Below, in pieces: positions 1 to 58,938 of a DNA stretch of 58,938 bases. Source of the stretch: Desulfobulbus propionicus. GTDB lineage: Bacteria; Desulfobacterota; Desulfobulbia; Desulfobulbales; Desulfobulbaceae. A model generated the notes under the pieces. It was given only the letters and a program-made list of their open reading frames with translations. It had not been told where the DNA came from and searched no databases. Every line of letters starts with the position of its first letter. Position 1 is the first letter of the stretch. Both the position numbers and the translations under genes were made by a program. The DNA is taken from assembly GCA_002748735.1 (NCBI GenBank), contig PDTC01000020.1:1-58938 (forward strand), in the 5' to 3' direction.

Positions 1-1524
1 GTAGAGGAGCAAAAGCTGGGCGATCATCTCCCGACTCTCAGGGATACGGTAAAAAGCCGGGTCGCCGTTGTTGACCACCTGGTTCATATCCTTGATGATA
101 TCAAGCAGTGAGCTGGTTTTCTTGGTCAGCCGAAAGGCCTTGACCTCTTCTATGAGCTGCTCAAATTTACGCAAATTTTCGGGATCTTTTATCGCATCTG
201 GCTGATCAAACTCAAGCGCCACATCATAGGAGTAGAGAGAGCCCACCGGTGTTTCACCGATAGCGTGCAGACGTTTGACATAGGGAACATCAAGACCCAT
301 CGAACGACGCAGGTCAAAGGAAACATCAAATCGACTCATACCGACAAGACAGGCCCCCACAATGAGTATAAAGATGGCAGAGGTTGTCTTTGGCCTGGCA
401 AGCACCCGCCTGCCCATACCGTCCATAAGTCGCTCCAGCAGCCGTCCGCCCTTTTCTGCATACACAGCGTGGGGCTTGCGGTCTTTCCCAAAACTGAGCA
501 GTGAGGGCAGGAGGACAAGCACCAGGACATAGGTGAGCCCCACCAGGCAAGCGGAGGTCAAGCCCACCCAGCGCAGTAGTCTGAGAGGAACAAAGAGAAA
601 GGAGAGCAGTGCGGCAATGGTGGTCAGGGCACTGAACAACAATGGCCAGCCGGTCTCTTGTACCGCGCGGACCACGGCTTTATGACGATTACCGGTTTTT
701 AAGAATTCTCGGGTGAAAAAGTTGAACAGATGGATGGAATAGCCGATGGATATGGCCAGAACCAGGGCCAGCGGCAGAAACATCAGAAGCACTATGGTTA
801 CCAACAGCCCAAACCCGAAAGTCCGCGGCGTTTCTTTTTTGAAAAAAGAGACCTTTTCAATGTTGATAATCGGCAGGCCCGTGGTTTTCGGCTGGAGTAT
901 CTTGTACTTTTCCTGGCCGACAACCTCATTGAAGATCCGACCCACGGCAAAATCGGGGTTTTCTGTCATCTCCTTTTGCCAATCATCGGGAATCGGTTTC
1001 ATGCGCAAGGCGAGCCAGGTATAACGGCCATCCTCGGAGAAGATCCGGTTTTTCATGGCAGGTTTGGCAAAGGCCCTCTCTTTTATCTGCTCCAGGGCCT
1101 CGGGCGAGGTGGGCATCGGATCGGGAACCAGATCAATGATCTCAAAGCCGCCCTCTGTGCCGAGGGTGAATTCAACATCAGTTAAAGAGACCACCTCGTC
1201 GGCATACGGAACCTTTGCCAGTAGCTCCCGGCCCAGCTCGCGTATCTTCGATAAAATCTGAGGGCTGAAGACATCATCTGCCTCGATCAGCACTGCACAG
1301 AAATCATCATTGCCAAAGATCGTTTCAAAACGTTCGCGGGCAGCGAGCAGAGCATCATCTTCCAGAAACCAGTTTTTGGTGTCAACATCGGGCTCGATCT
1401 GCCTGATACCAACAGATGCCGCGCCGACCAGCAACGCGAAAACAATCAGGTTGACCCACCTGAAACGGACGATAAACTCTCCCGCTGTCTGAAAACGGGC
1501 ATTGATTTTCTCGATATTGAGCAT
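1..1524 (-). CDS. RND/MMPL family exporter, C-terminal part outside window
   Basis: Inner-membrane transporter of the RND superfamily (MMPL/patched-like branch), which exports lipids or hydrophobic compounds using ion gradients. I translated 508 codons from an ATG at 1524; the frame runs off the left edge. A first membrane segment lies near residues 22-41, then a periplasmic domain of about 190 residues, then a cluster of hydrophobic helices (from about residue 235, with LGLLVTMVLLMFLPLALVLA) and the start of a second periplasmic loop after about residue 345. This half-repeat layout is typical of the family. It is last in a minus-strand module with a barrel-like protein and a LolA-like protein, which suggests envelope transport. 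The substrate cannot be read from sequence. Confidence 0.85.
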   Translation of the reverse strand, partial: MLNIEKINARFQTAGEFIVRFRWVNLIVFALLVGAASVGIRQIEPDVDTKNWFLEDDALLAARERFETIFGNDDFCAVLIEADDVFSPQILSKIRELGRELLAKVPYADEVVSLTDVEFTLGTEGGFEIIDLVPDPMPTSPEALEQIKERAFAKPAMKNRIFSEDGRYTWLALRMKPIPDDWQKEMTENPDFAVGRIFNEVVGQEKYKILQPKTTGLPIINIEKVSFFKKETPRTFGFGLLVTIVLLMFLPLALVLAISIGYSIHLFNFFTREFLKTGNRHKAVVRAVQETGWPLLFSALTTIAALLSFLFVPLRLLRWVGLTSACLVGLTYVLVLVLLPSLLSFGKDRKPHAVYAEKGGRLLERLMDGMGRRVLARPKTTSAIFILIVGACLVGMSRFDVSFDLRRSMGLDVPYVKRLHAIGETPVGSLYSYDVALEFDQPDAIKDPENLRKFEQLIEEVKAFRLTKKTSSLLDIIKDMNQVVNNGDPAFYRIPESREMIAQLLLLY

Positions 1525-1538
1525 GGTAACTCCATCGC

Positions 1539-2804
1539 CTAGAAGCTGTATTTCACCTTCACCCAAACCTGGGTGTTCTCTTCGTATCGACCAAAGGCCC
1601 CATCATCACCGGCAAAGATATCAACACCCGCAAAAAGAGCGACAGTATCACTGAGATCGTATGTTATTTTGAAGCGGTCAAAGACCTCACCGGCATCCAG
1701 CTGCCAGTACACCATATTGGCAAGGGTTAAGGTCTGGTCGAGCAGTTTTTTTGAAATATTGAGAGTAGAGATGTACTGGTGGCTTTTTCTTGCCAGCAAA
1801 GCGGCATCACCAAGCAGATGATCGCCGATCAGCTGAGCCGTTACTGTCCAGTCATTACCAGGTCTCCAGTCAATGCCGCCGAGCCATTTGACCACATCCT
1901 TTTTGTCAGGCTGGTCAAAAAGAGATGCCGGTGCATAGTAGCGCCCTCTGTAATAGGCGGCCTCAACGCGAAAGACATAGTCAGACCAGGGGCGTGCCCC
2001 CTCCAGGCCAAAGATGGTGAGACGATGATGCTTTGGCGCAAACTCGACCGTTGTCTTATCACCGGTACTTCTCACTGTACGATGCATGGCCGGAAAATCA
2101 TCCCAGGTATAGAAGATGGACGCGGCCAGATCCAGGCCAGAGAGATAGGAGGAGACCTTGAAGGCAAGTTCACTGTCTGCAAGAGAATTTGACGGCTCAT
2201 CGGCAGACGCAGACGAGACCCCGATATGTTTGGGAAAAACCGGCATAACTGCCCAAGGGTTATCCCCTTCCGGCTGGACCGCTGCCTTGAAAATCGGTAT
2301 CCAGAGCAGTACCATGTCTAGATGTTCACCAAGCAGCCGCAGCCTTGCAGCGCTGACCGGCATACGGATCTCGTCGAGATCGCGGCTGATGGATTCGGTA
2401 TAGTCGGGTGGTGAGATCATATCGGTGATCTGTACCCCATCGGCCCGGCCCCAGATAATAATCTGTTCCCCCAACCGTAGATCCCAACTATCGGCGACAT
2501 GCTCAACCCAGGCCTCATGGAGCTCAACCCCACTCTCAGAGGAGATTTGCCAGTTTTTCTCGGCGTCTGCCGACACAAAACCGTACAGCCAGTCCATATC
2601 GGCTGTCAGCTCCAGGCGCAACCGGGCTCGTGAGGTCAGGCTGTCATGGGGTGAACGCAGCCTGATCGACTGGATCGCATCCAGCCACCCTGAAACGGCA
2701 AACCGATCCTGCCATGCTTCCTGTTCTTCAGCGGCCCGGGTGCCAGGTGCCCATCCACCCAGCAGCAGCACAACCTGCAAGAAGAACACTCCCAAAATTT
2801 TCAA
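1539..2804 (-). CDS. Outer-membrane beta-barrel-like protein (DUF1302-like)
   Basis: A 421-residue secreted protein with a signal peptide (hydrophobic core at about residues 3-16, cleavage near TRAAEE). The rest shows alternating aromatic/polar strands ending in VWVKVKYSF, a terminal aromatic expected for an outer-membrane barrel. The segment LGEQIIIWGRADGVQITDMI resembles DUF1302-type proteins that often accompany MMPL exporters and LolA-like proteins; that family link is from memory. The start is a TTG at 2804 overlapping the TGA of the upstream gene, so translation is probably coupled. The role is inferred from context as the outer-membrane part of an export or lipid-trafficking module. 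Confidence 0.7.
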   Translation of the reverse strand: MKILGVFFLQVVLLLGGWAPGTRAAEEQEAWQDRFAVSGWLDAIQSIRLRSPHDSLTSRARLRLELTADMDWLYGFVSADAEKNWQISSESGVELHEAWVEHVADSWDLRLGEQIIIWGRADGVQITDMISPPDYTESISRDLDEIRMPVSAARLRLLGEHLDMVLLWIPIFKAAVQPEGDNPWAVMPVFPKHIGVSSASADEPSNSLADSELAFKVSSYLSGLDLAASIFYTWDDFPAMHRTVRSTGDKTTVEFAPKHHRLTIFGLEGARPWSDYVFRVEAAYYRGRYYAPASLFDQPDKKDVVKWLGGIDWRPGNDWTVTAQLIGDHLLGDAALLARKSHQYISTLNISKKLLDQTLTLANMVYWQLDAGEVFDRFKITYDLSDTVALFAGVDIFAGDDGAFGRYEENTQVWVKVKYSF

Positions 2805-3610
2805 GGGATACGCCCGCGCTGGATAGTGGAAACCTTGAACAACTGATCCTTGATGCCGGTGTTATAGCGGATTGAGCTAGTTTCCATAAGGGTCTTATGG
2901 TTTCTTGAGACGTTGTCCATCTCTGAACTCAGTACCACCCATATCCCGTCCTGCTGATCAAAGGCGAGGACCCGGTAATTTTTCAACAGGCCATCCTTGT
3001 CGTAATATTCGCCCTTGAGCACCAGAAGGCTCTCTGGGTCCACCCAGAAGATCTTGCGGGTGTACATATCTTCCGGGTCCACCGGGACGGATTCAACCTT
3101 CCAGCAGTTGTGGCCGTCAACCACCTCTTCTCCGAGCAGGGTATGGGTGTCTTCGTCAACATTACGGTCACCCATATCATCGTAGGTGAAATCACTGCCC
3201 ATAAAGTACTCGTTTCTCGAAGTGCCGCTAATACGCCGCACCTTTCGCATGGCCGGCATATAGAGCCACTTGTCATCTTCTTTTTGAGGGTCATCGTAGT
3301 CCCAGGAGAGAAAAGCGGTTCCTTTGACATCAGCCGGCGCCCTGAAAACCATGACCGCCTTCCTGTCCTTGCCGTAGTCTTTGGAAAAACTCTCCAGCTC
3401 GCGAACCCGCTGGCGGCCCCGTTTATTGACCAGGGTCATTTTCATAATCGAGTGACGATCATCACCATCAAGACGCTCATCCACCAGGGTCATGATCTCC
3501 CTACCGGTGGGCGCCTCTTTGCCATAAACAAAAGAAGGCAGGAGGAAAGAGAGTAACAGCAAGTACATAATTTTTTTTGTAGAATTATGTGCAATTTCCT
3601 TTAGTTGCAT
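2801..3610 (-). CDS. LolA-like outer-membrane lipoprotein-sorting protein
   Basis: A 269-residue periplasmic protein of the LolA-like fold. The chosen ATG at 3610 gives an N-terminus MQLKEIAHNSTKKIMYLLLL with a clear signal peptide ending near FVYGKEA; an earlier in-frame start at 3736 would add 42 unlikely residues. Conserved stretches include DYDDPQKEDDKWLYMPAMRK and GSDFTYDDM, seen in LolA-like proteins paired with MMPL exporters. It begins the minus-strand module and overlaps the next gene by 4 bases. It probably binds a lipid or lipoprotein in the periplasm; the cargo is unknown. Confidence 0.75.
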   Translation of the reverse strand: MQLKEIAHNSTKKIMYLLLLSFLLPSFVYGKEAPTGREIMTLVDERLDGDDRHSIMKMTLVNKRGRQRVRELESFSKDYGKDRKAVMVFRAPADVKGTAFLSWDYDDPQKEDDKWLYMPAMRKVRRISGTSRNEYFMGSDFTYDDMGDRNVDEDTHTLLGEEVVDGHNCWKVESVPVDPEDMYTRKIFWVDPESLLVLKGEYYDKDGLLKNYRVLAFDQQDGIWVVLSSEMDNVSRNHKTLMETSSIRYNTGIKDQLFKVSTIQRGRIP

Positions 3611-3849
3611 GAAAACAGCCCCTTTTTTCTTCTCAAAGCCCAAAAAGATTAGCGAGTATAAAGAGTATCTTTTAGTCCAGTGAAAGTCAAGGACCTCAAG
3701 ACGTATCTTCTCGTTGGCATTTTTATGGTAAGGCAAGGTCTCATACCTATATTCTCCTCAAAAACAAATAATCATTATATAATAGATATGATATAATCGA
3801 GACTATGGGATAATGTGCAAGCAAAAATGACAAAATCATCTTCAAAGAT

Positions 3850-4420
3850 TTGCACATGATTCCCTGTAAAAGCAATAATCAGCTCAGCCTTGAAGGTTTG
3901 CCCTTTGGCGGCAAGCTGGACCCCGAGAACAGATGGGTGAAGTTATCCCCTGGGATGACCTTGCCTCGATCTATTTATCGTCAGATATCAAGCCGTACAG
4001 GTCGTCCATGCAAGGATGTCCGTCTTGTCATTGGGGCCATGCTGATCAAGCATAAGCTGAATCTCAGTGATGAGGAGACAGTGCAGCGGTGAGGAAAATC
4101 TGCCGGAAACTGTACTCGCAGACCAGCTTTACGGTACTCGCGACAACAGGCGCTTGCTGAAGGAATTAGGCGTGCGCTTCGGTGATAACGAGCTGGAACG
4201 TCTGCCAAAAGAGACAGAAGCAAATCAGCAGAAACGGAAACGTCGCAGACAGCGGCATAGAGAAGACAGGCAAAACAGGATCCCGATTGAAGGCAAATTT
4301 GAACAAGGTAAAAATGGCTACCGGTTAAACGCTATCCGAGCCAGACTCCAGAAGACCTCAACAGCATGGATCAACAGTATCTTTCTGGTAACGAATCTGA
4401 TGGTTCTGGTAAAGATATGA
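3850..4420 (+). pseudogene. Decayed IS5-type transposase, centre deleted
   Basis: Two pieces of one transposase lie in different frames. The first (3856-4090) reads like the N-terminus of IS5-type transposases (LDPENRWVKLSPGM, then LIKHKLNLSDEETVQ). The second (4090-4420) reads like their C-terminus (RRLLKELGVRF, IEGKFEQGKNGYRLNAIRAR, SIFLVTNLMVL). The catalytic middle is missing at the junction near 4085-4095, so the element cannot be active. It lies at the left edge of the sulfolactate cluster and may be a trace of its arrival. I could not define terminal repeats. The next 250 bases (4421-4671) are A+T-rich with no gene seen. Confidence 0.75.
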
Positions 4421-4671
4421 GAAAAACCCTGCAATTTTTTTGTGTTTTTCCCTTATAGCTGTTGTTGATGAAAAAATTGGAGGATTTTGTTTACCAATTC
4501 TTTGTGCCAACTTACTTACCAGGAATATCTCTTAGAAGAGCATTGTGATTTTCTGAGGAAACTCTACCTATCAATCAGATAATCTATCAAGGGAATTTTG
4601 AATAATGAAATTTTTCAATAAAAATCAAGCATACGAAAAAAAATTATTGCAGATAATTAACTGAGGTTCCT

Positions 4672-6216
4672 TCAAGATCTATAATCATTAATATCGATAT
4701 TTAGCTTTTTAAGACGATATTGCAGCGTTGATCGCGGAATATCTAAAAGATTAGCCGCGCCATTTTTGCCACCAATTATTCCTTTTGTGCTATTTAGCGC
4801 TTTAATTATATGTTTTTTTTCCGCATTTTTAAGTGAATAAAAATCTATTTTTTCTTTTTTTAAAGAAAAAAACATAGGAAATAACTCTTTCATTACTTTT
4901 ATATTTATAACTTTATCATTATTAAGAATAAGTATTCGTTTAATCATATTTTTTAGCTCACGGATATTTCCAGGCCATTGATACCTACTAAATATATGTA
5001 AAACTTCATCAGAATAAATAGAGGGTTTTTTATGCATAAGATCTGCTTCAATCTTAGTTATATTATGTACTAACAATGGAATATCTTCAGGGCGTTCTCT
5101 GAGAGCCGGGACTCGTATCGTCACGGTATCTAGTCTATAGAAGAGGTCTTGGCGAAATTTTCCACTTTTAACCCGTTCCATCAAATCAACATTAGTAGCG
5201 GCAATGACACGTGCATTCATCGGTATTGAGGAGCTTTCCCCCACACGTTCAAATCTCTTTTCTTGCAAAACTTGAAGAAGTTTTGCTTGTAAATTTAACG
5301 GGAGCTCTCCAATTTCATCAAGAAATATAGTGCCTTTGTTGGCGAGTTCAAATCGTCCAAGTCGTTGTTTCTCCGCCCCGGTAAATGCTCCTTTAGCGTG
5401 TCCGAAGAGTTCGCTTTCAAACAACGAGGTTGTAAGGCCAGGGCAATTTGTTTTTACGAAAAGGTGGTCCCTCCTCGGACTCTTCTGGTGTATAAGATGG
5501 GCCAGAAAATCCTTTCCCGTTCCTGTCTCTCCGGTAAGCAAGATCGTTTCGTCAGTGCTTGCAGCCTTCTCTATCATTTTGACGACGTCTCTCATGGATT
5601 TAGACTTGAAAAAGAACCCTTCAGCGTGATAATCATCATTATTTTTAAGCAAAAAATCTTTTTCATTTTTTAAGTGATTATTAGTTTTTTGAAGAGATGT
5701 ATAAGAAATCATATTATCAACAGCAATTGATATAAGCTCAGAGACAACGCCTAGCACATCTGCTAATTCATGAATAGCATACGGTTTTTTTATATAACTA
5801 AAATGTATTGATCCAAGTATTTTTTCTCGGACAATCATAGGAAAAGTAAGAGTTGATGTAAGACCAGCCTCTACAAGTTTTTTTATTGAATTCATATTAC
5901 TATACTGAGTTAAGTCATCAAGTATCGTAGGCCTCCCTGAAGAAATAACTATTCTAGCAATATCTCCTTTTTCAATTGGTCGAGACTGGAGTGACACTTC
6001 TCCACCTGGCTGAACTCCATCTGCTGAAGCAAAATATTCTATAGAGTTATCTTCATGATTGTACAAAATTATTGCCAATCTATCATAGTTAAAATGCTTG
6101 TGCAGCTCCCGAGAAATAGCATTAAAAAGATCTTGTTGGTTTTTTTTGCTTGCTACCGCTTTATGTATTTCCAGTAAAAGTTTATACCGGGTTTCTGCAT
6201 CCCATTTCATTGCCAA
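4672..6216 (-). CDS. GAF-domain sigma-54-dependent activator of the sulfolactate cluster
   Basis: A 514-residue enhancer-binding protein. Residues about 1-170 form a GAF-like sensor; the AAA+ domain (about 205-430) has Walker A GETGTGKD, the sigma-54 contact motif GAFTGA and Walker B IFLDEIGE; a Fis-type helix-turn-helix ends the protein (GAANLLDIPRSTLQYRLKKL). There is no receiver domain, so it is probably controlled by a small ligand through GAF. It is divergent from suyA, and the gap holds palindromes and a sigma-54 promoter, so it very likely activates the suy/slc operon and may control itself. Its DNA is clearly more A+T-rich than the core genes here, which suggests transfer. Confidence 0.9.
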   Translation of the reverse strand: MAMKWDAETRYKLLLEIHKAVASKKNQQDLFNAISRELHKHFNYDRLAIILYNHEDNSIEYFASADGVQPGGEVSLQSRPIEKGDIARIVISSGRPTILDDLTQYSNMNSIKKLVEAGLTSTLTFPMIVREKILGSIHFSYIKKPYAIHELADVLGVVSELISIAVDNMISYTSLQKTNNHLKNEKDFLLKNNDDYHAEGFFFKSKSMRDVVKMIEKAASTDETILLTGETGTGKDFLAHLIHQKSPRRDHLFVKTNCPGLTTSLFESELFGHAKGAFTGAEKQRLGRFELANKGTIFLDEIGELPLNLQAKLLQVLQEKRFERVGESSSIPMNARVIAATNVDLMERVKSGKFRQDLFYRLDTVTIRVPALRERPEDIPLLVHNITKIEADLMHKKPSIYSDEVLHIFSRYQWPGNIRELKNMIKRILILNNDKVINIKVMKELFPMFFSLKKEKIDFYSLKNAEKKHIIKALNSTKGIIGGKNGAANLLDIPRSTLQYRLKKLNIDINDYRS

Positions 6217-6248
6217 CCACCTTCATAAGATAAGTTTTTTTCTTCTTA

Positions 6249-6304
6249 CAAAATATTCCGACAACCAACAAGCCCAATATTGGGCGCTTTGCCGAATATT
6301 GGGC
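6249..6304. promoter_or_regulatory. Three AATATT-centred palindromes, probable enhancer sites
   Basis: A perfect 14-base palindrome GCCCAATATTGGGC lies at 6272-6285. A near-perfect copy, GCCGAATATTGGGC, lies at 6291-6304, and a weaker AATATT site at 6252-6257. The AATATT centres are 24 and 19 bases apart. They sit 36-88 bases before the activator start and about 80-130 bases before the -24/-12 promoter, which is normal enhancer distance. I infer they bind the adjacent sigma-54 activator. Confidence 0.65.
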
Positions 6305-6379
6305 CCCAACAGTTGTTTCTATAAAAAAATAAATCACATAAATAGATTAATATCAGCATGTTACGTTGTAGCAACAAAT

Positions 6380-6397
6380 ACGGCTTAACTATTGCAG
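6380..6397 (+). promoter_or_regulatory. Candidate sigma-54 (-24/-12) promoter for the suy/slc operon
   Basis: The sequence CGGCTTAACTATTGCA has GG at 6382-6383 and GC at 6394-6395 with exactly ten bases between, and the -12 element reads TTGCA. This fits the sigma-54 consensus at the key positions, although TGGCAC is only partly matched. It points toward suyA, about 290 bases upstream of its start, and lies at enhancer distance from the palindromes by the activator gene. Confidence 0.6.
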
Positions 6398-6422
6398 CAC
6401 TTAAAATGATCGCTCATCATTA

Positions 6423-6575
6423 TCATGCGATACGGGGAAAAAGGGGCCATCGATAAACAGTACCGAGCCCTGTAGAAGCTGCAATGTAGGGCTCATCAAA
6501 ATACTCGCTGCTGGTGTTGTTGACCTGAGCCTGAAAAGCGGCCTGAAAGCTTTTGGTTGCGGCCACCGTGAATTC
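6423..6575 (-). other. Unassigned short coding-like frame between promoter and suyA
   Basis: On the minus strand a frame ends in TGA at 6423-6425 and reads about 45 residues with ordinary-looking composition (including NNTSSEYFDEPYIAASTGLG) before running into the duplicated suyB tail. It has no start or ribosome site. I do not recognise the peptide. It may be the end of a deleted gene or chance. Otherwise 6400-6685 would be the operon's untranslated leader and holds only the suyB scar. Confidence 0.25.
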
Positions 6576-6604
6576 ATCATGACAAAAATTTACGAGAGCG
6601 CATA
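6561..6604 (+). repeat. Copy of the last 44 bases of suyB (direct repeat, left copy)
   Basis: Bases 6561-6604 match 8089-8132, the 3' end of suyB, with one mismatch (C at 6566, T at 8094). In frame it encodes [14 protein letters not shown] followed by TAA, whereas suyB itself ends in TAG. It is a scar of an earlier suyB copy and brackets suyAB as a direct repeat. Confidence 0.9.
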
Positions 6605-6685
6605 AGACAAAGAATATAATCTAGGCAGGTAAGGTTCAGAGATTATCTTTGACCTTTTATTTTTTATTACTCTTGGAGGTATAAA

Positions 6686-6970
6686 ATGGTACCAGATTTT
6701 TTAGTACACGAAGCTGTAGATGGGGTAGGTGTAGTAGTAGTTGAAGGTTTAAAGGCCAACCAAGAAATTACTGGTTGGATAATGAAGGAAGACGAGACTG
6801 TGACAATTAAAATTTTAAACGATATCCCTATTGGTCATAAGGTCTCCTTGCGGGACTATGCGGAAGGGGACACCGTGATCAAATACAATACTGATATCGG
6901 AAAAGTGGTGGCACCAATCAAGAAAGGTGAACATCTGCACGTACATAACGTCAAGACAAAGAGGTGGTAA
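6686..6970 (+). CDS. suyA: (2R)-3-sulfolactate sulfo-lyase, small subunit
   Basis: SuyA with SuyB cleaves 3-sulfolactate to pyruvate and sulfite in the cytoplasm. The 94-residue protein is a single SAF-like domain of the UxaA small-subunit type. It carries stretches I recall from characterised Suy[28 protein letters not shown] and the tail [10 protein letters not shown]. It starts with ATG after TTGGAGG and overlaps the upstream frame of suyB by a few bases. The UxaA family also contains altronate dehydratase, but separate small and large genes plus the downstream transporter and two dehydrogenases favour sulfolactate. Confidence 0.88.
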
Positions 6971-6972
6971 CT

Positions 6973-8133
6973 ATGGACACAAAATTTTTAGGATATCGTC
7001 GTGAAAATGGTCGGGTTGGTATTCGTAACCATGTGGTTACATTACCTCTCGATGACTTGTCTAACGCCGCCTGCGAAGCGGTTGCCAACAATATCAAGGG
7101 GGTCCTGGCTCTGCCCCATGCCTACGGGCGCTTGCAGTTCGGTGTAGATCTCGATCTACATTTCCGCACGTTAATTGGCATCGGCTGTAACCCAAACGTT
7201 GCGGCGGTTATCGTTATCGGTATCGAGCCCCAATGGACCAATAAGATTGTAGAAGGTATTGCCGAGACCGGTAAACCTGTCATGGGATTTGCTATTGAGC
7301 AAAACGGTGACCTCAACACTATTGCAGCGGCATCTCGCAAGGCAAAAGAATTTCTTCAGGCCGCAAGTGAACACCCACGTACCGAGTGTGATATCAGTGA
7401 ACTCTGGGTTTCAACCAAATGCGGGGAATCGGATACGACTTCTGGTATCGCCACCAACCCAACCGTTGGCAACGCCTATGACAAGCTTTATGACCTAGGA
7501 AACACTTTACTTTTTGGAGAAACCACCGAGCTTACCGGCGGTGAGCATCTCGTTGCGGCACGGTGTATAAATGATGAGGTTCGCAAGGAGTTTCAGTTCT
7601 ACTTTGATCGCTACGCAAAAGTAATTGATGATCATAAAACCAGCGATCTTTCCGACTCTCAACCCACCAAAGGCAACATCGAAGGCGGTTTGACCACAAT
7701 AGAAGAGAAGGCCCTTGGTAATATCCAGAAGATTGGCAAGAAAGCTCCGATAGTCGGTTGTCTTGAAAAGGCTGTGGCTCCCACCGGTCCGGGGCTATGG
7801 TTTCAAGACTCCTCCTCTGCCGCAGCCGAGCAGGTCACCCTCTGTGCTGCTTCCGGTTGCGTCGTGCATTTTTTCCCTACAGGCCAGGGAAATATCATCG
7901 GCAACCCGATCCTGCCGGTAATCAAGCTCTGCTCTAATCCTCGTACCCTGAGAACGATGGAAGAGCACTTTGACCTTGATGTTTCTGGCCTGCTTCGCCG
8001 TGAAATTAACCTTGATCAAGCTGGTGATGCGCTGCTTGAAATGATGATAAGGACGGCAAATGGCCGCCTGACGGCTGCCGAGACTCTTGGCCATCGTGAA
8101 TTCATCATGACAAAAATTTACGAGAGCGCATAG
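6973..8133 (+). CDS. suyB: (2R)-3-sulfolactate sulfo-lyase, large subunit
   Basis: The 386-residue catalytic subunit of the UxaA C-terminal family; these enzymes use iron in an eliminating lyase reaction, here releasing sulfite from sulfolactate. Stretches recalled from known SuyB are present: [67 protein letters not shown] and the C-terminal [15 protein letters not shown] chose ATG at 6973, after GAGGTGG, over an in-frame GTG at 6964 that overlaps suyA. Its last 44 bases are duplicated upstream of suyA. A 122-base gap follows before the transporter genes, with no terminator seen. Confidence 0.9.
8089..8132 (+). repeat. 3' end of suyB, right copy of the 44-base direct repeat
   Basis: The partner of 6561-6604 (43 of 44 bases identical). 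The two copies enclose about 1.5 kb with the whole of suyA and most of suyB, so recombination between them could delete or amplify that segment. Confidence 0.9.
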
Positions 8134-8255
8134 CTGACGCACTAAGGCTATTACTGTCCAGAAGCGTAGTGCCTCAAAATCTTAGGGGAGTTTATTCATC
8201 CCTGTGACCGTGATACTATATCGCTTACAACCCTTTTGGGTTAAAGGAGACTACC

Positions 8256-9218
8256 ATGAAAAGGAAAGTGTTACATCAGTTCTTATTTGTTGCTGTAGTC
8301 GTCGCTATGTTTTCCGTCTCAGCTATCGTTTTTGCAGAAGAATACCCTGCTAAACCAGTAAATTACATTATACCTTTCGGGCCTGGTGGAGAATCTGACA
8401 TTACAGCTCGCCACCAGCAACCCTTTTTTAAGGAGTTATTTGGTCAGGATCTCATTATTTCATACAAACCTGGCGGCGGTGGAGCTGTTGGCTGGTCTCA
8501 GCTCAATAAAATGAAAGGAGACGGCTACAATATAATGGGGATCAATCTACCGCATATCATTCTTAAGCCACGACAAAAAGCGGTCGGGTTTAAGACCGAC
8601 GAGCTGGTAGGTATCTATATGTTTCATTACACTCCTGATGCTATTGTAGTAACAAATGACAGCCCGTTCAAAACACTGCAAGATTTCATCGATTTTGCCA
8701 AGGCTAATCCTAAAAAAATTACAATGTCTGGTTCAGGCAAAGGTACAGCAAATCATCTTGCCCAACTTCGTTTTGATAAAATGGCTGGAATAAAAACAAC
8801 CTACGTACCCTTTAAAGGAACAGGAAAAGCGGTTACCGCTCTTTTGGGGAACCAGGTGAAGGCTGAATGGGGATATACTACGGTTGCCGCAAATCATCCG
8901 GAAAAAGTACGTATGCTGGCAGTAGCTCTGGACGAGCGTCATCCACGTTTCCCTGATGTCCCAACCTTTAAGGAGCTTGGTTTTGATCTCGTTTCTGGCG
9001 CCTATCGCGGGATTGCCGTGCCCAAATCTACCCCTGAGGAAATCAGGGTACAGCTTTCCAAGATGATAGGTGAAATTAATGCAAATGACGAATTCAGAAA
9101 GAGAATGGAGAGAGATGGTCTGTCACTATTAAATATCGATTATAAAGGTTACCAGCCTTTTATGGATAAAATGACAGACATTTATGTGAAAACAGCCACT
9201 GAAGCTGGAATTCTTTAA
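8256..9218 (+). CDS. tctC: Tripartite tricarboxylate-type transporter, binding protein (sulfolactate uptake)
   Basis: A 320-residue periplasmic solute-binding protein of the TctC/Bug family with a signal peptide (cleavage near VFAEEYP). Family features follow: YPAKPVNYIIPFGPGGESDI, the glycine-rich GSGKGTANHLAQL ligand loop and YRGIAVPKSTP near the C-terminus. It starts at an ATG after AAAGGAG. It lies between suyB and the tctA/tctB membrane genes. In known sulfolactate degraders a transporter of this class is called SlcHFG, so the ligand is inferred to be 3-sulfolactate; the binding protein alone does not prove it. Confidence 0.87.
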   Translation: MKRKVLHQFLFVAVVVAMFSVSAIVFAEEYPAKPVNYIIPFGPGGESDITARHQQPFFKELFGQDLIISYKPGGGGAVGWSQLNKMKGDGYNIMGINLPHIILKPRQKAVGFKTDELVGIYMFHYTPDAIVVTNDSPFKTLQDFIDFAKANPKKITMSGSGKGTANHLAQLRFDKMAGIKTTYVPFKGTGKAVTALLGNQVKAEWGYTTVAANHPEKVRMLAVALDERHPRFPDVPTFKELGFDLVSGAYRGIAVPKSTPEEIRVQLSKMIGEINANDEFRKRMERDGLSLLNIDYKGYQPFMDKMTDIYVKTATEAGIL

Positions 9219-9255
9219 CTTCTCAGATACGTTTAAGTAGCCTAGACTAAGCGTG

Positions 9256-9293
9256 AAAAGGCTGACGGTTATGTACTACTGTTCGGCCTTTTT
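9256..9293 (+). terminator. Hairpin with T tract between binding-protein and permease genes
   Basis: AAAAGGCTGA (9256-9265) pairs with TCGGCCTTTT (9283-9292), a ten-base stem with one G-T pair and a 17-base loop, followed by T. The same-strand tctA starts 43 bases later, so it is probably a partial terminator or an mRNA end-protecting stem that raises binding-protein dose over the membrane subunits. Confidence 0.55.
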
Positions 9294-9335
9294 ACGTCTA
9301 TGTCAATGCTTTCTTCTGATAAGCGGAGGTAGTAT

Positions 9336-10847
9336 ATGCTTGGGATTCAGTATTTTTTAGAAGCATTAACGCCATTTAATCTGCTATTGGCTCTATTTGG
9401 TGTTTTGGCAGGAACAGTAATTGGTTCAATTCCTGGGCTTACCGCAACTATGGCTGTAGCTGTTCTTGTCCCGATAACTTTTTCCATGGAGCCGGGCTCA
9501 GCATTGTTGATGATGGGGGCTATCTACACTGGCGCAATATATGGAGGAGCTTATGCTGCAATTTTGCTGAATACGCCTGGGACTCCCTCTGCAATTGCCA
9601 CCACCTTTGATGGCTTTCCTCTGGCTAAAAAGGGAGAAGGAGATCTTGCTGTCACCCTTGCCTGTGTTGCCTCTGTTACCGGCGGGTTGGTTGGCGCATC
9701 TTTTTTACTGTTTCTTGCCCCTCCATTAGCTGAGGTTGCCCTAGCCTTTGGTCCTGTTGAGTATTTCTGGCTTGCGGTGTTCGGGCTCACTCTCATTTCA
9801 ACCCTTTCTGAAGGTAATCTTATCAAAGGACTTATTGGCGCTTGCTTTGGCCTGCTACTCGCCTGTGTGGGTATTGCCGAAATTAGTGCTGATGTCAGAT
9901 TTACTTTTGGCAGTCAGGTACTATTAGGCGGAATAGAAATTGTTTCTGCATTAATTGGCCTATATTGCATACCTGTTCTCATTGACCTTGTGGCAACGCC
10001 AGACAGGCATCTACAACTGACGCATGAATCAACCAGTTTTCGCTTGATGGAAGCATTGTCTCTTGCCTGGAAGGCAAAATTCAGTTTATTGCGCAGCTCT
10101 GTCATAGGAACTCTCGTTGGAATCCTTCCCGGTGCCGGCGGCTCTATTGCTGGACTTGTCTCCTATTCTGAGGCCCGGCGAACCTCGAAGAGGCGTGAAG
10201 AATTCGGTAAGGGTGAGCCTGAAGGGGTTATTGCAACGGAATCTGCCAATAACGCCACTGTCGGGGGTGGCTTTATACCGACCCTGGTACTGGGAATACC
10301 TGGGACCCCGCCTGATGCGGTGATCCTGGGGGCCTTGTTGATTCAAGGCGTGCGGACTGGCCCGAGCCTGTTCACAGACGGTGGGTCCATTGTTTACACG
10401 TTCATTTATGGGCTCTTTGTGGCCACTCTCCTTATGCTTCCTGTGGGACTGGTGGTTGGTCGGTACGCCTACAAAACTATTATTGGTGTACCCAAGGCGC
10501 TTCTGGTGCCCGCTATAGCGTTCATGACAATTCTGGGGACATATGCAATCCGTAACTCAATCTCGGATATTATTATAATGATACTCCTCGGAGTTATTGG
10601 TTGGGGGCTAAACCTCTTCGGATTCAGTCCTTCGCCGATTGTCTTGGGTTTGATTCTTGGCAGCATTGCTGAACAGGGTTTTGTCCAAGCCTGGACTATA
10701 GGATCTGCGACTGGTTCAATGGCAGGTATGTTTTTGGGCCGACCCATCAGTCTTATGATTATTGTTTTCATCATTCTCTCCCTATTTTATCCAATAATCA
10801 TTAAACAGTTCAAACGTCTGAGAAAAAGAGGTGCCAATGTCAACTGA
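9336..10847 (+). CDS. tctA: Tripartite tricarboxylate-type transporter, large membrane subunit
   Basis: A 503-residue inner-membrane protein with about 11-12 hydrophobic helices. It holds both signature loops of the TctA family: GSIPGLTATMAVAVLVPITF near the N-terminus and GILPGAGGSIAGLVSYSEA near residue 265. It forms the transport channel and moves substrate with cations. It begins at ATG after GCGGAGG and its end overlaps tctB. Full family length, no defects. In context it is the large subunit of a probable sulfolactate importer. Confidence 0.9.
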   Translation: MLGIQYFLEALTPFNLLLALFGVLAGTVIGSIPGLTATMAVAVLVPITFSMEPGSALLMMGAIYTGAIYGGAYAAILLNTPGTPSAIATTFDGFPLAKKGEGDLAVTLACVASVTGGLVGASFLLFLAPPLAEVALAFGPVEYFWLAVFGLTLISTLSEGNLIKGLIGACFGLLLACVGIAEISADVRFTFGSQVLLGGIEIVSALIGLYCIPVLIDLVATPDRHLQLTHESTSFRLMEALSLAWKAKFSLLRSSVIGTLVGILPGAGGSIAGLVSYSEARRTSKRREEFGKGEPEGVIATESANNATVGGGFIPTLVLGIPGTPPDAVILGALLIQGVRTGPSLFTDGGSIVYTFIYGLFVATLLMLPVGLVVGRYAYKTIIGVPKALLVPAIAFMTILGTYAIRNSISDIIIMILLGVIGWGLNLFGFSPSPIVLGLILGSIAEQGFVQAWTIGSATGSMAGMFLGRPISLMIIVFIILSLFYPIIIKQFKRLRKRGANVN

Positions 10848-11319
10848 GAAAAAGAAATTTCAAAAAAGAGATATCGGCGGGATTTTTATCTCCTGTCTGT
10901 TTATTGTCATTGGCATAGTAATGCTCTGGGATACCACGCATATGCTGGATTCAGACTCATTTGTTTTCCCACGTGCCGTTGCTATAGTGATGATTGCCTT
11001 AAACGTGCTGTTGATTGGCAGAAATCTAGTACTTTGCCTCCCCCCTGCTCAAAATACTGTGACAGAAGGAGCCTCAACCATTCGCAGAGTGGCGCTCATT
11101 TTTGGCATGCTGCTCAGTTGTTTGCTCATGTCGTACCTGGGCTTCTTGCTATCTGCAATAATCTCTTTTTTCTTGCTGATGCTGGTTTCCATGTATGATG
11201 AATGGAGCTTTGCAAAAAAGCTCTCCTATCCGATTATTGCGTTGCTACTGATTGCGACATTTTATACACTGTTTAGCAAGGTGCTCCTTGTTCCATTGCC
11301 AACGGGAACTGTATTTTAA
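10837..11319 (+). CDS. tctB: Tripartite tricarboxylate-type transporter, small membrane subunit
   Basis: A 160-residue protein with four hydrophobic helices, matching TctB layout (two N-terminal helices, a hydrophilic middle, then ISFFLLMLVSM and a final helix with LPTGTVF). I chose ATG at 10837, five bases after GAGG, over GTG at 10831. It overlaps tctA by 11 bases, so the two are probably coupled. TctB proteins diverge quickly, so the call rests mostly on position and topology. Confidence 0.82.
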   Translation: MSTEKKKFQKRDIGGIFISCLFIVIGIVMLWDTTHMLDSDSFVFPRAVAIVMIALNVLLIGRNLVLCLPPAQNTVTEGASTIRRVALIFGMLLSCLLMSYLGFLLSAIISFFLLMLVSMYDEWSFAKKLSYPIIALLLIATFYTLFSKVLLVPLPTGTVF

Positions 11320-11384
11320 CTATTTATTAATTATATTAAAACAGATAATTAATAAAAAATATAGATCATGGCAATGATTGAAGC

Positions 11385-11422
11385 TTATGTTAATTTTACA
11401 GTATTTTTATTTTTTAACATAA
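11385..11422. promoter_or_regulatory. Inverted repeat upstream of slcC
   Basis: TTATGTTAA (11385-11393) is repeated inverted as TTAACATAA (11414-11422), just before the ribosome site AAAGGAG, in a very A+T-rich 115-base gap. It could be an operator or an mRNA stem that touches the ribosome site. Either role is an inference. Confidence 0.35.
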
Positions 11423-11434
11423 AGGAGACTTAAA

Positions 11435-12391
11435 ATGGTGGAGATTGTAATTAGCGAGTTTATGGATAAGTCTATTATAGATAACACTCACAGTAAAATA
11501 AAATTACTTTACGATCCAGATCTTGTTGACAATAGAGATAGGCTGAAAAAAGTTTTATCAAAGGCAAAAGCTCTGGTCGTCAGGAATCGAACACAGGTAG
11601 ACAGGGAACTATTGGATGCTGCACCTCATCTTGCGGTAGTTGGCAGGCTTGGTGTCGGTCTTGACAATATCGACATAGAAGAATGTAGAAAACGTGGAAT
11701 TGCTGTTTACCCAGCAACTGGAGCAAATGCTGTCGCTGTGGCAGAGTATGTTATATGCAGCATGATGATGCTTATTCGGAAAGCATATAGTAGCAAACCA
11801 CAAATGCTTGGCGGAGAATGGCCACGCAATCAACTGATAGGCAACGAAACAAGTGGAAAAACATTAGGCTTGCTTGGGTTTGGCGGAATTGCAAAAGAAA
11901 CTGCTAGTCGTGCCATTGCTCTTGGAATGCGTGTTATTGCCTTTGATCCGTATCTTCCAAAAGAGGATCCAAGTTGGGAACAGGTTATAAGAATCGAGAA
12001 CCAGGCTGAATTGTTGCGACAATCAGATGTTATTAGCTTGCATGTTCCTTTATCCAAAACCACCTACCATCTTATTAATGCCGATTCAATCAGCCAGATG
12101 AAAAGTGGAGCCATCGTTATTAACACTGCTAGGGGTGGTATTGTTGATGAAAAAGCGTTAGTCAAGGCATTGACGTCGGGCAGACTTGGCGGGGCTGCCC
12201 TTGATGTTTTTGAGACTGAACCTTTAGATGAAGAGACAGCTTCTTCTTTTTCTACCATATCAAATCTAATCTTGACCCCGCATATTGCTGGAGTCACCAT
12301 CGAATCAAACGTGCGAGTCAGCAGGATGACTATCGACAAGGTATGTAACGCTCTGGAGGCTGCAAAATGTCAAAAAAATACTTTGCCGTAA
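11435..12391 (+). CDS. slcC: SlcC-like (S)-sulfolactate dehydrogenase, D-2-hydroxyacid dehydrogenase family
   Basis: A 318-residue NAD-dependent enzyme of the D-isomer-specific 2-hydroxyacid dehydrogenase family. The nucleotide-binding loop is LGLLGFGGIA (about 144-153) and the catalytic residues fall at R233 (NTARGG), E262 (DVFETEPL) and H283 (LTPHIAG). In known sulfolactate degraders SlcC oxidises (S)-sulfolactate to sulfopyruvate, and ComC reduces that to the (R) form that SuyAB cleaves. Both partners are here, so I assign SlcC by context; phosphoglycerate or hydroxypyruvate-type activity would look similar. It overlaps the next gene by 25 bases. Confidence 0.8.
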   Translation: MVEIVISEFMDKSIIDNTHSKIKLLYDPDLVDNRDRLKKVLSKAKALVVRNRTQVDRELLDAAPHLAVVGRLGVGLDNIDIEECRKRGIAVYPATGANAVAVAEYVICSMMMLIRKAYSSKPQMLGGEWPRNQLIGNETSGKTLGLLGFGGIAKETASRAIALGMRVIAFDPYLPKEDPSWEQVIRIENQAELLRQSDVISLHVPLSKTTYHLINADSISQMKSGAIVINTARGGIVDEKALVKALTSGRLGGAALDVFETEPLDEETASSFSTISNLILTPHIAGVTIESNVRVSRMTIDKVCNALEAAKCQKNTLP

Positions 12392-13386
12392 AAGACATAC
12401 ACCAGCTTGTTGTCAAGGCACTTACAAACCACAAAACAGCCAGTGAACACGCTGATCAAATTGCCGATGCCCTTGTCGCTGCCGAAATTGATGGTCAGAA
12501 AGGCCATGGCCTGTCCAGGCTTCCCTCCTACTGTGAGCAAGCTGCGAGCGGTAAGGTTAATGGGTTTATCAGTCCTGTGGTTTCCCAGGTAGCAACTGCA
12601 GCCATTGTGGTTGACGCCCGTTATGGTTTTGCCTATCCAGCTCTAGCAAGAGCCGTCGATGAAATGGTAAAACTGACTCCCAAGACAGGTATTGCCGTTG
12701 CGGCAGTAAAGAATTCTCACCACTGTGGAATGGCGGGATATCACGTTGAAAAATTAGCGCGGAAAGGGCTTGTTGGCTTATTGTTCGCTAACACCCCAAA
12801 AGCAATTGCTCCATGGGGAGGCCAACGGGGCATTTTCGGAACAAATCCCATCGCCCTTGCGGTTCCAAGACAAAGCAGGGAACCAATGGTTATTGATCTC
12901 GCTCTCAGCAAGGTGGCGAGAGGAAAGATCATGATTGCGGCTCGTGACAACAAAGAGATACCTGAAGGCTGGGCTCTTGACGCGACAGGGCAGAGCACGA
13001 CCGATCCAAAGGCTGCCTTAGCAGGAACAATGGCACCAATAGGGGGTGCTAAAGGAGCAGCCCTGGTTTTGATCGTGGAAATACTTGCTGCTGCCCTTAC
13101 GGCATCAAACTTTGGCTTTGAAGCGACCTCTTTTTTTGAGGCTGACGGGAAATCGCCGGGAGTTGGTCAGCTTCTTGTCGCATTCGCACCTGAGCCGCTT
13201 TCTGGGGGGCAATTCTCGATAAAAGTAGAGTCACTTTTTAAAGAAATTCTCAGCCAGGGAAATACCCGGCTACCAGGAGAGCGAAAATTGACACTGCGAC
13301 AAGCAGCAGCGCAAAAGGGAATTTCTCTCACTGGGGCTCAGCATGCACTGATACAAAAACTTGCCGGTGAGTCCAGCAAGGCTTAA
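12367..13386 (+). CDS. comC: ComC-like (R)-sulfolactate dehydrogenase, Ldh2/MDH2 family
   Basis: A 339-residue NAD(P)-dependent oxidoreductase of the Ldh2 (malate/L-lactate/ureidoglycolate) family, unrelated in fold to SlcC. Family hallmarks are GHGLSRLPSYCEQ, the active-site region KNSHHCGMAGYHVEK and GIFGTNPIALAVPR. In this setting it would reduce sulfopyruvate to (R)-sulfolactate, completing a two-enzyme inversion. It starts inside slcC (25-base overlap), so expression is probably coupled. Sulfolactate specificity is an inference from the neighbours. Confidence 0.8.
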   Translation: MSKKYFAVKDIHQLVVKALTNHKTASEHADQIADALVAAEIDGQKGHGLSRLPSYCEQAASGKVNGFISPVVSQVATAAIVVDARYGFAYPALARAVDEMVKLTPKTGIAVAAVKNSHHCGMAGYHVEKLARKGLVGLLFANTPKAIAPWGGQRGIFGTNPIALAVPRQSREPMVIDLALSKVARGKIMIAARDNKEIPEGWALDATGQSTTDPKAALAGTMAPIGGAKGAALVLIVEILAAALTASNFGFEATSFFEADGKSPGVGQLLVAFAPEPLSGGQFSIKVESLFKEILSQGNTRLPGERKLTLRQAAAQKGISLTGAQHALIQKLAGESSKA

Positions 13387-13891
13387 GGGGAAAGGTGCTC
13401 TTGAAGGACATCTACATCAACCATGAAAAAAGCATGAAAGGACAAATAGCTGAATTAATTTTGACCTGACAAACACTCAGGCAAAACTGGCAGTTATCAG
13501 ATCAACTCGTGAGATTCACATCCCTTGCGGTCGACTCCTCAGATGACAATCTGAATCATTGACGCTTCGGCCGGCCACTCAACTCGCTGTTCTGACGTGC
13601 GCAGCGCGCCGGAACTCCCCCCATAAACTCACCTGGGATATTAAAATCCGGCAAAAAACACGTACCTCTGCCGTGATTGAGCATGAATTAAGAGGAATTT
13701 TCAGTGTTACATTTTTTAAGGGGATAAACAGCGACAATAATTGTCTTCCCCAGTGCCACGGCTCGGGGCTCCTTGTCTTTTTTTTATTTTTTTGCGAAAC
13801 TGGTTATAGGGAAAAGGTATTCTTGGCCCCATCTGTTTGGTCTGCTTTGTCATTTACGGGATAGTACAGAGTATCGCTTAAGGAGAGACAC
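13387..13891. other. Intergenic stretch after the sulfolactate operon
   Basis: No convincing gene here. A short hairpin TCAGAT-gaca-ATCTGA lies at 13539-13554 without a T tract. The base composition returns to that of the core, so the right border of the acquired cluster probably lies here. No repeat or insertion sequence is visible. Confidence 0.5.
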
Positions 13892-15421
13892 ATGAAGGCA
13901 GCAGCATCCTTATCTTGTTGGCTGATGTTTTGGGGGAGTTTATGTCTCTTGGCACCATCTCCGGTGATGGCTGCGGAATATTATCTTTCCCCAACCGGTA
14001 ATGACAGCACAGGTAATGGCTCTATGGAGCATCCGTTTCAAACACTGGCCCACGTCGAAACCCTGTTGGCAGCAGGAGATACGGTCACGCTCAGAGCGGG
14101 GACCTATGTCTCCAATGTATTTCGAATCCGTTATCCTCATATCACTATACAATCATACAAGGGGGAACAGGCGCGTATTCAGGCACCAACGACGGATGAA
14201 GACATCGGTATGGCTATTTACGTGGATGTAAACGCCGCATATACCACACTGAGCCGGCTGGAGATCATGGGTGGGTATTATTACGGGGTCAAGACAGAAT
14301 CAACCTGGAACTGGGGTGGCGGTGAACCACTCCACGGCGCATCACATTTGACCATCAGCGATTGCAGTATTCATCACACCGGACGGGACGCCATCAAGCT
14401 GGTACCCCTCAGTGATGACGCCCTTATTCAACGGTGTGAAATCCACACCACAGGCGTACGGGATACTGGCAACGCCGAGGGTATTGACAATGTCAATGCC
14501 GACCGCATGGTGGTCCGCGAGTGTTATCTTCACGATATCGCCACCACCGGTATCTACGCAAAGGGTGGCGCGACCGACTGTGTGATTGATCGCTGCCTTA
14601 TCATGAATACCGGCGGACTCGGGGTTGCCCTCGGCTTTGACACTTCAGTAGAATGGTTTGATGCGGCCGTCAATCCAGGCTACTATGAAAACATCCGCGG
14701 CCAGCTCAGTAACAGCATTATTGTCGGCACCCGCTACGCCGGTGTGGGGCTTTATGCCGCCTATCAACCCGGGGTATACAACAACACGGTCGTAGATGCC
14801 GCCCAAAGTGGCCAGCAAAGCGCCTTGTTTTTTGGCTCTTCATGGAAGGACTGGGACACCTCGGTTCCCCATCATGGCTGCGTCGAACCGGTGATAACAA
14901 ACAATATTTTTGCTGTGGCCGCAGGTCTTTCGCCGGCCCCCCTGGTACTGATCCGTCATGAGACCGAGCTGGGCGGCTTCAGTGCCCTGGAAGGAGATGC
15001 GGATCTCTCCAACAACATCTACTTTGCGCCGACAAAGACCGCCTCTTTCGAGGATAGACGGTCAGGCTTTACAGGTGGCCTTGCAGCCTGGAAAACCCAT
15101 ATGCACAGCGACAACAACTCTCTGGAAACTGACCCGCAGCTAACCACACAGTATCACCTGCAGGCTTCCAGTCCGGCTATAGGGGCAGGTGTAAGCGTAA
15201 ACGAAAGCATCTTTGATTATGACGGCAGCAGAAGAAACATTGCCGCTCCTGTTGACATCGGTGCTGACGAGTTTATCAGCGGAGTCTTGCTGCCAGTGCC
15301 ACCCCCAGAAGGTACTATTGGTATCGGCACACTTGGCGCGTCCCCTGGTACACCCCATGATCCCGGAAGCAAGCCATATTCACCTCTGCCCCTGTCAAGT
15401 ATACTCCTTCTTTTACGATAA
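13892..15421 (+). CDS. Secreted right-handed beta-helix (pectate-lyase-like) protein
   Basis: A 509-residue exported protein. A signal peptide ends near VMAAEYY, followed by the typical opening YLSPTGNDSTGNGSMEHPFQTL and AGDTVTLRAGTY seen in DUF1565/beta-helix proteins. Repeated strand motifs (LTISDCSIHHTGRDAIKL, VVRECYLHDIATTGIYAKGG, CVIDRCLIMNTGG) form the helix rungs. A closing CADIGADE-like segment (DIGADEFISG) and a proline-rich tail follow. Such proteins bind or cleave polysaccharides. No catalytic residue can be assigned. It starts with ATG after AAGGAGAG and stands alone. Confidence 0.82.
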   Translation: MKAAASLSCWLMFWGSLCLLAPSPVMAAEYYLSPTGNDSTGNGSMEHPFQTLAHVETLLAAGDTVTLRAGTYVSNVFRIRYPHITIQSYKGEQARIQAPTTDEDIGMAIYVDVNAAYTTLSRLEIMGGYYYGVKTESTWNWGGGEPLHGASHLTISDCSIHHTGRDAIKLVPLSDDALIQRCEIHTTGVRDTGNAEGIDNVNADRMVVRECYLHDIATTGIYAKGGATDCVIDRCLIMNTGGLGVALGFDTSVEWFDAAVNPGYYENIRGQLSNSIIVGTRYAGVGLYAAYQPGVYNNTVVDAAQSGQQSALFFGSSWKDWDTSVPHHGCVEPVITNNIFAVAAGLSPAPLVLIRHETELGGFSALEGDADLSNNIYFAPTKTASFEDRRSGFTGGLAAWKTHMHSDNNSLETDPQLTTQYHLQASSPAIGAGVSVNESIFDYDGSRRNIAAPVDIGADEFISGVLLPVPPPEGTIGIGTLGASPGTPHDPGSKPYSPLPLSSILLLLR

Positions 15422-15448
15422 CCCCCCCGTCGCTTGTGACAGGGCAGC

Positions 15449-16465
15449 TTACTCATACAACGCCCTGAGCTCTACAGGGGTGTTGACATTACACCAGGAG
15501 CGGTGCAGCCTGCTAGGCGGAGAAGGTGTCTCCACCGCCTGGTACTCGTTGAGCCGACTCAACCGTCGCTGGCCCTTTGCCGCCAGGTCTTCGAGAATGG
15601 GACCGCACTGTGGACTGTACAGGGCAAACAGAGGTTCGACGCCGTCCCTCCCCGGGAGGATCGGCAAAATGGCCCTGACACCGGCCCGTTTCCTTGCCAA
15701 TAGCCAGCGAATGGCCTCAGATTGCAGGCAGGGGAGATCGCAGGCCAATACCAGCCAATGAACACCGGGATTATATCTGAACGCCGCAAGGATACCGGCC
15801 ATGGGTCCAGCCAGTCCTGGGGTATCCACTAATCGAGGCAACGCCCCTAGTGAATCCGGAACCTGCCCCCGCCCCGAGAGAATCACCTGATCCACCAAGG
15901 GGGCAACTATGGCAACCGTGTTCTCTAGCCAGGTTGCATCATTCCGGTTCAAGGCAGGTAGCAGGTGCTTGGCCTCCCCCATCCTACTACTCTGGCCGCC
16001 GATCAGGATACAGGCCCAGACCGGGTTTTCCCGGCACTGACACTCAAGCCACTCCTGCAACCATTCTCCCAGAGACATAGCCCCCACCTGTTGCCCGTCG
16101 CTTCGAATCAGTATCTGACCACCTCGCAATTTTGGCAGCTCTTCATGTATAGGAGCTATCCACAACGAAGTTCCTTGCCTCAACATTCCGGCAACAAGCA
16201 CCAGATCAAAAAATTGGCCAAGATGGGTGGGGCAAAATTGCTCTGGCTCTCCTGAGACCGCATTCTCCGGCACGGAACACCGGTACATATCAGGGAGCTG
16301 CGCAATCTGCCGATCGTGTCCTACAACAACGACACGAAGACCGGCAGCATTGGCGATGGAGGCTAGGCAACGCAGGCTCTCCCCAACTATGGCCGTATCC
16401 GGTCCAGTGACACCGAGAACAGGAAACCTCGCAGGAGTGACACTGATCGACGCCACCTCTTTCAC
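15449..16465 (-). CDS. mobA: Molybdenum cofactor guanylyltransferase with extra N-terminal domain
   Basis: MobA attaches GMP to molybdopterin to make the bis-MGD cofactor of many anaerobic oxidoreductases. The C-terminal part (about 149-338) carries the nucleotidyltransferase signature ACILIGGQSSRMGEAKHLL, then VDTPGLAGPMAGILAAF and LACDLPCLQSEAI. Usual MobA is about 190-200 residues; this protein has 338. The first 145 residues look like a MobB/CooC-like layout (VLGVTGPDTAIVGESL) but lack a proper P-loop. Start is GTG at 16465. It is convergent with the beta-helix gene. Confidence 0.82.
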   Translation of the reverse strand: MKEVASISVTPARFPVLGVTGPDTAIVGESLRCLASIANAAGLRVVVVGHDRQIAQLPDMYRCSVPENAVSGEPEQFCPTHLGQFFDLVLVAGMLRQGTSLWIAPIHEELPKLRGGQILIRSDGQQVGAMSLGEWLQEWLECQCRENPVWACILIGGQSSRMGEAKHLLPALNRNDATWLENTVAIVAPLVDQVILSGRGQVPDSLGALPRLVDTPGLAGPMAGILAAFRYNPGVHWLVLACDLPCLQSEAIRWLLARKRAGVRAILPILPGRDGVEPLFALYSPQCGPILEDLAAKGQRRLSRLNEYQAVETPSPPSRLHRSWCNVNTPVELRALYE

Positions 16466-16681
16466 ATCGCCTCCGGGTCAGTGAGCAAGGCGCAGCCGTC
16501 TCTGTGCAAAAAAGCTAATACTCCTCGAATGTTCATACTTTTTTCGGAGGTTATTGCTCTGAAAATTACCGCGATCATCCACAATACCTGGGGACAAAAA
16601 TACAATTCATGAGACTTTTCAGACAATGTACGGTAGGTTATCCGGCTTTGCAAGGACTCCTCGCTCAAAGAACAGACTCGC

Positions 16682-17755
16682 ATGCTGATCGATCATCTTC
16701 TCGAAAGCTACAAGTACCACCTTCCCCTTGGGCAAATCGCCCAGGCCCCTGTCAATGAACGGGATAACAGCCGCCTGATGGTACTGGAGCCCGCACCTTC
16801 ACCGTTCAAGCACTTACTGTTCCATAATATTGTTGATCTTCTCCAGCCTGGGGACCTACTGGTAACCAACAACAGTAAAGTCTTTCCCGCAAGGCTTTTC
16901 GGGTATAAACAGAGCGGTGGCCGAGTGGAGGTATTACTCCTTAACTATCCTGAACCGCAAAAAAACCAGGAAGGGGCAAGGGCCCTGGCCCTGATAAAAA
17001 GCTCCAAGCGGCCAAAACCCGAGAGCATCATCAAGATTGCCGAAGATCTCCATATCCGCGTCGAACAGATCCTTGAACATGGCCAGGTGAAGATCCGCCT
17101 GCTCTTTAGGGGCGACAACCCCGCTCCTTTTCTGGAGCGTCACGGTCAAATGCCGCTCCCCCCTTACATTAACCGAGCTGCAGCAGCAAACGACAACAGA
17201 CGATATCAGACACGATACGCAGAGAATATCGGTTCAGTAGCCGCACCCACAGCCGGACTCCATTTCAGTGATCGACTGCTGGCAGCCATTGAGGAGAGGG
17301 GAATTCAGCGGGTAAACATCACCCTGCATGTCGGGTATGGAACCTTTGCCCCGGTTCGCCAGGAAGATATTCGCAAACACAAAATCCACAGAGAAGAGGT
17401 GGAAATCAGTGAGAGGACGGCAGAGATAATTAACCATACCAGGGATACTGGAGGACGTATCTGGGCGGTGGGAACAACCACGGTACGCACCTTGGAATAT
17501 GTGGGAAAAGAGACAGGCCGTCTCAGTGGATTCCGGGGCAGATGTGGACTCTACATCTACCCGGGCTACCGCTTTAGCGTTGTTGATAACCTGATCACCA
17601 ATTTCCACCTGCCGCAATCATCGCTGCTTTTCCTGGTCTCGGCACTGATAGGCAGAGACAGGATTCTCGCAGCATACCAGAATGCAGTGGCAAAAGGATA
17701 TCGTTTCTTTTCCTACGGTGACGCCATGGCCATCATCACCCGACCTGTCACCTGA
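16682..17755 (+). CDS. queA: S-adenosylmethionine:tRNA ribosyltransferase-isomerase
   Basis: QueA transfers and rearranges the ribose of S-adenosylmethionine onto 7-aminomethyl-7-deazaguanine in tRNA to make epoxyqueuosine. The 357-residue protein is full length and shows family stretches: LPLGQIAQAPVNERDNSRLM, GDLLVTNNSKVFPARLFG, SVAAPTAGLHFSDRLL, HVGYGTFAPVRQEDIRKHKI and NLITNFHLPQSSLLFLVSAL. It is convergent with fmdB, with only four bases between stop codons. Confidence 0.95.
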   Translation: MLIDHLLESYKYHLPLGQIAQAPVNERDNSRLMVLEPAPSPFKHLLFHNIVDLLQPGDLLVTNNSKVFPARLFGYKQSGGRVEVLLLNYPEPQKNQEGARALALIKSSKRPKPESIIKIAEDLHIRVEQILEHGQVKIRLLFRGDNPAPFLERHGQMPLPPYINRAAAANDNRRYQTRYAENIGSVAAPTAGLHFSDRLLAAIEERGIQRVNITLHVGYGTFAPVRQEDIRKHKIHREEVEISERTAEIINHTRDTGGRIWAVGTTTVRTLEYVGKETGRLSGFRGRCGLYIYPGYRFSVVDNLITNFHLPQSSLLFLVSALIGRDRILAAYQNAVAKGYRFFSYGDAMAIITRPVT

Positions 17756-17759
17756 TACT

Positions 17760-18041
17760 CTAGGCAGCTGGACAAGACTCGCAAGTACCGGTGCCTCCCT
17801 GGCAAGGAGGAGTCTTTGCTGGGGAGGTTTCTTTCTCAGATGATGCGGACGAAGAAGGTGAAGAAGCACTATAACCGTCTGAGTACCAGCCTCCGCCCTT
17901 GAGTTGAAACGAGCTCCTGGAGATGAGCTTGTGGAGTTCCCCGCCACAATCCGGGCAGGTAGAGAGCGGGGCATCGCTCATTTTCTGTTGAACCTCTAAA
18001 ACGTTCTGACACGCGGGGCATTCGTACTCATAGACGGGCAT
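17760..18041 (-). CDS. FmdB-family zinc-ribbon protein
   Basis: A 93-residue protein starting MPVYEYECPACQNVLEVQQK with two CxxC pairs (CPAC near residue 8 and CPDC near 33), the FmdB/CxxC regulatory-protein zinc ribbon. The tail is serine-rich and ends in GTGTCESCPAA with extra cysteines. The family is very common in anaerobes; its role (regulator or RNA binding) is not settled. Its leader can form an AGTGCC-GGCACT hairpin just before the ribosome site. Confidence 0.88.
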   Translation of the reverse strand: MPVYEYECPACQNVLEVQQKMSDAPLSTCPDCGGELHKLISRSSFQLKGGGWYSDGYSASSPSSSASSEKETSPAKTPPCQGGTGTCESCPAA

Positions 18042-18343
18042 AATCTGACCTCAGTGCCCTCCGGCACTCTTTGTTCGTAATGGATAGCAGAGTAAATACA
18101 ACCAACGTAGGTGGCTGCGAAATTAATGCACCCCCTTGTTTCTGTCAACCTTGACCCGAGCGCTTTTTTTTTGCATACCTGGAGATGGTTCTATGCAGTA
18201 CCCTCATTGTAATCAACAGGTACTTCGAGAGCGACAAACACGGTCGCTATTGAGAACCGAGAACAATATAAAACTCGTTTTTTTTACATTAAATTTATTT
18301 TTTTTCCATAAGCCATTGCCAAATACAACAACTTGATCTATTA
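18042..18343. other. Divergent intergenic region of fmdB and the MucR-type gene
   Basis: About 300 bases with no supported gene. It contains the fmdB leader hairpin (near 18052-18068) and an A+T-rich stretch before the promoter of the downstream regulator. Confidence 0.4.
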
Positions 18344-18372
18344 TTGTTTGCGTATTCACCTACTACTATAAT
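18344..18372 (+). promoter_or_regulatory. Sigma-70-type promoter of the MucR-type regulator
   Basis: TTGTTT (18344-18349) and a perfect TATAAT (18367-18372) are separated by exactly 17 bases, 36 bases upstream of the ATG at 18408 and in the right direction. Confidence 0.7.
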
Positions 18373-18407
18373 TATCAATTTTATTAAACCACTGTAAGGA
18401 GATAAAC

Positions 18408-18851
18408 ATGAGTAAGACACTGGTTGAGATGACGGCCGAGATCATTCAGTCACAGATTACCACCAAAGAGATGAGCACTGAAGAGATCAAGGTGGCACTC
18501 AATGAAACTTTCCAAACACTCCAAGGGCTCCACGCCTCGGAAACGACAGGTACAGCCCTTGAGGACAGCAGCGAGACTGGCCCGGTGATGGATCCCAAAA
18601 AATCCATCCAGAGAAATAAAATTGTCTGCCTGGAATGCGGCCAGGAATTCAAGATGCTTTCTCCGAAACATCTTAAGTCTCACGAGCTAACATCCAAGGA
18701 ATACAGAAAGAAATATGGATTCAGTGCTCGTCAGCCTCTTTGCGCCAAAGCACTTTCAGAGAAACGGTCCAAATCCGGCAAGGACCGTGGTCTTCCTGAA
18801 AACCTGCGAAAAGCAATCGCCGCCCGGACAAAAGCAAACAAGAAGAAGTAG
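18408..18851 (+). CDS. MucR/Ros-family zinc-finger transcriptional regulator
   Basis: A 147-residue DNA-binding protein. The C-terminal half has the Ros/MucR finger, IVCLECGQEFKMLSPKHLKS, followed by SKEYRKKYGFSARQPLCA, and ends in a basic tail. The N-terminal half is helical and acidic. MucR proteins bind A+T-rich promoter DNA and often control surface polysaccharide, motility or acquired genes. It stands alone with its own promoter and a strong terminator, after AAGGAG. Its targets cannot be read here. Confidence 0.88.
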   Translation: MSKTLVEMTAEIIQSQITTKEMSTEEIKVALNETFQTLQGLHASETTGTALEDSSETGPVMDPKKSIQRNKIVCLECGQEFKMLSPKHLKSHELTSKEYRKKYGFSARQPLCAKALSEKRSKSGKDRGLPENLRKAIAARTKANKKK

Positions 18852-18860
18852 TCTTGATCC

Positions 18861-18907
18861 ATACCCCTCGGTTGCAAGCATGAAGGCAACCGAGGGGTAT
18901 TTTTTTT
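18861..18907 (+). terminator. Strong intrinsic terminator of the MucR-type gene
   Basis: ATACCCCTCGGTTGC (18861-18875) pairs perfectly with GCAACCGAGGGGTAT (18886-18900), a 15-base stem with a 10-base loop, followed by a run of T to 18907. It isolates the regulator from murI. Confidence 0.95.
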
Positions 18908-18941
18908 GTGTTCATCAATCCCCTCTTTTCTCTTCCTGGCC

Positions 18942-19730
18942 ATGATCGGCATTTTTGCCTCTAGTGTAGGTGGATTGACAGTTGTTCGCGCCATTGAACA
19001 ACTCTGTCCCGGGATCCCCACTGTTTATCTGGGTGACCTTGCCCGGACCCCTTATGGTAACAAGAGTGCTGCAACCATCCTTGACTATTCCCGCCGTGGC
19101 GTAAAATTCCTCCGTGATCAAGGCGCACGTCTTATCATTATCGCCTGTCACAGTGCCTCCAGCATTGCTGCTGATACCCTGCGGCAAGAACTAAGCACGC
19201 GAATCATCGACGTCATCGACCCGGTGGTGAACCGTGTGGTTAAACTCAGTGACAACGGCAGGATAGGGGTGATCGGTACACAGGCAACCATAGAGAGTGG
19301 TATCTATCAGGAACGCATTACCTCACTTCGTCCCGGCTTCAGCGTTTACAGCCAACCCTGCCCTCTGCTCGTGCCGCTGATTGAGGAAGGCTGGCTGAAT
19401 CGCCGCGAGACCAAGATGATCGTCAAAAAATATCTCCATCCTCTCAAACAACAGCAAATAGACACACTGGTGCTCGGTTGTAGCCATTATCCGCTGCTCA
19501 ACGAGGTGATCCACCCGAGGATCGGCAAAAAAGTTGCACTGGTCGATTCCGCATTGGTAACAGCCCGGCATCTCGACAACCTGTTCAGGACAACCCCAGA
19601 GTTGACAACAGCACTGTACGATCCACATCGCCCCAGCACCTTCTTCGTCACCGATGTGACCCGGCAGATACAGGCCCTGGCGTCGAACATCTGCAACCGC
19701 GACCTCCATCTGGAATTTACCAATGTCTAA
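18942..19730 (+). CDS. murI: Glutamate racemase-like protein with altered active-site motif
   Basis: Glutamate racemase makes D-glutamate for peptidoglycan. Start set at ATG 18942; an earlier TTG overlaps the terminator. The 262-residue protein keeps family layout: VYLGDLARTPYGNKS, first catalytic cysteine C69 (IIIACHSASS), second in LVLGCSHYPLLNEV, and VDSA near the end. But the first motif, normally FDSGxGG, reads FASSVGG (D to A at residue 6, G to S), and ACNTA reads ACHSA. Both cysteines remain. It may be an active variant or a racemase of other specificity. It overlaps lolA by 8 bases. Confidence 0.8.
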   Translation: MIGIFASSVGGLTVVRAIEQLCPGIPTVYLGDLARTPYGNKSAATILDYSRRGVKFLRDQGARLIIIACHSASSIAADTLRQELSTRIIDVIDPVVNRVVKLSDNGRIGVIGTQATIESGIYQERITSLRPGFSVYSQPCPLLVPLIEEGWLNRRETKMIVKKYLHPLKQQQIDTLVLGCSHYPLLNEVIHPRIGKKVALVDSALVTARHLDNLFRTTPELTTALYDPHRPSTFFVTDVTRQIQALASNICNRDLHLEFTNV

Positions 19731-20439
19731 TTCTCCACGCATTTTTTTGACCTTCCTTGTTCTCCAGTTCATCATTTTCATACCTTGTGCAGCCTTGTCC
19801 GACAACAGTGAGCAGACAACCACCATACAGCTTGCCGAATTACAGAAAAAATACAGAGCATTACAAAGTCTCTCCTTCTCCTTTCTCCAGGAGACCCGCG
19901 CAAACGGTCGTTCTCGAACCGGCAAAGGGCATGCCCTTTTCATTCATCCACAGATTTCCTCTAGTAAAGAGGGGCAAGATGCTGTGATCATGCGATGGGA
20001 TTACACAGACCCCGATCCTCAGGTTATCCTCAATAATGGCAAAACCCTGACGATCTACACCGAAAAAGACAACCAGGCCATCATCACCCCGGTCGAAGAC
20101 ATTGAAAGTGACCTGACTCACCTCCTGTTCACCGGAACCCGTAACATTGTCGAGGCATTCATGATCGAGTCGCAGCCCTCATCAGCCTCTGCAGAACTCA
20201 CAAACATTCTGTTGATACCGCGCCAGCCCCACCGACAACTCCAGTCGGTCCGTATCTGGTTTGACAAGGATCTGCTGGTCAGACGACTTCTGTTACTTGA
20301 CCATTTCGACACTGTCACTGATCTGATGTTTACCAATCTGAAGGTAAATCCTGTTCGAGCTGATGACCATCAGACCATCAACGCCACCCTTGACCTCAAG
20401 CTTCCCCCTGCAACAGAGATCATCACCCAAGAGAACTGA
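19723..20439 (+). CDS. lolA: LolA-family outer-membrane lipoprotein carrier
   Basis: LolA ferries lipoproteins through the periplasm to the outer membrane. The 238-residue protein has a signal peptide (core FLTFLVLQFIIFIPCAALS) and LolA-like features: LAELQKKYRALQSLSFSFLQ, then RWDYTDPDPQVILNNGKTL and a C-terminal VRIWFDKDLLVRRLLLLD strand pair. It starts inside the murI stop region and is probably cotranslated. Sequence match to classical LolA is moderate, so it could be a LolA-like paralogue. Confidence 0.82.
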   Translation: MSNSPRIFLTFLVLQFIIFIPCAALSDNSEQTTTIQLAELQKKYRALQSLSFSFLQETRANGRSRTGKGHALFIHPQISSSKEGQDAVIMRWDYTDPDPQVILNNGKTLTIYTEKDNQAIITPVEDIESDLTHLLFTGTRNIVEAFMIESQPSSASAELTNILLIPRQPHRQLQSVRIWFDKDLLVRRLLLLDHFDTVTDLMFTNLKVNPVRADDHQTINATLDLKLPPATEIITQEN

Positions 20440-20742
20440 ACCGTATGTCGTACACCTCTTCGTTCACGTGGTGTACCCAAACCGCATATCCCCAAGAGAA
20501 AAGGTGTATATCAAAAGCTGTCTACAGGACAAAGCGGCCTGCCCGGCCACAAGAAAGGAGTTGCCCACCCGATATAATCAGGGTAAAGAGGGCAACGGCT
20601 ACAAGATGTTACTGAAAGACTCAAAAAAATCCGACTCCCCTACCAAACAACTACCGGATCGATACAAGAAGAAGCAGTGGCGTTACCCTTTCACCTGTAA
20701 CTCCTCAGTATTCCACAATAACCAGCAAACCTCACAAACACC
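20440..20742. other. Intergenic stretch upstream of the S1-domain gene
   Basis: No gene is supported. An inverted repeat GTACACC (20450-20456) / GGTGTAC (20470-20476) lies just after lolA and could be a weak hairpin; it has no T tract. Confidence 0.35.
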
Positions 20743-21909
20743 ATGGAACGATTCGAAGACCTCCTCGATGAAAACAGCGTCAAGCAAAAAAGACTAACCC
20801 CTGGAGACCGTGTTCAAGCCACCATAGCCGGTATCAGCGGAGAATCCATATTTCTTGATATTGGCGGCAAAAGTGAAGGAGTACTTGATGCCGCCGAACT
20901 ACGGGGTGAAGATGGTACCGTTGACGCTGAACCAGGCGACACCCTCTCTGTCTATTTCCTTGCCCAGCGCAATGGCGAACTGATATTCACGGCGCGGCTG
21001 GGTGCAGGTCAGACAACACCACGCGAGATCGAAGACGCCTATCATTCAGGGATTCCAGTAAAAGGGCAGGTTACCGAAGAGGTAAAGGGTGGATTTTCCG
21101 TCTCTGTTGCTGGACAACGCTGCTTCTGCCCGTACTCTCAGATGGATATCCGCCGGATTGAATCTGCTGAGGAGTACCTGGAAAAGACCTTTGATTTCCG
21201 AGTCATCGAGTTTGGCAACAGCGGACGCAATATCATCGTCTCGGCCAGGGCAATCTTGGAGGAACAACGGGAACAGGCCAGGCAACACCTCATCGATGTG
21301 CTCCACGTCGGCGACCGGGTTAGTGGCGTTGTCACCTCACTGCGCGACTTTGGCGCATTTGTCGATCTGGGTGGAGTGGACGGCCTGATTCCCATCTCCG
21401 AACTGGCATGGGGGCAGACTGAGCGGGTTACGGATGTCCTCTCCCTGGGGCAAAAAGTGGACGTGGTCATCAAATCTCTGGACTGGGATAGGGACCGAAT
21501 CTCCCTGAGCCTCCGTGACACCCTGGAAAACCCCTGGGACTCGGTAATGACCTCGTTTCCGGTGGGCAGCCACCACGTAGGACGAGTTTCACGCCTGGCG
21601 CAGTTCGGGGCCTTTGTCACCTTGACCCCCGGAGTGGACGGGTTGCTGCATATCTCCAAACTTGGAGCGGGCAGAAGAATAGTCCATCCCCGTGAAGTCC
21701 TGGAAACTGGCCAGGAGATTTCGGTACGCATCGAAAATATTGATCAGGAAAAACAGCGGATCAGCCTGGCACCAGAGGATTATGCCAGAGAAGAGACAGA
21801 TGCCGATGCAGAGCACCAGCTACCTCCGGCGACGACCATGAATACTTCCATGGGAACACTCGGTGACCTGCTCAAGGCTCAGCTGAAAGGCAACAAAAAA
21901 AATCAGTGA
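20743..21909 (+). CDS. S1 RNA-binding domain protein, four-repeat ribosomal S1-like
   Basis: A 388-residue protein with four S1 (OB-fold) repeats, the best at GDRVSGVVTSLRDFGAFVDL (about 188) and GSHHVGRVSRLAQFGAFVTL (about 273); the first two (near 22 and 105) are more divergent. It is shorter than six-repeat S1. It probably binds mRNA in translation or stability, like YfhP/RpsA-type proteins of deltaproteobacteria. The end overlaps the end of rlmB on the other strand by 7 bases. A separate full S1 gene may exist elsewhere in the genome. Confidence 0.85.
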   Translation: MERFEDLLDENSVKQKRLTPGDRVQATIAGISGESIFLDIGGKSEGVLDAAELRGEDGTVDAEPGDTLSVYFLAQRNGELIFTARLGAGQTTPREIEDAYHSGIPVKGQVTEEVKGGFSVSVAGQRCFCPYSQMDIRRIESAEEYLEKTFDFRVIEFGNSGRNIIVSARAILEEQREQARQHLIDVLHVGDRVSGVVTSLRDFGAFVDLGGVDGLIPISELAWGQTERVTDVLSLGQKVDVVIKSLDWDRDRISLSLRDTLENPWDSVMTSFPVGSHHVGRVSRLAQFGAFVTLTPGVDGLLHISKLGAGRRIVHPREVLETGQEISVRIENIDQEKQRISLAPEDYAREETDADAEHQLPPATTMNTSMGTLGDLLKAQLKGNKKNQ

Positions 21910-22697
21910 CGACGGCGGTTGATCTCGAACATTAGGATGCCGGCGGCCACAGCAACGTTTAAAGAGTTAAACGTTGCCTGCATGGGAATGGTAATCAGAT
22001 GATCGCACTGCCTGCGGACCAGCGGACGAATCCCCTTGGCTTCGCCACCCAGCACCAGACAGACCCGACCACCGAAGTCAGCGGTGTAGACTGGCTCGGC
22101 TTCCGGCTCCACCACAGCACCGTAAATCCAATACCCAGCCTCCTTGAGAGCGGCAAGAGCGTTACTCATGTTTGTCACCTGGCTGATCTTGAGGTGAGCC
22201 AGGGCCCCGGCTGATGTCCGCGCAACTGTACCGGTCAGCGGCACACTGCGTTTTCTGGTCATGAGTACATGCCGAAAACCTGCGGCCAGGGCGGAACGAA
22301 GGATCGAACCAACATTGCGGGGGTCTTGCAGAGCATCCAGGGCCAGAATAGATGCGCCTTTACTCTCCTCAAGGTCAGCCAGCAACGCATCAAACGTCAG
22401 ACAGGGTACTGGTCCCAGCAAGGCGGCAACCCCCTGATGGGAGATCCCCCGTGTAACTCCCAGGCACCCGCAGTTAACGAAATCAACCGCTACCCCCCGT
22501 TCCCGGGCCAGGTTTATGAGATGCTGCAGGCGTTCCCCCCCCCTTCCCTTCTCGACCCGAACAGCAGTAACCCGGTGTGAGGGTTCCCTGAGCGCCTCGG
22601 TCACCGCGTTCACCCCCCAGATCAGATGATCAGGCTCACAATCAACGGATTGCCGTGCGGCAGAATCTTTTTTCCCCATGGAATTGACCGACCTCAT
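21903..22697 (-). CDS. rlmB: 23S rRNA (guanosine-2'-O-)-methyltransferase RlmB-like
   Basis: A 264-residue SpoU/TrmH-family methyltransferase. An N-terminal substrate-binding domain begins at WGVNAVTEALREP; the knotted catalytic domain shows the three family motifs: ALDALQDPRNVGSILRSALA, LVLGGEAKGIRPLVRRQCD and IPMQATFNSLNVAVAAGI. It methylates a ribose in 23S rRNA (or tRNA in relatives). It overlaps gmk by 4 bases at the end of a minus-strand group. Confidence 0.88.
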   Translation of the reverse strand: MRSVNSMGKKDSAARQSVDCEPDHLIWGVNAVTEALREPSHRVTAVRVEKGRGGERLQHLINLARERGVAVDFVNCGCLGVTRGISHQGVAALLGPVPCLTFDALLADLEESKGASILALDALQDPRNVGSILRSALAAGFRHVLMTRKRSVPLTGTVARTSAGALAHLKISQVTNMSNALAALKEAGYWIYGAVVEPEAEPVYTADFGGRVCLVLGGEAKGIRPLVRRQCDHLITIPMQATFNSLNVAVAAGILMFEINRRRH

Positions 22698-23272
22698 ACA
22701 CCCGGGCGGTGCTGCCGCAGCCGCTCGGCAATGATAATAGCGCGCAGCTCTTCCACCGCCTGTGCCAATTGATCATTGACAATCATATACTGGTACTCAC
22801 CAGCAGCTTTCAGTTCGTGGCGGCCATTTTCGAGGCGCAGCTTGATCGCCTCTTCACTCTCGGTCTGTCGTTCTCGGAGCCGCCGCTCCAGCTCCTCCAG
22901 AGAAGGTGGTGCTATAAAGACTGTCACCGGATCGGCAACCGCCATCACCTGGCGAGCGCCCTGGACGTCAATATCAAGGATCACGTCCGAGCCAAGGGCC
23001 TGCAAACGGGCCACCTCTTCTCTGCCTGTCCCGTAAAACTTGCCATGCACCTCAGCACTTTCAAGAAAGCCGCCACGATTCCGCAGAGCAAGGAATGCTT
23101 CACGGGAGACAAAATAGTAATGCACGCCGTCCTGTTCTCCCGGCCGGGGAGATCTGGTGGTATGGGAAACCGAAAAGACCAGCCCTTCGAGGTTCTGCAT
23201 TACCTGCCGAAGGATCGTGGTCTTGCCGCACCCTGAAGGTGCTGACAGCACCAGGAGCCGTCCCTTACGCAT
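22694..23272 (-). CDS. gmk: Guanylate kinase
   Basis: Converts GMP to GDP with ATP. The 192-residue protein is full length, with P-loop LSAPSGCGKTTILRQV, GMP-binding region SVSHTTRSPRPGEQDGVHYYFV and DVILDIDVQGARQV. It overlaps remA by 8 bases and rlmB by 4. The yicC-remA-gmk order is widely conserved, which supports all three calls. Confidence 0.96.
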   Translation of the reverse strand: MRKGRLLVLSAPSGCGKTTILRQVMQNLEGLVFSVSHTTRSPRPGEQDGVHYYFVSREAFLALRNRGGFLESAEVHGKFYGTGREEVARLQALGSDVILDIDVQGARQVMAVADPVTVFIAPPSLEELERRLRERQTESEEAIKLRLENGRHELKAAGEYQYMIVNDQLAQAVEELRAIIIAERLRQHRPGV

Positions 23273-23573
23273 CGCTGTCCCTTTCCTTGATGCGCTGCAG
23301 AAAGGGCTCCAGACTACGGTGTTCCGAATCCAGCGCGGCCAGCCGTTGATTTATGGTCTCCGGTTGTACTGAGGTCAGGACCAGGTGACCGGTATCCAGC
23401 AGGATGATCCCCCGGGTACGCCGTCCCTCGGTCACATCGATGAGCCGCTGTTCTTTTCTGGCCTCTTCCTTAAGTTTACGCACAGGTGATGAGCCCGGAT
23501 TGACAACCGCCAAAATCCGGCTGACCATAACCACATTACCAAAACCAACATTGACCAGCCTGTTGGCAGTCAT
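23265..23573 (-). CDS. remA: RemA/DUF370-family regulatory protein
   Basis: A 102-residue protein of the RemA (extracellular matrix regulator, DUF370) family. The opening RLVNVGFGNVVMVSRILAVV and the middle RTRGIILLDTGHLVLTSVQP are diagnostic. RemA in Bacillus binds DNA as a ring; in deltaproteobacteria the role is unproven. ATG at 23573, after GGAG, chosen over GTG at 23585. Located between yicC and gmk as usual. Confidence 0.88.
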   Translation of the reverse strand: MTANRLVNVGFGNVVMVSRILAVVNPGSSPVRKLKEEARKEQRLIDVTEGRRTRGIILLDTGHLVLTSVQPETINQRLAALDSEHRSLEPFLQRIKERDSDA

Positions 23574-23600
23574 GCTGTTCTCCACAAAAACATCAGCACC

Positions 23601-24482
23601 TCATTCGAGATTCTGCACTTGCTCACGCAATTTTTCGATCTCGTTTTTCAGTTCCACACAGACATGGGCGATATCCGGCGCACTGATCTTCGACGCCAGA
23701 GTGTTGACCTCGCGCAGGAACTCCTGCAAGAGAAAATCCAGCCTACGGCCCACCGGCTGATCCTGGTCGAGGTAACGGCGAAACTGGAGCAGGTGGCTTC
23801 GTAATCGAACCAGTTCTTCAGTCACGTCCGCCTTGTCAGCCATAATCGCCGACTCCTGGGCAAGGCGCAAGGGATCAAGGTCCACGCCTGACAACAACTT
23901 TTCAATCCGTCGTCCCAGTTCATTTTGTCGCTGTATCAAGATCTCCGGCACTCTTTTTTCAACATGCTCGACCATTGCGGTGAAACCAGAGATCCGGTGA
24001 AGGAGCTCACCTTTTAATGCCGCCCCCTCTTCTGCACGCATTCGATCACAATCATCCAGCGCACGGATGAGGGCCTCTTCGATTAACAGCCACGCCGCAT
24101 CGACGTCGGCAACCTCTTCCTCGTGAACAATCAGATCTCGACATGTCAGCAGCTCGGCCAGAGCAGGCCTTTGCTCAAGATCACACAGTTGCCCCAGCTG
24201 CCGCAGGCAACCATGATACTGCTGGGCCAGCTCCTCGTTAAGCACCAGTCGGGTGCCAGCTGTCTCCTGCCCGCTTACTGTACAGGTAATCTCCACCCTG
24301 CCGCGATCAAGTCGAGCAGTGACTTCTTTTTTGATCCGATCTTCCAGTATATTGAAATTACGAGGTAAATTGACTCGCTGATCAAGAAAACGATGATTGA
24401 CCGTCCGGACCTCCACGGTCCATGTCTTCTCTTGATCCTTACTCTCGCCACGGCCGAAACCGGTCATACTGCGGGGCCGCAT
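23601..24482 (-). CDS. yicC: YicC-family endoribonuclease
   Basis: A 293-residue YicC protein. It opens RSMTGFGRGESKDQEKTWTV, then VEVRTVNHRFLDQRVNLPRN and ends with the C-terminal DUF1732-type helices (RRLDFLLQEFLREVNTLASK). Family members are ribonucleases acting on RNA including small RNA. ATG at 24482 was chosen because AAGGAGG lies six bases before it; a start at 24503 would add seven residues. First gene of the yicC-remA-gmk-rlmB group. Confidence 0.92.
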   Translation of the reverse strand: MRPRSMTGFGRGESKDQEKTWTVEVRTVNHRFLDQRVNLPRNFNILEDRIKKEVTARLDRGRVEITCTVSGQETAGTRLVLNEELAQQYHGCLRQLGQLCDLEQRPALAELLTCRDLIVHEEEVADVDAAWLLIEEALIRALDDCDRMRAEEGAALKGELLHRISGFTAMVEHVEKRVPEILIQRQNELGRRIEKLLSGVDLDPLRLAQESAIMADKADVTEELVRLRSHLLQFRRYLDQDQPVGRRLDFLLQEFLREVNTLASKISAPDIAHVCVELKNEIEKLREQVQNLE

Positions 24483-24527
24483 ACGCCCTCCTTCTCTGGC
24501 CATCTGTCAGTGTTCAATTGTTGGAAA

Positions 24528-25562
24528 TTACACCGCCGCATCCTTACGCTTTGCCTGGGACACCACTGCGTGAAGTTCTTCCAGGCTCACCGAAGCAGTG
24601 CCGACCTTGCCGACGACGATGCCAGCGGCATAATTTGCCAATAGAGCAGCGTCTGCCATGGAACACCCCACTGCCATCCCCAGGGCCATGGTCGCGGCCA
24701 CCGTGTCACCGGCGCCGGTAACATCATACACTTCCTTGGCATTGGTGGGAATGGTCACCCGTGCCTCGTTGCCTTCCAAAAGCGCCATGCCAGCTTCACC
24801 CCTGGTCACCAGCACTCCATCCAGCTCATAGTCTTCGTGGATACGACGTGCCGCAGCCCAGAGGGTCTGCTCGTCACTGATATCGAGTCCACTGATCAAG
24901 GCCGCTTCGTGATGATTGGGGGTGATGACGGTGGCCCCAACAAACCGGTGCATGTTGGCAGGTTTAGGATCGACGATCAAGGGCAGAGACCTGCCGCTGT
25001 CGCGACGAACATCTTCAAGGAGTCTGTGCAGCCGCACCATCAGCCCCTCGTTGACCACACCTTTGGCATAATCAGAGATGACCACTGCATCAAACGCACT
25101 CACGTTTTCTTCGAGATACTCAAGGAGAAACGACAGGGTGTCACCGGCTACATCTCCGGCCTGTTCCCGGTCGAACCGAACAACCTGCTGTCCCTGAGCG
25201 ATGATTCGAGTTTTGACGGTTGTCGGTCGATCACTGTGGATAACACCGGCACTTTCAGCCGGTAACGCAGCCAGCAAGCTACAGGCGGTACCCCCCATGG
25301 CATCCCTGCCGGCAATACCGCATAATGCCCCAGAACCGCCCAAAGAAATGATATTGCGCAGTACATTGGCTGCCCCCCCGAGGAGCAGTTCCTCGCGGGT
25401 CACGTTCACCACGGGAACCGGCGCTTCCGGTGAAATCCTGGCAACCGTCCCCCAGATGAAATGATCAACGATGATATCACCAATCACGAGGACCTTGGCA
25501 TCCCGAAAGCGCTCTATCACCTGCGAAAGACCTTCTGGTGCCTTCGGTTGCTGCGGATGCAT
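24528..25562 (-). CDS. rfaE1: D-glycero-beta-D-manno-heptose-7-phosphate kinase
   Basis: A 344-residue PfkB-family kinase matching the N-terminal half of HldE (also called RfaE1 or HldA), which makes heptose 1,7-bisphosphate for lipopolysaccharide core. Motifs: LVIGDIIVDHFIWGTVARIS, ELLLGGAANVLRNIISLGG, SDYAKGVV and the catalytic loop VYDVTGAGDTVAATMAL. The nucleotidyltransferase half is absent, so the kinase is a separate gene here. It shares direction with yicC and skp. Confidence 0.92.
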   Translation of the reverse strand: MHPQQPKAPEGLSQVIERFRDAKVLVIGDIIVDHFIWGTVARISPEAPVPVVNVTREELLLGGAANVLRNIISLGGSGALCGIAGRDAMGGTACSLLAALPAESAGVIHSDRPTTVKTRIIAQGQQVVRFDREQAGDVAGDTLSFLLEYLEENVSAFDAVVISDYAKGVVNEGLMVRLHRLLEDVRRDSGRSLPLIVDPKPANMHRFVGATVITPNHHEAALISGLDISDEQTLWAAARRIHEDYELDGVLVTRGEAGMALLEGNEARVTIPTNAKEVYDVTGAGDTVAATMALGMAVGCSMADAALLANYAAGIVVGKVGTASVSLEELHAVVSQAKRKDAAV

Positions 25563-25579
25563 GTCGCGTGGTGCCCTTG

Positions 25580-26107
25580 TTATTTCATCTGTTTGTTCAG
25601 TGCCTTGACAAGCGCATCAGAGACGTCAATGGCATCGTCAAAGTACAACACTGATCTGCGGGGAAGGATAACGGTGAACTTTTCTTCTTCTGCATACGAT
25701 TTTACGGTCTTTTCGAGGTTCTCGAGGATAGGCCCCAGATATTTTTCCTGCAGGTTTTTCAATTCGAGATTGGCATCCTCCTGCTTCATTGCCATATCCC
25801 GGCGTTTCTTTTTAAATTCCAGGGCCTTTTCCTGCTTCATCTCCTCACTCCACGCCGAACTCTTCTTCTCAATCTCTTTTTTCAGAGCAAGAAGAGCATC
25901 CTCATCCGTCTTAAATGATTCACGCAACTCCTTCATCCGTGTATCAATAACAGCCTGAGCTTTTTTGCCCGCCTCTGACGCGGCAATCACCTTCTGCATA
26001 TTCATGACACCAATTTTGATCTCAGCAGAAAAAACCGTATTAACGGTACCACAAAGATTCAGGACAAGGATAACAGCACAACCGGTCAGTACAGTACGGA
26101 TCTTCAC
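25580..26107 (-). CDS. skp: Skp/OmpH-family periplasmic chaperone
   Basis: A 175-residue exported protein that holds unfolded outer-membrane proteins. A GTG at 26107, five bases after GGAGG, gives the signal peptide VKIRTVLTGCAVILVLNLCG. The mature part opens KIGVMNMQKVIAASEAGKKA and has a long charged helical arm (about residues 60-130), then a hydrophobic C-terminal strand with VILPRRSVLYFDDAIDVSDA. An upstream start at 26179 would spoil the signal peptide. It lies between pal and the heptose kinase gene, an envelope group. Confidence 0.9.
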   Translation of the reverse strand: MKIRTVLTGCAVILVLNLCGTVNTVFSAEIKIGVMNMQKVIAASEAGKKAQAVIDTRMKELRESFKTDEDALLALKKEIEKKSSAWSEEMKQEKALEFKKKRRDMAMKQEDANLELKNLQEKYLGPILENLEKTVKSYAEEEKFTVILPRRSVLYFDDAIDVSDALVKALNKQMK

Positions 26108-26184
26108 AAAAACCTCCTCTAAAAAATTAACGAGACAGTACATAGACACTTTCTGTCGCTTCAACAGAGATGATGACAACGGCA

Positions 26185-26220
26185 GAAAAAGAAAAAGCCG
26201 GGCAGGATTCCCCGCCCGGC
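26185..26220 (-). terminator. Intrinsic terminator after pal
   Basis: On the minus strand GCCGGGC (26220-26214) pairs with GCCCGGC (26203-26197), followed by TTTTTCTTTTT. It ends pal transcription and separates it from skp. Confidence 0.88.
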
Positions 26221-26242
26221 CGATGACACCACTATACGTCGG

Positions 26243-26746
26243 CTATTTAACAATGACGAAATCATCACGCCTGTTTTGCGCCCAGGAGAGCTCATCCTGG
26301 CCAAAGAGCAGCAGTTTTTCCTCTCCCCAGCTGACAGTCGTCATCCGTTCAGCGGCCACACCCAGATTCGCCAGGTGTTGTTTTGCTTTCAGGGCACGAC
26401 GTTCGCCCAAAGCGAGATTATACTCCTTGGTGCCACGTGGATCGCAGTTACCTTCAATGCGAACGTTAACATTTTCATGTTCCCTGAGAAACTCTGCATT
26501 CTTCTCTATGCGCATAATCTGCTCGCCCACGATATTCGACGCATCAAATGCAAAATAGATGGGCAGCATAGGGCCAGAAGTTCGTCCCTCAAGGATATCT
26601 GATTCCTGGGTCTCCAAGGGTTCAGTCACTTCCACGACCTCGTTGGCTTCAGTTACCTCCTTGACAGGCTTTTTTTTCCCGCATCCCGAAACCCCCAAAA
26701 GCATACCAACCGCCAAGGTCAGTGCCAGTAGTTTGACATTCCGCAT
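26243..26746 (-). CDS. pal: Peptidoglycan-associated lipoprotein Pal
   Basis: A 167-residue outer-membrane lipoprotein. The lipobox GVSGC puts the modified cysteine at residue 22. The OmpA-like peptidoglycan-binding domain follows (YFAFDASNI, then VRIEGNCDPRGTKEYNLALG and GERRALKAKQHLANLGV). Pal normally works with TolB and TolA in outer-membrane constriction; those genes are not next to it. It is divergent from the phosphorylase gene and ends in its own terminator. Confidence 0.93.
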   Translation of the reverse strand: MRNVKLLALTLAVGMLLGVSGCGKKKPVKEVTEANEVVEVTEPLETQESDILEGRTSGPMLPIYFAFDASNIVGEQIMRIEKNAEFLREHENVNVRIEGNCDPRGTKEYNLALGERRALKAKQHLANLGVAAERMTTVSWGEEKLLLFGQDELSWAQNRRDDFVIVK

Positions 26747-26930
26747 CGTTGCCTCCTACAGCTCAGTTAACAAGGTATACTACTGTGCAACATACATTAC
26801 TTTACCTATCCAGAAAAACAACAATATTTTTTTGGATTCCGAATATACTTGCAAAACCTTGTCACCCTATCTAAAGTCTGGTTCTACGTTGTTTTTTTCT
26901 GCTAACTATTTTCTATCTGACATATATACT

Positions 26931-29126
26931 GTGATTTTTCACCATTCCTTACAGCTTGATTCTGCCTCGCAACTGCTCGTCAAGACCCCCTACGGTGATT
27001 GCTTCGGTGTCCCTCAACAGGTCTTCGATCGAGTCTGGTCGCGGTTACGCAGCCCGAATCACAACTCAGTCCTGTATATTTCCATGGAAATCGGTGCTGA
27101 TCCAGACACCTACCACCCGCTCCACGATATTCTCCTGGCCGGGAGGCTAACCTCCAGCCCGGATGAACGCACCCAGGTACTGCTTAATCGCTGGCTGTAT
27201 GGCCCACGAAAGATCCCCAATTACAGCGGCGGTCTCGGCGTGCTCGCCGGTGACACCCTGAAGAGTTTTGCCGACCTTCATCTCCCGGTCTTTGCCGTCA
27301 GCCTGCTCTACCGGGAAGGTTACTTTTCTCAATTTGTCGACTCCAAGGTCGGACAAATTGCTCAAGCGACGCAATGGGAGCCTGAACAGACGCCCCGTCT
27401 TTTTCTATTGCAGAATCCCGAGCAGCCTGGCGTCCCGCTTGAAATTACAATTCCCTTTTTCACCAGCAGCGAGCAGGTGGTCACAGCGACAGCTCAGGTG
27501 TGGATGAAAATAGAGCTATCGTGGGACCTGCAGTACTTTATTCCCGCTTTTCTTCTCGATTTCTCTCTAGAAAAAAATCCTGAATGGATTCAGGAAGCAG
27601 CCAGCCAGCTGTACAATGCCAATTCAGTGGTTATCAAGGCCAATCAACGACGTATGCTCGGCTCCAGCATTCTGCCGCTTAAAGAGGCCCTGGGATTTAC
27701 CCCAGGCTCAATACACCTCAACGAACAGCACGGCGTCACCGTTACCCTCCATATGATTCTCGATGAATTGCGACGCGTCCTGGGCCCTGGTTACGCCGAA
27801 CAGCTCACTGACGCCGATATGGAGGCTGCCATCGACGAGGTGGCCGAGCAGATCGTCTACACCATTCATACCCCTGTGAAGGCCGGCCATGACCGTTTCT
27901 CCAGGACATTTTACGCCAAGTTCACCCATACCTTGCTGCAGCGCATTCTCAACAGGCTGGCGTATGATGATGACACCACCGCTGATTACAATTTCACCAA
28001 CATGGCGATGCGGGTCAGCCGAGCGGTAAACAGCGTCAGCCGTCTACATCGCGATGTCACCCGCCGGCAGTTTCCAGATTTTGCCGAAAAAATCCAGGCT
28101 ATCACCAACGGAGTTCACCATCTCACCTGGATCAGTGACAGTCGCGCCGAAATCTTTGATGCAACTCCCTGTTTAGCGGGCTGGCGGGAAAACCCCGGAA
28201 TTTTTTCAAGCATGGATGACAACTGCCGGGCAACCATCAGCGCTCCTCTTCGTACCGCCTGGGAGCGGGACAACCTGGTACTGACCGAATACGTCAACAC
28301 CATGCTGGTCAATCATCGCAAACAGATGCTGGAGACCTGGATCGACCCGCCCAACTATCTCTCCCGATTACCCCAGCCCGACAGCCTGGAGCCAGGGGTC
28401 TTCACCCTCGGATTTGCACGCCGTTTCTCGACCTACAAACGAGCTGACCTTATCTTTGATGATATCTCAACCCTTGCCGCACTGCTCACCGACAACAACT
28501 GGCGAATCAATATCATCTATGCTGGTAAGGCCCACCCAGCAGACGAGCCAGGCAAATCAGTGCTCAAACTGATTCTGGATAATCAGGAAGAGCTTTACGA
28601 GCGCAGCCATGGACGCGCCAAGCTGGTGTTCATCCCCGGTTACGACATGCTGCTGGCCAAACTCATGGTGGCTGGAGTGCACGCCTGGCTCAACAGCCCC
28701 AAGCGCCCCCTAGAAGCCAGTGGTACCAGCGGCATGAAGGCTGCCATGAACGGGGTTCCCAATATTTCTGTGATGGACGGCTGGTGGGTCGAAGGATACC
28801 ACGATGGGCAGACCGGCTGGAAATTTGGGTACGAAGGGCCAGTCGATGAGGCCAGCCTCAGCGAAGATCCGGAGACCCTGCTTTACGAGGAAGATTCCTC
28901 GTCATTCTACGGCCTCCTCCCGGAAGTACTCGATTGTTTTTACAATCAGCCGCAGCAGTTCATGGAACGAGCGATCAATAATCTACAGATGAACATCCCC
29001 ATTTTCAATACCCACCGAATGGGAGCAGAATACGCTGAAAAGTACAACCTGGACCTGGACGAGCACACCAGCAGTCGGCTGCACACATTCCAGGCCCTTT
29101 ACCAGAGTGACAATACGGCCCCTTGA
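26931..29126 (+). CDS. glgP: Alpha-glucan (glycogen) phosphorylase, short form
   Basis: GT35 enzyme that releases glucose 1-phosphate from glycogen or maltodextrin with a pyridoxal phosphate cofactor. About 731 residues if the GTG at 26931 is the start. The open frame extends to 26559 but the extra part is antisense to pal and lacks family similarity; no good ribosome site was found, so the exact start is uncertain. Motifs include VLYISMEIG, PNYSGGLGVLAGD, GFARRFSTYKRADL and the cofactor-lysine region EASGTSGMKAAMNGVPNISV. Length fits the short bacterial/archaeal type. Confidence 0.9.
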   Translation: MIFHHSLQLDSASQLLVKTPYGDCFGVPQQVFDRVWSRLRSPNHNSVLYISMEIGADPDTYHPLHDILLAGRLTSSPDERTQVLLNRWLYGPRKIPNYSGGLGVLAGDTLKSFADLHLPVFAVSLLYREGYFSQFVDSKVGQIAQATQWEPEQTPRLFLLQNPEQPGVPLEITIPFFTSSEQVVTATAQVWMKIELSWDLQYFIPAFLLDFSLEKNPEWIQEAASQLYNANSVVIKANQRRMLGSSILPLKEALGFTPGSIHLNEQHGVTVTLHMILDELRRVLGPGYAEQLTDADMEAAIDEVAEQIVYTIHTPVKAGHDRFSRTFYAKFTHTLLQRILNRLAYDDDTTADYNFTNMAMRVSRAVNSVSRLHRDVTRRQFPDFAEKIQAITNGVHHLTWISDSRAEIFDATPCLAGWRENPGIFSSMDDNCRATISAPLRTAWERDNLVLTEYVNTMLVNHRKQMLETWIDPPNYLSRLPQPDSLEPGVFTLGFARRFSTYKRADLIFDDISTLAALLTDNNWRINIIYAGKAHPADEPGKSVLKLILDNQEELYERSHGRAKLVFIPGYDMLLAKLMVAGVHAWLNSPKRPLEASGTSGMKAAMNGVPNISVMDGWWVEGYHDGQTGWKFGYEGPVDEASLSEDPETLLYEEDSSSFYGLLPEVLDCFYNQPQQFMERAINNLQMNIPIFNTHRMGAEYAEKYNLDLDEHTSSRLHTFQALYQSDNTAP

Positions 29127-29165
29127 TATCCCTTCGGCAAGCCGTACAAAAGAAGGAGTAGAAAA

Positions 29166-29585
29166 ATGGCGCGTCACAGCAACCCTGGCAGTTCCACCAA
29201 CAGAACCATTGACGCCCTTGACCGCAAACGCGAGAGGGAACGACAGATAATGCTACTCCGGGCGCGGGACAACGCCTCCGAGCTTGCAGCAGCGCTCGTA
29301 CAGACGATGCTGGATCAACGAATTCTTGAAACCAATGATGTCCAGACAATCAGCCAGGCCATCGAAGAACAGCTCAAACTGATGTGCGATCTCGAGGAAT
29401 TTGAACTACAGTACAAAATTGCTCCACTCAGATTACTGACCCAGGACCCCAACGTCTGTAGTCTTTTCATCACCCAGTATGTGGTCGAGGATCTCATTGA
29501 TCATCCCAATATCCAGGATATCTTTGGTGATGACATGGATATTTACAATGCAGTCGACTCCATTCTCTCAAAAATTCGCCCCTGA
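29166..29585 (+). CDS. Unknown small helical protein
   Basis: I do not recognise this 139-residue protein. The first 30 residues are basic and polar, the rest is predicted helical and acidic with no cysteine pairs, membrane segment or signal peptide (one DDMDIYNAVDSI stretch near the end). It starts with ATG after AGAAGGAG and lies 8 bases before the radical SAM gene and 39 after glgP, so it is probably cotranscribed. Codon use matches its neighbours, so it is likely real. Confidence 0.7.
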   Translation: MARHSNPGSSTNRTIDALDRKRERERQIMLLRARDNASELAAALVQTMLDQRILETNDVQTISQAIEEQLKLMCDLEEFELQYKIAPLRLLTQDPNVCSLFITQYVVEDLIDHPNIQDIFGDDMDIYNAVDSILSKIRP

Positions 29586-29593
29586 TTCCCTGT

Positions 29594-30877
29594 ATGTCCG
29601 GTGAACGACACCTGCCGTCACTACTGTTTGCCAACGACAGAGGGGAAATTCAGGAATACGATGGTCTGAAGATGGCCGGTATGGCCGGCGGGAATTTTTT
29701 TCGGCCTTCGTCTGAAGATATCATTCCTCTTCCCGAAGGCAGCGAACTGTTCAGCCTGAGTGGTCGCTTGCCGGTCGGTTTAGAACCGGGAACCAACACG
29801 CCGGCACTTCTCGATGTGGACCCCTATGATGGGCAAACTCCGATTCAGGCTGTGGCCGCCTTTCTTCCCCCTGCGCACACGGCGACCTACTGGGCCGCCT
29901 TTGAGCGGCAGCCTGGCTGTCCTGTCTTGCCGCTTTTCGCCTACTTTGCGGTAGGTTGGAAGGACAACCGTTTCTGGGCTGCTGCCTTTCGCTGTGATGC
30001 TGACTCCAGGCAGGATCCGATACATTTTCACCAACCAACCATCGAGAAAAAAACAGCCCAAAGACTTGCAGCCACAACTCACAACCGGCTGATCCAGCAC
30101 CTGGGGACCTGCTGTCTCACCTATGGATGCCCAGCAGCACGCAATTACTTTCTCGACCGCTGGGAAGCACCGCTACCCTCCTCTCCTGTGTGCAATGCAG
30201 ACTGTATCGGCTGCATCTCCCTTCAGACTTCAGGATGTTGCCCATCAACACAGCAGCGTATAGGTTTCGCGCCAACTCCTGAAGAACTCGCCGAGGTTGC
30301 TGTCAGCCACTTGAGGCATGCGGCAAGGCCCATCGTCAGCTTCGGCCAGGGGTGTGAAGGCGAACCGCTTCTTCAGGCCAAGACCATAGCCGCAGCTATC
30401 AGGCTCATTCGTCAACGAACGGATCGCGGGACAATCAACTGTAACACCAACGCCAGCCTCCCGGAAGCGGTCGCCATGCTGGCAGAAACCGGGCTGGACT
30501 CCATGCGCGTCTCGCTCAACAGTGCGCAACCCCATTATCACCAGCGTTACTACCGACCCAAAGGATTTTCCTTTACCGATGTGTGTGCGTCTATCCGGGC
30601 CATGAAAAAACAACGTCGCTTTGTTTCGCTCAATTACTTTATCCTGCCCGGTTTTACCGACGATCCTGCAGAGTTTGCCGCACTCTGTGAACTCGTCAAG
30701 GCCAGCGGCCCGGATCTCATTCAGCTACGTAACCTGAACATGGATCCTGACCTGTACTGCACAAGCATCAATTTCTCACCCTCCGGCACCCCCATGGGAA
30801 TCCGCAACTGGCAGCAACGACTCGCCCGACGATTTCCGCGGCTCCGTTTTGGTTACTTCAATCCTTGTTTACGTTGA
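29594..30877 (+). CDS. Radical SAM protein
   Basis: A 427-residue protein. The first 190 residues are a family-specific N-terminal region with scattered cysteines. The iron-sulfur motif CNADCIGC (C200, C204, C207) is the CxxxCxxC signature of radical SAM enzymes. Then comes FGQGCEGEPLLQAKTIAAAI, resembling the GGEP region, and NCNTNASLPEA and SMRVSLNSA for the barrel. Reaction unknown. It is the last gene after glgP and the small unknown protein, and convergent with the dus gene. Confidence 0.85.
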   Translation: MSGERHLPSLLFANDRGEIQEYDGLKMAGMAGGNFFRPSSEDIIPLPEGSELFSLSGRLPVGLEPGTNTPALLDVDPYDGQTPIQAVAAFLPPAHTATYWAAFERQPGCPVLPLFAYFAVGWKDNRFWAAAFRCDADSRQDPIHFHQPTIEKKTAQRLAATTHNRLIQHLGTCCLTYGCPAARNYFLDRWEAPLPSSPVCNADCIGCISLQTSGCCPSTQQRIGFAPTPEELAEVAVSHLRHAARPIVSFGQGCEGEPLLQAKTIAAAIRLIRQRTDRGTINCNTNASLPEAVAMLAETGLDSMRVSLNSAQPHYHQRYYRPKGFSFTDVCASIRAMKKQRRFVSLNYFILPGFTDDPAEFAALCELVKASGPDLIQLRNLNMDPDLYCTSINFSPSGTPMGIRNWQQRLARRFPRLRFGYFNPCLR

Positions 30878-30905
30878 TACCGATCATCTCCGTCAACACC
30901 TGACG

Positions 30906-31865
30906 TCAAGAGGCATGCCGCGTAAAAAAGGATTCTGCCCTTGCCATTGCCTGGGGCAACGTTGCCGCCGACTGTACTGCACTGGCCAGGTGATGGCCAA
31001 AGGCATAGTTCAGGGCAAAATACTGGGTAAACTCCTTGAGTCGCCCAAGCCGCCGCTCGGGACGAAACCGTTCCCCCAGCATTTGCACAAATTCCCTGTA
31101 CAACGCAGGGAGATCAGGCTGCGGCTTAGGAAGTTCGACGCTATACACCTCCCTGGCTATCTCCGCAAAAAGCCACGGTCGAACCACGGCAGCCCTGCCG
31201 ATCATCAATCCGTCGGCACCGCTCTCGTCAAGACATCTTCGAGCTGACGCCACGGAGTCAATGCCACCATTGGCGATGACCGGAATACTTACCCAGGATT
31301 TCACTCGGCCCACCCATGGCCAGCGGGGCTTACGGCTGAAACTTTCCCGGCGCAGGCGGGCGTGAACGGTGAGCATGTCAAGACCTTCCTCTTCAAGCAT
31401 GCGACACGTTCGCTCAAGGCGAGCAGCATCAAGGTCTTCTCCCAGGCGTATTTTTGCCGATAACGGCAAGTTGGTCCTGCTACGTACGGCGCGAACAATC
31501 TCTCGAGTCAAGTCCAGGTCATCCACCAGTTTGCTGCCACCACCGCTTTCCCGCACGTTGGGAGCAGGGCATCCCAGGTTAATATCCACCGCATCGGCCC
31601 CCAAGGTATGCAGGGCGTCAACGGCCGGCTCGGCTGCGGCTGGAGTGGTAAGAAGTAACTGATAACAGAGAGGGCGCTCCTGTTCGGTGGTGAACAAGAA
31701 AGGCGAATGAATCGGATTCTCAACCGGTAAACGCCGGGCAGCAAGCATCTCTGTAAAGAGCAAACCGACCCCGCCAAACTGAAGGAACAGGGTCCGCAGG
31801 GCAGAATGGCTCACTCCAACCATTGGAGCAGAACAAAGTGGCGGGAAAAAAGGTAAAGCTGTCAT
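30906..31865 (-). CDS. dusB: tRNA-dihydrouridine synthase
   Basis: Flavoenzyme that reduces uridine to dihydrouridine in tRNA. With ATG at 31865 (GAGG six bases before) the protein is 319 residues, normal for the family; an upstream in-frame start would add 59 unlikely residues. Motifs: PPLCSAPMVGVSHSALR, the catalytic cysteine region VDINLGCPAPNVRESGGGS, TVHARLRRESF, VIANGGIDS and DGLMIGRAAVVRPWLF. The choice of DusB over DusA/C is approximate. Confidence 0.9.
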   Translation of the reverse strand: MTALPFFPPLCSAPMVGVSHSALRTLFLQFGGVGLLFTEMLAARRLPVENPIHSPFLFTTEQERPLCYQLLLTTPAAAEPAVDALHTLGADAVDINLGCPAPNVRESGGGSKLVDDLDLTREIVRAVRSRTNLPLSAKIRLGEDLDAARLERTCRMLEEEGLDMLTVHARLRRESFSRKPRWPWVGRVKSWVSIPVIANGGIDSVASARRCLDESGADGLMIGRAAVVRPWLFAEIAREVYSVELPKPQPDLPALYREFVQMLGERFRPERRLGRLKEFTQYFALNYAFGHHLASAVQSAATLPQAMARAESFFTRHAS

Positions 31866-32058
31866 CGCTACCTCACGAACATCCTTATATATTGAGTTTT
31901 CCCCCAAGCTCCAGGCATACAAGCATTCTTCGACAAGAGCGAAGCGTTCTCCTGGCAAAGTAAAGGCCTGGTCATCTCTGCAAAGTAGAATAAAACTCAA
32001 TGAGTAAACATGCTTGGTCTCATTCCCCACAGGGCGCGCCAATGCTCGTCATTTACTC

Positions 32059-32088
32059 TTGACAAATACTGCTATTTTTTTTTAATAA
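32059..32088 (+). promoter_or_regulatory. Promoter of the perR-type gene
   Basis: A perfect TTGACA (32059-32064) and a TAATAA (32083-32088) are 18 bases apart, within 52 bases of the ATG at 32140 and in the same direction. No clear PerR box was found around it. Confidence 0.55.
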
Positions 32089-32139
32089 AAGTAGTTGTTC
32101 TTTCGTTTGTAGTGACCATCAGATAACTCTTCAAGCAGG

Positions 32140-32559
32140 ATGACGAACAGCATGAAGCAAAAACAGTCCATGGTTCGCCTGACTACCCAGCGACAAGTTA
32201 TCCTTGAAGAACTCGCGAAGGTAAAAACTCACCCGACCGCCAATGAGCTGTACGACATGGTGCGTAAAAGACTTCCCCGCATCGGGTTGGGAACTGTCTA
32301 TCGAAACCTTGAGCTCATGGCCGAAAGCGGCATGATTCTCAAGCTTGAGGTTGGGGGGACCCAGAAACGTTTTGACGCCACAACTAACAACCACTACCAC
32401 ATCCGGTGTTCCTCCTGCGGCAGAGTCGACGACCTTGACATCCCCGTGGCCGACACGCTCGTTCTCCAAGCCGAAGCTGTGACCTCCTATCAGGTGCTTG
32501 GCCACCATGTGGAGTTCACCGGCCTGTGCCACACCTGCCAGCAAAAACACCCTTCCTGA
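32140..32559 (+). CDS. perR: PerR-type Fur-family regulator
   Basis: A 139-residue metalloregulator. Structural zinc ligands are C90-C93 and C130-C133. Residues at the regulatory site, H31, D79, H85, H87 and D98, align with H37, D85, H91, H93 and D104 of Bacillus PerR at a constant offset of six; the last is Asp as in PerR, rather than the Glu of Fur. This suggests a peroxide sensor. The winged helix holds IGLGTVYRNLELMAESG. A second ATG at 32152 is possible. Function as PerR is inferred from residues only; no oxidative-stress gene is adjacent. Confidence 0.8.
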   Translation: MTNSMKQKQSMVRLTTQRQVILEELAKVKTHPTANELYDMVRKRLPRIGLGTVYRNLELMAESGMILKLEVGGTQKRFDATTNNHYHIRCSSCGRVDDLDIPVADTLVLQAEAVTSYQVLGHHVEFTGLCHTCQQKHPS

Positions 32560-32562
32560 ACG

Positions 32563-32602
32563 GCAAACAAAAAGAGCAAACCTCAATTACCGGGTTTGCT
32601 CT
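32563..32602 (-). terminator. Intrinsic terminator of tyrS
   Basis: AGAGCAAACC (minus, 32602-32593) pairs with GGTTTGCTCT (32582-32573), a ten-base stem and ten-base loop, followed on the minus strand by TTTTTGTTT. It starts 17 bases after the tyrS stop. On plus the same hairpin lies just after perR but lacks a T tract. Confidence 0.88.
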
Positions 32603-32618
32603 CCAAGCATTTCGCGCT

Positions 32619-33833
32619 TCAAACAAACAGCACCCGACAGAATCTGCGCTTCCCGACTCTGAGCACCAACGAACCAGCGGTCTCGATATTCAGGTGTATA
32701 TCGTTTACCTTTTCACCATCGACGCTCACCGCGTTCTGCTTGATCATTCGTCGACCATCCGAGGTAGAGGCCACCATTCCCGCATCGTGTAGCAATTTAG
32801 GCAGCCAAATGGGCTCACCGCCTCCGGGAAATGTCAGCTCGGGGATATCTTCGGGCAGCTCACCCCGGGCAAAAACCTGCTCAAATTTTCTGACAGCTTC
32901 ATCCGCTGCCTCTTTTGAGTGAAAGCGGGCAACCATCTCGTGAGCCAACTGCACTTTGACCTTTTTCGGGTGAAGCTCACCTGTGTCAATACCTGTCTTG
33001 AGTTGCTGAATCTCGTCCATAGCCAGATCACTGAGCAACTCATAGTAGCGAAACATCAGCTGATCACTCACAGACATCACCTTACCAAAAATCGAATCCG
33101 GTGACTCGAAGATGCCAATATAGTTGCCCAGCGACTTGCTCATCTTGCTGACCCCGTCGAGCCCCTCTAGCAGTGGCATAGTAAGCACCACCTGGGGCTC
33201 CTGGCCCTTATTGCGCTGCAGATCTCGTCCCATCAATAGATTAAATAACTGATCGGTTCCCCCAAGCTCTACATCGGCCTTCATAGCCACAGAGTCATAC
33301 CCCTGAATCAGGGGGTAGAGAAACTCGTGAATGGAGATAGGACGATTGGCATCAAAGCGTTTCTTGAAATCATCACGCTCCAGCATCCGGGCAACCGTAA
33401 GTTGCGAGGCAAGGCCAATCATTTCAAAACTGCTCAACGTTCCACACCAGGTGGAATTGAACATCACCTCTGTTCTGTCTGCGTCGAGGATCTTGAACAC
33501 CTGCTCCTTGTAGGTCTCGGCATTTCGTTCAATATCATCACGCGTCAGTGGTGGTCGAGTGTCACTCTTGCCGGTGGGATCACCTATCAGTCCTGTAAAA
33601 TCGCCAATGAGAAAGACCACTCGGTGGCCCAGCAATTGAAAATGCCGCATCTTCTGCAACAAAACCGTATGCCCCAGATGCAGATCCGGGGCCGTGGGAT
33701 CAAATCCCGCCTTGATGGTCAACGGGACCCCGGTCTCCATGGAGCGGGTCAGTTTCTTCACCATTTCATCACGGCAATGAAAATCTACGGCGCCGCGCTC
33801 TATGAGGCACATCTGTTCATCAATTGACATCAT
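32619..33833 (-). CDS. tyrS: Tyrosyl-tRNA synthetase
   Basis: Charges tRNA-Tyr. The 404-residue protein is full length for the bacterial class with the HIGH-like motif [25 protein letters not shown] and KMSKS in [11 protein letters not shown], and a C-terminal S4 domain ([20 protein letters not shown]). Two adjacent ATG codons (33833 and 33830) could start it. It is the last gene of a minus-strand group after rny, 36 bases downstream, and is ended by its own terminator. Confidence 0.96.
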
Positions 33834-33869
33834 TATCTCTTTCTCACCAGCTTCTTTTTTCGACCCTCA

Positions 33870-35435
33870 TTACCTGGCGTATTCCACCGCCCTCGTTTCC
33901 CTGATAACAGTGACCCGAATCTGGCCGGGATACGTCATCTTTTCCTCAATGGCCTTGGCAATATCCCGGCTCATCAGGGTGGCCTCATCATCACCTATCC
34001 GCTGAGAATCGACGATAATGCGCAAGTCCCGGCCGGCCTGAATGGCATACGATTTTTCTACCCCATCAAACTGATTAGCAACATTCTCAAGATGTTCCAG
34101 GCGCTTGACATAGCTCTGCAGCATCTCTTTGCGTGCTCCGGGTCGTGCACCCGAAAGCGCGTCCGCAGACTGCACCAGCACATCAAGAACGCTTTTCGGA
34201 GGTTGATCCTCGTGATGTGCTCCTATGGCATAGACAATATCCTCGGCCTCGCCATACTTGCGCGCCAGGTCACGTCCAATAATCGCGTGCGAACCCTCTA
34301 CCTCGTGATCCACAGCCTTACCGATATCGTGCAGCAACCCTGCCCGCCTGGCCTTATGCACATCCAGCCCCAGTTCCGCAGCCATAATTCCACAAAGAAA
34401 TGCGACCTCAAGGGAATGCTGCAAAATATTCTGCCCGTAACTGGTACGGTACTTGAGCCTGCCGATGAGATTAATCAGCTCCACATGCATGCCGTGGGCT
34501 CCGGTATCGAAGGTGGCCTGTTCGCCGATCTCCTTGATCTCCACCTCCAGATCTTCGGTCACCTTCCTGACGACCTCCTCTATGCGGGCTGGATGGATAC
34601 GTCCATCAGAGATCAACTGTTCCAGTGCCAGTCTGGCGACTTCCCGGCGGATAGAGTTAAATCCAGACAAGATTACTGCTTCCGGGGTATCATCAATGAT
34701 GATATCAATACCTGTTTCTGCTTCTATTGCCCGTATATTACGTCCTTCTCTCCCGATAATCCGTCCTTTCATTTCTTCATTTGGTAACGGCACCATGGAC
34801 ACCGTTTTGTCAGCGACATAGTTGCCGGCGTAACGCTGAATGGTCAAGGCCAGGATATTTTTGGCCTTGCGGTCAGCCTCAAGCTTCATCTCATTTTCAA
34901 TCTTGGTCAACCGCTTGGCACAGTCCATTCGTGCCTCACTCTCAATGGACTGCATTAACTCGGCCTTGGCGTCTTCTCTGTTGATACCGGCAATACGTTC
35001 AAGTTTATAGCGCTGTTCCTCAATAAGGGCATCCAGACTCGCCTGTCGCCGGGTTATCTGTTTTTCCGCCTGGGTTAATTTTTCTCCTCTGGAAGCAAGT
35101 TCATTCTGTCGTTGTTCCAGCTGGTTACGTTCGGATTCAAGTTCATCAAGTTTACGATTCAACCGGCGTTCATCAACTTTGAGTTCCTCACGACTTGCCC
35201 TGATTTCACGATCTGCCTCCTGCTTGGCCCGATAGGCATCTTCTTTAGCGCTGAGCTTTCCTTCTTTTTTGATCTGCTCGGCTTCCTGAATCGCATTTTC
35301 AATTATCTGCCTACCCTGTGCCTTAATATTGCGCTGGTTCCCCTCAAGGATTTTTCCATGCAAAAAATACCCAGCCACCAACCCGATAATCAGGCCTCCC
35401 CCTTGGAGCAAGAAGGTTATGCTATTGAATTCCAT
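33870..35435 (-). CDS. rny: Ribonuclease Y
   Basis: Membrane-anchored endoribonuclease that starts mRNA decay. With ATG at 35435 (GAGGG seven bases before) it has 521 residues: an N-terminal membrane helix ([17 protein letters not shown]), a long coiled coil (about 25-210), a KH RNA-binding domain ([15 protein letters not shown]) and an HD phosphohydrolase domain ([18 protein letters not shown]). An upstream frame to 35522 is open but unneeded. It lies downstream of zapA and a candidate 6S RNA, an order I recall in related bacteria. Confidence 0.95.
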
Positions 35436-35849
35436 AAAGTCACCCTCTATATATGTAAGATGCAACGTAGAGCCTATCTGGCACCTTGGTTGCAGTTTTT
35501 CAACAACGTTTAAGGAAAACACAAGAAAAAAAGAGACCGAAATTGAGCGCTGTAGAGACGCTGGTGATGCGCTCCAGGCAAGAAGTACGCCTATACAGAT
35601 CAGGCTCGAAGGTGATCAGCTACAGGAAGTATAGTTCACAACCGGATTAAAACAACTGCAGTTACTGATCAGACAGCCAGCAACTACCAACAGTGCTTTT
35701 AAAGGTATATATGCAAACCTGATTTCACCAGGATTGTCCTTGCCTCATTAGATACACTGCACTTTTGCACCCCTTACCTGCCGACCACAGTCAAATTCTC
35801 TCAATGCTTTCCGTATATACTCAACGGCGCTGGTTTCTTGTAACGCCGG
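35436..35849. other. Leader region of rny
   Basis: About 400 bases between the candidate 6S RNA and rny. No gene is supported on either strand. A GGCG...CGCC stem lies near 35825-35850. Confidence 0.35.
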
Positions 35850-36045
35850 AAGACCTAAAAGAATCCCCACACTGCCGTGTCAGCGAAATGATTAAACCTA
35901 ATTGAATAGGTGGGTTATGCCCACACTACCTGCAGGGAATTCCTGGCTGGATTCCCATTGAGCACCTTAGGGCAACCCTTAAAGTGAGAGTTGGCTCAAT
36001 ACTCCGCTAATCACCAACAGCACAGGGATTTTTCGCGTTCTTTGT
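35850..36045 (-). ncRNA. ssrS: Candidate 6S RNA
   Basis: 6S RNA binds sigma-70 RNA polymerase. On the minus strand, 36030-36018 and 35874-35862 form a 13-base closing stem (AATCCCTGTGCTG with CAGTGTGGGGATT, four G-U pairs). Inside, TGATTA/TAATCA, ATTGA/TCAAT and CACT/AGTG pair in order with apical hairpins, giving a rod of about 170-190 bases. A -10 box TATACT (36056-36051) lies just upstream. The place, after zapA and before rny, fits where 6S RNA occurs in many proteobacteria. I could not test against the family model, and the ends are approximate. Confidence 0.55.
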
Positions 36046-36151
36046 ACAACAGTATACCAGACTCTACCAGCAAGAAAAACCATATTCTCCAGGAGTCGAC
36101 CGGGGAAAAGCGCTCAAGGCAGACCGTCGAAACGAATATCGCGTACCCTGG

Positions 36152-36442
36152 CTATTCTTTCAGCTCCCCGGACACCTTGTCTATAAGCTTTCCAAGACCT
36201 TTCTCCTGTCGCTGGCGATAGTCCTGGTAGTCCATCTGCAGGCGTACATACCGTGCGGCCATGCGCAGACACCCCAAGACCAGCATCTTACTCGAAGGGA
36301 TATTGCTGAGTCCGGCTCGGCCAGTATCTTCAAACTCCTGCCGCAGAACATCCACGGCCCTTTCAACCTCTTCGTCCGGGGCATCACTGACAAAACTAAA
36401 CTCCTGCCCAAACATGCTGAAACGGACGAGTCGTTCTTTCAT
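36152..36442 (-). CDS. zapA: Cell division protein ZapA
   Basis: A 96-residue FtsZ-ring stabiliser. It opens ERLVRFSMFGQEFSFVSDAP (an N-terminal beta-alpha domain) and has the typical VERAVDVLRQEFED helix and a C-terminal coiled coil. Start ATG at 36442, nine bases after the end of the upstream ZapB-like gene. Moderate sequence signal, strong context support. Confidence 0.85.
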   Translation of the reverse strand: MKERLVRFSMFGQEFSFVSDAPDEEVERAVDVLRQEFEDTGRAGLSNIPSSKMLVLGCLRMAARYVRLQMDYQDYRQRQEKGLGKLIDKVSGELKE

Positions 36443-36451
36443 GGGCGCAGG

Positions 36452-36772
36452 TTAATCCTCCTTCGCCGGGGTTTCACTGAACAACACGGCCTGCATCCCC
36501 CCGGTTTCTGAGGAGGATTCATGATCAGCCTCCCACTGCTCGATACGACTGAGCAGCCCGGAAACCCTGGTGCCTACTTCGGTGCGTTGACTACTCAGTG
36601 ATGAGATCTGTTGCTGCAACCCGTCAATATCCTTTTTAAGACCTGTTATTTCCTGCTCTCGGTCCTGCAGTGTGGACTGAAGTCCATGATAGTCTGCTTT
36701 CAGCTGGTTATACTGACCCAGAAGTTTATCGATGAATTGCTCCAAACGTGCCAGTTCGGCATTATTCTCCAT
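36452..36772 (-). CDS. ZapB-like coiled-coil protein
   Basis: A 106-residue protein, mostly one coiled coil: LARLEQFIDKLLGQYNQLKA and REQEITGLKKDIDGLQQQIS show heptad spacing. The last 20 residues are polar. It directly precedes zapA in the same direction, so a cell division role like ZapB is inferred. The sequence alone would not prove this. Confidence 0.7.
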   Translation of the reverse strand: MENNAELARLEQFIDKLLGQYNQLKADYHGLQSTLQDREQEITGLKKDIDGLQQQISSLSSQRTEVGTRVSGLLSRIEQWEADHESSSETGGMQAVLFSETPAKED

Positions 36773-37001
36773 GATCGCTCCTTTTGAGAGGAAAACTCAA
36801 CAGCCTGATTTAACAGCAGTTGCAAAAAAATCAGTATTTACAATAACACACACTATACCTTTGGTGGAGATCGAACGCAAAACCTTTTTCAGATTCCAGC
36901 GCAGCACAGCTCGTTTACCTCCACAGAAATTTCGCACAGCTTAAACTCCAGGGCGTACCGCAACGCCAGGAAAAAAAATGGGTCTTCAGACGGCCCACAG
37001 C

Positions 37002-37487
37002 TTAGTATCGCTGATAGCTCCAACCCTGCGGACGTGCGTTTGCATACGGCATATACCCATGAAAAGGTCGGGGATCGTCGTCAAAAACAAGCGGCAAAAA
37101 ATAGCGATCCCCCTCCCACATGGGTAACTCCGTCAACGCTGATACCGGATGCCAGAGAAGTTCGCCCTCCTCGTTCTCTGTCCGGAGCGTACCGCTGAAG
37201 CGGGTAACAAGGAAGATGAACCCGAGCCAGTCTTCACCATGTACCCCGAAACCTGTCCAGTTGATGGTACCCCGTAGGCGTAGTTTTTCACAGATCAAAC
37301 CGCTCTCTTCACGAATTTCCCGCTGCATGCAGGTCAGTACATCTTCTCCCGGCTCCATCTTGCCGCCAAGTCCGTTGTACTTGCCCAGATGCTGATCATT
37401 CTCACGGGCATTTCGGTGCACCAGCAGGGTCTTGCTACGACAGGGAGAAAGGATATATCCCAGTGTGCCAATAATCGGAGTGTACAC
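37002..37487 (-). CDS. Nudix hydrolase, MutT/8-oxo-dGTPase-like
   Basis: A 161-residue Nudix hydrolase. The Nudix box is GGKMEPGEDVLTCMQREIRE followed by ESGL (about residues 41-64), matching GX5EX7REUXEEXGU. The early LVHRNARENDQHLGKYNGLG and the WTGFG region resemble 8-oxo-dGTP diphosphatases. It probably cleans the nucleotide pool. Divergent from the transglycosylase gene; the 206-base gap holds palindromes. Confidence 0.88.
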   Translation of the reverse strand: MYTPIIGTLGYILSPCRSKTLLVHRNARENDQHLGKYNGLGGKMEPGEDVLTCMQREIREESGLICEKLRLRGTINWTGFGVHGEDWLGFIFLVTRFSGTLRTENEEGELLWHPVSALTELPMWEGDRYFLPLVFDDDPRPFHGYMPYANARPQGWSYQRY

Positions 37488-37693
37488 GCACTGATTCCTG
37501 ACAAAAAAAAGAACATTGAGGAGATGGAGGTCATCTCCATGCCAAAAAAACAGGTCAAGGGAGATCTCCCCCCAAAAAACTGCGTTTTTTAGTCAGCATC
37601 ACCCTCTCACTATGGTACAATACCATTCTCTGACGCCGGCAACAAGTGTGATGGCCGCCCCTTTTCCTTCCCTGCATAATCCCGAGGGCACCC

Positions 37694-39049
37694 ATGCGCC
37701 TGATGTTTTGTTACACCCTTAGCCTTGCTCTGCTGTTCACCTCCCTGGCACCACCAGTGTCAGCCGAAGGGGAATTTCCCCTGTACGTTGTCATTGAGGA
37801 CAATGTTCACTTCTGGGAATCCGTCTACGAAACGTACTCCTCCACCCAGGGCATCCTCCATGATAACAAAAAACTCAACAGGATATACGCCATCATTGAC
37901 CTGGTTCCCCGGGAGACCCCCGGTTCAGGCAAAATAAATCGGGAGCTGGTCAAACTGGCACGGCTACGTTACAAGGGCATCCTTACTCGACTCGGAGCAG
38001 GTGAACCGCCAACAACCAGAGAGGAAAAAAAAGTGGCGGCACTTTTCAAGGAAGAGGATACCCAGGAGTACCTCCGGGCCAGAGAAGGTATCCGCCTTCA
38101 GGTGGGTCAACGAGACCGTTTCCATGACGGCGTCATCCGCTCGGGCAAATATCTTGCTGATATCAAAAAAATCTTCACCTCCATGCAATTACCTGTCGAG
38201 CTCGCCTACCTGCCACATGTGGAGTCTTCTTTCAACCCCTCGGCTAAAAGCAAGGCCGGAGCGGTCGGCATCTGGCAGTTTACTAGAGGGACGGGACAAA
38301 AATATCTGCGGATTGATGACATCGTCGATGAACGTTATGATCCCCTGCTGGCCACTCAGGCTGCCGCCAAGCTCCTCAAGACCAATTATGAACGACTGAA
38401 GACCTGGCCCTTTGCGCTCACCGCCTATAACTACGGTCGTTCCGGGATGGTACGGGCCGTCCGCGAGCACACCACATACACTAATATTTTCAACAACCAC
38501 AGAAGAGGCCACTTCAAATTTGCCGCACGCAATTTTTACGCCGAATTTCTCGCCGCCATAAAGGTTGCCAAACGCATGGAAAAAGATCCTAGCACTGTTC
38601 TCGCTCGACCGGAAAAGACCATCACGTGGCAGCTTCCCGGTTTTGCCTCCCTGAAAAATCTTTCCCTGCATTTTGGCATCTCCAGCAAGGACCTCGCCCA
38701 TTTTAATCCAGCCTTACTGGCCCCGGTACTCACCGGGAAAAAACTCGTCCCCCGCGGCTACCAGCTACGGCTGCCAGCTACAGCAGAAGTCCTCCAATAC
38801 ATTGAAACCATAGATAAAAAATTATTCAGCGATACCCAGTTATCCGGACGGTATCACAGGGTACGCCGCGGAGAGACAGCAGGCAACATCGCCAAAAAAC
38901 ACAAAGTCCGCCTCGCTGATCTCAAACGGGTCAACAACCTGGATAGACAATCCACCATCCGCATCGGCCAAAAATTACTTATCCCTGAAAAAAAATCAGG
39001 TATACTGACCTTACGAAAACAGGCGAAAAAAACCATTCCCCCTCAATGA
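37694..39049 (+). CDS. MltD-like lytic transglycosylase with LysM
   Basis: A 451-residue exported murein hydrolase. A signal peptide ends near VSAEGEF. The SLT-type catalytic domain (about 150-300) has the catalytic glutamate in LPHVESSFNPSAKSKAGAVG and IWQFTRGTGQKY, with ALTAYNYGRSG later. A clear LysM domain lies at about 388-433 (YHRVRRGETAGNIAKKHKVR), and a weaker LysM-like region at 318-368. It cleaves peptidoglycan and makes 1,6-anhydro ends. MltD of E. coli has the same plan. Confidence 0.9.
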   Translation: MRLMFCYTLSLALLFTSLAPPVSAEGEFPLYVVIEDNVHFWESVYETYSSTQGILHDNKKLNRIYAIIDLVPRETPGSGKINRELVKLARLRYKGILTRLGAGEPPTTREEKKVAALFKEEDTQEYLRAREGIRLQVGQRDRFHDGVIRSGKYLADIKKIFTSMQLPVELAYLPHVESSFNPSAKSKAGAVGIWQFTRGTGQKYLRIDDIVDERYDPLLATQAAAKLLKTNYERLKTWPFALTAYNYGRSGMVRAVREHTTYTNIFNNHRRGHFKFAARNFYAEFLAAIKVAKRMEKDPSTVLARPEKTITWQLPGFASLKNLSLHFGISSKDLAHFNPALLAPVLTGKKLVPRGYQLRLPATAEVLQYIETIDKKLFSDTQLSGRYHRVRRGETAGNIAKKHKVRLADLKRVNNLDRQSTIRIGQKLLIPEKKSGILTLRKQAKKTIPPQ

Positions 39050-39061
39050 AAAGCTTTCACT

Positions 39062-39424
39062 ATGGACATTTCCAAGACACTTGCTGAACTCAAAAAACGA
39101 CCAGATTTCAACGAACATGTTGGCATGGTTCTCATCCATAACGGCACCGTCAGGGCCTGGTCGCGCAGGGATCACTGCCAGGTCTCAGCCCTGGAGGTTA
39201 CAGTAGACGAAAACCGGCTTGAGGCTTTGCGCCGTGAATACCTTAAAAAACCAGGTATTTACGAGATTCTCATAGAAGCGGCTTCAGGACGATTTCACCC
39301 CGGAGACGACCTCCTGTTTATCATCGTCGCCGGTGATCTGCGTGAACATCTGCATCCGGTCCTGGCCGAATTACTGAACCGGGTCAAGGCTGAGGCCATC
39401 CGCAAACACGAGATCTCCGCATAG
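39062..39424 (+). CDS. MoaE-like molybdopterin synthase family protein
   Basis: A 120-residue protein. The segment GMVLIHNGTVRAW aligns with the start of MoaE (FxGxVR), and VSALEVTVDENRLEALRREY, RFHPGDDLLFIIVAGDLREH and VKAEAIRKHE follow the rest of the fold and keep a C-terminal lysine. MoaE is the large subunit that carries out sulfur transfer to precursor Z. No moaD or moaC is adjacent, and the match is partial, so it may be a specialised relative. It lies 13 bases after the transglycosylase gene. Confidence 0.7.
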   Translation: MDISKTLAELKKRPDFNEHVGMVLIHNGTVRAWSRRDHCQVSALEVTVDENRLEALRREYLKKPGIYEILIEAASGRFHPGDDLLFIIVAGDLREHLHPVLAELLNRVKAEAIRKHEISA

Positions 39425-39447
39425 CTGCAGAGAACAGGAGAAATCCC

Positions 39448-40290
39448 ATGGATCAGGCATGTTCCCTGATCGAAAGCTTCAAGCAGACCAAACCATTACC
39501 TTCAACGGTCAGGCAACTGATCAGGCTACTCAACGACGCAAACTCGACGCTGCAGGATTTTGAAAAGGTCATTCGCATCGACCCTCTTCTTGTCAGCCGC
39601 TTGCTGACCCTGGTGAACAGCAGCTTTTTCGGCCTGAAACATGAGGTGGACTCCATCTCGCGCGCTGTCGCTCTTTTGGGAACGAACAGCGTACACAATA
39701 TCGCGATAACAGGCGCCATCCAGGATATGCTCAAACCCTTTGATACTGCTGAGGGTTTTTCCACAGAAGTACTCTGGCTGCACAGTTCTGCCTCGGCGGT
39801 CTGCTGTAAAATGATTGCTGAACGAATCTTCGCCTTGAACGGAGACAAGCTGTATCTATCTGGTATTCTTCATAATATAGGACTTATTGTCCAATGGCAG
39901 ACAGCCCGTGCCAAGTTCCTCCAAATGTATGAGAGGCTGACGACCAAAGGCCCCGGGATACTTGAGCTGGAGCAGGAGATATTCGGCGTCGATCATTGCA
40001 GGATTGGGTCTCTGCTCACCAGGGAATGGTCGATTCTCCCCTCTATAACCAGGGCTATCCGTGATTATCACCTTCAAAACAATAATATCATCCCTTCGTC
40101 AACCACCGGTATACTCCAGCTCAGCGAGTACATTATCGGTCAATTGGGCTTTTTCATAAAAAAAGATGTCCCCATCAGACTGTCACCTTCTCTTTCTGCT
40201 CACATTAAAAAAAATATTGAGGAATATAGAGCTGTTGCGGATGATTTATCCGAAGAAATAGCCGAAACCCAACAACTTTATACCCCCTGA
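39448..40290 (+). CDS. HDOD-domain signalling protein
   Basis: A 280-residue protein made almost wholly of one HDOD domain ([20 protein letters not shown] to [12 protein letters not shown] region): [40 protein letters not shown] and [19 protein letters not shown] proteins are HD-like but usually lack catalysis and act in signalling. It sits 7 bases upstream of the hybrid kinase gene, so the two probably form one pathway. Start ATG after ACAGGAG. Confidence 0.88.
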
Positions 40291-40297
40291 GGCTTCC

Positions 40298-42469
40298 ATG
40301 GTCCTCAATGCACTTTTTGCCGACCTCAATGACCCTCAACAGGAACTGATCTCCTTTCTCAGGCAACTTGAACAGGAGACCGACAATATTCTTTTTCTGA
40401 TCCTGGGTAACACCGGTCACCATGTTATCTCTCCCGGTTACCCGCTGAATGTCGAGGTAGCGGCCACCCATATCCAGGAGCAACTGGAAACCAGTTCTGA
40501 ACGCTGTTTTCAGGTCAATGGACGGCAATTCTTCCTGCAGGCGGTCCCTGATCTGAACTGCACCCTGCTGGCAACCTCCAAAAACAACAATTCCACGGAA
40601 ACCGCTGCATGGATGGCGGCAACGGTTTCCCTTGCCTCACGCTTGATCCTTGCCCATCGGGAAAACGAGGAGACCATTAACCGACTGCGCATCCTTAAAA
40701 AACAGTTTGACCGCAAGACTACTGTCCTGGAAAAGAAATTCCAGGATATCACCGCGGAAAACAAGCAGAACCACCTTAACCTTCAGGAACAACAACGTAA
40801 TCACTCAGAAATACTAAAAAAAGAAATAAGAACTCGAACGACTGAACTCCTCCAGGCAAAAAAGGCAGCTGAGGCAGCCAACGTCGCCAAGGGAGAATTT
40901 CTTGCCTCCATGAGTCATGAAATACGTACGCCAATGAACGGTATCATCGGCTTTACCGAAATGCTCCTCAAAAGTCAGCTTGACGAAGAACAGACGAAGT
41001 TCACCAAAACCATACAACGTAGTGCCGAAGCTCTCCTCTCGCTGATCAATGATATCCTCGACTTCTCCAAGGTAGAAGCAGGTCATCTGGAGCTGGAGTG
41101 TATTGACTTCGACCCTGAAACCACCGCACAGGATGTCTGTGACTTGATTCTCCCCAAGCTCCTCAATCGCCCCATTGAGATACTTTGCCGTATTGACCAA
41201 CGGTTACCCGCCAATGTCAAGGGAGATCCCGGTCGCTACCGACAGGTCCTGGTCAACCTTCTCGGTAATGCCTCAAAATTCATCGAAAAAGGTGAGATCG
41301 AGCTTGCACTTATGGTCGAGGAAGAAACTGAGGGAACCCTCACTCTCCACACCACTGTCCGTGACACCGGCATTGGCATTCCTGAGGCAAAACTGGAATC
41401 AATCTTCAAGACTTTCACCCAGGCTGATGGCTCGACCACCAGACAATACGGGGGTACCGGGTTAGGACTCTCCATCTGCCGTAACATAGCGAGATGCATG
41501 GACGGTAACGTCTGGGCAGAAAGCTCCCCGGGGCAAGGTTCTATCTTTCACTTCACGGCTGTCATGAAAAAGTCGAAAAAACAGCTGGTGAAACAGTTCA
41601 CTCGAGTCTCCCTGGAGGGCAAGCATATCCTGGTGGTGGATGATAACCAGACAAATGTAAGCATCCTTCAACATCTTCTCGAAAATGCCGGGCTTCGAGT
41701 AACTGCCTTGGGAAACTCTGCCGAAATACGCAGGGTTGTGGAGGACAGCATCAACAAAGATACACCTTTTGACCTGGCCATCGTCGATATCCAGATGCCT
41801 ACGCCAAACGGGTACGAGCTCGCCTCCATATTGCACAACGAGCTTGAGACAACCCAACATCTTCCACTCCTGGCCTATACCAACTCGCCTGATCAGAACC
41901 CCCAACGCTTTAAGGAGGCAGGCTTTAACGCTGTCCTTACCAAACCGGTGTACCGAGAGCCCCTCTTTACAACGCTGGACAATCTCCTTGATAAAACACG
42001 CCAGGCAGGCTCGACAGAAAACGCAGAGGGACTCCTTATCACCCAGTACGGTACGCGCGAAGAGATAAAACAATCTGCGCGCATCCTCGTCGCCGAGGAC
42101 AACCCGGTTAATCAGAAGCTAGCTTCTATGATTCTCAAAAAAGCAGGTTATACTGTAGAGATAGCCGACAACGGCCGTGAAGCTGTTGAGATGTACACAA
42201 CAGCACCTGAGCGTTTTGACCTGGTTTTTATGGATATCCAGATGCCAGAAATGGATGGATTGCAGGCAACTCGTGAACTACGCCGTCAGGGCTATCAAAA
42301 AATCCCCATTATTGCCATGACAGCTAATGCCATGAAAGGTGACAGAGAAATTTGCCTCACATCGGGTATGAACGACTACATCAGCAAACCGGTCAAACGA
42401 GAAGTTGTCTGTGCGATTATCGAAAAGTGGCTCTTTGACCAATTGAACCAAAAAAACAACAGCCACTAG
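40298..42469 (+). CDS. Hybrid sensor histidine kinase with two receiver domains
   Basis: A 723-residue soluble kinase. The N-terminal 130 residues are an unrecognised input domain, followed by a coiled coil (about 133-195). The dimerisation helix has the phospho-accepting H207 in [10 protein letters not shown]; the ATPase has NLLGNASKF and DTGIGIP plus TGLGLSICR. Receiver 1 (about 447-560) has VVDDN and VDIQMP; receiver 2 (about 596-710) has AEDN and [10 protein letters not shown]. No transmembrane helix. The upstream HDOD protein is the likely partner. Confidence 0.93.
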
Positions 42470-42519
42470 ACCATAACAAGACGAGCACTAGCCCTTCGGG
42501 CGAGAGGCAAGCCAAGGGG

Positions 42520-42795
42520 GTGATTCACCACAGCGATCGAGGCAGTCAATATCTGTCGATTCGCTATAGGGAAAGACTTGCTGAGGCGGGTTTTGCTACG
42601 TCAGTTGGCAGTGTCGGTGATTCTTGTGACAATGCCATGACTGAGACGATTAACGGCTTAGAGTAAGCTGAGGTGATTGACAAAAGCGGCCCATGGAAGG
42701 GTTCAGAGGACGTTGAAGATGCAACACTGAATGGGGGTTGACTGGTTTAACCAGCACCGGATTCTCGAACCCATTGGCGATGTTGTATTATACGA
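42520..42795 (+). pseudogene. IS3-family transposase fragment
   Basis: Reads VIHHSDRGSQYLSIRYRERL then SVGDSCDNAMTETINGL, the C-terminal part of the IS3 DDE (OrfB) integrase with the second Asp and the Glu. A stop codon follows GLE, and a frameshift later; the tail continues as WFNQHRILEPIGDV in another frame. It lacks the N-terminus. A dead remnant that directly abuts an IS1380 remnant. Confidence 0.85.
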
Positions 42796-43266
42796 ATGCT
42801 GAGGACGCGGTTGCATGACTCAGACAACATACTCTCCTATAAACTCGGGGTGGTTCACTCTTATGCTGCAGGGACTTGGGACAGGAAATGCAGAGTTATT
42901 GTCAAAGCAGAACACAGTCGAAGAGGTAACAATCCTCGTTATGTTATCACCAACTTACCCGGCAACGAGCAGGAACTTTATGATAATCCCTATTGTGCCC
43001 GAGGAGACATGGACAACCGCATCACAGAACAGCAACTCTACCTGTTCGCTGACGGCACCAGTTGTCACCACTGGTAGCCAAACCAGTTCCGACTATTATT
43101 ATCCAGTATTACTTATGTGTTAATGGAATCCATTCGACGTCTATGCTTGGTAGGTACTGATCTGGCTCATGGCCAGGTTAACACAATCAGGCTGAAACTG
43201 CCTAAGGTAGGTACAATCACTATACGCAATACAAGAAGAATACAAATTCTTTTAAAGAAGAGTTAG
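42796..43266 (+). pseudogene. IS1380-family transposase fragment
   Basis: The C-terminal part of an IS1380 transposase: RKCRVIVKAEHSRRG, NPRYVITNLPG, YCARGDMDNRITEQQLYLFA and, after a TAG where tryptophan is expected (in HHW-stop-PNQFRLLL), YVLMESIRRLCL and RNTRRIQILLKKS, ending at TAG 43264-43266. The nonsense codon and missing N-terminus make it inactive. It ends 8 bases before the fosX start. Confidence 0.85.
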
Positions 43267-43274
43267 AGTTTACA

Positions 43275-43679
43275 ATGAAAATTCAAGGCATTAGTCATAT
43301 CACTTTCGTTGTGAAAAATCTTGAGCGCATGGCAATGTTCCTTTGCGAAGGGCTGGGTGCAAAAGAGGTTTACGACAGCAATACGAATTTTTTTTCGGTA
43401 TCCAGAGAAAAATTTTTTCTCCTTGGAAGTATTTGGATTGCGGCTATGGAGGGAGATTCTCCTCATGAGAGAACGTACAGTCATCTGGCGTTAAAAATAA
43501 ATGATACTGATCTCAACAAATACAAAGAGCAACTAAAAGCTATTGGTGTCGAAATAAAACCACCTCGGTGCAGGGTAGAAGGGGAAGGGCAGTCATTATA
43601 TTTTTATGATTTTGATAATCATTTGTTTGAACTACACACGGGCACATTGGAACAACGGCTTGAGAGATATTTAAGCTGA
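43275..43679 (+). CDS. fosX: FosX-type fosfomycin hydrolase
   Basis: A 134-residue VOC-family metalloenzyme that opens the fosfomycin epoxide with water. Metal ligands H8, H70 and E119 and the catalytic acid E45 (in SREKFF) match FosX; E45 is what separates hydrolysing FosX from thiol-transferring FosA/FosB. The tail RVEGEGQSLYFYDFDNHLFE also resembles FosX. It is A+T-rich compared with its surroundings, intact and sandwiched between transposase remnants and tRNA-Ser, so it is very probably acquired. Chromosomal FosX in environmental bacteria may have another natural substrate. Confidence 0.9.
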   Translation: MKIQGISHITFVVKNLERMAMFLCEGLGAKEVYDSNTNFFSVSREKFFLLGSIWIAAMEGDSPHERTYSHLALKINDTDLNKYKEQLKAIGVEIKPPRCRVEGEGQSLYFYDFDNHLFELHTGTLEQRLERYLS

Positions 43680-43680
43680 A

Positions 43681-43700
43681 TTCTAACAAGCCGCTGCGAG
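43681..43700 (+). repeat. Possible truncated integron attC site after fosX
   Basis: TTCTAACAAGCCGCTGCGAG starts two bases after the fosX stop. It resembles the first part of many attC sites (RYYYAACAAGCCGCTGC), but the first base is T, and no complementary 3' half with GTTRRRY was found in the next 100 bases. If real it is only half a site. Confidence 0.25.
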
Positions 43701-43755
43701 GCTTACTCCTGGATAATGAGCATAGGAGCGTTGCCCCGGCGTGAAGATACAAAAC

Positions 43756-43781
43756 GGGAGCCATAGCAGAGATGCGCTCCC
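43756..43781 (-). terminator. Weak hairpin downstream of tRNA-Ser
   Basis: GGGAGC (43756-43761) pairs with GCTCCC (43776-43781). On the minus strand it follows tRNA-Ser by about 90 bases and is followed by GTTTTG. A weak candidate terminator only. Confidence 0.3.
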
Positions 43782-43868
43782 AGATCATAAAAAACAGTTT
43801 TCAACTAGAATCAAAGAATGCTTCAACAAGCCGATAGTGAAACAACAACGCATAGAGCAGAGAAAAAA

Positions 43869-43954
43869 TGGCGGAGGGGGTGGGATTCGAACCCACGGTA
43901 CTCTCGTACACACGCGTTCCAGGCGTGCACCTTCAGCCGCTCGGTCACCCCTCC
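43869..43954 (-). tRNA. tRNA-Ser(GGA)
   Basis: A complete 86-base gene with an encoded CCA. The acceptor stem GGAGGGG pairs with CCCCTCC; the T arm contains GGTTCGAATCC; a long variable arm (TACGAGAGTAC region) is typical of serine tRNA; the anticodon loop CTGGAAC gives GGA. It lies in the same direction as tadA, 116 bases downstream. The 3' side is next to fosX and IS remnants, consistent with an integration hot spot. Confidence 0.95.
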
Positions 43955-44070
43955 CTCTGTTCCTGCAGAAGCAGACGCTACGATAATGTGGGCCTTGTTT
44001 GTAAACTGTGCCGCTCTTTTTTACAACGAAAAAATGCGCGGGGAACTGTTCTGGAACTACACCTGCGGTG

Positions 44071-44544
44071 CTATGGCTGCCCCTGTCGCCGCTCCCTGAA
44101 AAATGCCTGCAGCAGTTCCGCACAGGCCATACCCTCGACACCGGAGGTTACCGTAAAGATATGATTGAGCCGGCTGTCCCGGCCAATGTTCATCAGGGAA
44201 TGAACCGCGCCGGTCTTGGGGTCAGCTGTCCCATACACCAACCTGCTGATCCGGGCATGCACCATGGCCCCGGCACACATGGCGCACGGCTCCAGGGTGA
44301 CATACAGCATGGCACCTGGCAGCCGATAATTCCCTACCCGCATACAGGCCTCACGGAGAGCTTGCATCTCTGCATGGCCAGTAGGATCATGGTTGCTGAT
44401 ACAGGCGTTGCCGGCTCCTGCAAGCACTTCACCACGGTCGCTGACCACAACCGCCCCCACCGGCACTTCTCCATCTGCTGCGGCCCGGCGCGCATATTCG
44501 AGCGCTCTACGCATCATCTGCTGATCAAACACCACTTTTTCCAA
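44071..44544 (-). CDS. tadA: tRNA adenosine deaminase
   Basis: Deaminates A34 to inosine in tRNA-Arg. The 157-residue cytidine-deaminase-fold protein has HAE (57-59, zinc ligand and proton shuttle) and PCAMC (86-90, zinc ligands). Other family parts: ADGEVPVGAVVVSD and NHDPTGHAEMQALR. The start is a TTG at 44544; a GTG at codon 4 or 5 is an alternative. Divergent from the NtrC-like gene. Confidence 0.92.
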   Translation of the reverse strand: MEKVVFDQQMMRRALEYARRAAADGEVPVGAVVVSDRGEVLAGAGNACISNHDPTGHAEMQALREACMRVGNYRLPGAMLYVTLEPCAMCAGAMVHARISRLVYGTADPKTGAVHSLMNIGRDSRLNHIFTVTSGVEGMACAELLQAFFRERRQGQP

Positions 44545-44571
44545 CGATGCTGTCCTTCCTCTCGGCTAAAA

Positions 44572-44622
44572 GTGGCAGCTTCCTGCCACCTGGTTGCTTT
44601 TTGTAAAAAATTGCCCTATAAT
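44572..44622 (+). promoter_or_regulatory. Promoter of the NtrC-like gene with adjoining palindrome
   Basis: TTGCTT (44594-44599) and a perfect TATAAT (44617-44622) are 17 bases apart, 54 bases before the ATG at 44676. Right before the -35 box is GTGGCAG (44572-44578) / CTGCCAC (44583-44589), an 18-base inverted repeat with a four-base spacer. It could be an operator; it also lies in the tadA leader on the other strand. Confidence 0.6.
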
Positions 44623-44675
44623 TACAAAAAAGGTATTCAAATAACAAAAGTGAAACCATCCGTAAAATACAATCC

Positions 44676-46043
44676 ATGCCCGAACAGAAACATATCGTTC
44701 TTGCCCACGAATGGCGCCCGGAATCCCGGGAGAATATCACAAAGGCACTGACGCACATCGCTGACATTACCTTTCATACAAGCCCCAAGTCCTTTCTTGA
44801 GGAGATGTACAAAAAAAACTTCGACATCATCTTCATGGAAATCGATGAGAAGGGCAACCCATTTAAGCTACTAAATAAAACGCTTTCTCACACCCCGAAT
44901 ACGCCTGTCATTATCACGAGTAAAAACGAAAAAGCAGAACTGGTGGTTGAAGCCATCAAACAGGGAGCCTATGATTTCATTGCCGCTCCCCTCTCTCCTG
45001 CCCGCATTCAACTCGTTGTTCAGCGTGCCCTGAAACAACGGGAACTGCAAAACGAGATCGACTACCTGCGTCGTAAGCAGGATATTGTCTATGATTTTGA
45101 CAAAATCATCGCCCAAAGCCCGAGCTTCAAGGCCGTCATCGCCAGCCTGCGCAAGTTCGCCGCGACCGACGCCACCATCCTCATAACTGGAACCACTGGA
45201 ACCGGGAAAAGTTTTCTTTCCGGCTCCATCCACTATAATTCACCAAGACGGCAAAAGCCCTTTATCAAGATCAACTGCGCGAACATCCCTGAATCTCTTT
45301 TGGAAAGCGAGCTATTCGGCCATGAAAAGGGGGCATTCACCGGTGCGGACAAACAGCGCATAGGTCGCTTTGAACAGGCAAATGGTGGCACCATTTTCCT
45401 TGATGAGATCGGCGAAATTTCCATGGAACTCCAGACAAAGCTACTCCGAGTTATCGAGGAAAAATCCTTTGAGCGGGTTGGTGGCAACACCACTATTCAG
45501 GTTGATGTACGGATCATCGCCGCCACCAACAAGGATCTGCCCCGCCAGATCCAGACCGGTAATTTCCGTGAAGATCTCTACTACCGGATAAATGTTTTGC
45601 CCATTCAGTTGCCACCGCTCAACGAGCGGCCCGATTGTCTGGAACCGCTTTCCATGTTGTTACTGCGCCGGTCTGCCCAGTCCATGAAAAAACAGGTTAC
45701 AGGTTTCACCCCCAACGCACTGGCCCGTATCAAAAGTTATCACTGGCCGGGCAACATCCGCCAGCTGTCCAACACCATTGAACGGGCAGTGATCCTCGAA
45801 GACAATCACCTGATCTCCTCGGCATCCATCCAGATTCCTGATCTGCAGAAGCAGGCAATTTCCACTGGCATGGTAACAGAACCGCTCATAACCCATGAGC
45901 GGGAGTTGATACTCCACGCCCTGGAGGAGAACCTGTGGGTGCAAAAAAACGCGGCCTTTTCACTGGGCATCAGTCCGCGAGCCTTGAACTACAAGATCAA
46001 CAAGTTTGGCATTACCCACCCTAACTGGCGCAAGAACAGCTGA
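44676..46043 (+). CDS. Sigma-54 activator with degenerate receiver domain
   Basis: A 455-residue NtrC-type protein. The receiver (about 1-120) is degenerate: the DD pair of the opening is replaced (IVLAHEWRPE), the phospho-accepting Asp is Glu (E55 in IIFMEID), and the conserved Lys is Ala (YDFIAAPL). So it is probably not phosphorylated. The AAA+ domain has Walker A GTTGTGKS, GAFTGA and IFLDEIGE; a Fis-type HTH ends it (KNAAFSLGISPRALNYKINK). No cognate kinase is adjacent. Confidence 0.9.
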   Translation: MPEQKHIVLAHEWRPESRENITKALTHIADITFHTSPKSFLEEMYKKNFDIIFMEIDEKGNPFKLLNKTLSHTPNTPVIITSKNEKAELVVEAIKQGAYDFIAAPLSPARIQLVVQRALKQRELQNEIDYLRRKQDIVYDFDKIIAQSPSFKAVIASLRKFAATDATILITGTTGTGKSFLSGSIHYNSPRRQKPFIKINCANIPESLLESELFGHEKGAFTGADKQRIGRFEQANGGTIFLDEIGEISMELQTKLLRVIEEKSFERVGGNTTIQVDVRIIAATNKDLPRQIQTGNFREDLYYRINVLPIQLPPLNERPDCLEPLSMLLLRRSAQSMKKQVTGFTPNALARIKSYHWPGNIRQLSNTIERAVILEDNHLISSASIQIPDLQKQAISTGMVTEPLITHERELILHALEENLWVQKNAAFSLGISPRALNYKINKFGITHPNWRKNS

Positions 46044-46100
46044 GGCTCTTCGCCGCTGTTCTCCACGCGTCACCTTCACTGTACACTGTACACCGGCAAC

Positions 46101-46511
46101 TCAATGCAGGGCGTTGCCAGTGGAGCTCATGGTCAGGTTACCGTCCTTGACTCCCCGAAGTGCCATCAGCTGTTCGGCAAGCTCTTCCACCTTGCGAGCA
46201 TTGCCTTTGACAATGGTTACCTCAAGGCAGTTGTGATGATCCATATGAACATGGGTTGTCGAAGTGATCTGCTGGTAATACCTGTGCTGCAGCTCGGTGA
46301 TCCGCTCCTGCAACTGGGCCTGGTGATGATTGAACACCAGGGTTACCACTCCGACGACTTCACCGTCACGGTCCCACTCCTCTTCGACAATTTTTTTTCT
46401 GATCAAGTCACGCACCGCCTCGGAGCGGTTGGTATAGCCTTTCTGCTGGACATACCCGTCAAATTTCTTGAGGAGATCGGCGTCCAACGAGATGGAGAAA
46501 CGTCTGAGCAT
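46101..46511 (-). CDS. nikR: Nickel-responsive regulator NikR
   Basis: A 136-residue ribbon-helix-helix repressor that senses Ni(II). The DNA-binding strand is LRRFSISLDADLLKKFDGYV. High-affinity ligands H76, H87, H89 and C95 (in THVHMDHHNCLEV) fall at exactly the positions known in E. coli NikR. It lies 11 bases after the protease gene, following TGAGGAGAAC. No nickel transporter or hydrogenase is in the window, so the regulated genes are elsewhere. Confidence 0.94.
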   Translation of the reverse strand: MLRRFSISLDADLLKKFDGYVQQKGYTNRSEAVRDLIRKKIVEEEWDRDGEVVGVVTLVFNHHQAQLQERITELQHRYYQQITSTTHVHMDHHNCLEVTIVKGNARKVEELAEQLMALRGVKDGNLTMSSTGNALH

Positions 46512-46522
46512 GGTCGTTCTCC

Positions 46523-47980
46523 TCAGGTTTTCTTTTCGATTTCTTCTATTTTTTGCAGCAGATCCTCTGCCTCTGTTTGCCGCTTTCCGGGCAAGTTCGC
46601 CTCTGCTACGACCTGTTGCAAAGCCTTTTTCGCCTGTTGTATCTTCCCAGTATACAGGTAGTACTTGGCCAGATAAAACCTGCTTTCCCCGGCCCTGCCT
46701 AGCCTCGCAGTAATGCGTCCCAGCTCAAAGTAAGCCTGGGAAAAATCCGGCTGGTTTGTCGCCACCTCAAGCAGGTATGGCTCCGCCTCCTCCATGTTCC
46801 CCTGAAAAATCAAGGTCCGTCCCAGCTCAAAGGCAGCATACATCGAGGTCGGATCTCGGTACACCGCTTCCCGTAACAGTTGTAATGCCTCCTTGTTTTT
46901 TCCGATGTTGCGCAGCAGCACTGCCCGATCCACCAGCAGAATGCGACGGTCCGGGTAGGCCTGTTCCACCTTATCAAAATGGACCATAGCCCCTGCATAA
47001 TTACGCTCCTGGGCATCAAGCAGGGCCAGGCCGTAATGTGCCATCACCTCCTGCTCTTTGCTGGCCCCTCGCGAGAGATTGAGTACACAGAGCTCCCGCA
47101 GCTGTGCCGGGTCTCTGCTCACGGCCATGATACGGTACTTAAAGCGGAGAAAGGCAAAATTATCGGTTGGAGCAAACTGCTGCGGGTTTGCCTGGTCAAG
47201 GTCCAACAAGGACTCGATATAATCGAGACGAACCTCTGGCTGGGGATGCGTCAGGAGATACTGGGGCAGCTCACTTAAGGAATAACGGGTAATGCGTCGC
47301 ATGGTGCCAAGCATGCCTGTCAGTGCTTCGGGGTTGCGTCCCATGGCCCGCATCCACTCATAGCTGAGTCGGTCAGCCTGTTCTTCGTCGGCGCGGCTGT
47401 ACTGCAGATTGATGGTGGCGCCAGCTGCGAGGGAACCTGCCAGGAGGCCCTGGGACAGTGCTGGAACCCCAAGCGCTATACCGGCAATACCAAGGGCTGT
47501 GGTAATGGCGTTGATCTTGCCGCTCTTGTCAATTCGTCCGGCAATATGACGACTGACCACGTGGCCGATCTCATGGGCGAGAACGCCCACCAGTTCGTCC
47601 TCGTTTCTCATCTGCTCGATCAGCCCTGTATAAAAAAACACCAGTCCGGCCGGGGCGGCAAAGGCGTTAAACTGGTCGCTTTTCACCACGTAAAAATGAT
47701 AGTCAAAATTGGTCACCCCGACCACGCCCAGGACCTGGGCACCAAGGTCATTGATATAGGCGGTGATATCGGGAGCATCGACAAGGTCAAATTCAGCACG
47801 CACAGAAAAAAGTAACTTTTCGCCGATTTTTCGTTCCTCACCGATACTGAGTGCCGTAGACTCGGTCACAGGAGCCAGGACCATCACCAAACAAAGCAAT
47901 GGCCAGAGCAATAGCCCAGCCAACTTCTGCCTCACCTGGCGGCCATAACCACTGGAGTGCATGTTCTTTTCTGTTATCAT
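46523..47980 (-). CDS. bepA: M48 metalloprotease with TPR repeats, BepA/YfgC-like
   Basis: A 485-residue periplasmic protease that handles misfolded outer-membrane proteins. A signal-like segment lies at about 18-45 (LAGLLLWPLLCLVMVLAPV). The active site is HEIGH in ELVGVLAHEIGHVVSRH with a second-zinc EEQADRLS region. TPR repeats fill about 330-460. The start at 47980 has no good ribosome site; an ATG at 47962 is possible. It comes 26 bases after the amino-acid permease gene and before nikR, perhaps by chance. Confidence 0.88.
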   Translation of the reverse strand: MITEKNMHSSGYGRQVRQKLAGLLLWPLLCLVMVLAPVTESTALSIGEERKIGEKLLFSVRAEFDLVDAPDITAYINDLGAQVLGVVGVTNFDYHFYVVKSDQFNAFAAPAGLVFFYTGLIEQMRNEDELVGVLAHEIGHVVSRHIAGRIDKSGKINAITTALGIAGIALGVPALSQGLLAGSLAAGATINLQYSRADEEQADRLSYEWMRAMGRNPEALTGMLGTMRRITRYSLSELPQYLLTHPQPEVRLDYIESLLDLDQANPQQFAPTDNFAFLRFKYRIMAVSRDPAQLRELCVLNLSRGASKEQEVMAHYGLALLDAQERNYAGAMVHFDKVEQAYPDRRILLVDRAVLLRNIGKNKEALQLLREAVYRDPTSMYAAFELGRTLIFQGNMEEAEPYLLEVATNQPDFSQAYFELGRITARLGRAGESRFYLAKYYLYTGKIQQAKKALQQVVAEANLPGKRQTEAEDLLQKIEEIEKKT

Positions 47981-48006
47981 AAAAGCCCGTTAGTTTCGTT
48001 CACAGC

Positions 48007-48912
48007 CTACTGGCTTGCCGATGGCTGTTGGCCATTTCCATACCGTGTCTCCAGTGCACGAACAAGCAGTGAGCAAGGAAAAGTCAGCAGTAGGTACATC
48101 AGGGCAATGGTGAGCCATACTTCAATGGTCTGATAAGTCGAGGCCATCAGCTGGGTGCCCTGATAGGTGAGATCCTGGATAGAGATCACCGAAACGATGG
48201 CTGAGTCCTTGATCAGGGAGATAAACTGCCCGGCCAGGGGTGGCAAGGTCCGCCGGAAGGCCTGCGGCAGGATAATATGCCGTAGGGACTGTCCACGGCT
48301 GAGCCCCAGGGCATGAGCGGCCTCCCACTGGCCTCGCTCCACCGATTCAATACCGGCCCGTAATATTTCAGCAAAATAGGCCCCCTCAAAAAACGCCAGG
48401 GTCAGCACCGCCGAGAGAAAGGCCGACAGACTTCCTTCACGACCAAAACAGAGGGTGCACAGCCAGGCAGGCCAACCCCTGAGGTTGCTGGCCCGGCCAT
48501 CAAGATCCAGGAGCGGAATCACCTGATCGGCAAGAAAGAAGTAAAACAGAAAGATGATTACCAGCGGCGGCAGGTTGCGCAGCAGCTCAATGTAGCTCAC
48601 CGCCATCAGCCTGAAGTAGAGGCGTCGACCACAGCGGCCGAGGGCGATCATCAGGCCGATCGTCAGGGCGAGGATCCCTGACCACAGGCTCAGGCGGATT
48701 GTGGTAACAAGCCCGTGAACGAGATAGTTGCTCTTCCAGGAACCACTGACCTCATCAAAGCGGAAGAGATACCGGGGGATGAGGTCCCATTTCCAGTTGT
48801 AGTCAAGGGTTACAAATACCCTGACGGCCAACCAGAATATCGCGGCCCCGATCGCGATGATCAGGGCAACGTCGAGGATGCCCGGGCCTCTTCTGGTATG
48901 CCACATTGCCAC
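48007..48912 (-). CDS. Polar amino-acid ABC transporter permease
   Basis: A 301-residue inner-membrane subunit of the HisM/GlnP class. After a longer N-terminal extension come about five membrane helices and the EAA-loop motif EAAHALGLSRGQSLRHIILP, followed by QAFRRTLPPLAGQFISLIKD. It is last in a four-gene ABC cluster (permease, ATPase, binding protein, permease), probably forming a heterodimer with the 50599-51390 permease. Confidence 0.9.
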   Translation of the reverse strand: MAMWHTRRGPGILDVALIIAIGAAIFWLAVRVFVTLDYNWKWDLIPRYLFRFDEVSGSWKSNYLVHGLVTTIRLSLWSGILALTIGLMIALGRCGRRLYFRLMAVSYIELLRNLPPLVIIFLFYFFLADQVIPLLDLDGRASNLRGWPAWLCTLCFGREGSLSAFLSAVLTLAFFEGAYFAEILRAGIESVERGQWEAAHALGLSRGQSLRHIILPQAFRRTLPPLAGQFISLIKDSAIVSVISIQDLTYQGTQLMASTYQTIEVWLTIALMYLLLTFPCSLLVRALETRYGNGQQPSASQ

Positions 48913-48934
48913 TGTTACCGTTCAAGCAATCGAT

Positions 48935-49756
48935 TTATTTGATGCGATTTTTCCACTCGGTAGACTCAAACCAGTAGGCATATCGCTCGTCAATCCAGCC
49001 CTTGCTGGTGACGGTTTCGATCCAGTTATTGAAAAAATTAAGGGTATCAGGATCACCCTTGCGGACACCGAAGCAGATGGGCTCCCTGTTCAGCTGTTCA
49101 CTGAAGCTTTTCAGGGTTTCCGGGGCATCAGCTGCCATATGATTGGGCAGGGGCTGTGAGCTGACCATTGCCATCACCCGCCCGTTTTTAACCTCCTGCA
49201 CGGCAGCGGGTTCATCGTCAAACAGCCGGATCGTTGCCGCGGGAAATTCTTTCTTGGCGGCGATTGCGGCGGTGGAACCGAGCCGGGCAGCAATAGTGAC
49301 CCCCGGCTTATTGAAGTCGGCAAGGGCGAGGCCTTCGGTCAGTTTTCTGTTCGCCAGCACCCCTTGACTGGTGTAGTAATAGGGCCGGGTGAAGTTGATC
49401 TTCATGTTCCGTTTGGGATTCACGGACATCCCGCCAATAATCACGTCAAACTTGCCGCTGATGAGCGCAGGAATGATTCCCGACCATTTTGTTGGCACAA
49501 ACTCCACCGCTATGCCCATATCCTCGGCAAGCTGTTGGGCGACATCAATCTCAAAGCCCACCAGTTTGCCATTTTTATCCTTCATTGCCCAGGGAACAAA
49601 GACATCCATCCCTACCCTGATCTTTCCCCGTTTGATGATCTGCTCAATGGTGCTCGACTCGACGAGCTGCCGCTGTATGTCCTGGGCCTGCGCCCAGGCA
49701 GCAACGATCAGTAAAAACAGCAGCACCAGCACCATCCTTTTCTTTTGCAGTTTCAT
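48935..49756 (-). CDS. Amino-acid ABC transporter binding protein (family 3)
   Basis: A 273-residue periplasmic binding protein. ATG at 49756, after GGAGG, gives signal peptide MKLQKKRMVLVLLFLLIVAA; the earlier start at 49804 adds 16 residues. Family 3 features are IIKRGKIRVGMDVFVPWAMK, GFEIDVAQQLAEDMG and FDVIIGGMSVNPKRNM. Substrate is probably a polar or acidic amino acid; it cannot be fixed from sequence. Confidence 0.9.
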   Translation of the reverse strand: MKLQKKRMVLVLLFLLIVAAWAQAQDIQRQLVESSTIEQIIKRGKIRVGMDVFVPWAMKDKNGKLVGFEIDVAQQLAEDMGIAVEFVPTKWSGIIPALISGKFDVIIGGMSVNPKRNMKINFTRPYYYTSQGVLANRKLTEGLALADFNKPGVTIAARLGSTAAIAAKKEFPAATIRLFDDEPAAVQEVKNGRVMAMVSSQPLPNHMAADAPETLKSFSEQLNREPICFGVRKGDPDTLNFFNNWIETVTSKGWIDERYAYWFESTEWKNRIK

Positions 49757-49832
49757 TACCCGATATCCTCCTGTAAAATTGATAAAAAATGCCATCCGTA
49801 GCAAGACGCTACCACTTCAATGCCACTGTGCC

Positions 49833-50570
49833 TCAAAGAATCTGCCTGAGAAAATCCCTGCTGCGTTGCTGCCGGGGAGCATCAAAAAAGACCTCTGCCG
49901 CCGCCTCTTCCACAAGGCTTCCATGTTCCATGAAGATCACCCGGTCACTGACCTCGCGGGCAAACCCCATCTCATGGGTCACCACCACCATGGTCATACC
50001 CTCGGCAGCCAGGGCACGCATCACGTCGAGAACCTCACCGATCATCTCTGGGTCCAGGGCACTGGTGGCCTCATCAAAGAGCATTACCTTGGGCATCAGT
50101 GCCAGGGCTCTGGCAATGGCCACCCGCTGCTGCTGGCCGCCACTGAGCTCATGGGGGTAGCTGGCAGCCTTGTCAGCCAGCCCGACCTTGTCAAGAAGCT
50201 CCATGGTGCAGCTGGCTGCCTCACTCCTGTTTTTGCGTCGAACCAGTCGCTGGGCCAGATTGATATTATCCCGGACCCTGAGATGAGGGAACAGGTTGAA
50301 ACTCTGGAAGACCATTCCCACCTCCCGACGGATCTCATCGCGGTTGTGCTGACGGTGGTCAAGGGGAATGGTGTCAACAATGATCTCGCCGCTGTCCACC
50401 TCTTCGAGTCCGTTCAGACAGCGCAGAAAGGTTGACTTACCTGAACCGGAAGGACCGATAACAACCAGGACCTCACCCCGATGCACCTTGGCTGAAAAAC
50501 GATCCAGCGCCACCACCCCACCATTAAACACCTTACACAGGTCGTTGGCGATAATAATTGGTTCAGTCAT
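49833..50570 (-). CDS. Amino-acid ABC transporter ATPase
   Basis: A 245-residue ATPase of the GlnQ/HisP class. With ATG at 50570 it opens [20 protein letters not shown]. Walker A is [20 protein letters not shown], signature [17 protein letters not shown], Walker [16 protein letters not shown] and the switch histidine in [14 protein letters not shown] start at 50654 would overlap the upstream permease by 56 bases and add a poor N-terminus. It powers both flanking permeases. Confidence 0.95.
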
Positions 50571-50598
50571 GCGTACCGCGCCCCCTCTCTCAACCAGA

Positions 50599-51390
50599 TC
50601 AGCGGACAACATCAACCTCTCCGAAGCGTTGCTCGAGAAGCGCCACTCCTCCACTCAGGCAAAGTGTCAGCATCAGATACAGGGCTGCCACGGAAAACCA
50701 GACTTCAAAGGTCAAAAAGGTCTCGGCAATGATGGTCCGACCTTCCATGGTCAAATCGTAGACAGCGATGGTGCTCACCAGTGCCGAATCCTTGATAAGC
50801 GAGATGGCCTGACTGGTCAACGGCGGCAGTACCCTTTTGATGGCCTGGGGCAGAATAACGGTGCGGTAGGTATCAAACCGACTGAGACCAAGGCTGTAGG
50901 CCGCCTCCCATTGCCCGCGCTGCAGCGAGACAATACCGGCACGGATGATCTCACAGGCATAGGCACCCTCAAACAGGCTCAGGGCAAGCACGGCCGTGGC
51001 AAACCGGCCGATATCAAGGATCGGCGCCATCACAAAGTAGAGAAAAAAGATGTGTACCAGCAGCGGCGTGTTACGGATGCTCTCGACATATACTGCAGCC
51101 AGTGTCCTGGCCACCGGCGAACCAGACAGGCGCAACAGTGCCGAAATCAGGCCGATGGCTGCCGCCAGCAGGAGACTTGTCCCAGTAATTTTAAGGGTAA
51201 CCACAAGCCCGCGCACCAGTGGTCCAGCACGAAAACCTCCGGCGTCAAAGCTCCCCAAAAAACCGGGAATCTGGTGCCAGTGCCAGCTGTAGCCCAACTG
51301 TTCACTGCCGTTGAGCACAAGCCAGATCAGCCCGAGCCAGGAGAGACAGAACAGCAGTATGTCTAAGAGACGCCGGTAGTGTCTGGTCAT
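50599..51390 (-). CDS. Polar amino-acid ABC transporter permease, first subunit
   Basis: A 263-residue inner-membrane subunit of the HisQ/GlnP class with about five helices and the EAA motif [20 protein letters not shown], then [20 protein letters not shown]. It shares layout with the 48007-48912 subunit, so the two probably pair. It starts the minus-strand cluster at an ATG at 51390. Confidence 0.9.
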
Positions 51391-51742
51391 ACTCGCATGC
51401 AGTGGTCTTGGGTTGTGGCTCTTGCTCTATCGGCCGGAGGTAAGGAGCGGCTTCCTGTTGTCAGGAGTTCTTGAATTATTCGATTTTTCACTCAATATCA
51501 AGGCATGCAGGCACTTTTATCAACAGCAATCAGGCAATGATAAGGGGAGACAAGAGTGCGCATACCGTAGCGTCAGGCTGAAAAAGCAGCTTTTACGATT
51601 TCTTTTACTCCAGGTTTGCCAGGGTGTCACGCGGAATACTCCTTCGTCCGAGAGGAGGGATGACAACAGAGCGATCAGAGAGATTTTTCCGCCAGTGGCT
51701 TGCCCGTAGAGCCTGACTGCACTACAGTGTTCTCACCAGCTC
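51391..51742. other. Divergent intergenic stretch between amino-acid and double-ATPase ABC genes
   Basis: No gene is supported. It should hold the start sites of both divergent units, but I see no strong promoter. A CTCCTTCG...GAGGAGG inverted pair lies near 51640-51660. Confidence 0.35.
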
Positions 51743-53365
51743 ATGAACACTCTCCTGCACATAGACAACCTTTCAATTTACCTGCCGGTTCCTGAAAATA
51801 CCGAACAGCAGCACTGTGTCGTAGATGCGATTGAGCTCAAAGTGGACAGGGGTTCAACCCACGCCCTGGTTGGCGAATCAGGTTCCGGCAAGACCGTGAC
51901 CGCTCTCACCGTCCTCAGGCTCCTGGAAACTGTCAGCAATCAGCGAACCACCGGCCGCATCCTCTTTGACGGCTGTGATATCCTGGACATGACAGACACC
52001 CAGCTCCGCAACCTTCGGGGCAACCGGATTGCCATGATCTTTCAGGAGCCCATGACCTCCATGAATCCGGTGTACTCCATCGGCCACCAGCTCATGGAAT
52101 CCCTGACCCTGCACCAGCAGATGGATCGTCGTCAGGCGGTCAGAGCGGCCCTGGCTCTGCTGGAGCGTACGGGGATCAGCGACCCGCAGCATCGACTCAG
52201 TGCCTATCCGCATCAGCTCTCCGGCGGCCAGCGCCAGCGGGTGATGATTGCCATGGCCTTGGCCTGTCGCCCGGCATTACTCATAGCCGATGAACCCACC
52301 ACTGCCCTCGACGTAACAATCCAAAACCAGATCCTGGAGCTGATTGCTGACATCCAGGCAGAGTATGGCATGGCGGTCTTGCTCATCACCCACGATCTTC
52401 ACCTGGTGCGGCAGATGGCAGACACGCTCTCCATCATGTGCAAAGGGCGTATTGTCGAGCAGGGAAAGGCCAGTACTATTTTCACCCGACCGGACACCCC
52501 CTACACCCTGAGGTTGCTGCAGTCGCTACCTGGAGATCTTCCCCCCTCCCGGCAGGGTCAGGTTCCCCTGCTGACAGGCAAGAATATTCGCTGCACCTTC
52601 CGGCTCCCCGGGAAAGACAGTCTCTTGGGTTGTCGTAACAGAGTGCTCCATGCCGTGAACAATGTCGATTTACAACTCATGCGGGGTACCACCACTGGCC
52701 TGGTAGGAGAGTCAGGTTCGGGAAAATCGACGCTGGCCCTGTGCCTGCTGCGCCTGGTAAAAAGTACCGGGTCCATCACCTTGCATGACCAAAAGGGCGA
52801 CATAGAACTCACCAGGCTTGCTCCCGGTGCCCTGCGGCCGCTACGCCGGGAGCTCCAGATTGTCTTTCAGGACCCCTTCTCCTCCCTTTCGCCACGAATG
52901 ACCGTGGGAAACATCATCGGTGAAGGTCTGGATGTACACCAGCTCTCCCCGGATATTGGCCAGCAGACACAGCAGGTGGCCGCGGCTCTTGCTGAAGTCG
53001 AGCTTGACCCAGCCATGGCCAGCAGGTATCCCCATGAGTTTTCCGGGGGACAACGCCAGCGGATTGCCATTGCCCGGGCCCTTGTGCTCAAGCCAAAGCT
53101 GCTTATTCTCGATGAACCGACCAGTGCACTTGATGTCACTGTTCAGGCGCAGATCCTCACCCTCCTGCAGAGGCTGCAAAAACGCCATAAAATGACGCTC
53201 CTCTTCATCACGCACGACCTGCGGGTTGTCCGCTCTTTTGCCGACAGCGTCGTGGTGATGCAGCACGGGCGTATTGTTGAACAGGGATTGGCTGCTGCGG
53301 TATTTGCCAGACCTCGGCAGCCGTATACACAAAAACTCTTTGCCGCGGCATTCAGCCGCGAATAA
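51743..53365 (+). CDS. Fused double-ATPase of a peptide/nickel-type ABC importer (YejF-like)
   Basis: A 540-residue protein with two complete ABC domains: Walker [13 protein letters not shown] and signature [15 protein letters not shown] in the first, [13 protein letters not shown] and [17 protein letters not shown] in the second. This DppD-DppF fusion is the YejF type. The EPTTALD and EPTSALD Walker B motifs are intact. No permease or binding protein is adjacent, so partners must be elsewhere. The downstream gene is a DsrE protein, 12 bases away. Confidence 0.92.
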
Positions 53366-53377
53366 AAAGGAGGCGCC

Positions 53378-53725
53378 ATGCATACCGCTGTCTTTCATAT
53401 TGACCTTGAACAGGAAGAACGCCTGCGTATTGGACTCAACAATGTAACCAATCTGCTGAAGGCCCTTGACGGCGCCCCGGCGGACCTGGTTATGATCTTC
53501 AACGGTCCGGGTGCCAAACTCCTTGTGGGCGAACATATTCAGGGGTTTCTTGAGCAGATCACCGCCCTGCAAGGTCTCGGTGTTGCCTTCAAGGTCTGCA
53601 GGAACGCCCTAGAGGCGGCAGCAATCGCTGACAATCAGATTCCCTCCGGTTTCACGGTCGTGCCTGCCAGTATTGTCACCCTGATAGAGCTGCAGCAGAA
53701 AGGATACGCCTACATCAAGCCCTGA
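53378..53725 (+). CDS. DsrE-family protein
   Basis: A 115-residue protein of the DsrE/DsrF-like family: AVFHIDLEQEERLRIGLNNV, then LVMIFNGPGAKLLVGEH and VAFKVCRNALEAAAIADNQI with a single cysteine in the middle, near the place where sulfurtransferases keep theirs. It might bind or carry sulfur, or be a family member with no such role. It overlaps uvrC by one base and follows AAGGAGG. It is not near dsr genes. Confidence 0.8.
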   Translation: MHTAVFHIDLEQEERLRIGLNNVTNLLKALDGAPADLVMIFNGPGAKLLVGEHIQGFLEQITALQGLGVAFKVCRNALEAAAIADNQIPSGFTVVPASIVTLIELQQKGYAYIKP

Positions 53726-55596
53726 TGGACAACACCCCCTTAACTCCCGAATTTCTCGCCTCGGTCAACCATGGACCAGGTATCTATCAGATGCTGAGCC
53801 GGACCGAAGTACTCTATGTGGGCAAGGCCAAAGATCTGCGCAAGCGGCTTGCCCAGTACGCCCATTACAAAGGACCGCCACAGTCGAAAACGGCTGTAAT
53901 GCTCAGTCATGTCAAGCGGGTGGAAACCATCCTTACCACCACCGAGAAGGAGGCTCTGATCCTTGAGGCCTCACTGATCAAGAAACATCGCCCCCGCTAC
54001 AATGTCATCCTTCGTGATGACAAGAATTATCCCCTCATCAAGGTAACGGTCAAGGAAGAGTGGCCAAGGGTCGTGGTCACTCGTCGACGGATCCGAGACG
54101 GCAGCAGGTATTTCGGGCCCTACGCCTCAACCGCAGCAATGCGCATTACCCTGAAACTGCTGCACTCAAGATTTCCGCTCAGGCGCTGTCCCACGGTCCG
54201 GCAGCGTTCCCGGCCCTGCCTCAATTATCAGATTGGCCAGTGTCTGGCGCCCTGCGCCGGCAAGGTGAACCGCGCCGAGTACCTGGCCATGGTCGAGCAG
54301 GTACTGCTCATCCTCGAAGGCCGCAGCAAAGAGCTGGTTGAGCAGCTCAAAGACCAGATGACCAGGGCATCCATGGCCCTGAAATTCGAGGAGGCCGCCA
54401 AATTGCGCGATCAGCTTGCCGCGCTTGAACGGACCCTTGAACGGCAGATGGTTGTCGATGAGCACCGCATTGATCAGGATATTTTTGGCCTGCACCGCCA
54501 GGGCGCTGCTGTAGGTATCAGCCTACTATTTATCCGCAGCGGTATGATCAGTGGCGCCCAGAGCTTTTTCCTGGCCGATCCCTTGGGTGAGGATGAAGCC
54601 ATTCTCACCCAGGTGCTGGTGCAGTACTATTCTGAACTACGCCAACCTCCCAGACGACTGCTCCTGCCCTTTGGCATCGAAGATATCGACCTGGTGACCG
54701 AGCGACTGGCCGAACTTCGTGGCAATTCTCTGGATATCCATGTCCCCCAGCGGGGAAAGAACATGCAGTTGATGCAGATGGCCGCTGACAATGCCGCAAC
54801 AATCTTTGCAGAGCAGGAGAAAAAAAACAAGGCATGGCAGACCCTGAAAAAGGCGCTGCACAATGCCCTACGGCTCAGCAGACCTCCCGAGGTCATCGAG
54901 TGTCTTGATATCTCCAACACCTCTGGCAGGCTGGCGGTGGGATCGCTGGTCTGTTTTCAACAGGGAGAAAAGACACCGGAACGTTTTCGTCATTACCGCA
55001 TTCAGGAAAAAGAGGAACCTGATGACTATGCTATGATGCGCGAAGTACTGACCCGGCGTCTGCAAACCGGCCTGAAAAAAAACAATCTTCCTGATCTGTT
55101 ACTGCTCGACGGCGGCAAGGGGCAGTTGAGTGTCGGGGTCCAGGTACTGAGGTCTTTTGACCTGCTCAACCGTATCGATCTCGCCGCCATCGCCAAGGAA
55201 AAGCAGGATGAAGGGGAAAAGCTTTTCCGCCCCGGCAGAAAGAACCCCCTCCTCCTTGCGCCACATTCCCCGGTGTTACTGTACCTGATGCGAATCCGGG
55301 ATGAATCGCATCGATTTGGTATCACCTTTCACCGCAGATTGCGTACTACGACCAGCCTGCACTCTCGACTCGACAATCTTACAGGTATCGGCAGTAAACG
55401 AAAGGCTGCCCTGCTCAAATATATGGGCAGCGTACAGCGTATCCTTACGGCGACACCAGAGGAACTCGCAACAGCGCCGGGCATCGGCCCGGTTCTGGCC
55501 GCCTCTCTCCATCGTCAACTGCATTCCCCTGACGCCCCCAGGCCCGCTGTCAAACAAACAGGGCCTACAACGGGTAGCTCTTCACTGAGAAAATAA
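53725..55596 (+). CDS. uvrC: Excinuclease ABC subunit C
   Basis: Nucleotide-excision-repair endonuclease. The 623-residue protein has the N-terminal GIY-YIG domain (GPGIYQMLSRTEVLYVGKAK), the UVR domain (SMALKFEEAAKLRDQLAALE near 215), the RNase H-like domain with ECLDISNTSGRLAVGSLVCF, and C-terminal helix-hairpin-helix motifs. Full family length. ATG overlaps the last base of the dsrE-like stop. UvrA and UvrB are not here. Confidence 0.96.
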   Translation: MDNTPLTPEFLASVNHGPGIYQMLSRTEVLYVGKAKDLRKRLAQYAHYKGPPQSKTAVMLSHVKRVETILTTTEKEALILEASLIKKHRPRYNVILRDDKNYPLIKVTVKEEWPRVVVTRRRIRDGSRYFGPYASTAAMRITLKLLHSRFPLRRCPTVRQRSRPCLNYQIGQCLAPCAGKVNRAEYLAMVEQVLLILEGRSKELVEQLKDQMTRASMALKFEEAAKLRDQLAALERTLERQMVVDEHRIDQDIFGLHRQGAAVGISLLFIRSGMISGAQSFFLADPLGEDEAILTQVLVQYYSELRQPPRRLLLPFGIEDIDLVTERLAELRGNSLDIHVPQRGKNMQLMQMAADNAATIFAEQEKKNKAWQTLKKALHNALRLSRPPEVIECLDISNTSGRLAVGSLVCFQQGEKTPERFRHYRIQEKEEPDDYAMMREVLTRRLQTGLKKNNLPDLLLLDGGKGQLSVGVQVLRSFDLLNRIDLAAIAKEKQDEGEKLFRPGRKNPLLLAPHSPVLLYLMRIRDESHRFGITFHRRLRTTTSLHSRLDNLTGIGSKRKAALLKYMGSVQRILTATPEELATAPGIGPVLAASLHRQLHSPDAPRPAVKQTGPTTGSSSLRK

Positions 55597-55772
55597 TAAG
55601 TTCATATATGTTATTTAGATAGCAAGTTTTCTTTCAGGTAACTTTCAGCATTTTTTATGATTTTTATCTTTGCTTGCGAGAATGAACACTGTATACAAAA
55701 GAATTAACCCTCTCACACGCTTTTTTGTTCGGACCGGTTCGTCGACGATGTCATCTCAACCAGGGGAAATCT

Positions 55773-58733
55773 GTGTTGCCAATATATCGCAACTCCGTTC
55801 CTTTATCAGGAAAGTTAACACGCAGCCTGCTGCTGCTCCTGTCCCTTTTTGCCCTGGCCGTCACCTGTATTCTCCTTAAGGTTAACTCAACCTTGCATTC
55901 CCAACGCTGGCTCCAGGAACAGACCCGCTCGATGGATGAACTGGCCCAACTGGTGGAGACAACCGCAACAACATCCCAGCAGCAGCTCCTTGAAGGCTCG
56001 GTTAATTTCCTCTATGGCACTGCAGATCTTTTCTACAGTTATTTGCTGAACGGGCAGCTAACCGAACAGGAGGCCAAGGCCGAGGTCCTCAAGGTGGTAA
56101 AGGCGGTAAACCATAACAGTACGGTCCAACTCTGCATCCTTGGTCAATCAGCGACAGGTATCTCTCCTGCCCTCCCCGATACCAGGGTAGCACGACTGAT
56201 TCGTCAACATAACCTTTCGCAACTGGCCACTCCGGAGCCAAGGTATCTGGAGCTAGAGGGGCATGCGCAACAGACTGGCACACCGCAGTTTTTTGCCGTA
56301 TATCAACGCCACTTCCCCTGCTGGGAATGGAACATTGCCGGCGCAATGGATATGCAGCGCTTTGCTGCCGGTAACCTGGAGGATGTATTACGACGGTTTG
56401 CCGAAAGTACTCCCCTTGGCCCCAACGGCTTTGCCTTTATCCTGACTCCTGGTATGCCCCACCCCCGACAGAGCCTCAGCCTTGCATCCGGTCAAAATGA
56501 GCTTGAATTTGTTGCCAGGGAAATTTCCTTCAAAGAGGAGGGACGAGAGGTCTATCAATGGCCCCAGGACGAGATGCACGACCAAACAGACCGGGTTGTG
56601 CTTTTTCGCCGTCTACAAAAATTTGGCATCACTCTTGGCATTATCGTCAATGCAGAAATAGATCCCTGGGTTTCACACAGGGAAGCGCGCTCTTTCCTTG
56701 TCCCCATACTGCTCGCCTTTATTCTGGTGGGACTGGCTGGTTATTTGCTTTTCAGGTTTGTCCTGGCAAAACGGTTTGCCGTACTTGCAGAGAAATTTAA
56801 GACAACACCGGTTGAAGGGCTCAGGCTCACCGACCTCAACAGTAACGATGAGGCCGATGTGCTAGAATCAGTTTTTGAGCAGTTCCTTCTCTACCATCAA
56901 CATCAGCGAAAGCTGATCAAGGAGAAGAAACAGGAGGTCAAAAAACTGGAAGCCCAGCTCAAGAACCAACAGGTCTCAAGCCGGGAAAATCTTGACAACC
57001 TCAGAGCAGAAATCACCTCGAAAAAAGTAGCGCATGAAAAGCTCAGTCATGAGGTTGCGACCCGCAAAAGTGCCGAGGTCTACCTGCAGTTGTTCAAAAA
57101 CATCTTTGATTCAGCCAGCAGTGGTATCATGATTACCAACCCTGATGCCAAGATCCTTGCAGTCAATCAGGCGTTCACTACTCTTACCGGCTATAGTCAG
57201 GCCGAGGCCATAGGCCGGTCACCGAAAATGCTCAGTTCCGGCAGACATACACCAGACTTTTACAAGGAGATGTGGCAAACCCTCGTGAAAACTGGTCACT
57301 GGTCTGGAGAGGTGTGGAACCGCAAAAAAGATGGTGCCATATTCCCTGAATGGATGGCGATTAACTGCATCAGAGAAAAGACCGGTGAAATTTCCAACTA
57401 TTGCTGCTTCATGCATGACATGACCGAGATCAAAAAAAAGGAACGGGTGATCTCATTCATGACCTTTCACGACGCCTTGACCAAACTGCCCAATCGTGAC
57501 TCCCTAGAAATCCGTATGGCCGAAGCCATCTCCCAGGCCCAGCGCGCCGGCAAAATGCTCGCTGTCTGTTTTATTGATCTTGATAACTTCAAAAATATTA
57601 ATGATTCGATGGGGCACGACAAAGGAGATAAGCTCCTGATCATGGTGGCAAAGCGGTTGCAGACGATGATCAGTGATGAAGACACCCTTTCGCGGCTCGG
57701 TGGCGACGAATTTATTATCCTTGCAGAAAACGTGAACAGTGAAAGTGAAATTTTTACGCTGGCCAGCCGCATCCTTGCATCATTGACCGACGCCTTTGAA
57801 CTTAACTCCCGCAACCTGTACATCACGGCCTCCATCGGAATCTCCCTGTATCCCGATGACGGCGTCACCTGTCAGGAGTTGATCAAGAACGCCGACCTCG
57901 CCATGTATCGCGCCAAAAACGAGGGCCGCAACAAATGCGTCATGTTTACCTCGGAAATGAACGACAGGCTCAAACAGGACCTGCACATCGAAAGTGCCAT
58001 TCGCACTGCCCTAGAAAACAAAGAGTTCATTACCTTCTATCAGCCAAAGGTCTGTACGCGTACGGAAAAGGTCACTTCCATGGAGGCGCTAATTCGCTGG
58101 AAAATGGGAGAAACGTATATATCGCCTAATGAGTTTATCCCGGTGGCGGAAAAATCCGGACTCATCGACGAGATCGGTCTGTATGTTCTCAAGGAAACCT
58201 GCCAGTTTCTCACAAAACTCAAAAAATCAGGGTTGGACGTTCCCATCAGCCTCAACCTCTCACCCCGGACCTTCAACAATGATGAACTAGTTGAGACGAT
58301 TAACGAAATTATTGATGCTTACCAGATAGGCTATCAGTCTATCGAGTTCGAGATCACTGAGACCACGGCCATGCAAGACGTCAAGCATACGATAAAAGTC
58401 ATGCAACGCTTCCGCCAGCGGGGCATCAGTTTTGCTATTGACGATTTTGGCACAGGGTACAGCTCGTTAAGCTACCTCAACGTCATGCCGGTAAACACCC
58501 TGAAAATTGACAAACGCTTCATATCAGCAGACCAAGACAACTCCCGCGGTATTGTCTCAACCATTGTCGCAATTTCCCAGCAGATGGGGCTGAATGTAGT
58601 GGCTGAAGGTGTGGAAACTGAAGATCAACTGCAGTGGCTACGTAAAATTGGCTGTAACGAGATTCAAGGGTACTATTATTCCAAGCCGCTACATCCTAAA
58701 CAAGCTCTACACTACCTGGAACACAATCGGTAA
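55773..58733 (+). CDS. Membrane PAS-GGDEF-EAL cyclic-di-GMP protein
   Basis: A large sensor (986 residues from GTG 55773, seven bases after GGGG; an upstream frame to 55725 is open). Two membrane helices (near 16-35 and 310-330) frame a periplasmic sensor, followed by a coiled coil and a PAS domain (IFDSASSGIMITNPDAKILA). The GGDEF motif is RLGGDEF, an intact cyclase site, and the EAL domain has MEALIRW, EFEITETTAM, DDFGTGYSS and VAEGVETEDQ, an intact phosphodiesterase site. Both activities are possible; the signal is unknown. Confidence 0.93.
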   Translation: MLPIYRNSVPLSGKLTRSLLLLLSLFALAVTCILLKVNSTLHSQRWLQEQTRSMDELAQLVETTATTSQQQLLEGSVNFLYGTADLFYSYLLNGQLTEQEAKAEVLKVVKAVNHNSTVQLCILGQSATGISPALPDTRVARLIRQHNLSQLATPEPRYLELEGHAQQTGTPQFFAVYQRHFPCWEWNIAGAMDMQRFAAGNLEDVLRRFAESTPLGPNGFAFILTPGMPHPRQSLSLASGQNELEFVAREISFKEEGREVYQWPQDEMHDQTDRVVLFRRLQKFGITLGIIVNAEIDPWVSHREARSFLVPILLAFILVGLAGYLLFRFVLAKRFAVLAEKFKTTPVEGLRLTDLNSNDEADVLESVFEQFLLYHQHQRKLIKEKKQEVKKLEAQLKNQQVSSRENLDNLRAEITSKKVAHEKLSHEVATRKSAEVYLQLFKNIFDSASSGIMITNPDAKILAVNQAFTTLTGYSQAEAIGRSPKMLSSGRHTPDFYKEMWQTLVKTGHWSGEVWNRKKDGAIFPEWMAINCIREKTGEISNYCCFMHDMTEIKKKERVISFMTFHDALTKLPNRDSLEIRMAEAISQAQRAGKMLAVCFIDLDNFKNINDSMGHDKGDKLLIMVAKRLQTMISDEDTLSRLGGDEFIILAENVNSESEIFTLASRILASLTDAFELNSRNLYITASIGISLYPDDGVTCQELIKNADLAMYRAKNEGRNKCVMFTSEMNDRLKQDLHIESAIRTALENKEFITFYQPKVCTRTEKVTSMEALIRWKMGETYISPNEFIPVAEKSGLIDEIGLYVLKETCQFLTKLKKSGLDVPISLNLSPRTFNNDELVETINEIIDAYQIGYQSIEFEITETTAMQDVKHTIKVMQRFRQRGISFAIDDFGTGYSSLSYLNVMPVNTLKIDKRFISADQDNSRGIVSTIVAISQQMGLNVVAEGVETEDQLQWLRKIGCNEIQGYYYSKPLHPKQALHYLEHNR

Positions 58734-58799
58734 AACAAGAAAATAGTCTGCTTTCCGTTTTGCAAGCGGTGAGTAACTCAGACTTATGTATATCGTGTA

Positions 58800-58938
58800 C
58801 TTTGTCGAGCCTGCGGCCCCCAAAAACTGGACAATGTGTTAAGCTATAAGTCAGACCAAATTCAGGAGGATCTGACAATGGGTAAAAAGCGTAAAACACA
58901 CAGTCCTCAGTTCAAGGCAAAGGTTGCTTTAGCAGCCA
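58800..58938 (+). mobile_element. Left end of an IS3-type element, cut by the window
   Basis: The sequence TGTCGAGCCTGCGGCCCCCA from 58801 resembles an IS3-type terminal repeat, followed by a short leader and the OrfA start at 58878. The exact end is not certain because the other repeat is outside the window. Confidence 0.55.
58878..58938 (+). CDS. IS3-family transposase OrfA, N-terminus only
   Basis: The frame from ATG 58878, after CAGGAGG, reads MGKKRKTHSPQFKAKVALAA and runs off the right edge. This is the helix-turn-helix OrfA start of IS3-type transposases (HTH_Tnp_1). It differs from the 42520 fragment, which is OrfB. Confidence 0.85.
   Translation, partial: MGKKRKTHSPQFKAKVALAA

Follow-up and report, generated by a model that had tools for sequence, protein, structure and literature searches.

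A compact operon predicted to serve both forms of 3-sulfolactate in a Desulfobulbales-type sulfate reducer

Gene content and surroundings of the operon

The window analyzed here (the whole stretch of 58,938 nucleotides of contig PDTC01000020.1, deposited as Desulfobulbus propionicus) carries at 6686-13386 seven intact open reading frames (ORFs) on the + strand, suyA, suyB, slcHFG, slcC and comC in this order (Table 1), which bears out the gene set and common direction given by the original prediction. Adjacent ORFs overlap or almost abut, with the exact overlaps hinging on start codons; the true start of SuyB, for instance, may be the ATG at 6973 because SuyB relatives align from residue 3 or 4. 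Six of the seven proteins showed their expected Pfam families above cut-off, the exception being SuyA, whose SAF domain scored slightly under it (20.5 vs. 21 bits), although SuyA does match the PDB altronate hydrolase 3k3s (6.2e-11). The full TTT transporter claimed earlier is present, with slcH, slcF and slcG all in the expected families, and so are both dehydrogenases of the SlcC/ComC inversion kind, one a 2-hydroxyacid dehydrogenase resembling PGDH and the other of the Ldh_2 family, both encoded alongside suyAB.

Table 1. Coordinates of the operon genes and associated features in the window
Feature	Position	Strand	Description
Sigma-54 activator with GAF domain	4672..6216	-	Divergent from suyA; putative operon regulator; Pfam GAF_2, Sigma54_activat, HTH_8
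Weak candidate -24/-12 promoter	6381..6396	+	CGGCTTAACTATTGCA; 8/12 consensus positions
44-bp copy of suyB 3' end	6561..6604	+	43/44 identical to 8089-8132; blastn, window vs. itself
suyA	6686..6970	+	(R)-sulfolactate sulfo-lyase small subunit; SAF-type; 82-94% identity to SuyA of loci L001-L014
suyB	6964..8133	+	(R)-sulfolactate sulfo-lyase large subunit; 72% to Cupriavidus pinatubonensis; SuyB clade 100/100
slcH (TctC)	8256..9218	+	TTT substrate-binding protein; PF03401
slcF (TctA)	9336..10847	+	TTT large permease; PF01970
slcG (TctB)	10831..11319	+	TTT small permease; PF07331
slcC	11435..12391	+	(S)-sulfolactate dehydrogenase candidate; 2-hydroxyacid dehydrogenase family; PF02826/PF00389
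comC	12367..13386	+	(R)-sulfolactate dehydrogenase candidate; Ldh_2 family; PF02615

The divergent sigma-54/GAF regulator, which the original prediction did not include, has relatives of 57-63% identity in eight suy loci that are of Desulfofustis type or from Desulfobulbaceae (L002, L004, L006, L008, L010, L011, L012, L014). The candidate promoter lies at +165 from the regulator, and sites matching 9-11 of the 12 consensus positions occur in six related loci at +167 to +195. In this looser scan, the score of the window site was equalled in 102 of 500 shuffles of that region, and those of the six related sites in 0, 1, 3, 23, 30 and 2 of 500; a scan of the whole window with the sigma-54 consensus gave 5 matches vs. 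5.21 expected and none upstream of suyA, while a sigma-70 scan stayed at chance level. Terminator-like sites exceeded shuffles (19 vs. 7.6), with none found on the + strand at 13386-13900. Between the promoter region and suyA sits the short copy of the suyB 3' end, likely a rearrangement scar. The GC content from suyA to comC is 45.9% vs. 52.1% outside the stretch from regulator to comC, and GC3 is 0.27-0.50 in the operon vs. 0.57-0.615 in five other genes of the window; this AT-rich operon was probably acquired.

Identity of the sulfo-lyase, dehydrogenases and transporter

SuyAB belongs to the same superfamily as sugar-acid dehydratases (PF04295/PF20629), and some of its matches point that way: the sole PDB match of SuyB is galactarate dehydratase 6u7l, and its sole NCBIfam match is a galactarate dehydratase far under cut-off (143.4 vs. 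730.85 bits). A two-subunit dehydratase of the altronate/galactarate type, in an operon degrading a sugar acid, is nevertheless extremely unlikely. In the tree, whose references are annotated relatives and include no biochemically characterised sequence (DF1, NKNCYSA, C. salexigens, T. muris), SuyB and 24 other SuyB-type rows, with proteins from sulfonate loci among them, form one clade (100/100) apart from eight UxaA-like rows (UxaA/GarD). At three alignment columns where UxaA and GarD have Cys, SuyB has L, R and a gap; these cysteines are replaced in all 25 SuyB rows and kept in 6/8 of the others, a loss that is not exclusive to SuyB because the Variovorax row and one Halostagnicola row lack them too. 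Overall, the window SuyB has Cys at one of the four UxaA/GarD columns, and the available part of a published account describes four UxaA/GarD cysteines as conserved except in sulfolactate sulfo-lyase (PMC6336799); as we read the alignment, the columns examined would correspond to those published positions. Further, genes of the slcC/comC type are part of the operon, whereas neither an aldolase nor a kinase for sugar acids was found in it. Hence, the comparison that the original prediction had called for places the protein with SuyB, and a UxaA-type dehydratase identity is rejected by both the tree and the residue test.

Consistent with this placement, SuyB is 72% identical to a protein of C. 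pinatubonensis, in which hpsN and hpsO lie near suyB. Among the 40 of 316 tblastn matches listed for SuyB, 13 plasmid records share 64.5-72.2% identity and the other 27 at most 39.4%. Counting against the favored reading, a Variovorax locus with an enzyme 39% alike has neighbours of the same kinds.

The dehydrogenases were compared with annotated relatives rather than characterised sequences (DF1, NKNCYSA, C. salexigens, T. muris). SlcC shares 52-58% identity with its counterparts in eight suy loci and in genome G130, 36-39% with two more, and 33% with the Variovorax look-alike; support in its tree is weak near the window sequence (82/95), and its best PDB match is a phosphoglycerate dehydrogenase. 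For ComC, identity to the ComC proteins of other suy loci reaches 66%. Its top PDB match is delta1-piperideine-2-carboxylate reductase 1wtj (3.8e-66), followed by L-sulfolactate dehydrogenase 2x06 (1.7e-44), and its score for the NCBIfam L-sulfolactate dehydrogenase is under the cut-off (216.5 vs. 500 bits). For both proteins, then, another enzyme is the best PDB match, and the substrate cannot be read from the family alone. Among the transporter proteins, SlcH shares 70-74% and SlcF 81-85% identity with their counterparts in eight related loci (L004, L006, L008, L009, L011, L012, L014, L015), and 58% and 63%, respectively, with those of Paracoccus seriniphilus; SlcH is 30-40% identical in L001, L002, L007 and L010, and SlcG 49-54% in related loci.

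Similar arrangements occur elsewhere. Plasmid clusters of P. seriniphilus and P. aestuarii have the order suyA-suyB-slcH-slcF(G)-slcC-comC but differ in that one long TTT permease gene replaces slcF and slcG, a sulfate exporter gene follows comC, and the regulator is of the GntR type rather than a sigma-54 activator. Chromohalobacter salexigens, as Denger and Cook are said to have described in 2010, combines the SlcC/ComC inversion with SuyAB and SlcHFG as in the window, although it is reportedly an aerobe with another fate for sulfite. Desulfofustis-type larA-suyAB-slcHFG-AOR-dhpA loci share with the window a related regulator, suyAB and slcHFG, but have a LarA-family gene, no slcC, and added genes for oxidation of DHPS; in three of these loci, an Ldh_2 gene (45-47% to ComC) lies farther upstream. 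The DhpA-, AOR- and ALDH-like genes of related suy loci (family f12), which fit DHPS oxidation, raise the alternative that the operon is there to use an upstream sulfonate (DHPS, cysteate or sulfoquinovose), with sulfolactate merely an internal intermediate. We regard this as unlikely, since genes of these three kinds have no match within the window and the TTT transporter and both dehydrogenases fit external, racemic sulfolactate.

The host and the proposed fate of sulfolactate

The host appears by inference to be a Desulfobulbales-type sulfate reducer, in support of the Desulfobacterota host proposed earlier. Its assembly has aprA, sat and dsrC, and the DsrC ends in Cys-X10-Cys (ACKMAGLPKPTGCV); the two C-terminal cysteines of DsrC are a sign of sulfite respiration (Dsr). 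The search for dsrAB suggested with the original prediction returned no match to dsrA or dsrB in the host assembly (85.6% complete), an empty result that alone does not prove gene absence. The other relatives all have dsrB (36/36, with 33 over cut-off and three strong partial matches). Two genes, which we take to be rpe and kpsF, flank dsrAB in three of four relatives examined and were not matched beside dsrAB in the fourth (L060); in the host assembly, one of them has no match and the other only a 28% partial match. Because dsrAB and its two flanking genes are all missing, an assembly gap is likely, and a true loss of dsrAB was judged improbable. A pathway that works in a host truly devoid of dsrAB, which would export, assimilate or disproportionate the sulfite, would agree with the empty search; however, the incompleteness of the assembly, the missing flanking genes, the two-cysteine dsrC with aprA and sat, and the dsrB of all other relatives make this very improbable.

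We favor, with a probability of roughly 0.87, the reading that this is an operon for both forms of 3-sulfolactate, probably acquired horizontally and probably under sigma-54 control, in an anaerobic sulfate reducer. In this model, SlcHFG would import sulfolactate, SlcC would oxidize the (S)-form to sulfopyruvate, ComC would reduce sulfopyruvate to (R)-sulfolactate, and SuyAB would eliminate bisulfite from the latter, leaving pyruvate as a source of carbon and some electrons. The sulfite would pass to the Dsr system and be reduced to sulfide, which fits with the absence of an exporter gene from the operon. The original prediction also held that pyruvate and sulfite would supply electron donor and acceptor together, a scheme that is out of balance when pyruvate is taken no further than acetate: pyruvate to acetate gives two electrons, whereas sulfite reduction takes six. 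Therefore, sulfolactate by itself does not make a balanced pair of donor and acceptor. Either a further donor or full oxidation of pyruvate is needed, and the main role of sulfolactate is probably that of an electron acceptor used together with some other donor.

Sulfite reducers with the sulfolactate pathway have been described before, and the novelty implied earlier is low. According to the available parts of the reports, Taurinivorans muris has the SlcC-ComC-SuyAB pathway, backed by growth and expression data, and uses sulfolactate as acceptor with lactate and pyruvate (PMC10507020). It resembles the window in enzymes, TTT transporter and sulfite-reducing host, and differs in having two neighbouring clusters, hpsN and a TRAP transporter where the window has a run of seven genes without these; the window host belongs to another order of the phylum. 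The Acidobacteria MAG SbA5, as far as its report was available, has suyAB, slcC and comC as well as genes for sulfite reduction, for which the same pairing of donor and acceptor was proposed; it differs in that SlcHFG is reported absent (PMC6018796). Desulfovibrio DF1 likewise feeds sulfite respiration through SuyAB but begins with DHPS via DhpA and SlaB, with slcC-comC not mentioned in the available text, which also places suyB in Desulfobulbus oralis (PMC6278857).

LarA-type genes and the spread of suy loci

Outside the window, a survey of 257 genomes of the order found SuyB in 13, two of them in the host's family, and a LarA-type (nickel-pincer racemase) gene lies beside suyAB in 10 of these 13. 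Across 45 suyB loci, 20 have LarA, 11 SlcC, 14 neither and none both, with a hypergeometric value of 0.0004 that makes the case look stronger than it is because related loci are treated as independent. This count leaves out doubly fetched loci and loci without suyB and includes several short contigs; L063, with two suy copies, is entered once, L112 and L113 come from a single genome, and G007 is entered as neither despite a LarA (44%) about 11 kb from its suyB. The LarA of L117 reaches just 30% identity, and the SlcC of L055 and of L116 just 38%. The closest solved relative of suy-linked LarA is malate racemase Mar2, and three LarA loci (L004, L006, L011) have an Ldh_2 gene nearby that is 45-47% identical to ComC.

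The frequency of LarA beside suyAB, together with the absence of loci with both, suggests a nickel-dependent sulfolactate racemase; our literature search found no such activity assigned in print to a nickel-pincer LarA-family enzyme. We give about even odds to the hypothesis that two unrelated answers to one chirality problem, a redox-free sulfolactate racemase of the LarA family vs. the SlcC/ComC pair, swap in suy operons within Desulfobulbales and outside it. On this reading, the window would be one of the few cases in its order with no larA, a suyB 3' fragment lying between the promoter region and suyA, and with slcC-comC at the operon end. LarA has no match in the host genome; a proposed loss of the LarA cofactor genes from the host did not hold up, as larC is present. 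Across 14 genomes, larC was matched in 11. The other three, G163, G165 and G166 (85-94% complete), all carry a suy-linked LarA, and this counts against the nickel-racemase reading.

In conclusion, our results add a compact, complete sulfolactate operon from Desulfobulbales, and suggest that sulfonate use moves as a cassette between sulfate reducers. Most relatives with suy genes seem to handle one step by a different, nickel-type enzyme and, if true, a nickel-dependent racemase in many sulfidogens would explain the use of both enantiomers without two dehydrogenases.

Gene content of the operon and identity of SuyB

The sulfolactate gene set was noted to stand in one direction, and all seven of its genes are indeed intact and so arranged, with tight spacing between genes (from predicted start codons) that resembles a single transcript. 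Paracoccus seriniphilus and P. aestuarii share the window's order suyA-suyB-slcH-slcF(G)-slcC-comC and carry a sulfate exporter after comC, whereas no exporter gene lies inside the window operon.

Features of the window and of three compared loci
Feature	Position	Direction	Basis or remark
Transposase DDE-domain fragment (117 aa)	4067-4420		beside the operon's regulator
GAF-domain sigma-54 activator (operon's regulator)	4672-6216	opposite to operon	Pfam
44-bp copy of suyB 3' end (43/44)	6561-6604		upstream of suyA
suyA, suyB, TctC, TctA, TctB (tripartite tricarboxylate transporter), PGDH-like 2-hydroxyacid dehydrogenase, Ldh_2-family dehydrogenase	6686-13386	one direction	family profile matches
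Beta-helix protein	13892		next large ORF after comC
Second sigma-54 activator	45045-46031		43% to operon's regulator
L053 (Variovorax sp. plasmid), look-alike cluster	1511-6274		two-subunit UxaA-type enzyme, 39% to SuyB
L063 (genome G135), two suyB genes	4033-5190; 16205-17362		in two larA-suyAB units ~12 kb apart
L065, LarA-family protein	4750-6018		H109, H174, K184, H200

Alternatively, SuyB might be a sugar-acid dehydratase of the same superfamily, and the comparison with altronate dehydratases argues against this. A tree was built from 33 proteins: the window SuyB, 24 other SuyB-type rows and eight outside rows (E. coli UxaA and GarD plus six more UxaA-like proteins). It split the 25 SuyB-type rows from all outside rows at 100/100. 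At three alignment columns, UxaA, GarD and four of the six remaining outside rows have Cys, whereas all 25 SuyB rows show L or I at the first, R at the second and a gap at the third; at a fourth column, Cys occurs in 32 of the 33 rows. A passage of PMC6336799 describes four cysteines as conserved in UxaA/GarD enzymes, sulfolactate sulfo-lyase excepted; in our reading, these columns are the positions meant there, the paper's own enzyme being absent from our alignment. Because two outside rows (Variovorax and one Halostagnicola) also lack these three cysteines, the columns argue against UxaA/GarD without proving a sulfo-lyase. Among the best 40 of 316 plasmid records matched by tblastn, SuyB identity was 64.5-72.2% in 13 and at most 39.4% in the other 27. 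The nearest stand-ins for characterised proteins were those of C. pinatubonensis HN-2 (hpsN and hpsO near suyB), Paracoccus versutus (sulfate exporter after suyB) and Sinorhizobium mexicanum, which encodes SlcC, ComC, SuyA and SuyB homologues according to an excerpt of PMC12421959. The Variovorax look-alike cluster (L053) also carries a hydroxyacid dehydrogenase, TctC and Ldh_2.

Putative inversion pair versus LarA

The window SlcC shares 52-58% identity with its counterparts in eight suy loci and in G130, a genome of the Desulfofustis family; the value falls to 36-39% for two further suy loci and to 33% for the Variovorax look-alike. For ComC, identity is 45-66% with ComC-type proteins from ten suy loci, 62% with the one in G130 and 32-34% with two others. 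By sequence alone, the best PDB match of SlcC is a phosphoglycerate dehydrogenase, and those of ComC are delta1-piperideine-2-carboxylate reductase followed by L-sulfolactate dehydrogenase (2x06).

A gene of the LarA family (nickel-pincer racemases; Pfam Lar_N and LarA_C) instead precedes suyAB-slcHFG in Desulfofustis-type loci, with AOR-, DhpA-, TRAP- and ALDH-type genes following. In the PDB, its product is closest to malate racemase Mar2 (2.5e-71). Ten of the order's 13 genomes with suyB have LarA adjoining suyAB; the remaining three are the host, G007 (LarA ~11 kb off) and G162 (contig cut). larC was unmatched in three of the ten. Across 45 suyB loci, which are not independent, 20 have LarA, 11 SlcC, 14 neither and none both. 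The four residues tabulated for L065 presumably match the catalytic set of lactate racemase. Malate bears a carboxylate where sulfolactate bears a sulfonate, so activity of a LarA on sulfolactate is plausible, and the suy-linked LarA is a candidate sulfolactate racemase. Our literature search found no paper joining sulfolactate with "lactate racemase"; the LarA superfamily papers examined had no word beginning "sulfo" in their main text, the passages retrieved for sulfolactate and racemase name or cite the SlcC/ComC pair alone, and the match examined for suyB with larA was, in the text retrieved, an author name. L063 has AOR-, DhpA- and TRAP-type genes between its two larA-suyAB units.

In six related loci, a -24/-12 element sits 167-195 bp from the regulator and some 29-38 bp ahead of the LarA match. 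The corresponding candidate in the window, at +165 from the regulator, is weak; 289 bp then separate it from suyA, and these include the copy of the suyB 3' end, a likely rearrangement scar. This layout is consistent with a rearrangement that removed larA and left its role to slcC-comC, but falls short of proving an earlier larA.

Distribution and origin

Among 257 genomes of the order, 13 have SuyB: the host, one further member of its family (G007) and eleven members of the Desulfofustis family. In a wider draw, 18 of 395 genomes have it. SlcC (E 1e-80 or better) was found in two of the 257, the host and G130, the latter having slcG-slcC-comC in the window's order at a contig start. The suyA-comC stretch has a GC content of 45.9%, compared with 52.1% outside the locus; GC3 ranges over 0.27-0.50 for the locus's eight genes and over 0.57-0.615 for five other window genes. 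The operon was likely gained horizontally, and its history is possibly mosaic, since its pieces differ in nearest kin.

Proposed sulfite reduction and electron balance

The host was predicted to reduce sulfite, and its assembly (1.81 Mb, 85.6% complete) carries aprA, sat and dsrC, the last encoding a protein that ends in Cys-X10-Cys, with no match for dsrA or dsrB. All 36 other relatives matched dsrB (33 above the cut-off, three as strong partial matches), and the same two genes, which we take to be rpe and kpsF, flank dsrAB in three of four relatives examined; in the host assembly, the first is unmatched and the second is a 28% partial match. Because the relatives all match dsrB and the flanking genes are missing too, the absence is best read as a single assembly gap.

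Under the proposed route, SlcHFG would take up sulfolactate, SlcC would oxidize the (S)-form to sulfopyruvate, ComC would yield (R)-sulfolactate, SuyAB would cleave this to pyruvate and bisulfite, and Dsr would reduce bisulfite to sulfide. The original prediction that these products supply electron donor and acceptor together is out of balance when pyruvate stops at acetate: pyruvate to acetate and CO2 yields 2 electrons, and sulfite to sulfide needs 6. On sulfolactate alone, two thirds of the sulfite would thus stay unreduced, unless pyruvate is fully oxidized (10 electrons) or another donor is available. If DHPS is the starting substrate, two oxidations on the way to sulfolactate contribute 4 further electrons, and the balance is exact. 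This is consistent with Desulfovibrio DF1, which ferments DHPS to acetate and H2S according to part of PMC6278857. The window operon would suit sulfolactate as acceptor alongside another donor, a combination tested in T. muris, whose SlcC-ComC-SuyAB pathway is backed by growth and differential expression (portions of PMC10507020).

Our search found nothing on organosulfonate together with Desulfofustis. As excerpted, PMC6278857 lists suyB for many sulfate/sulfite reducers, including Desulfobulbus oralis. According to PMC6018796, two Acidobacteria MAGs that carry sulfite reduction genes also have suyAB, and one of the two has slcC and comC as well; pyruvate is proposed there as energy and carbon source and sulfite as acceptor. 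The window operon is one more case of an already described kind of system.
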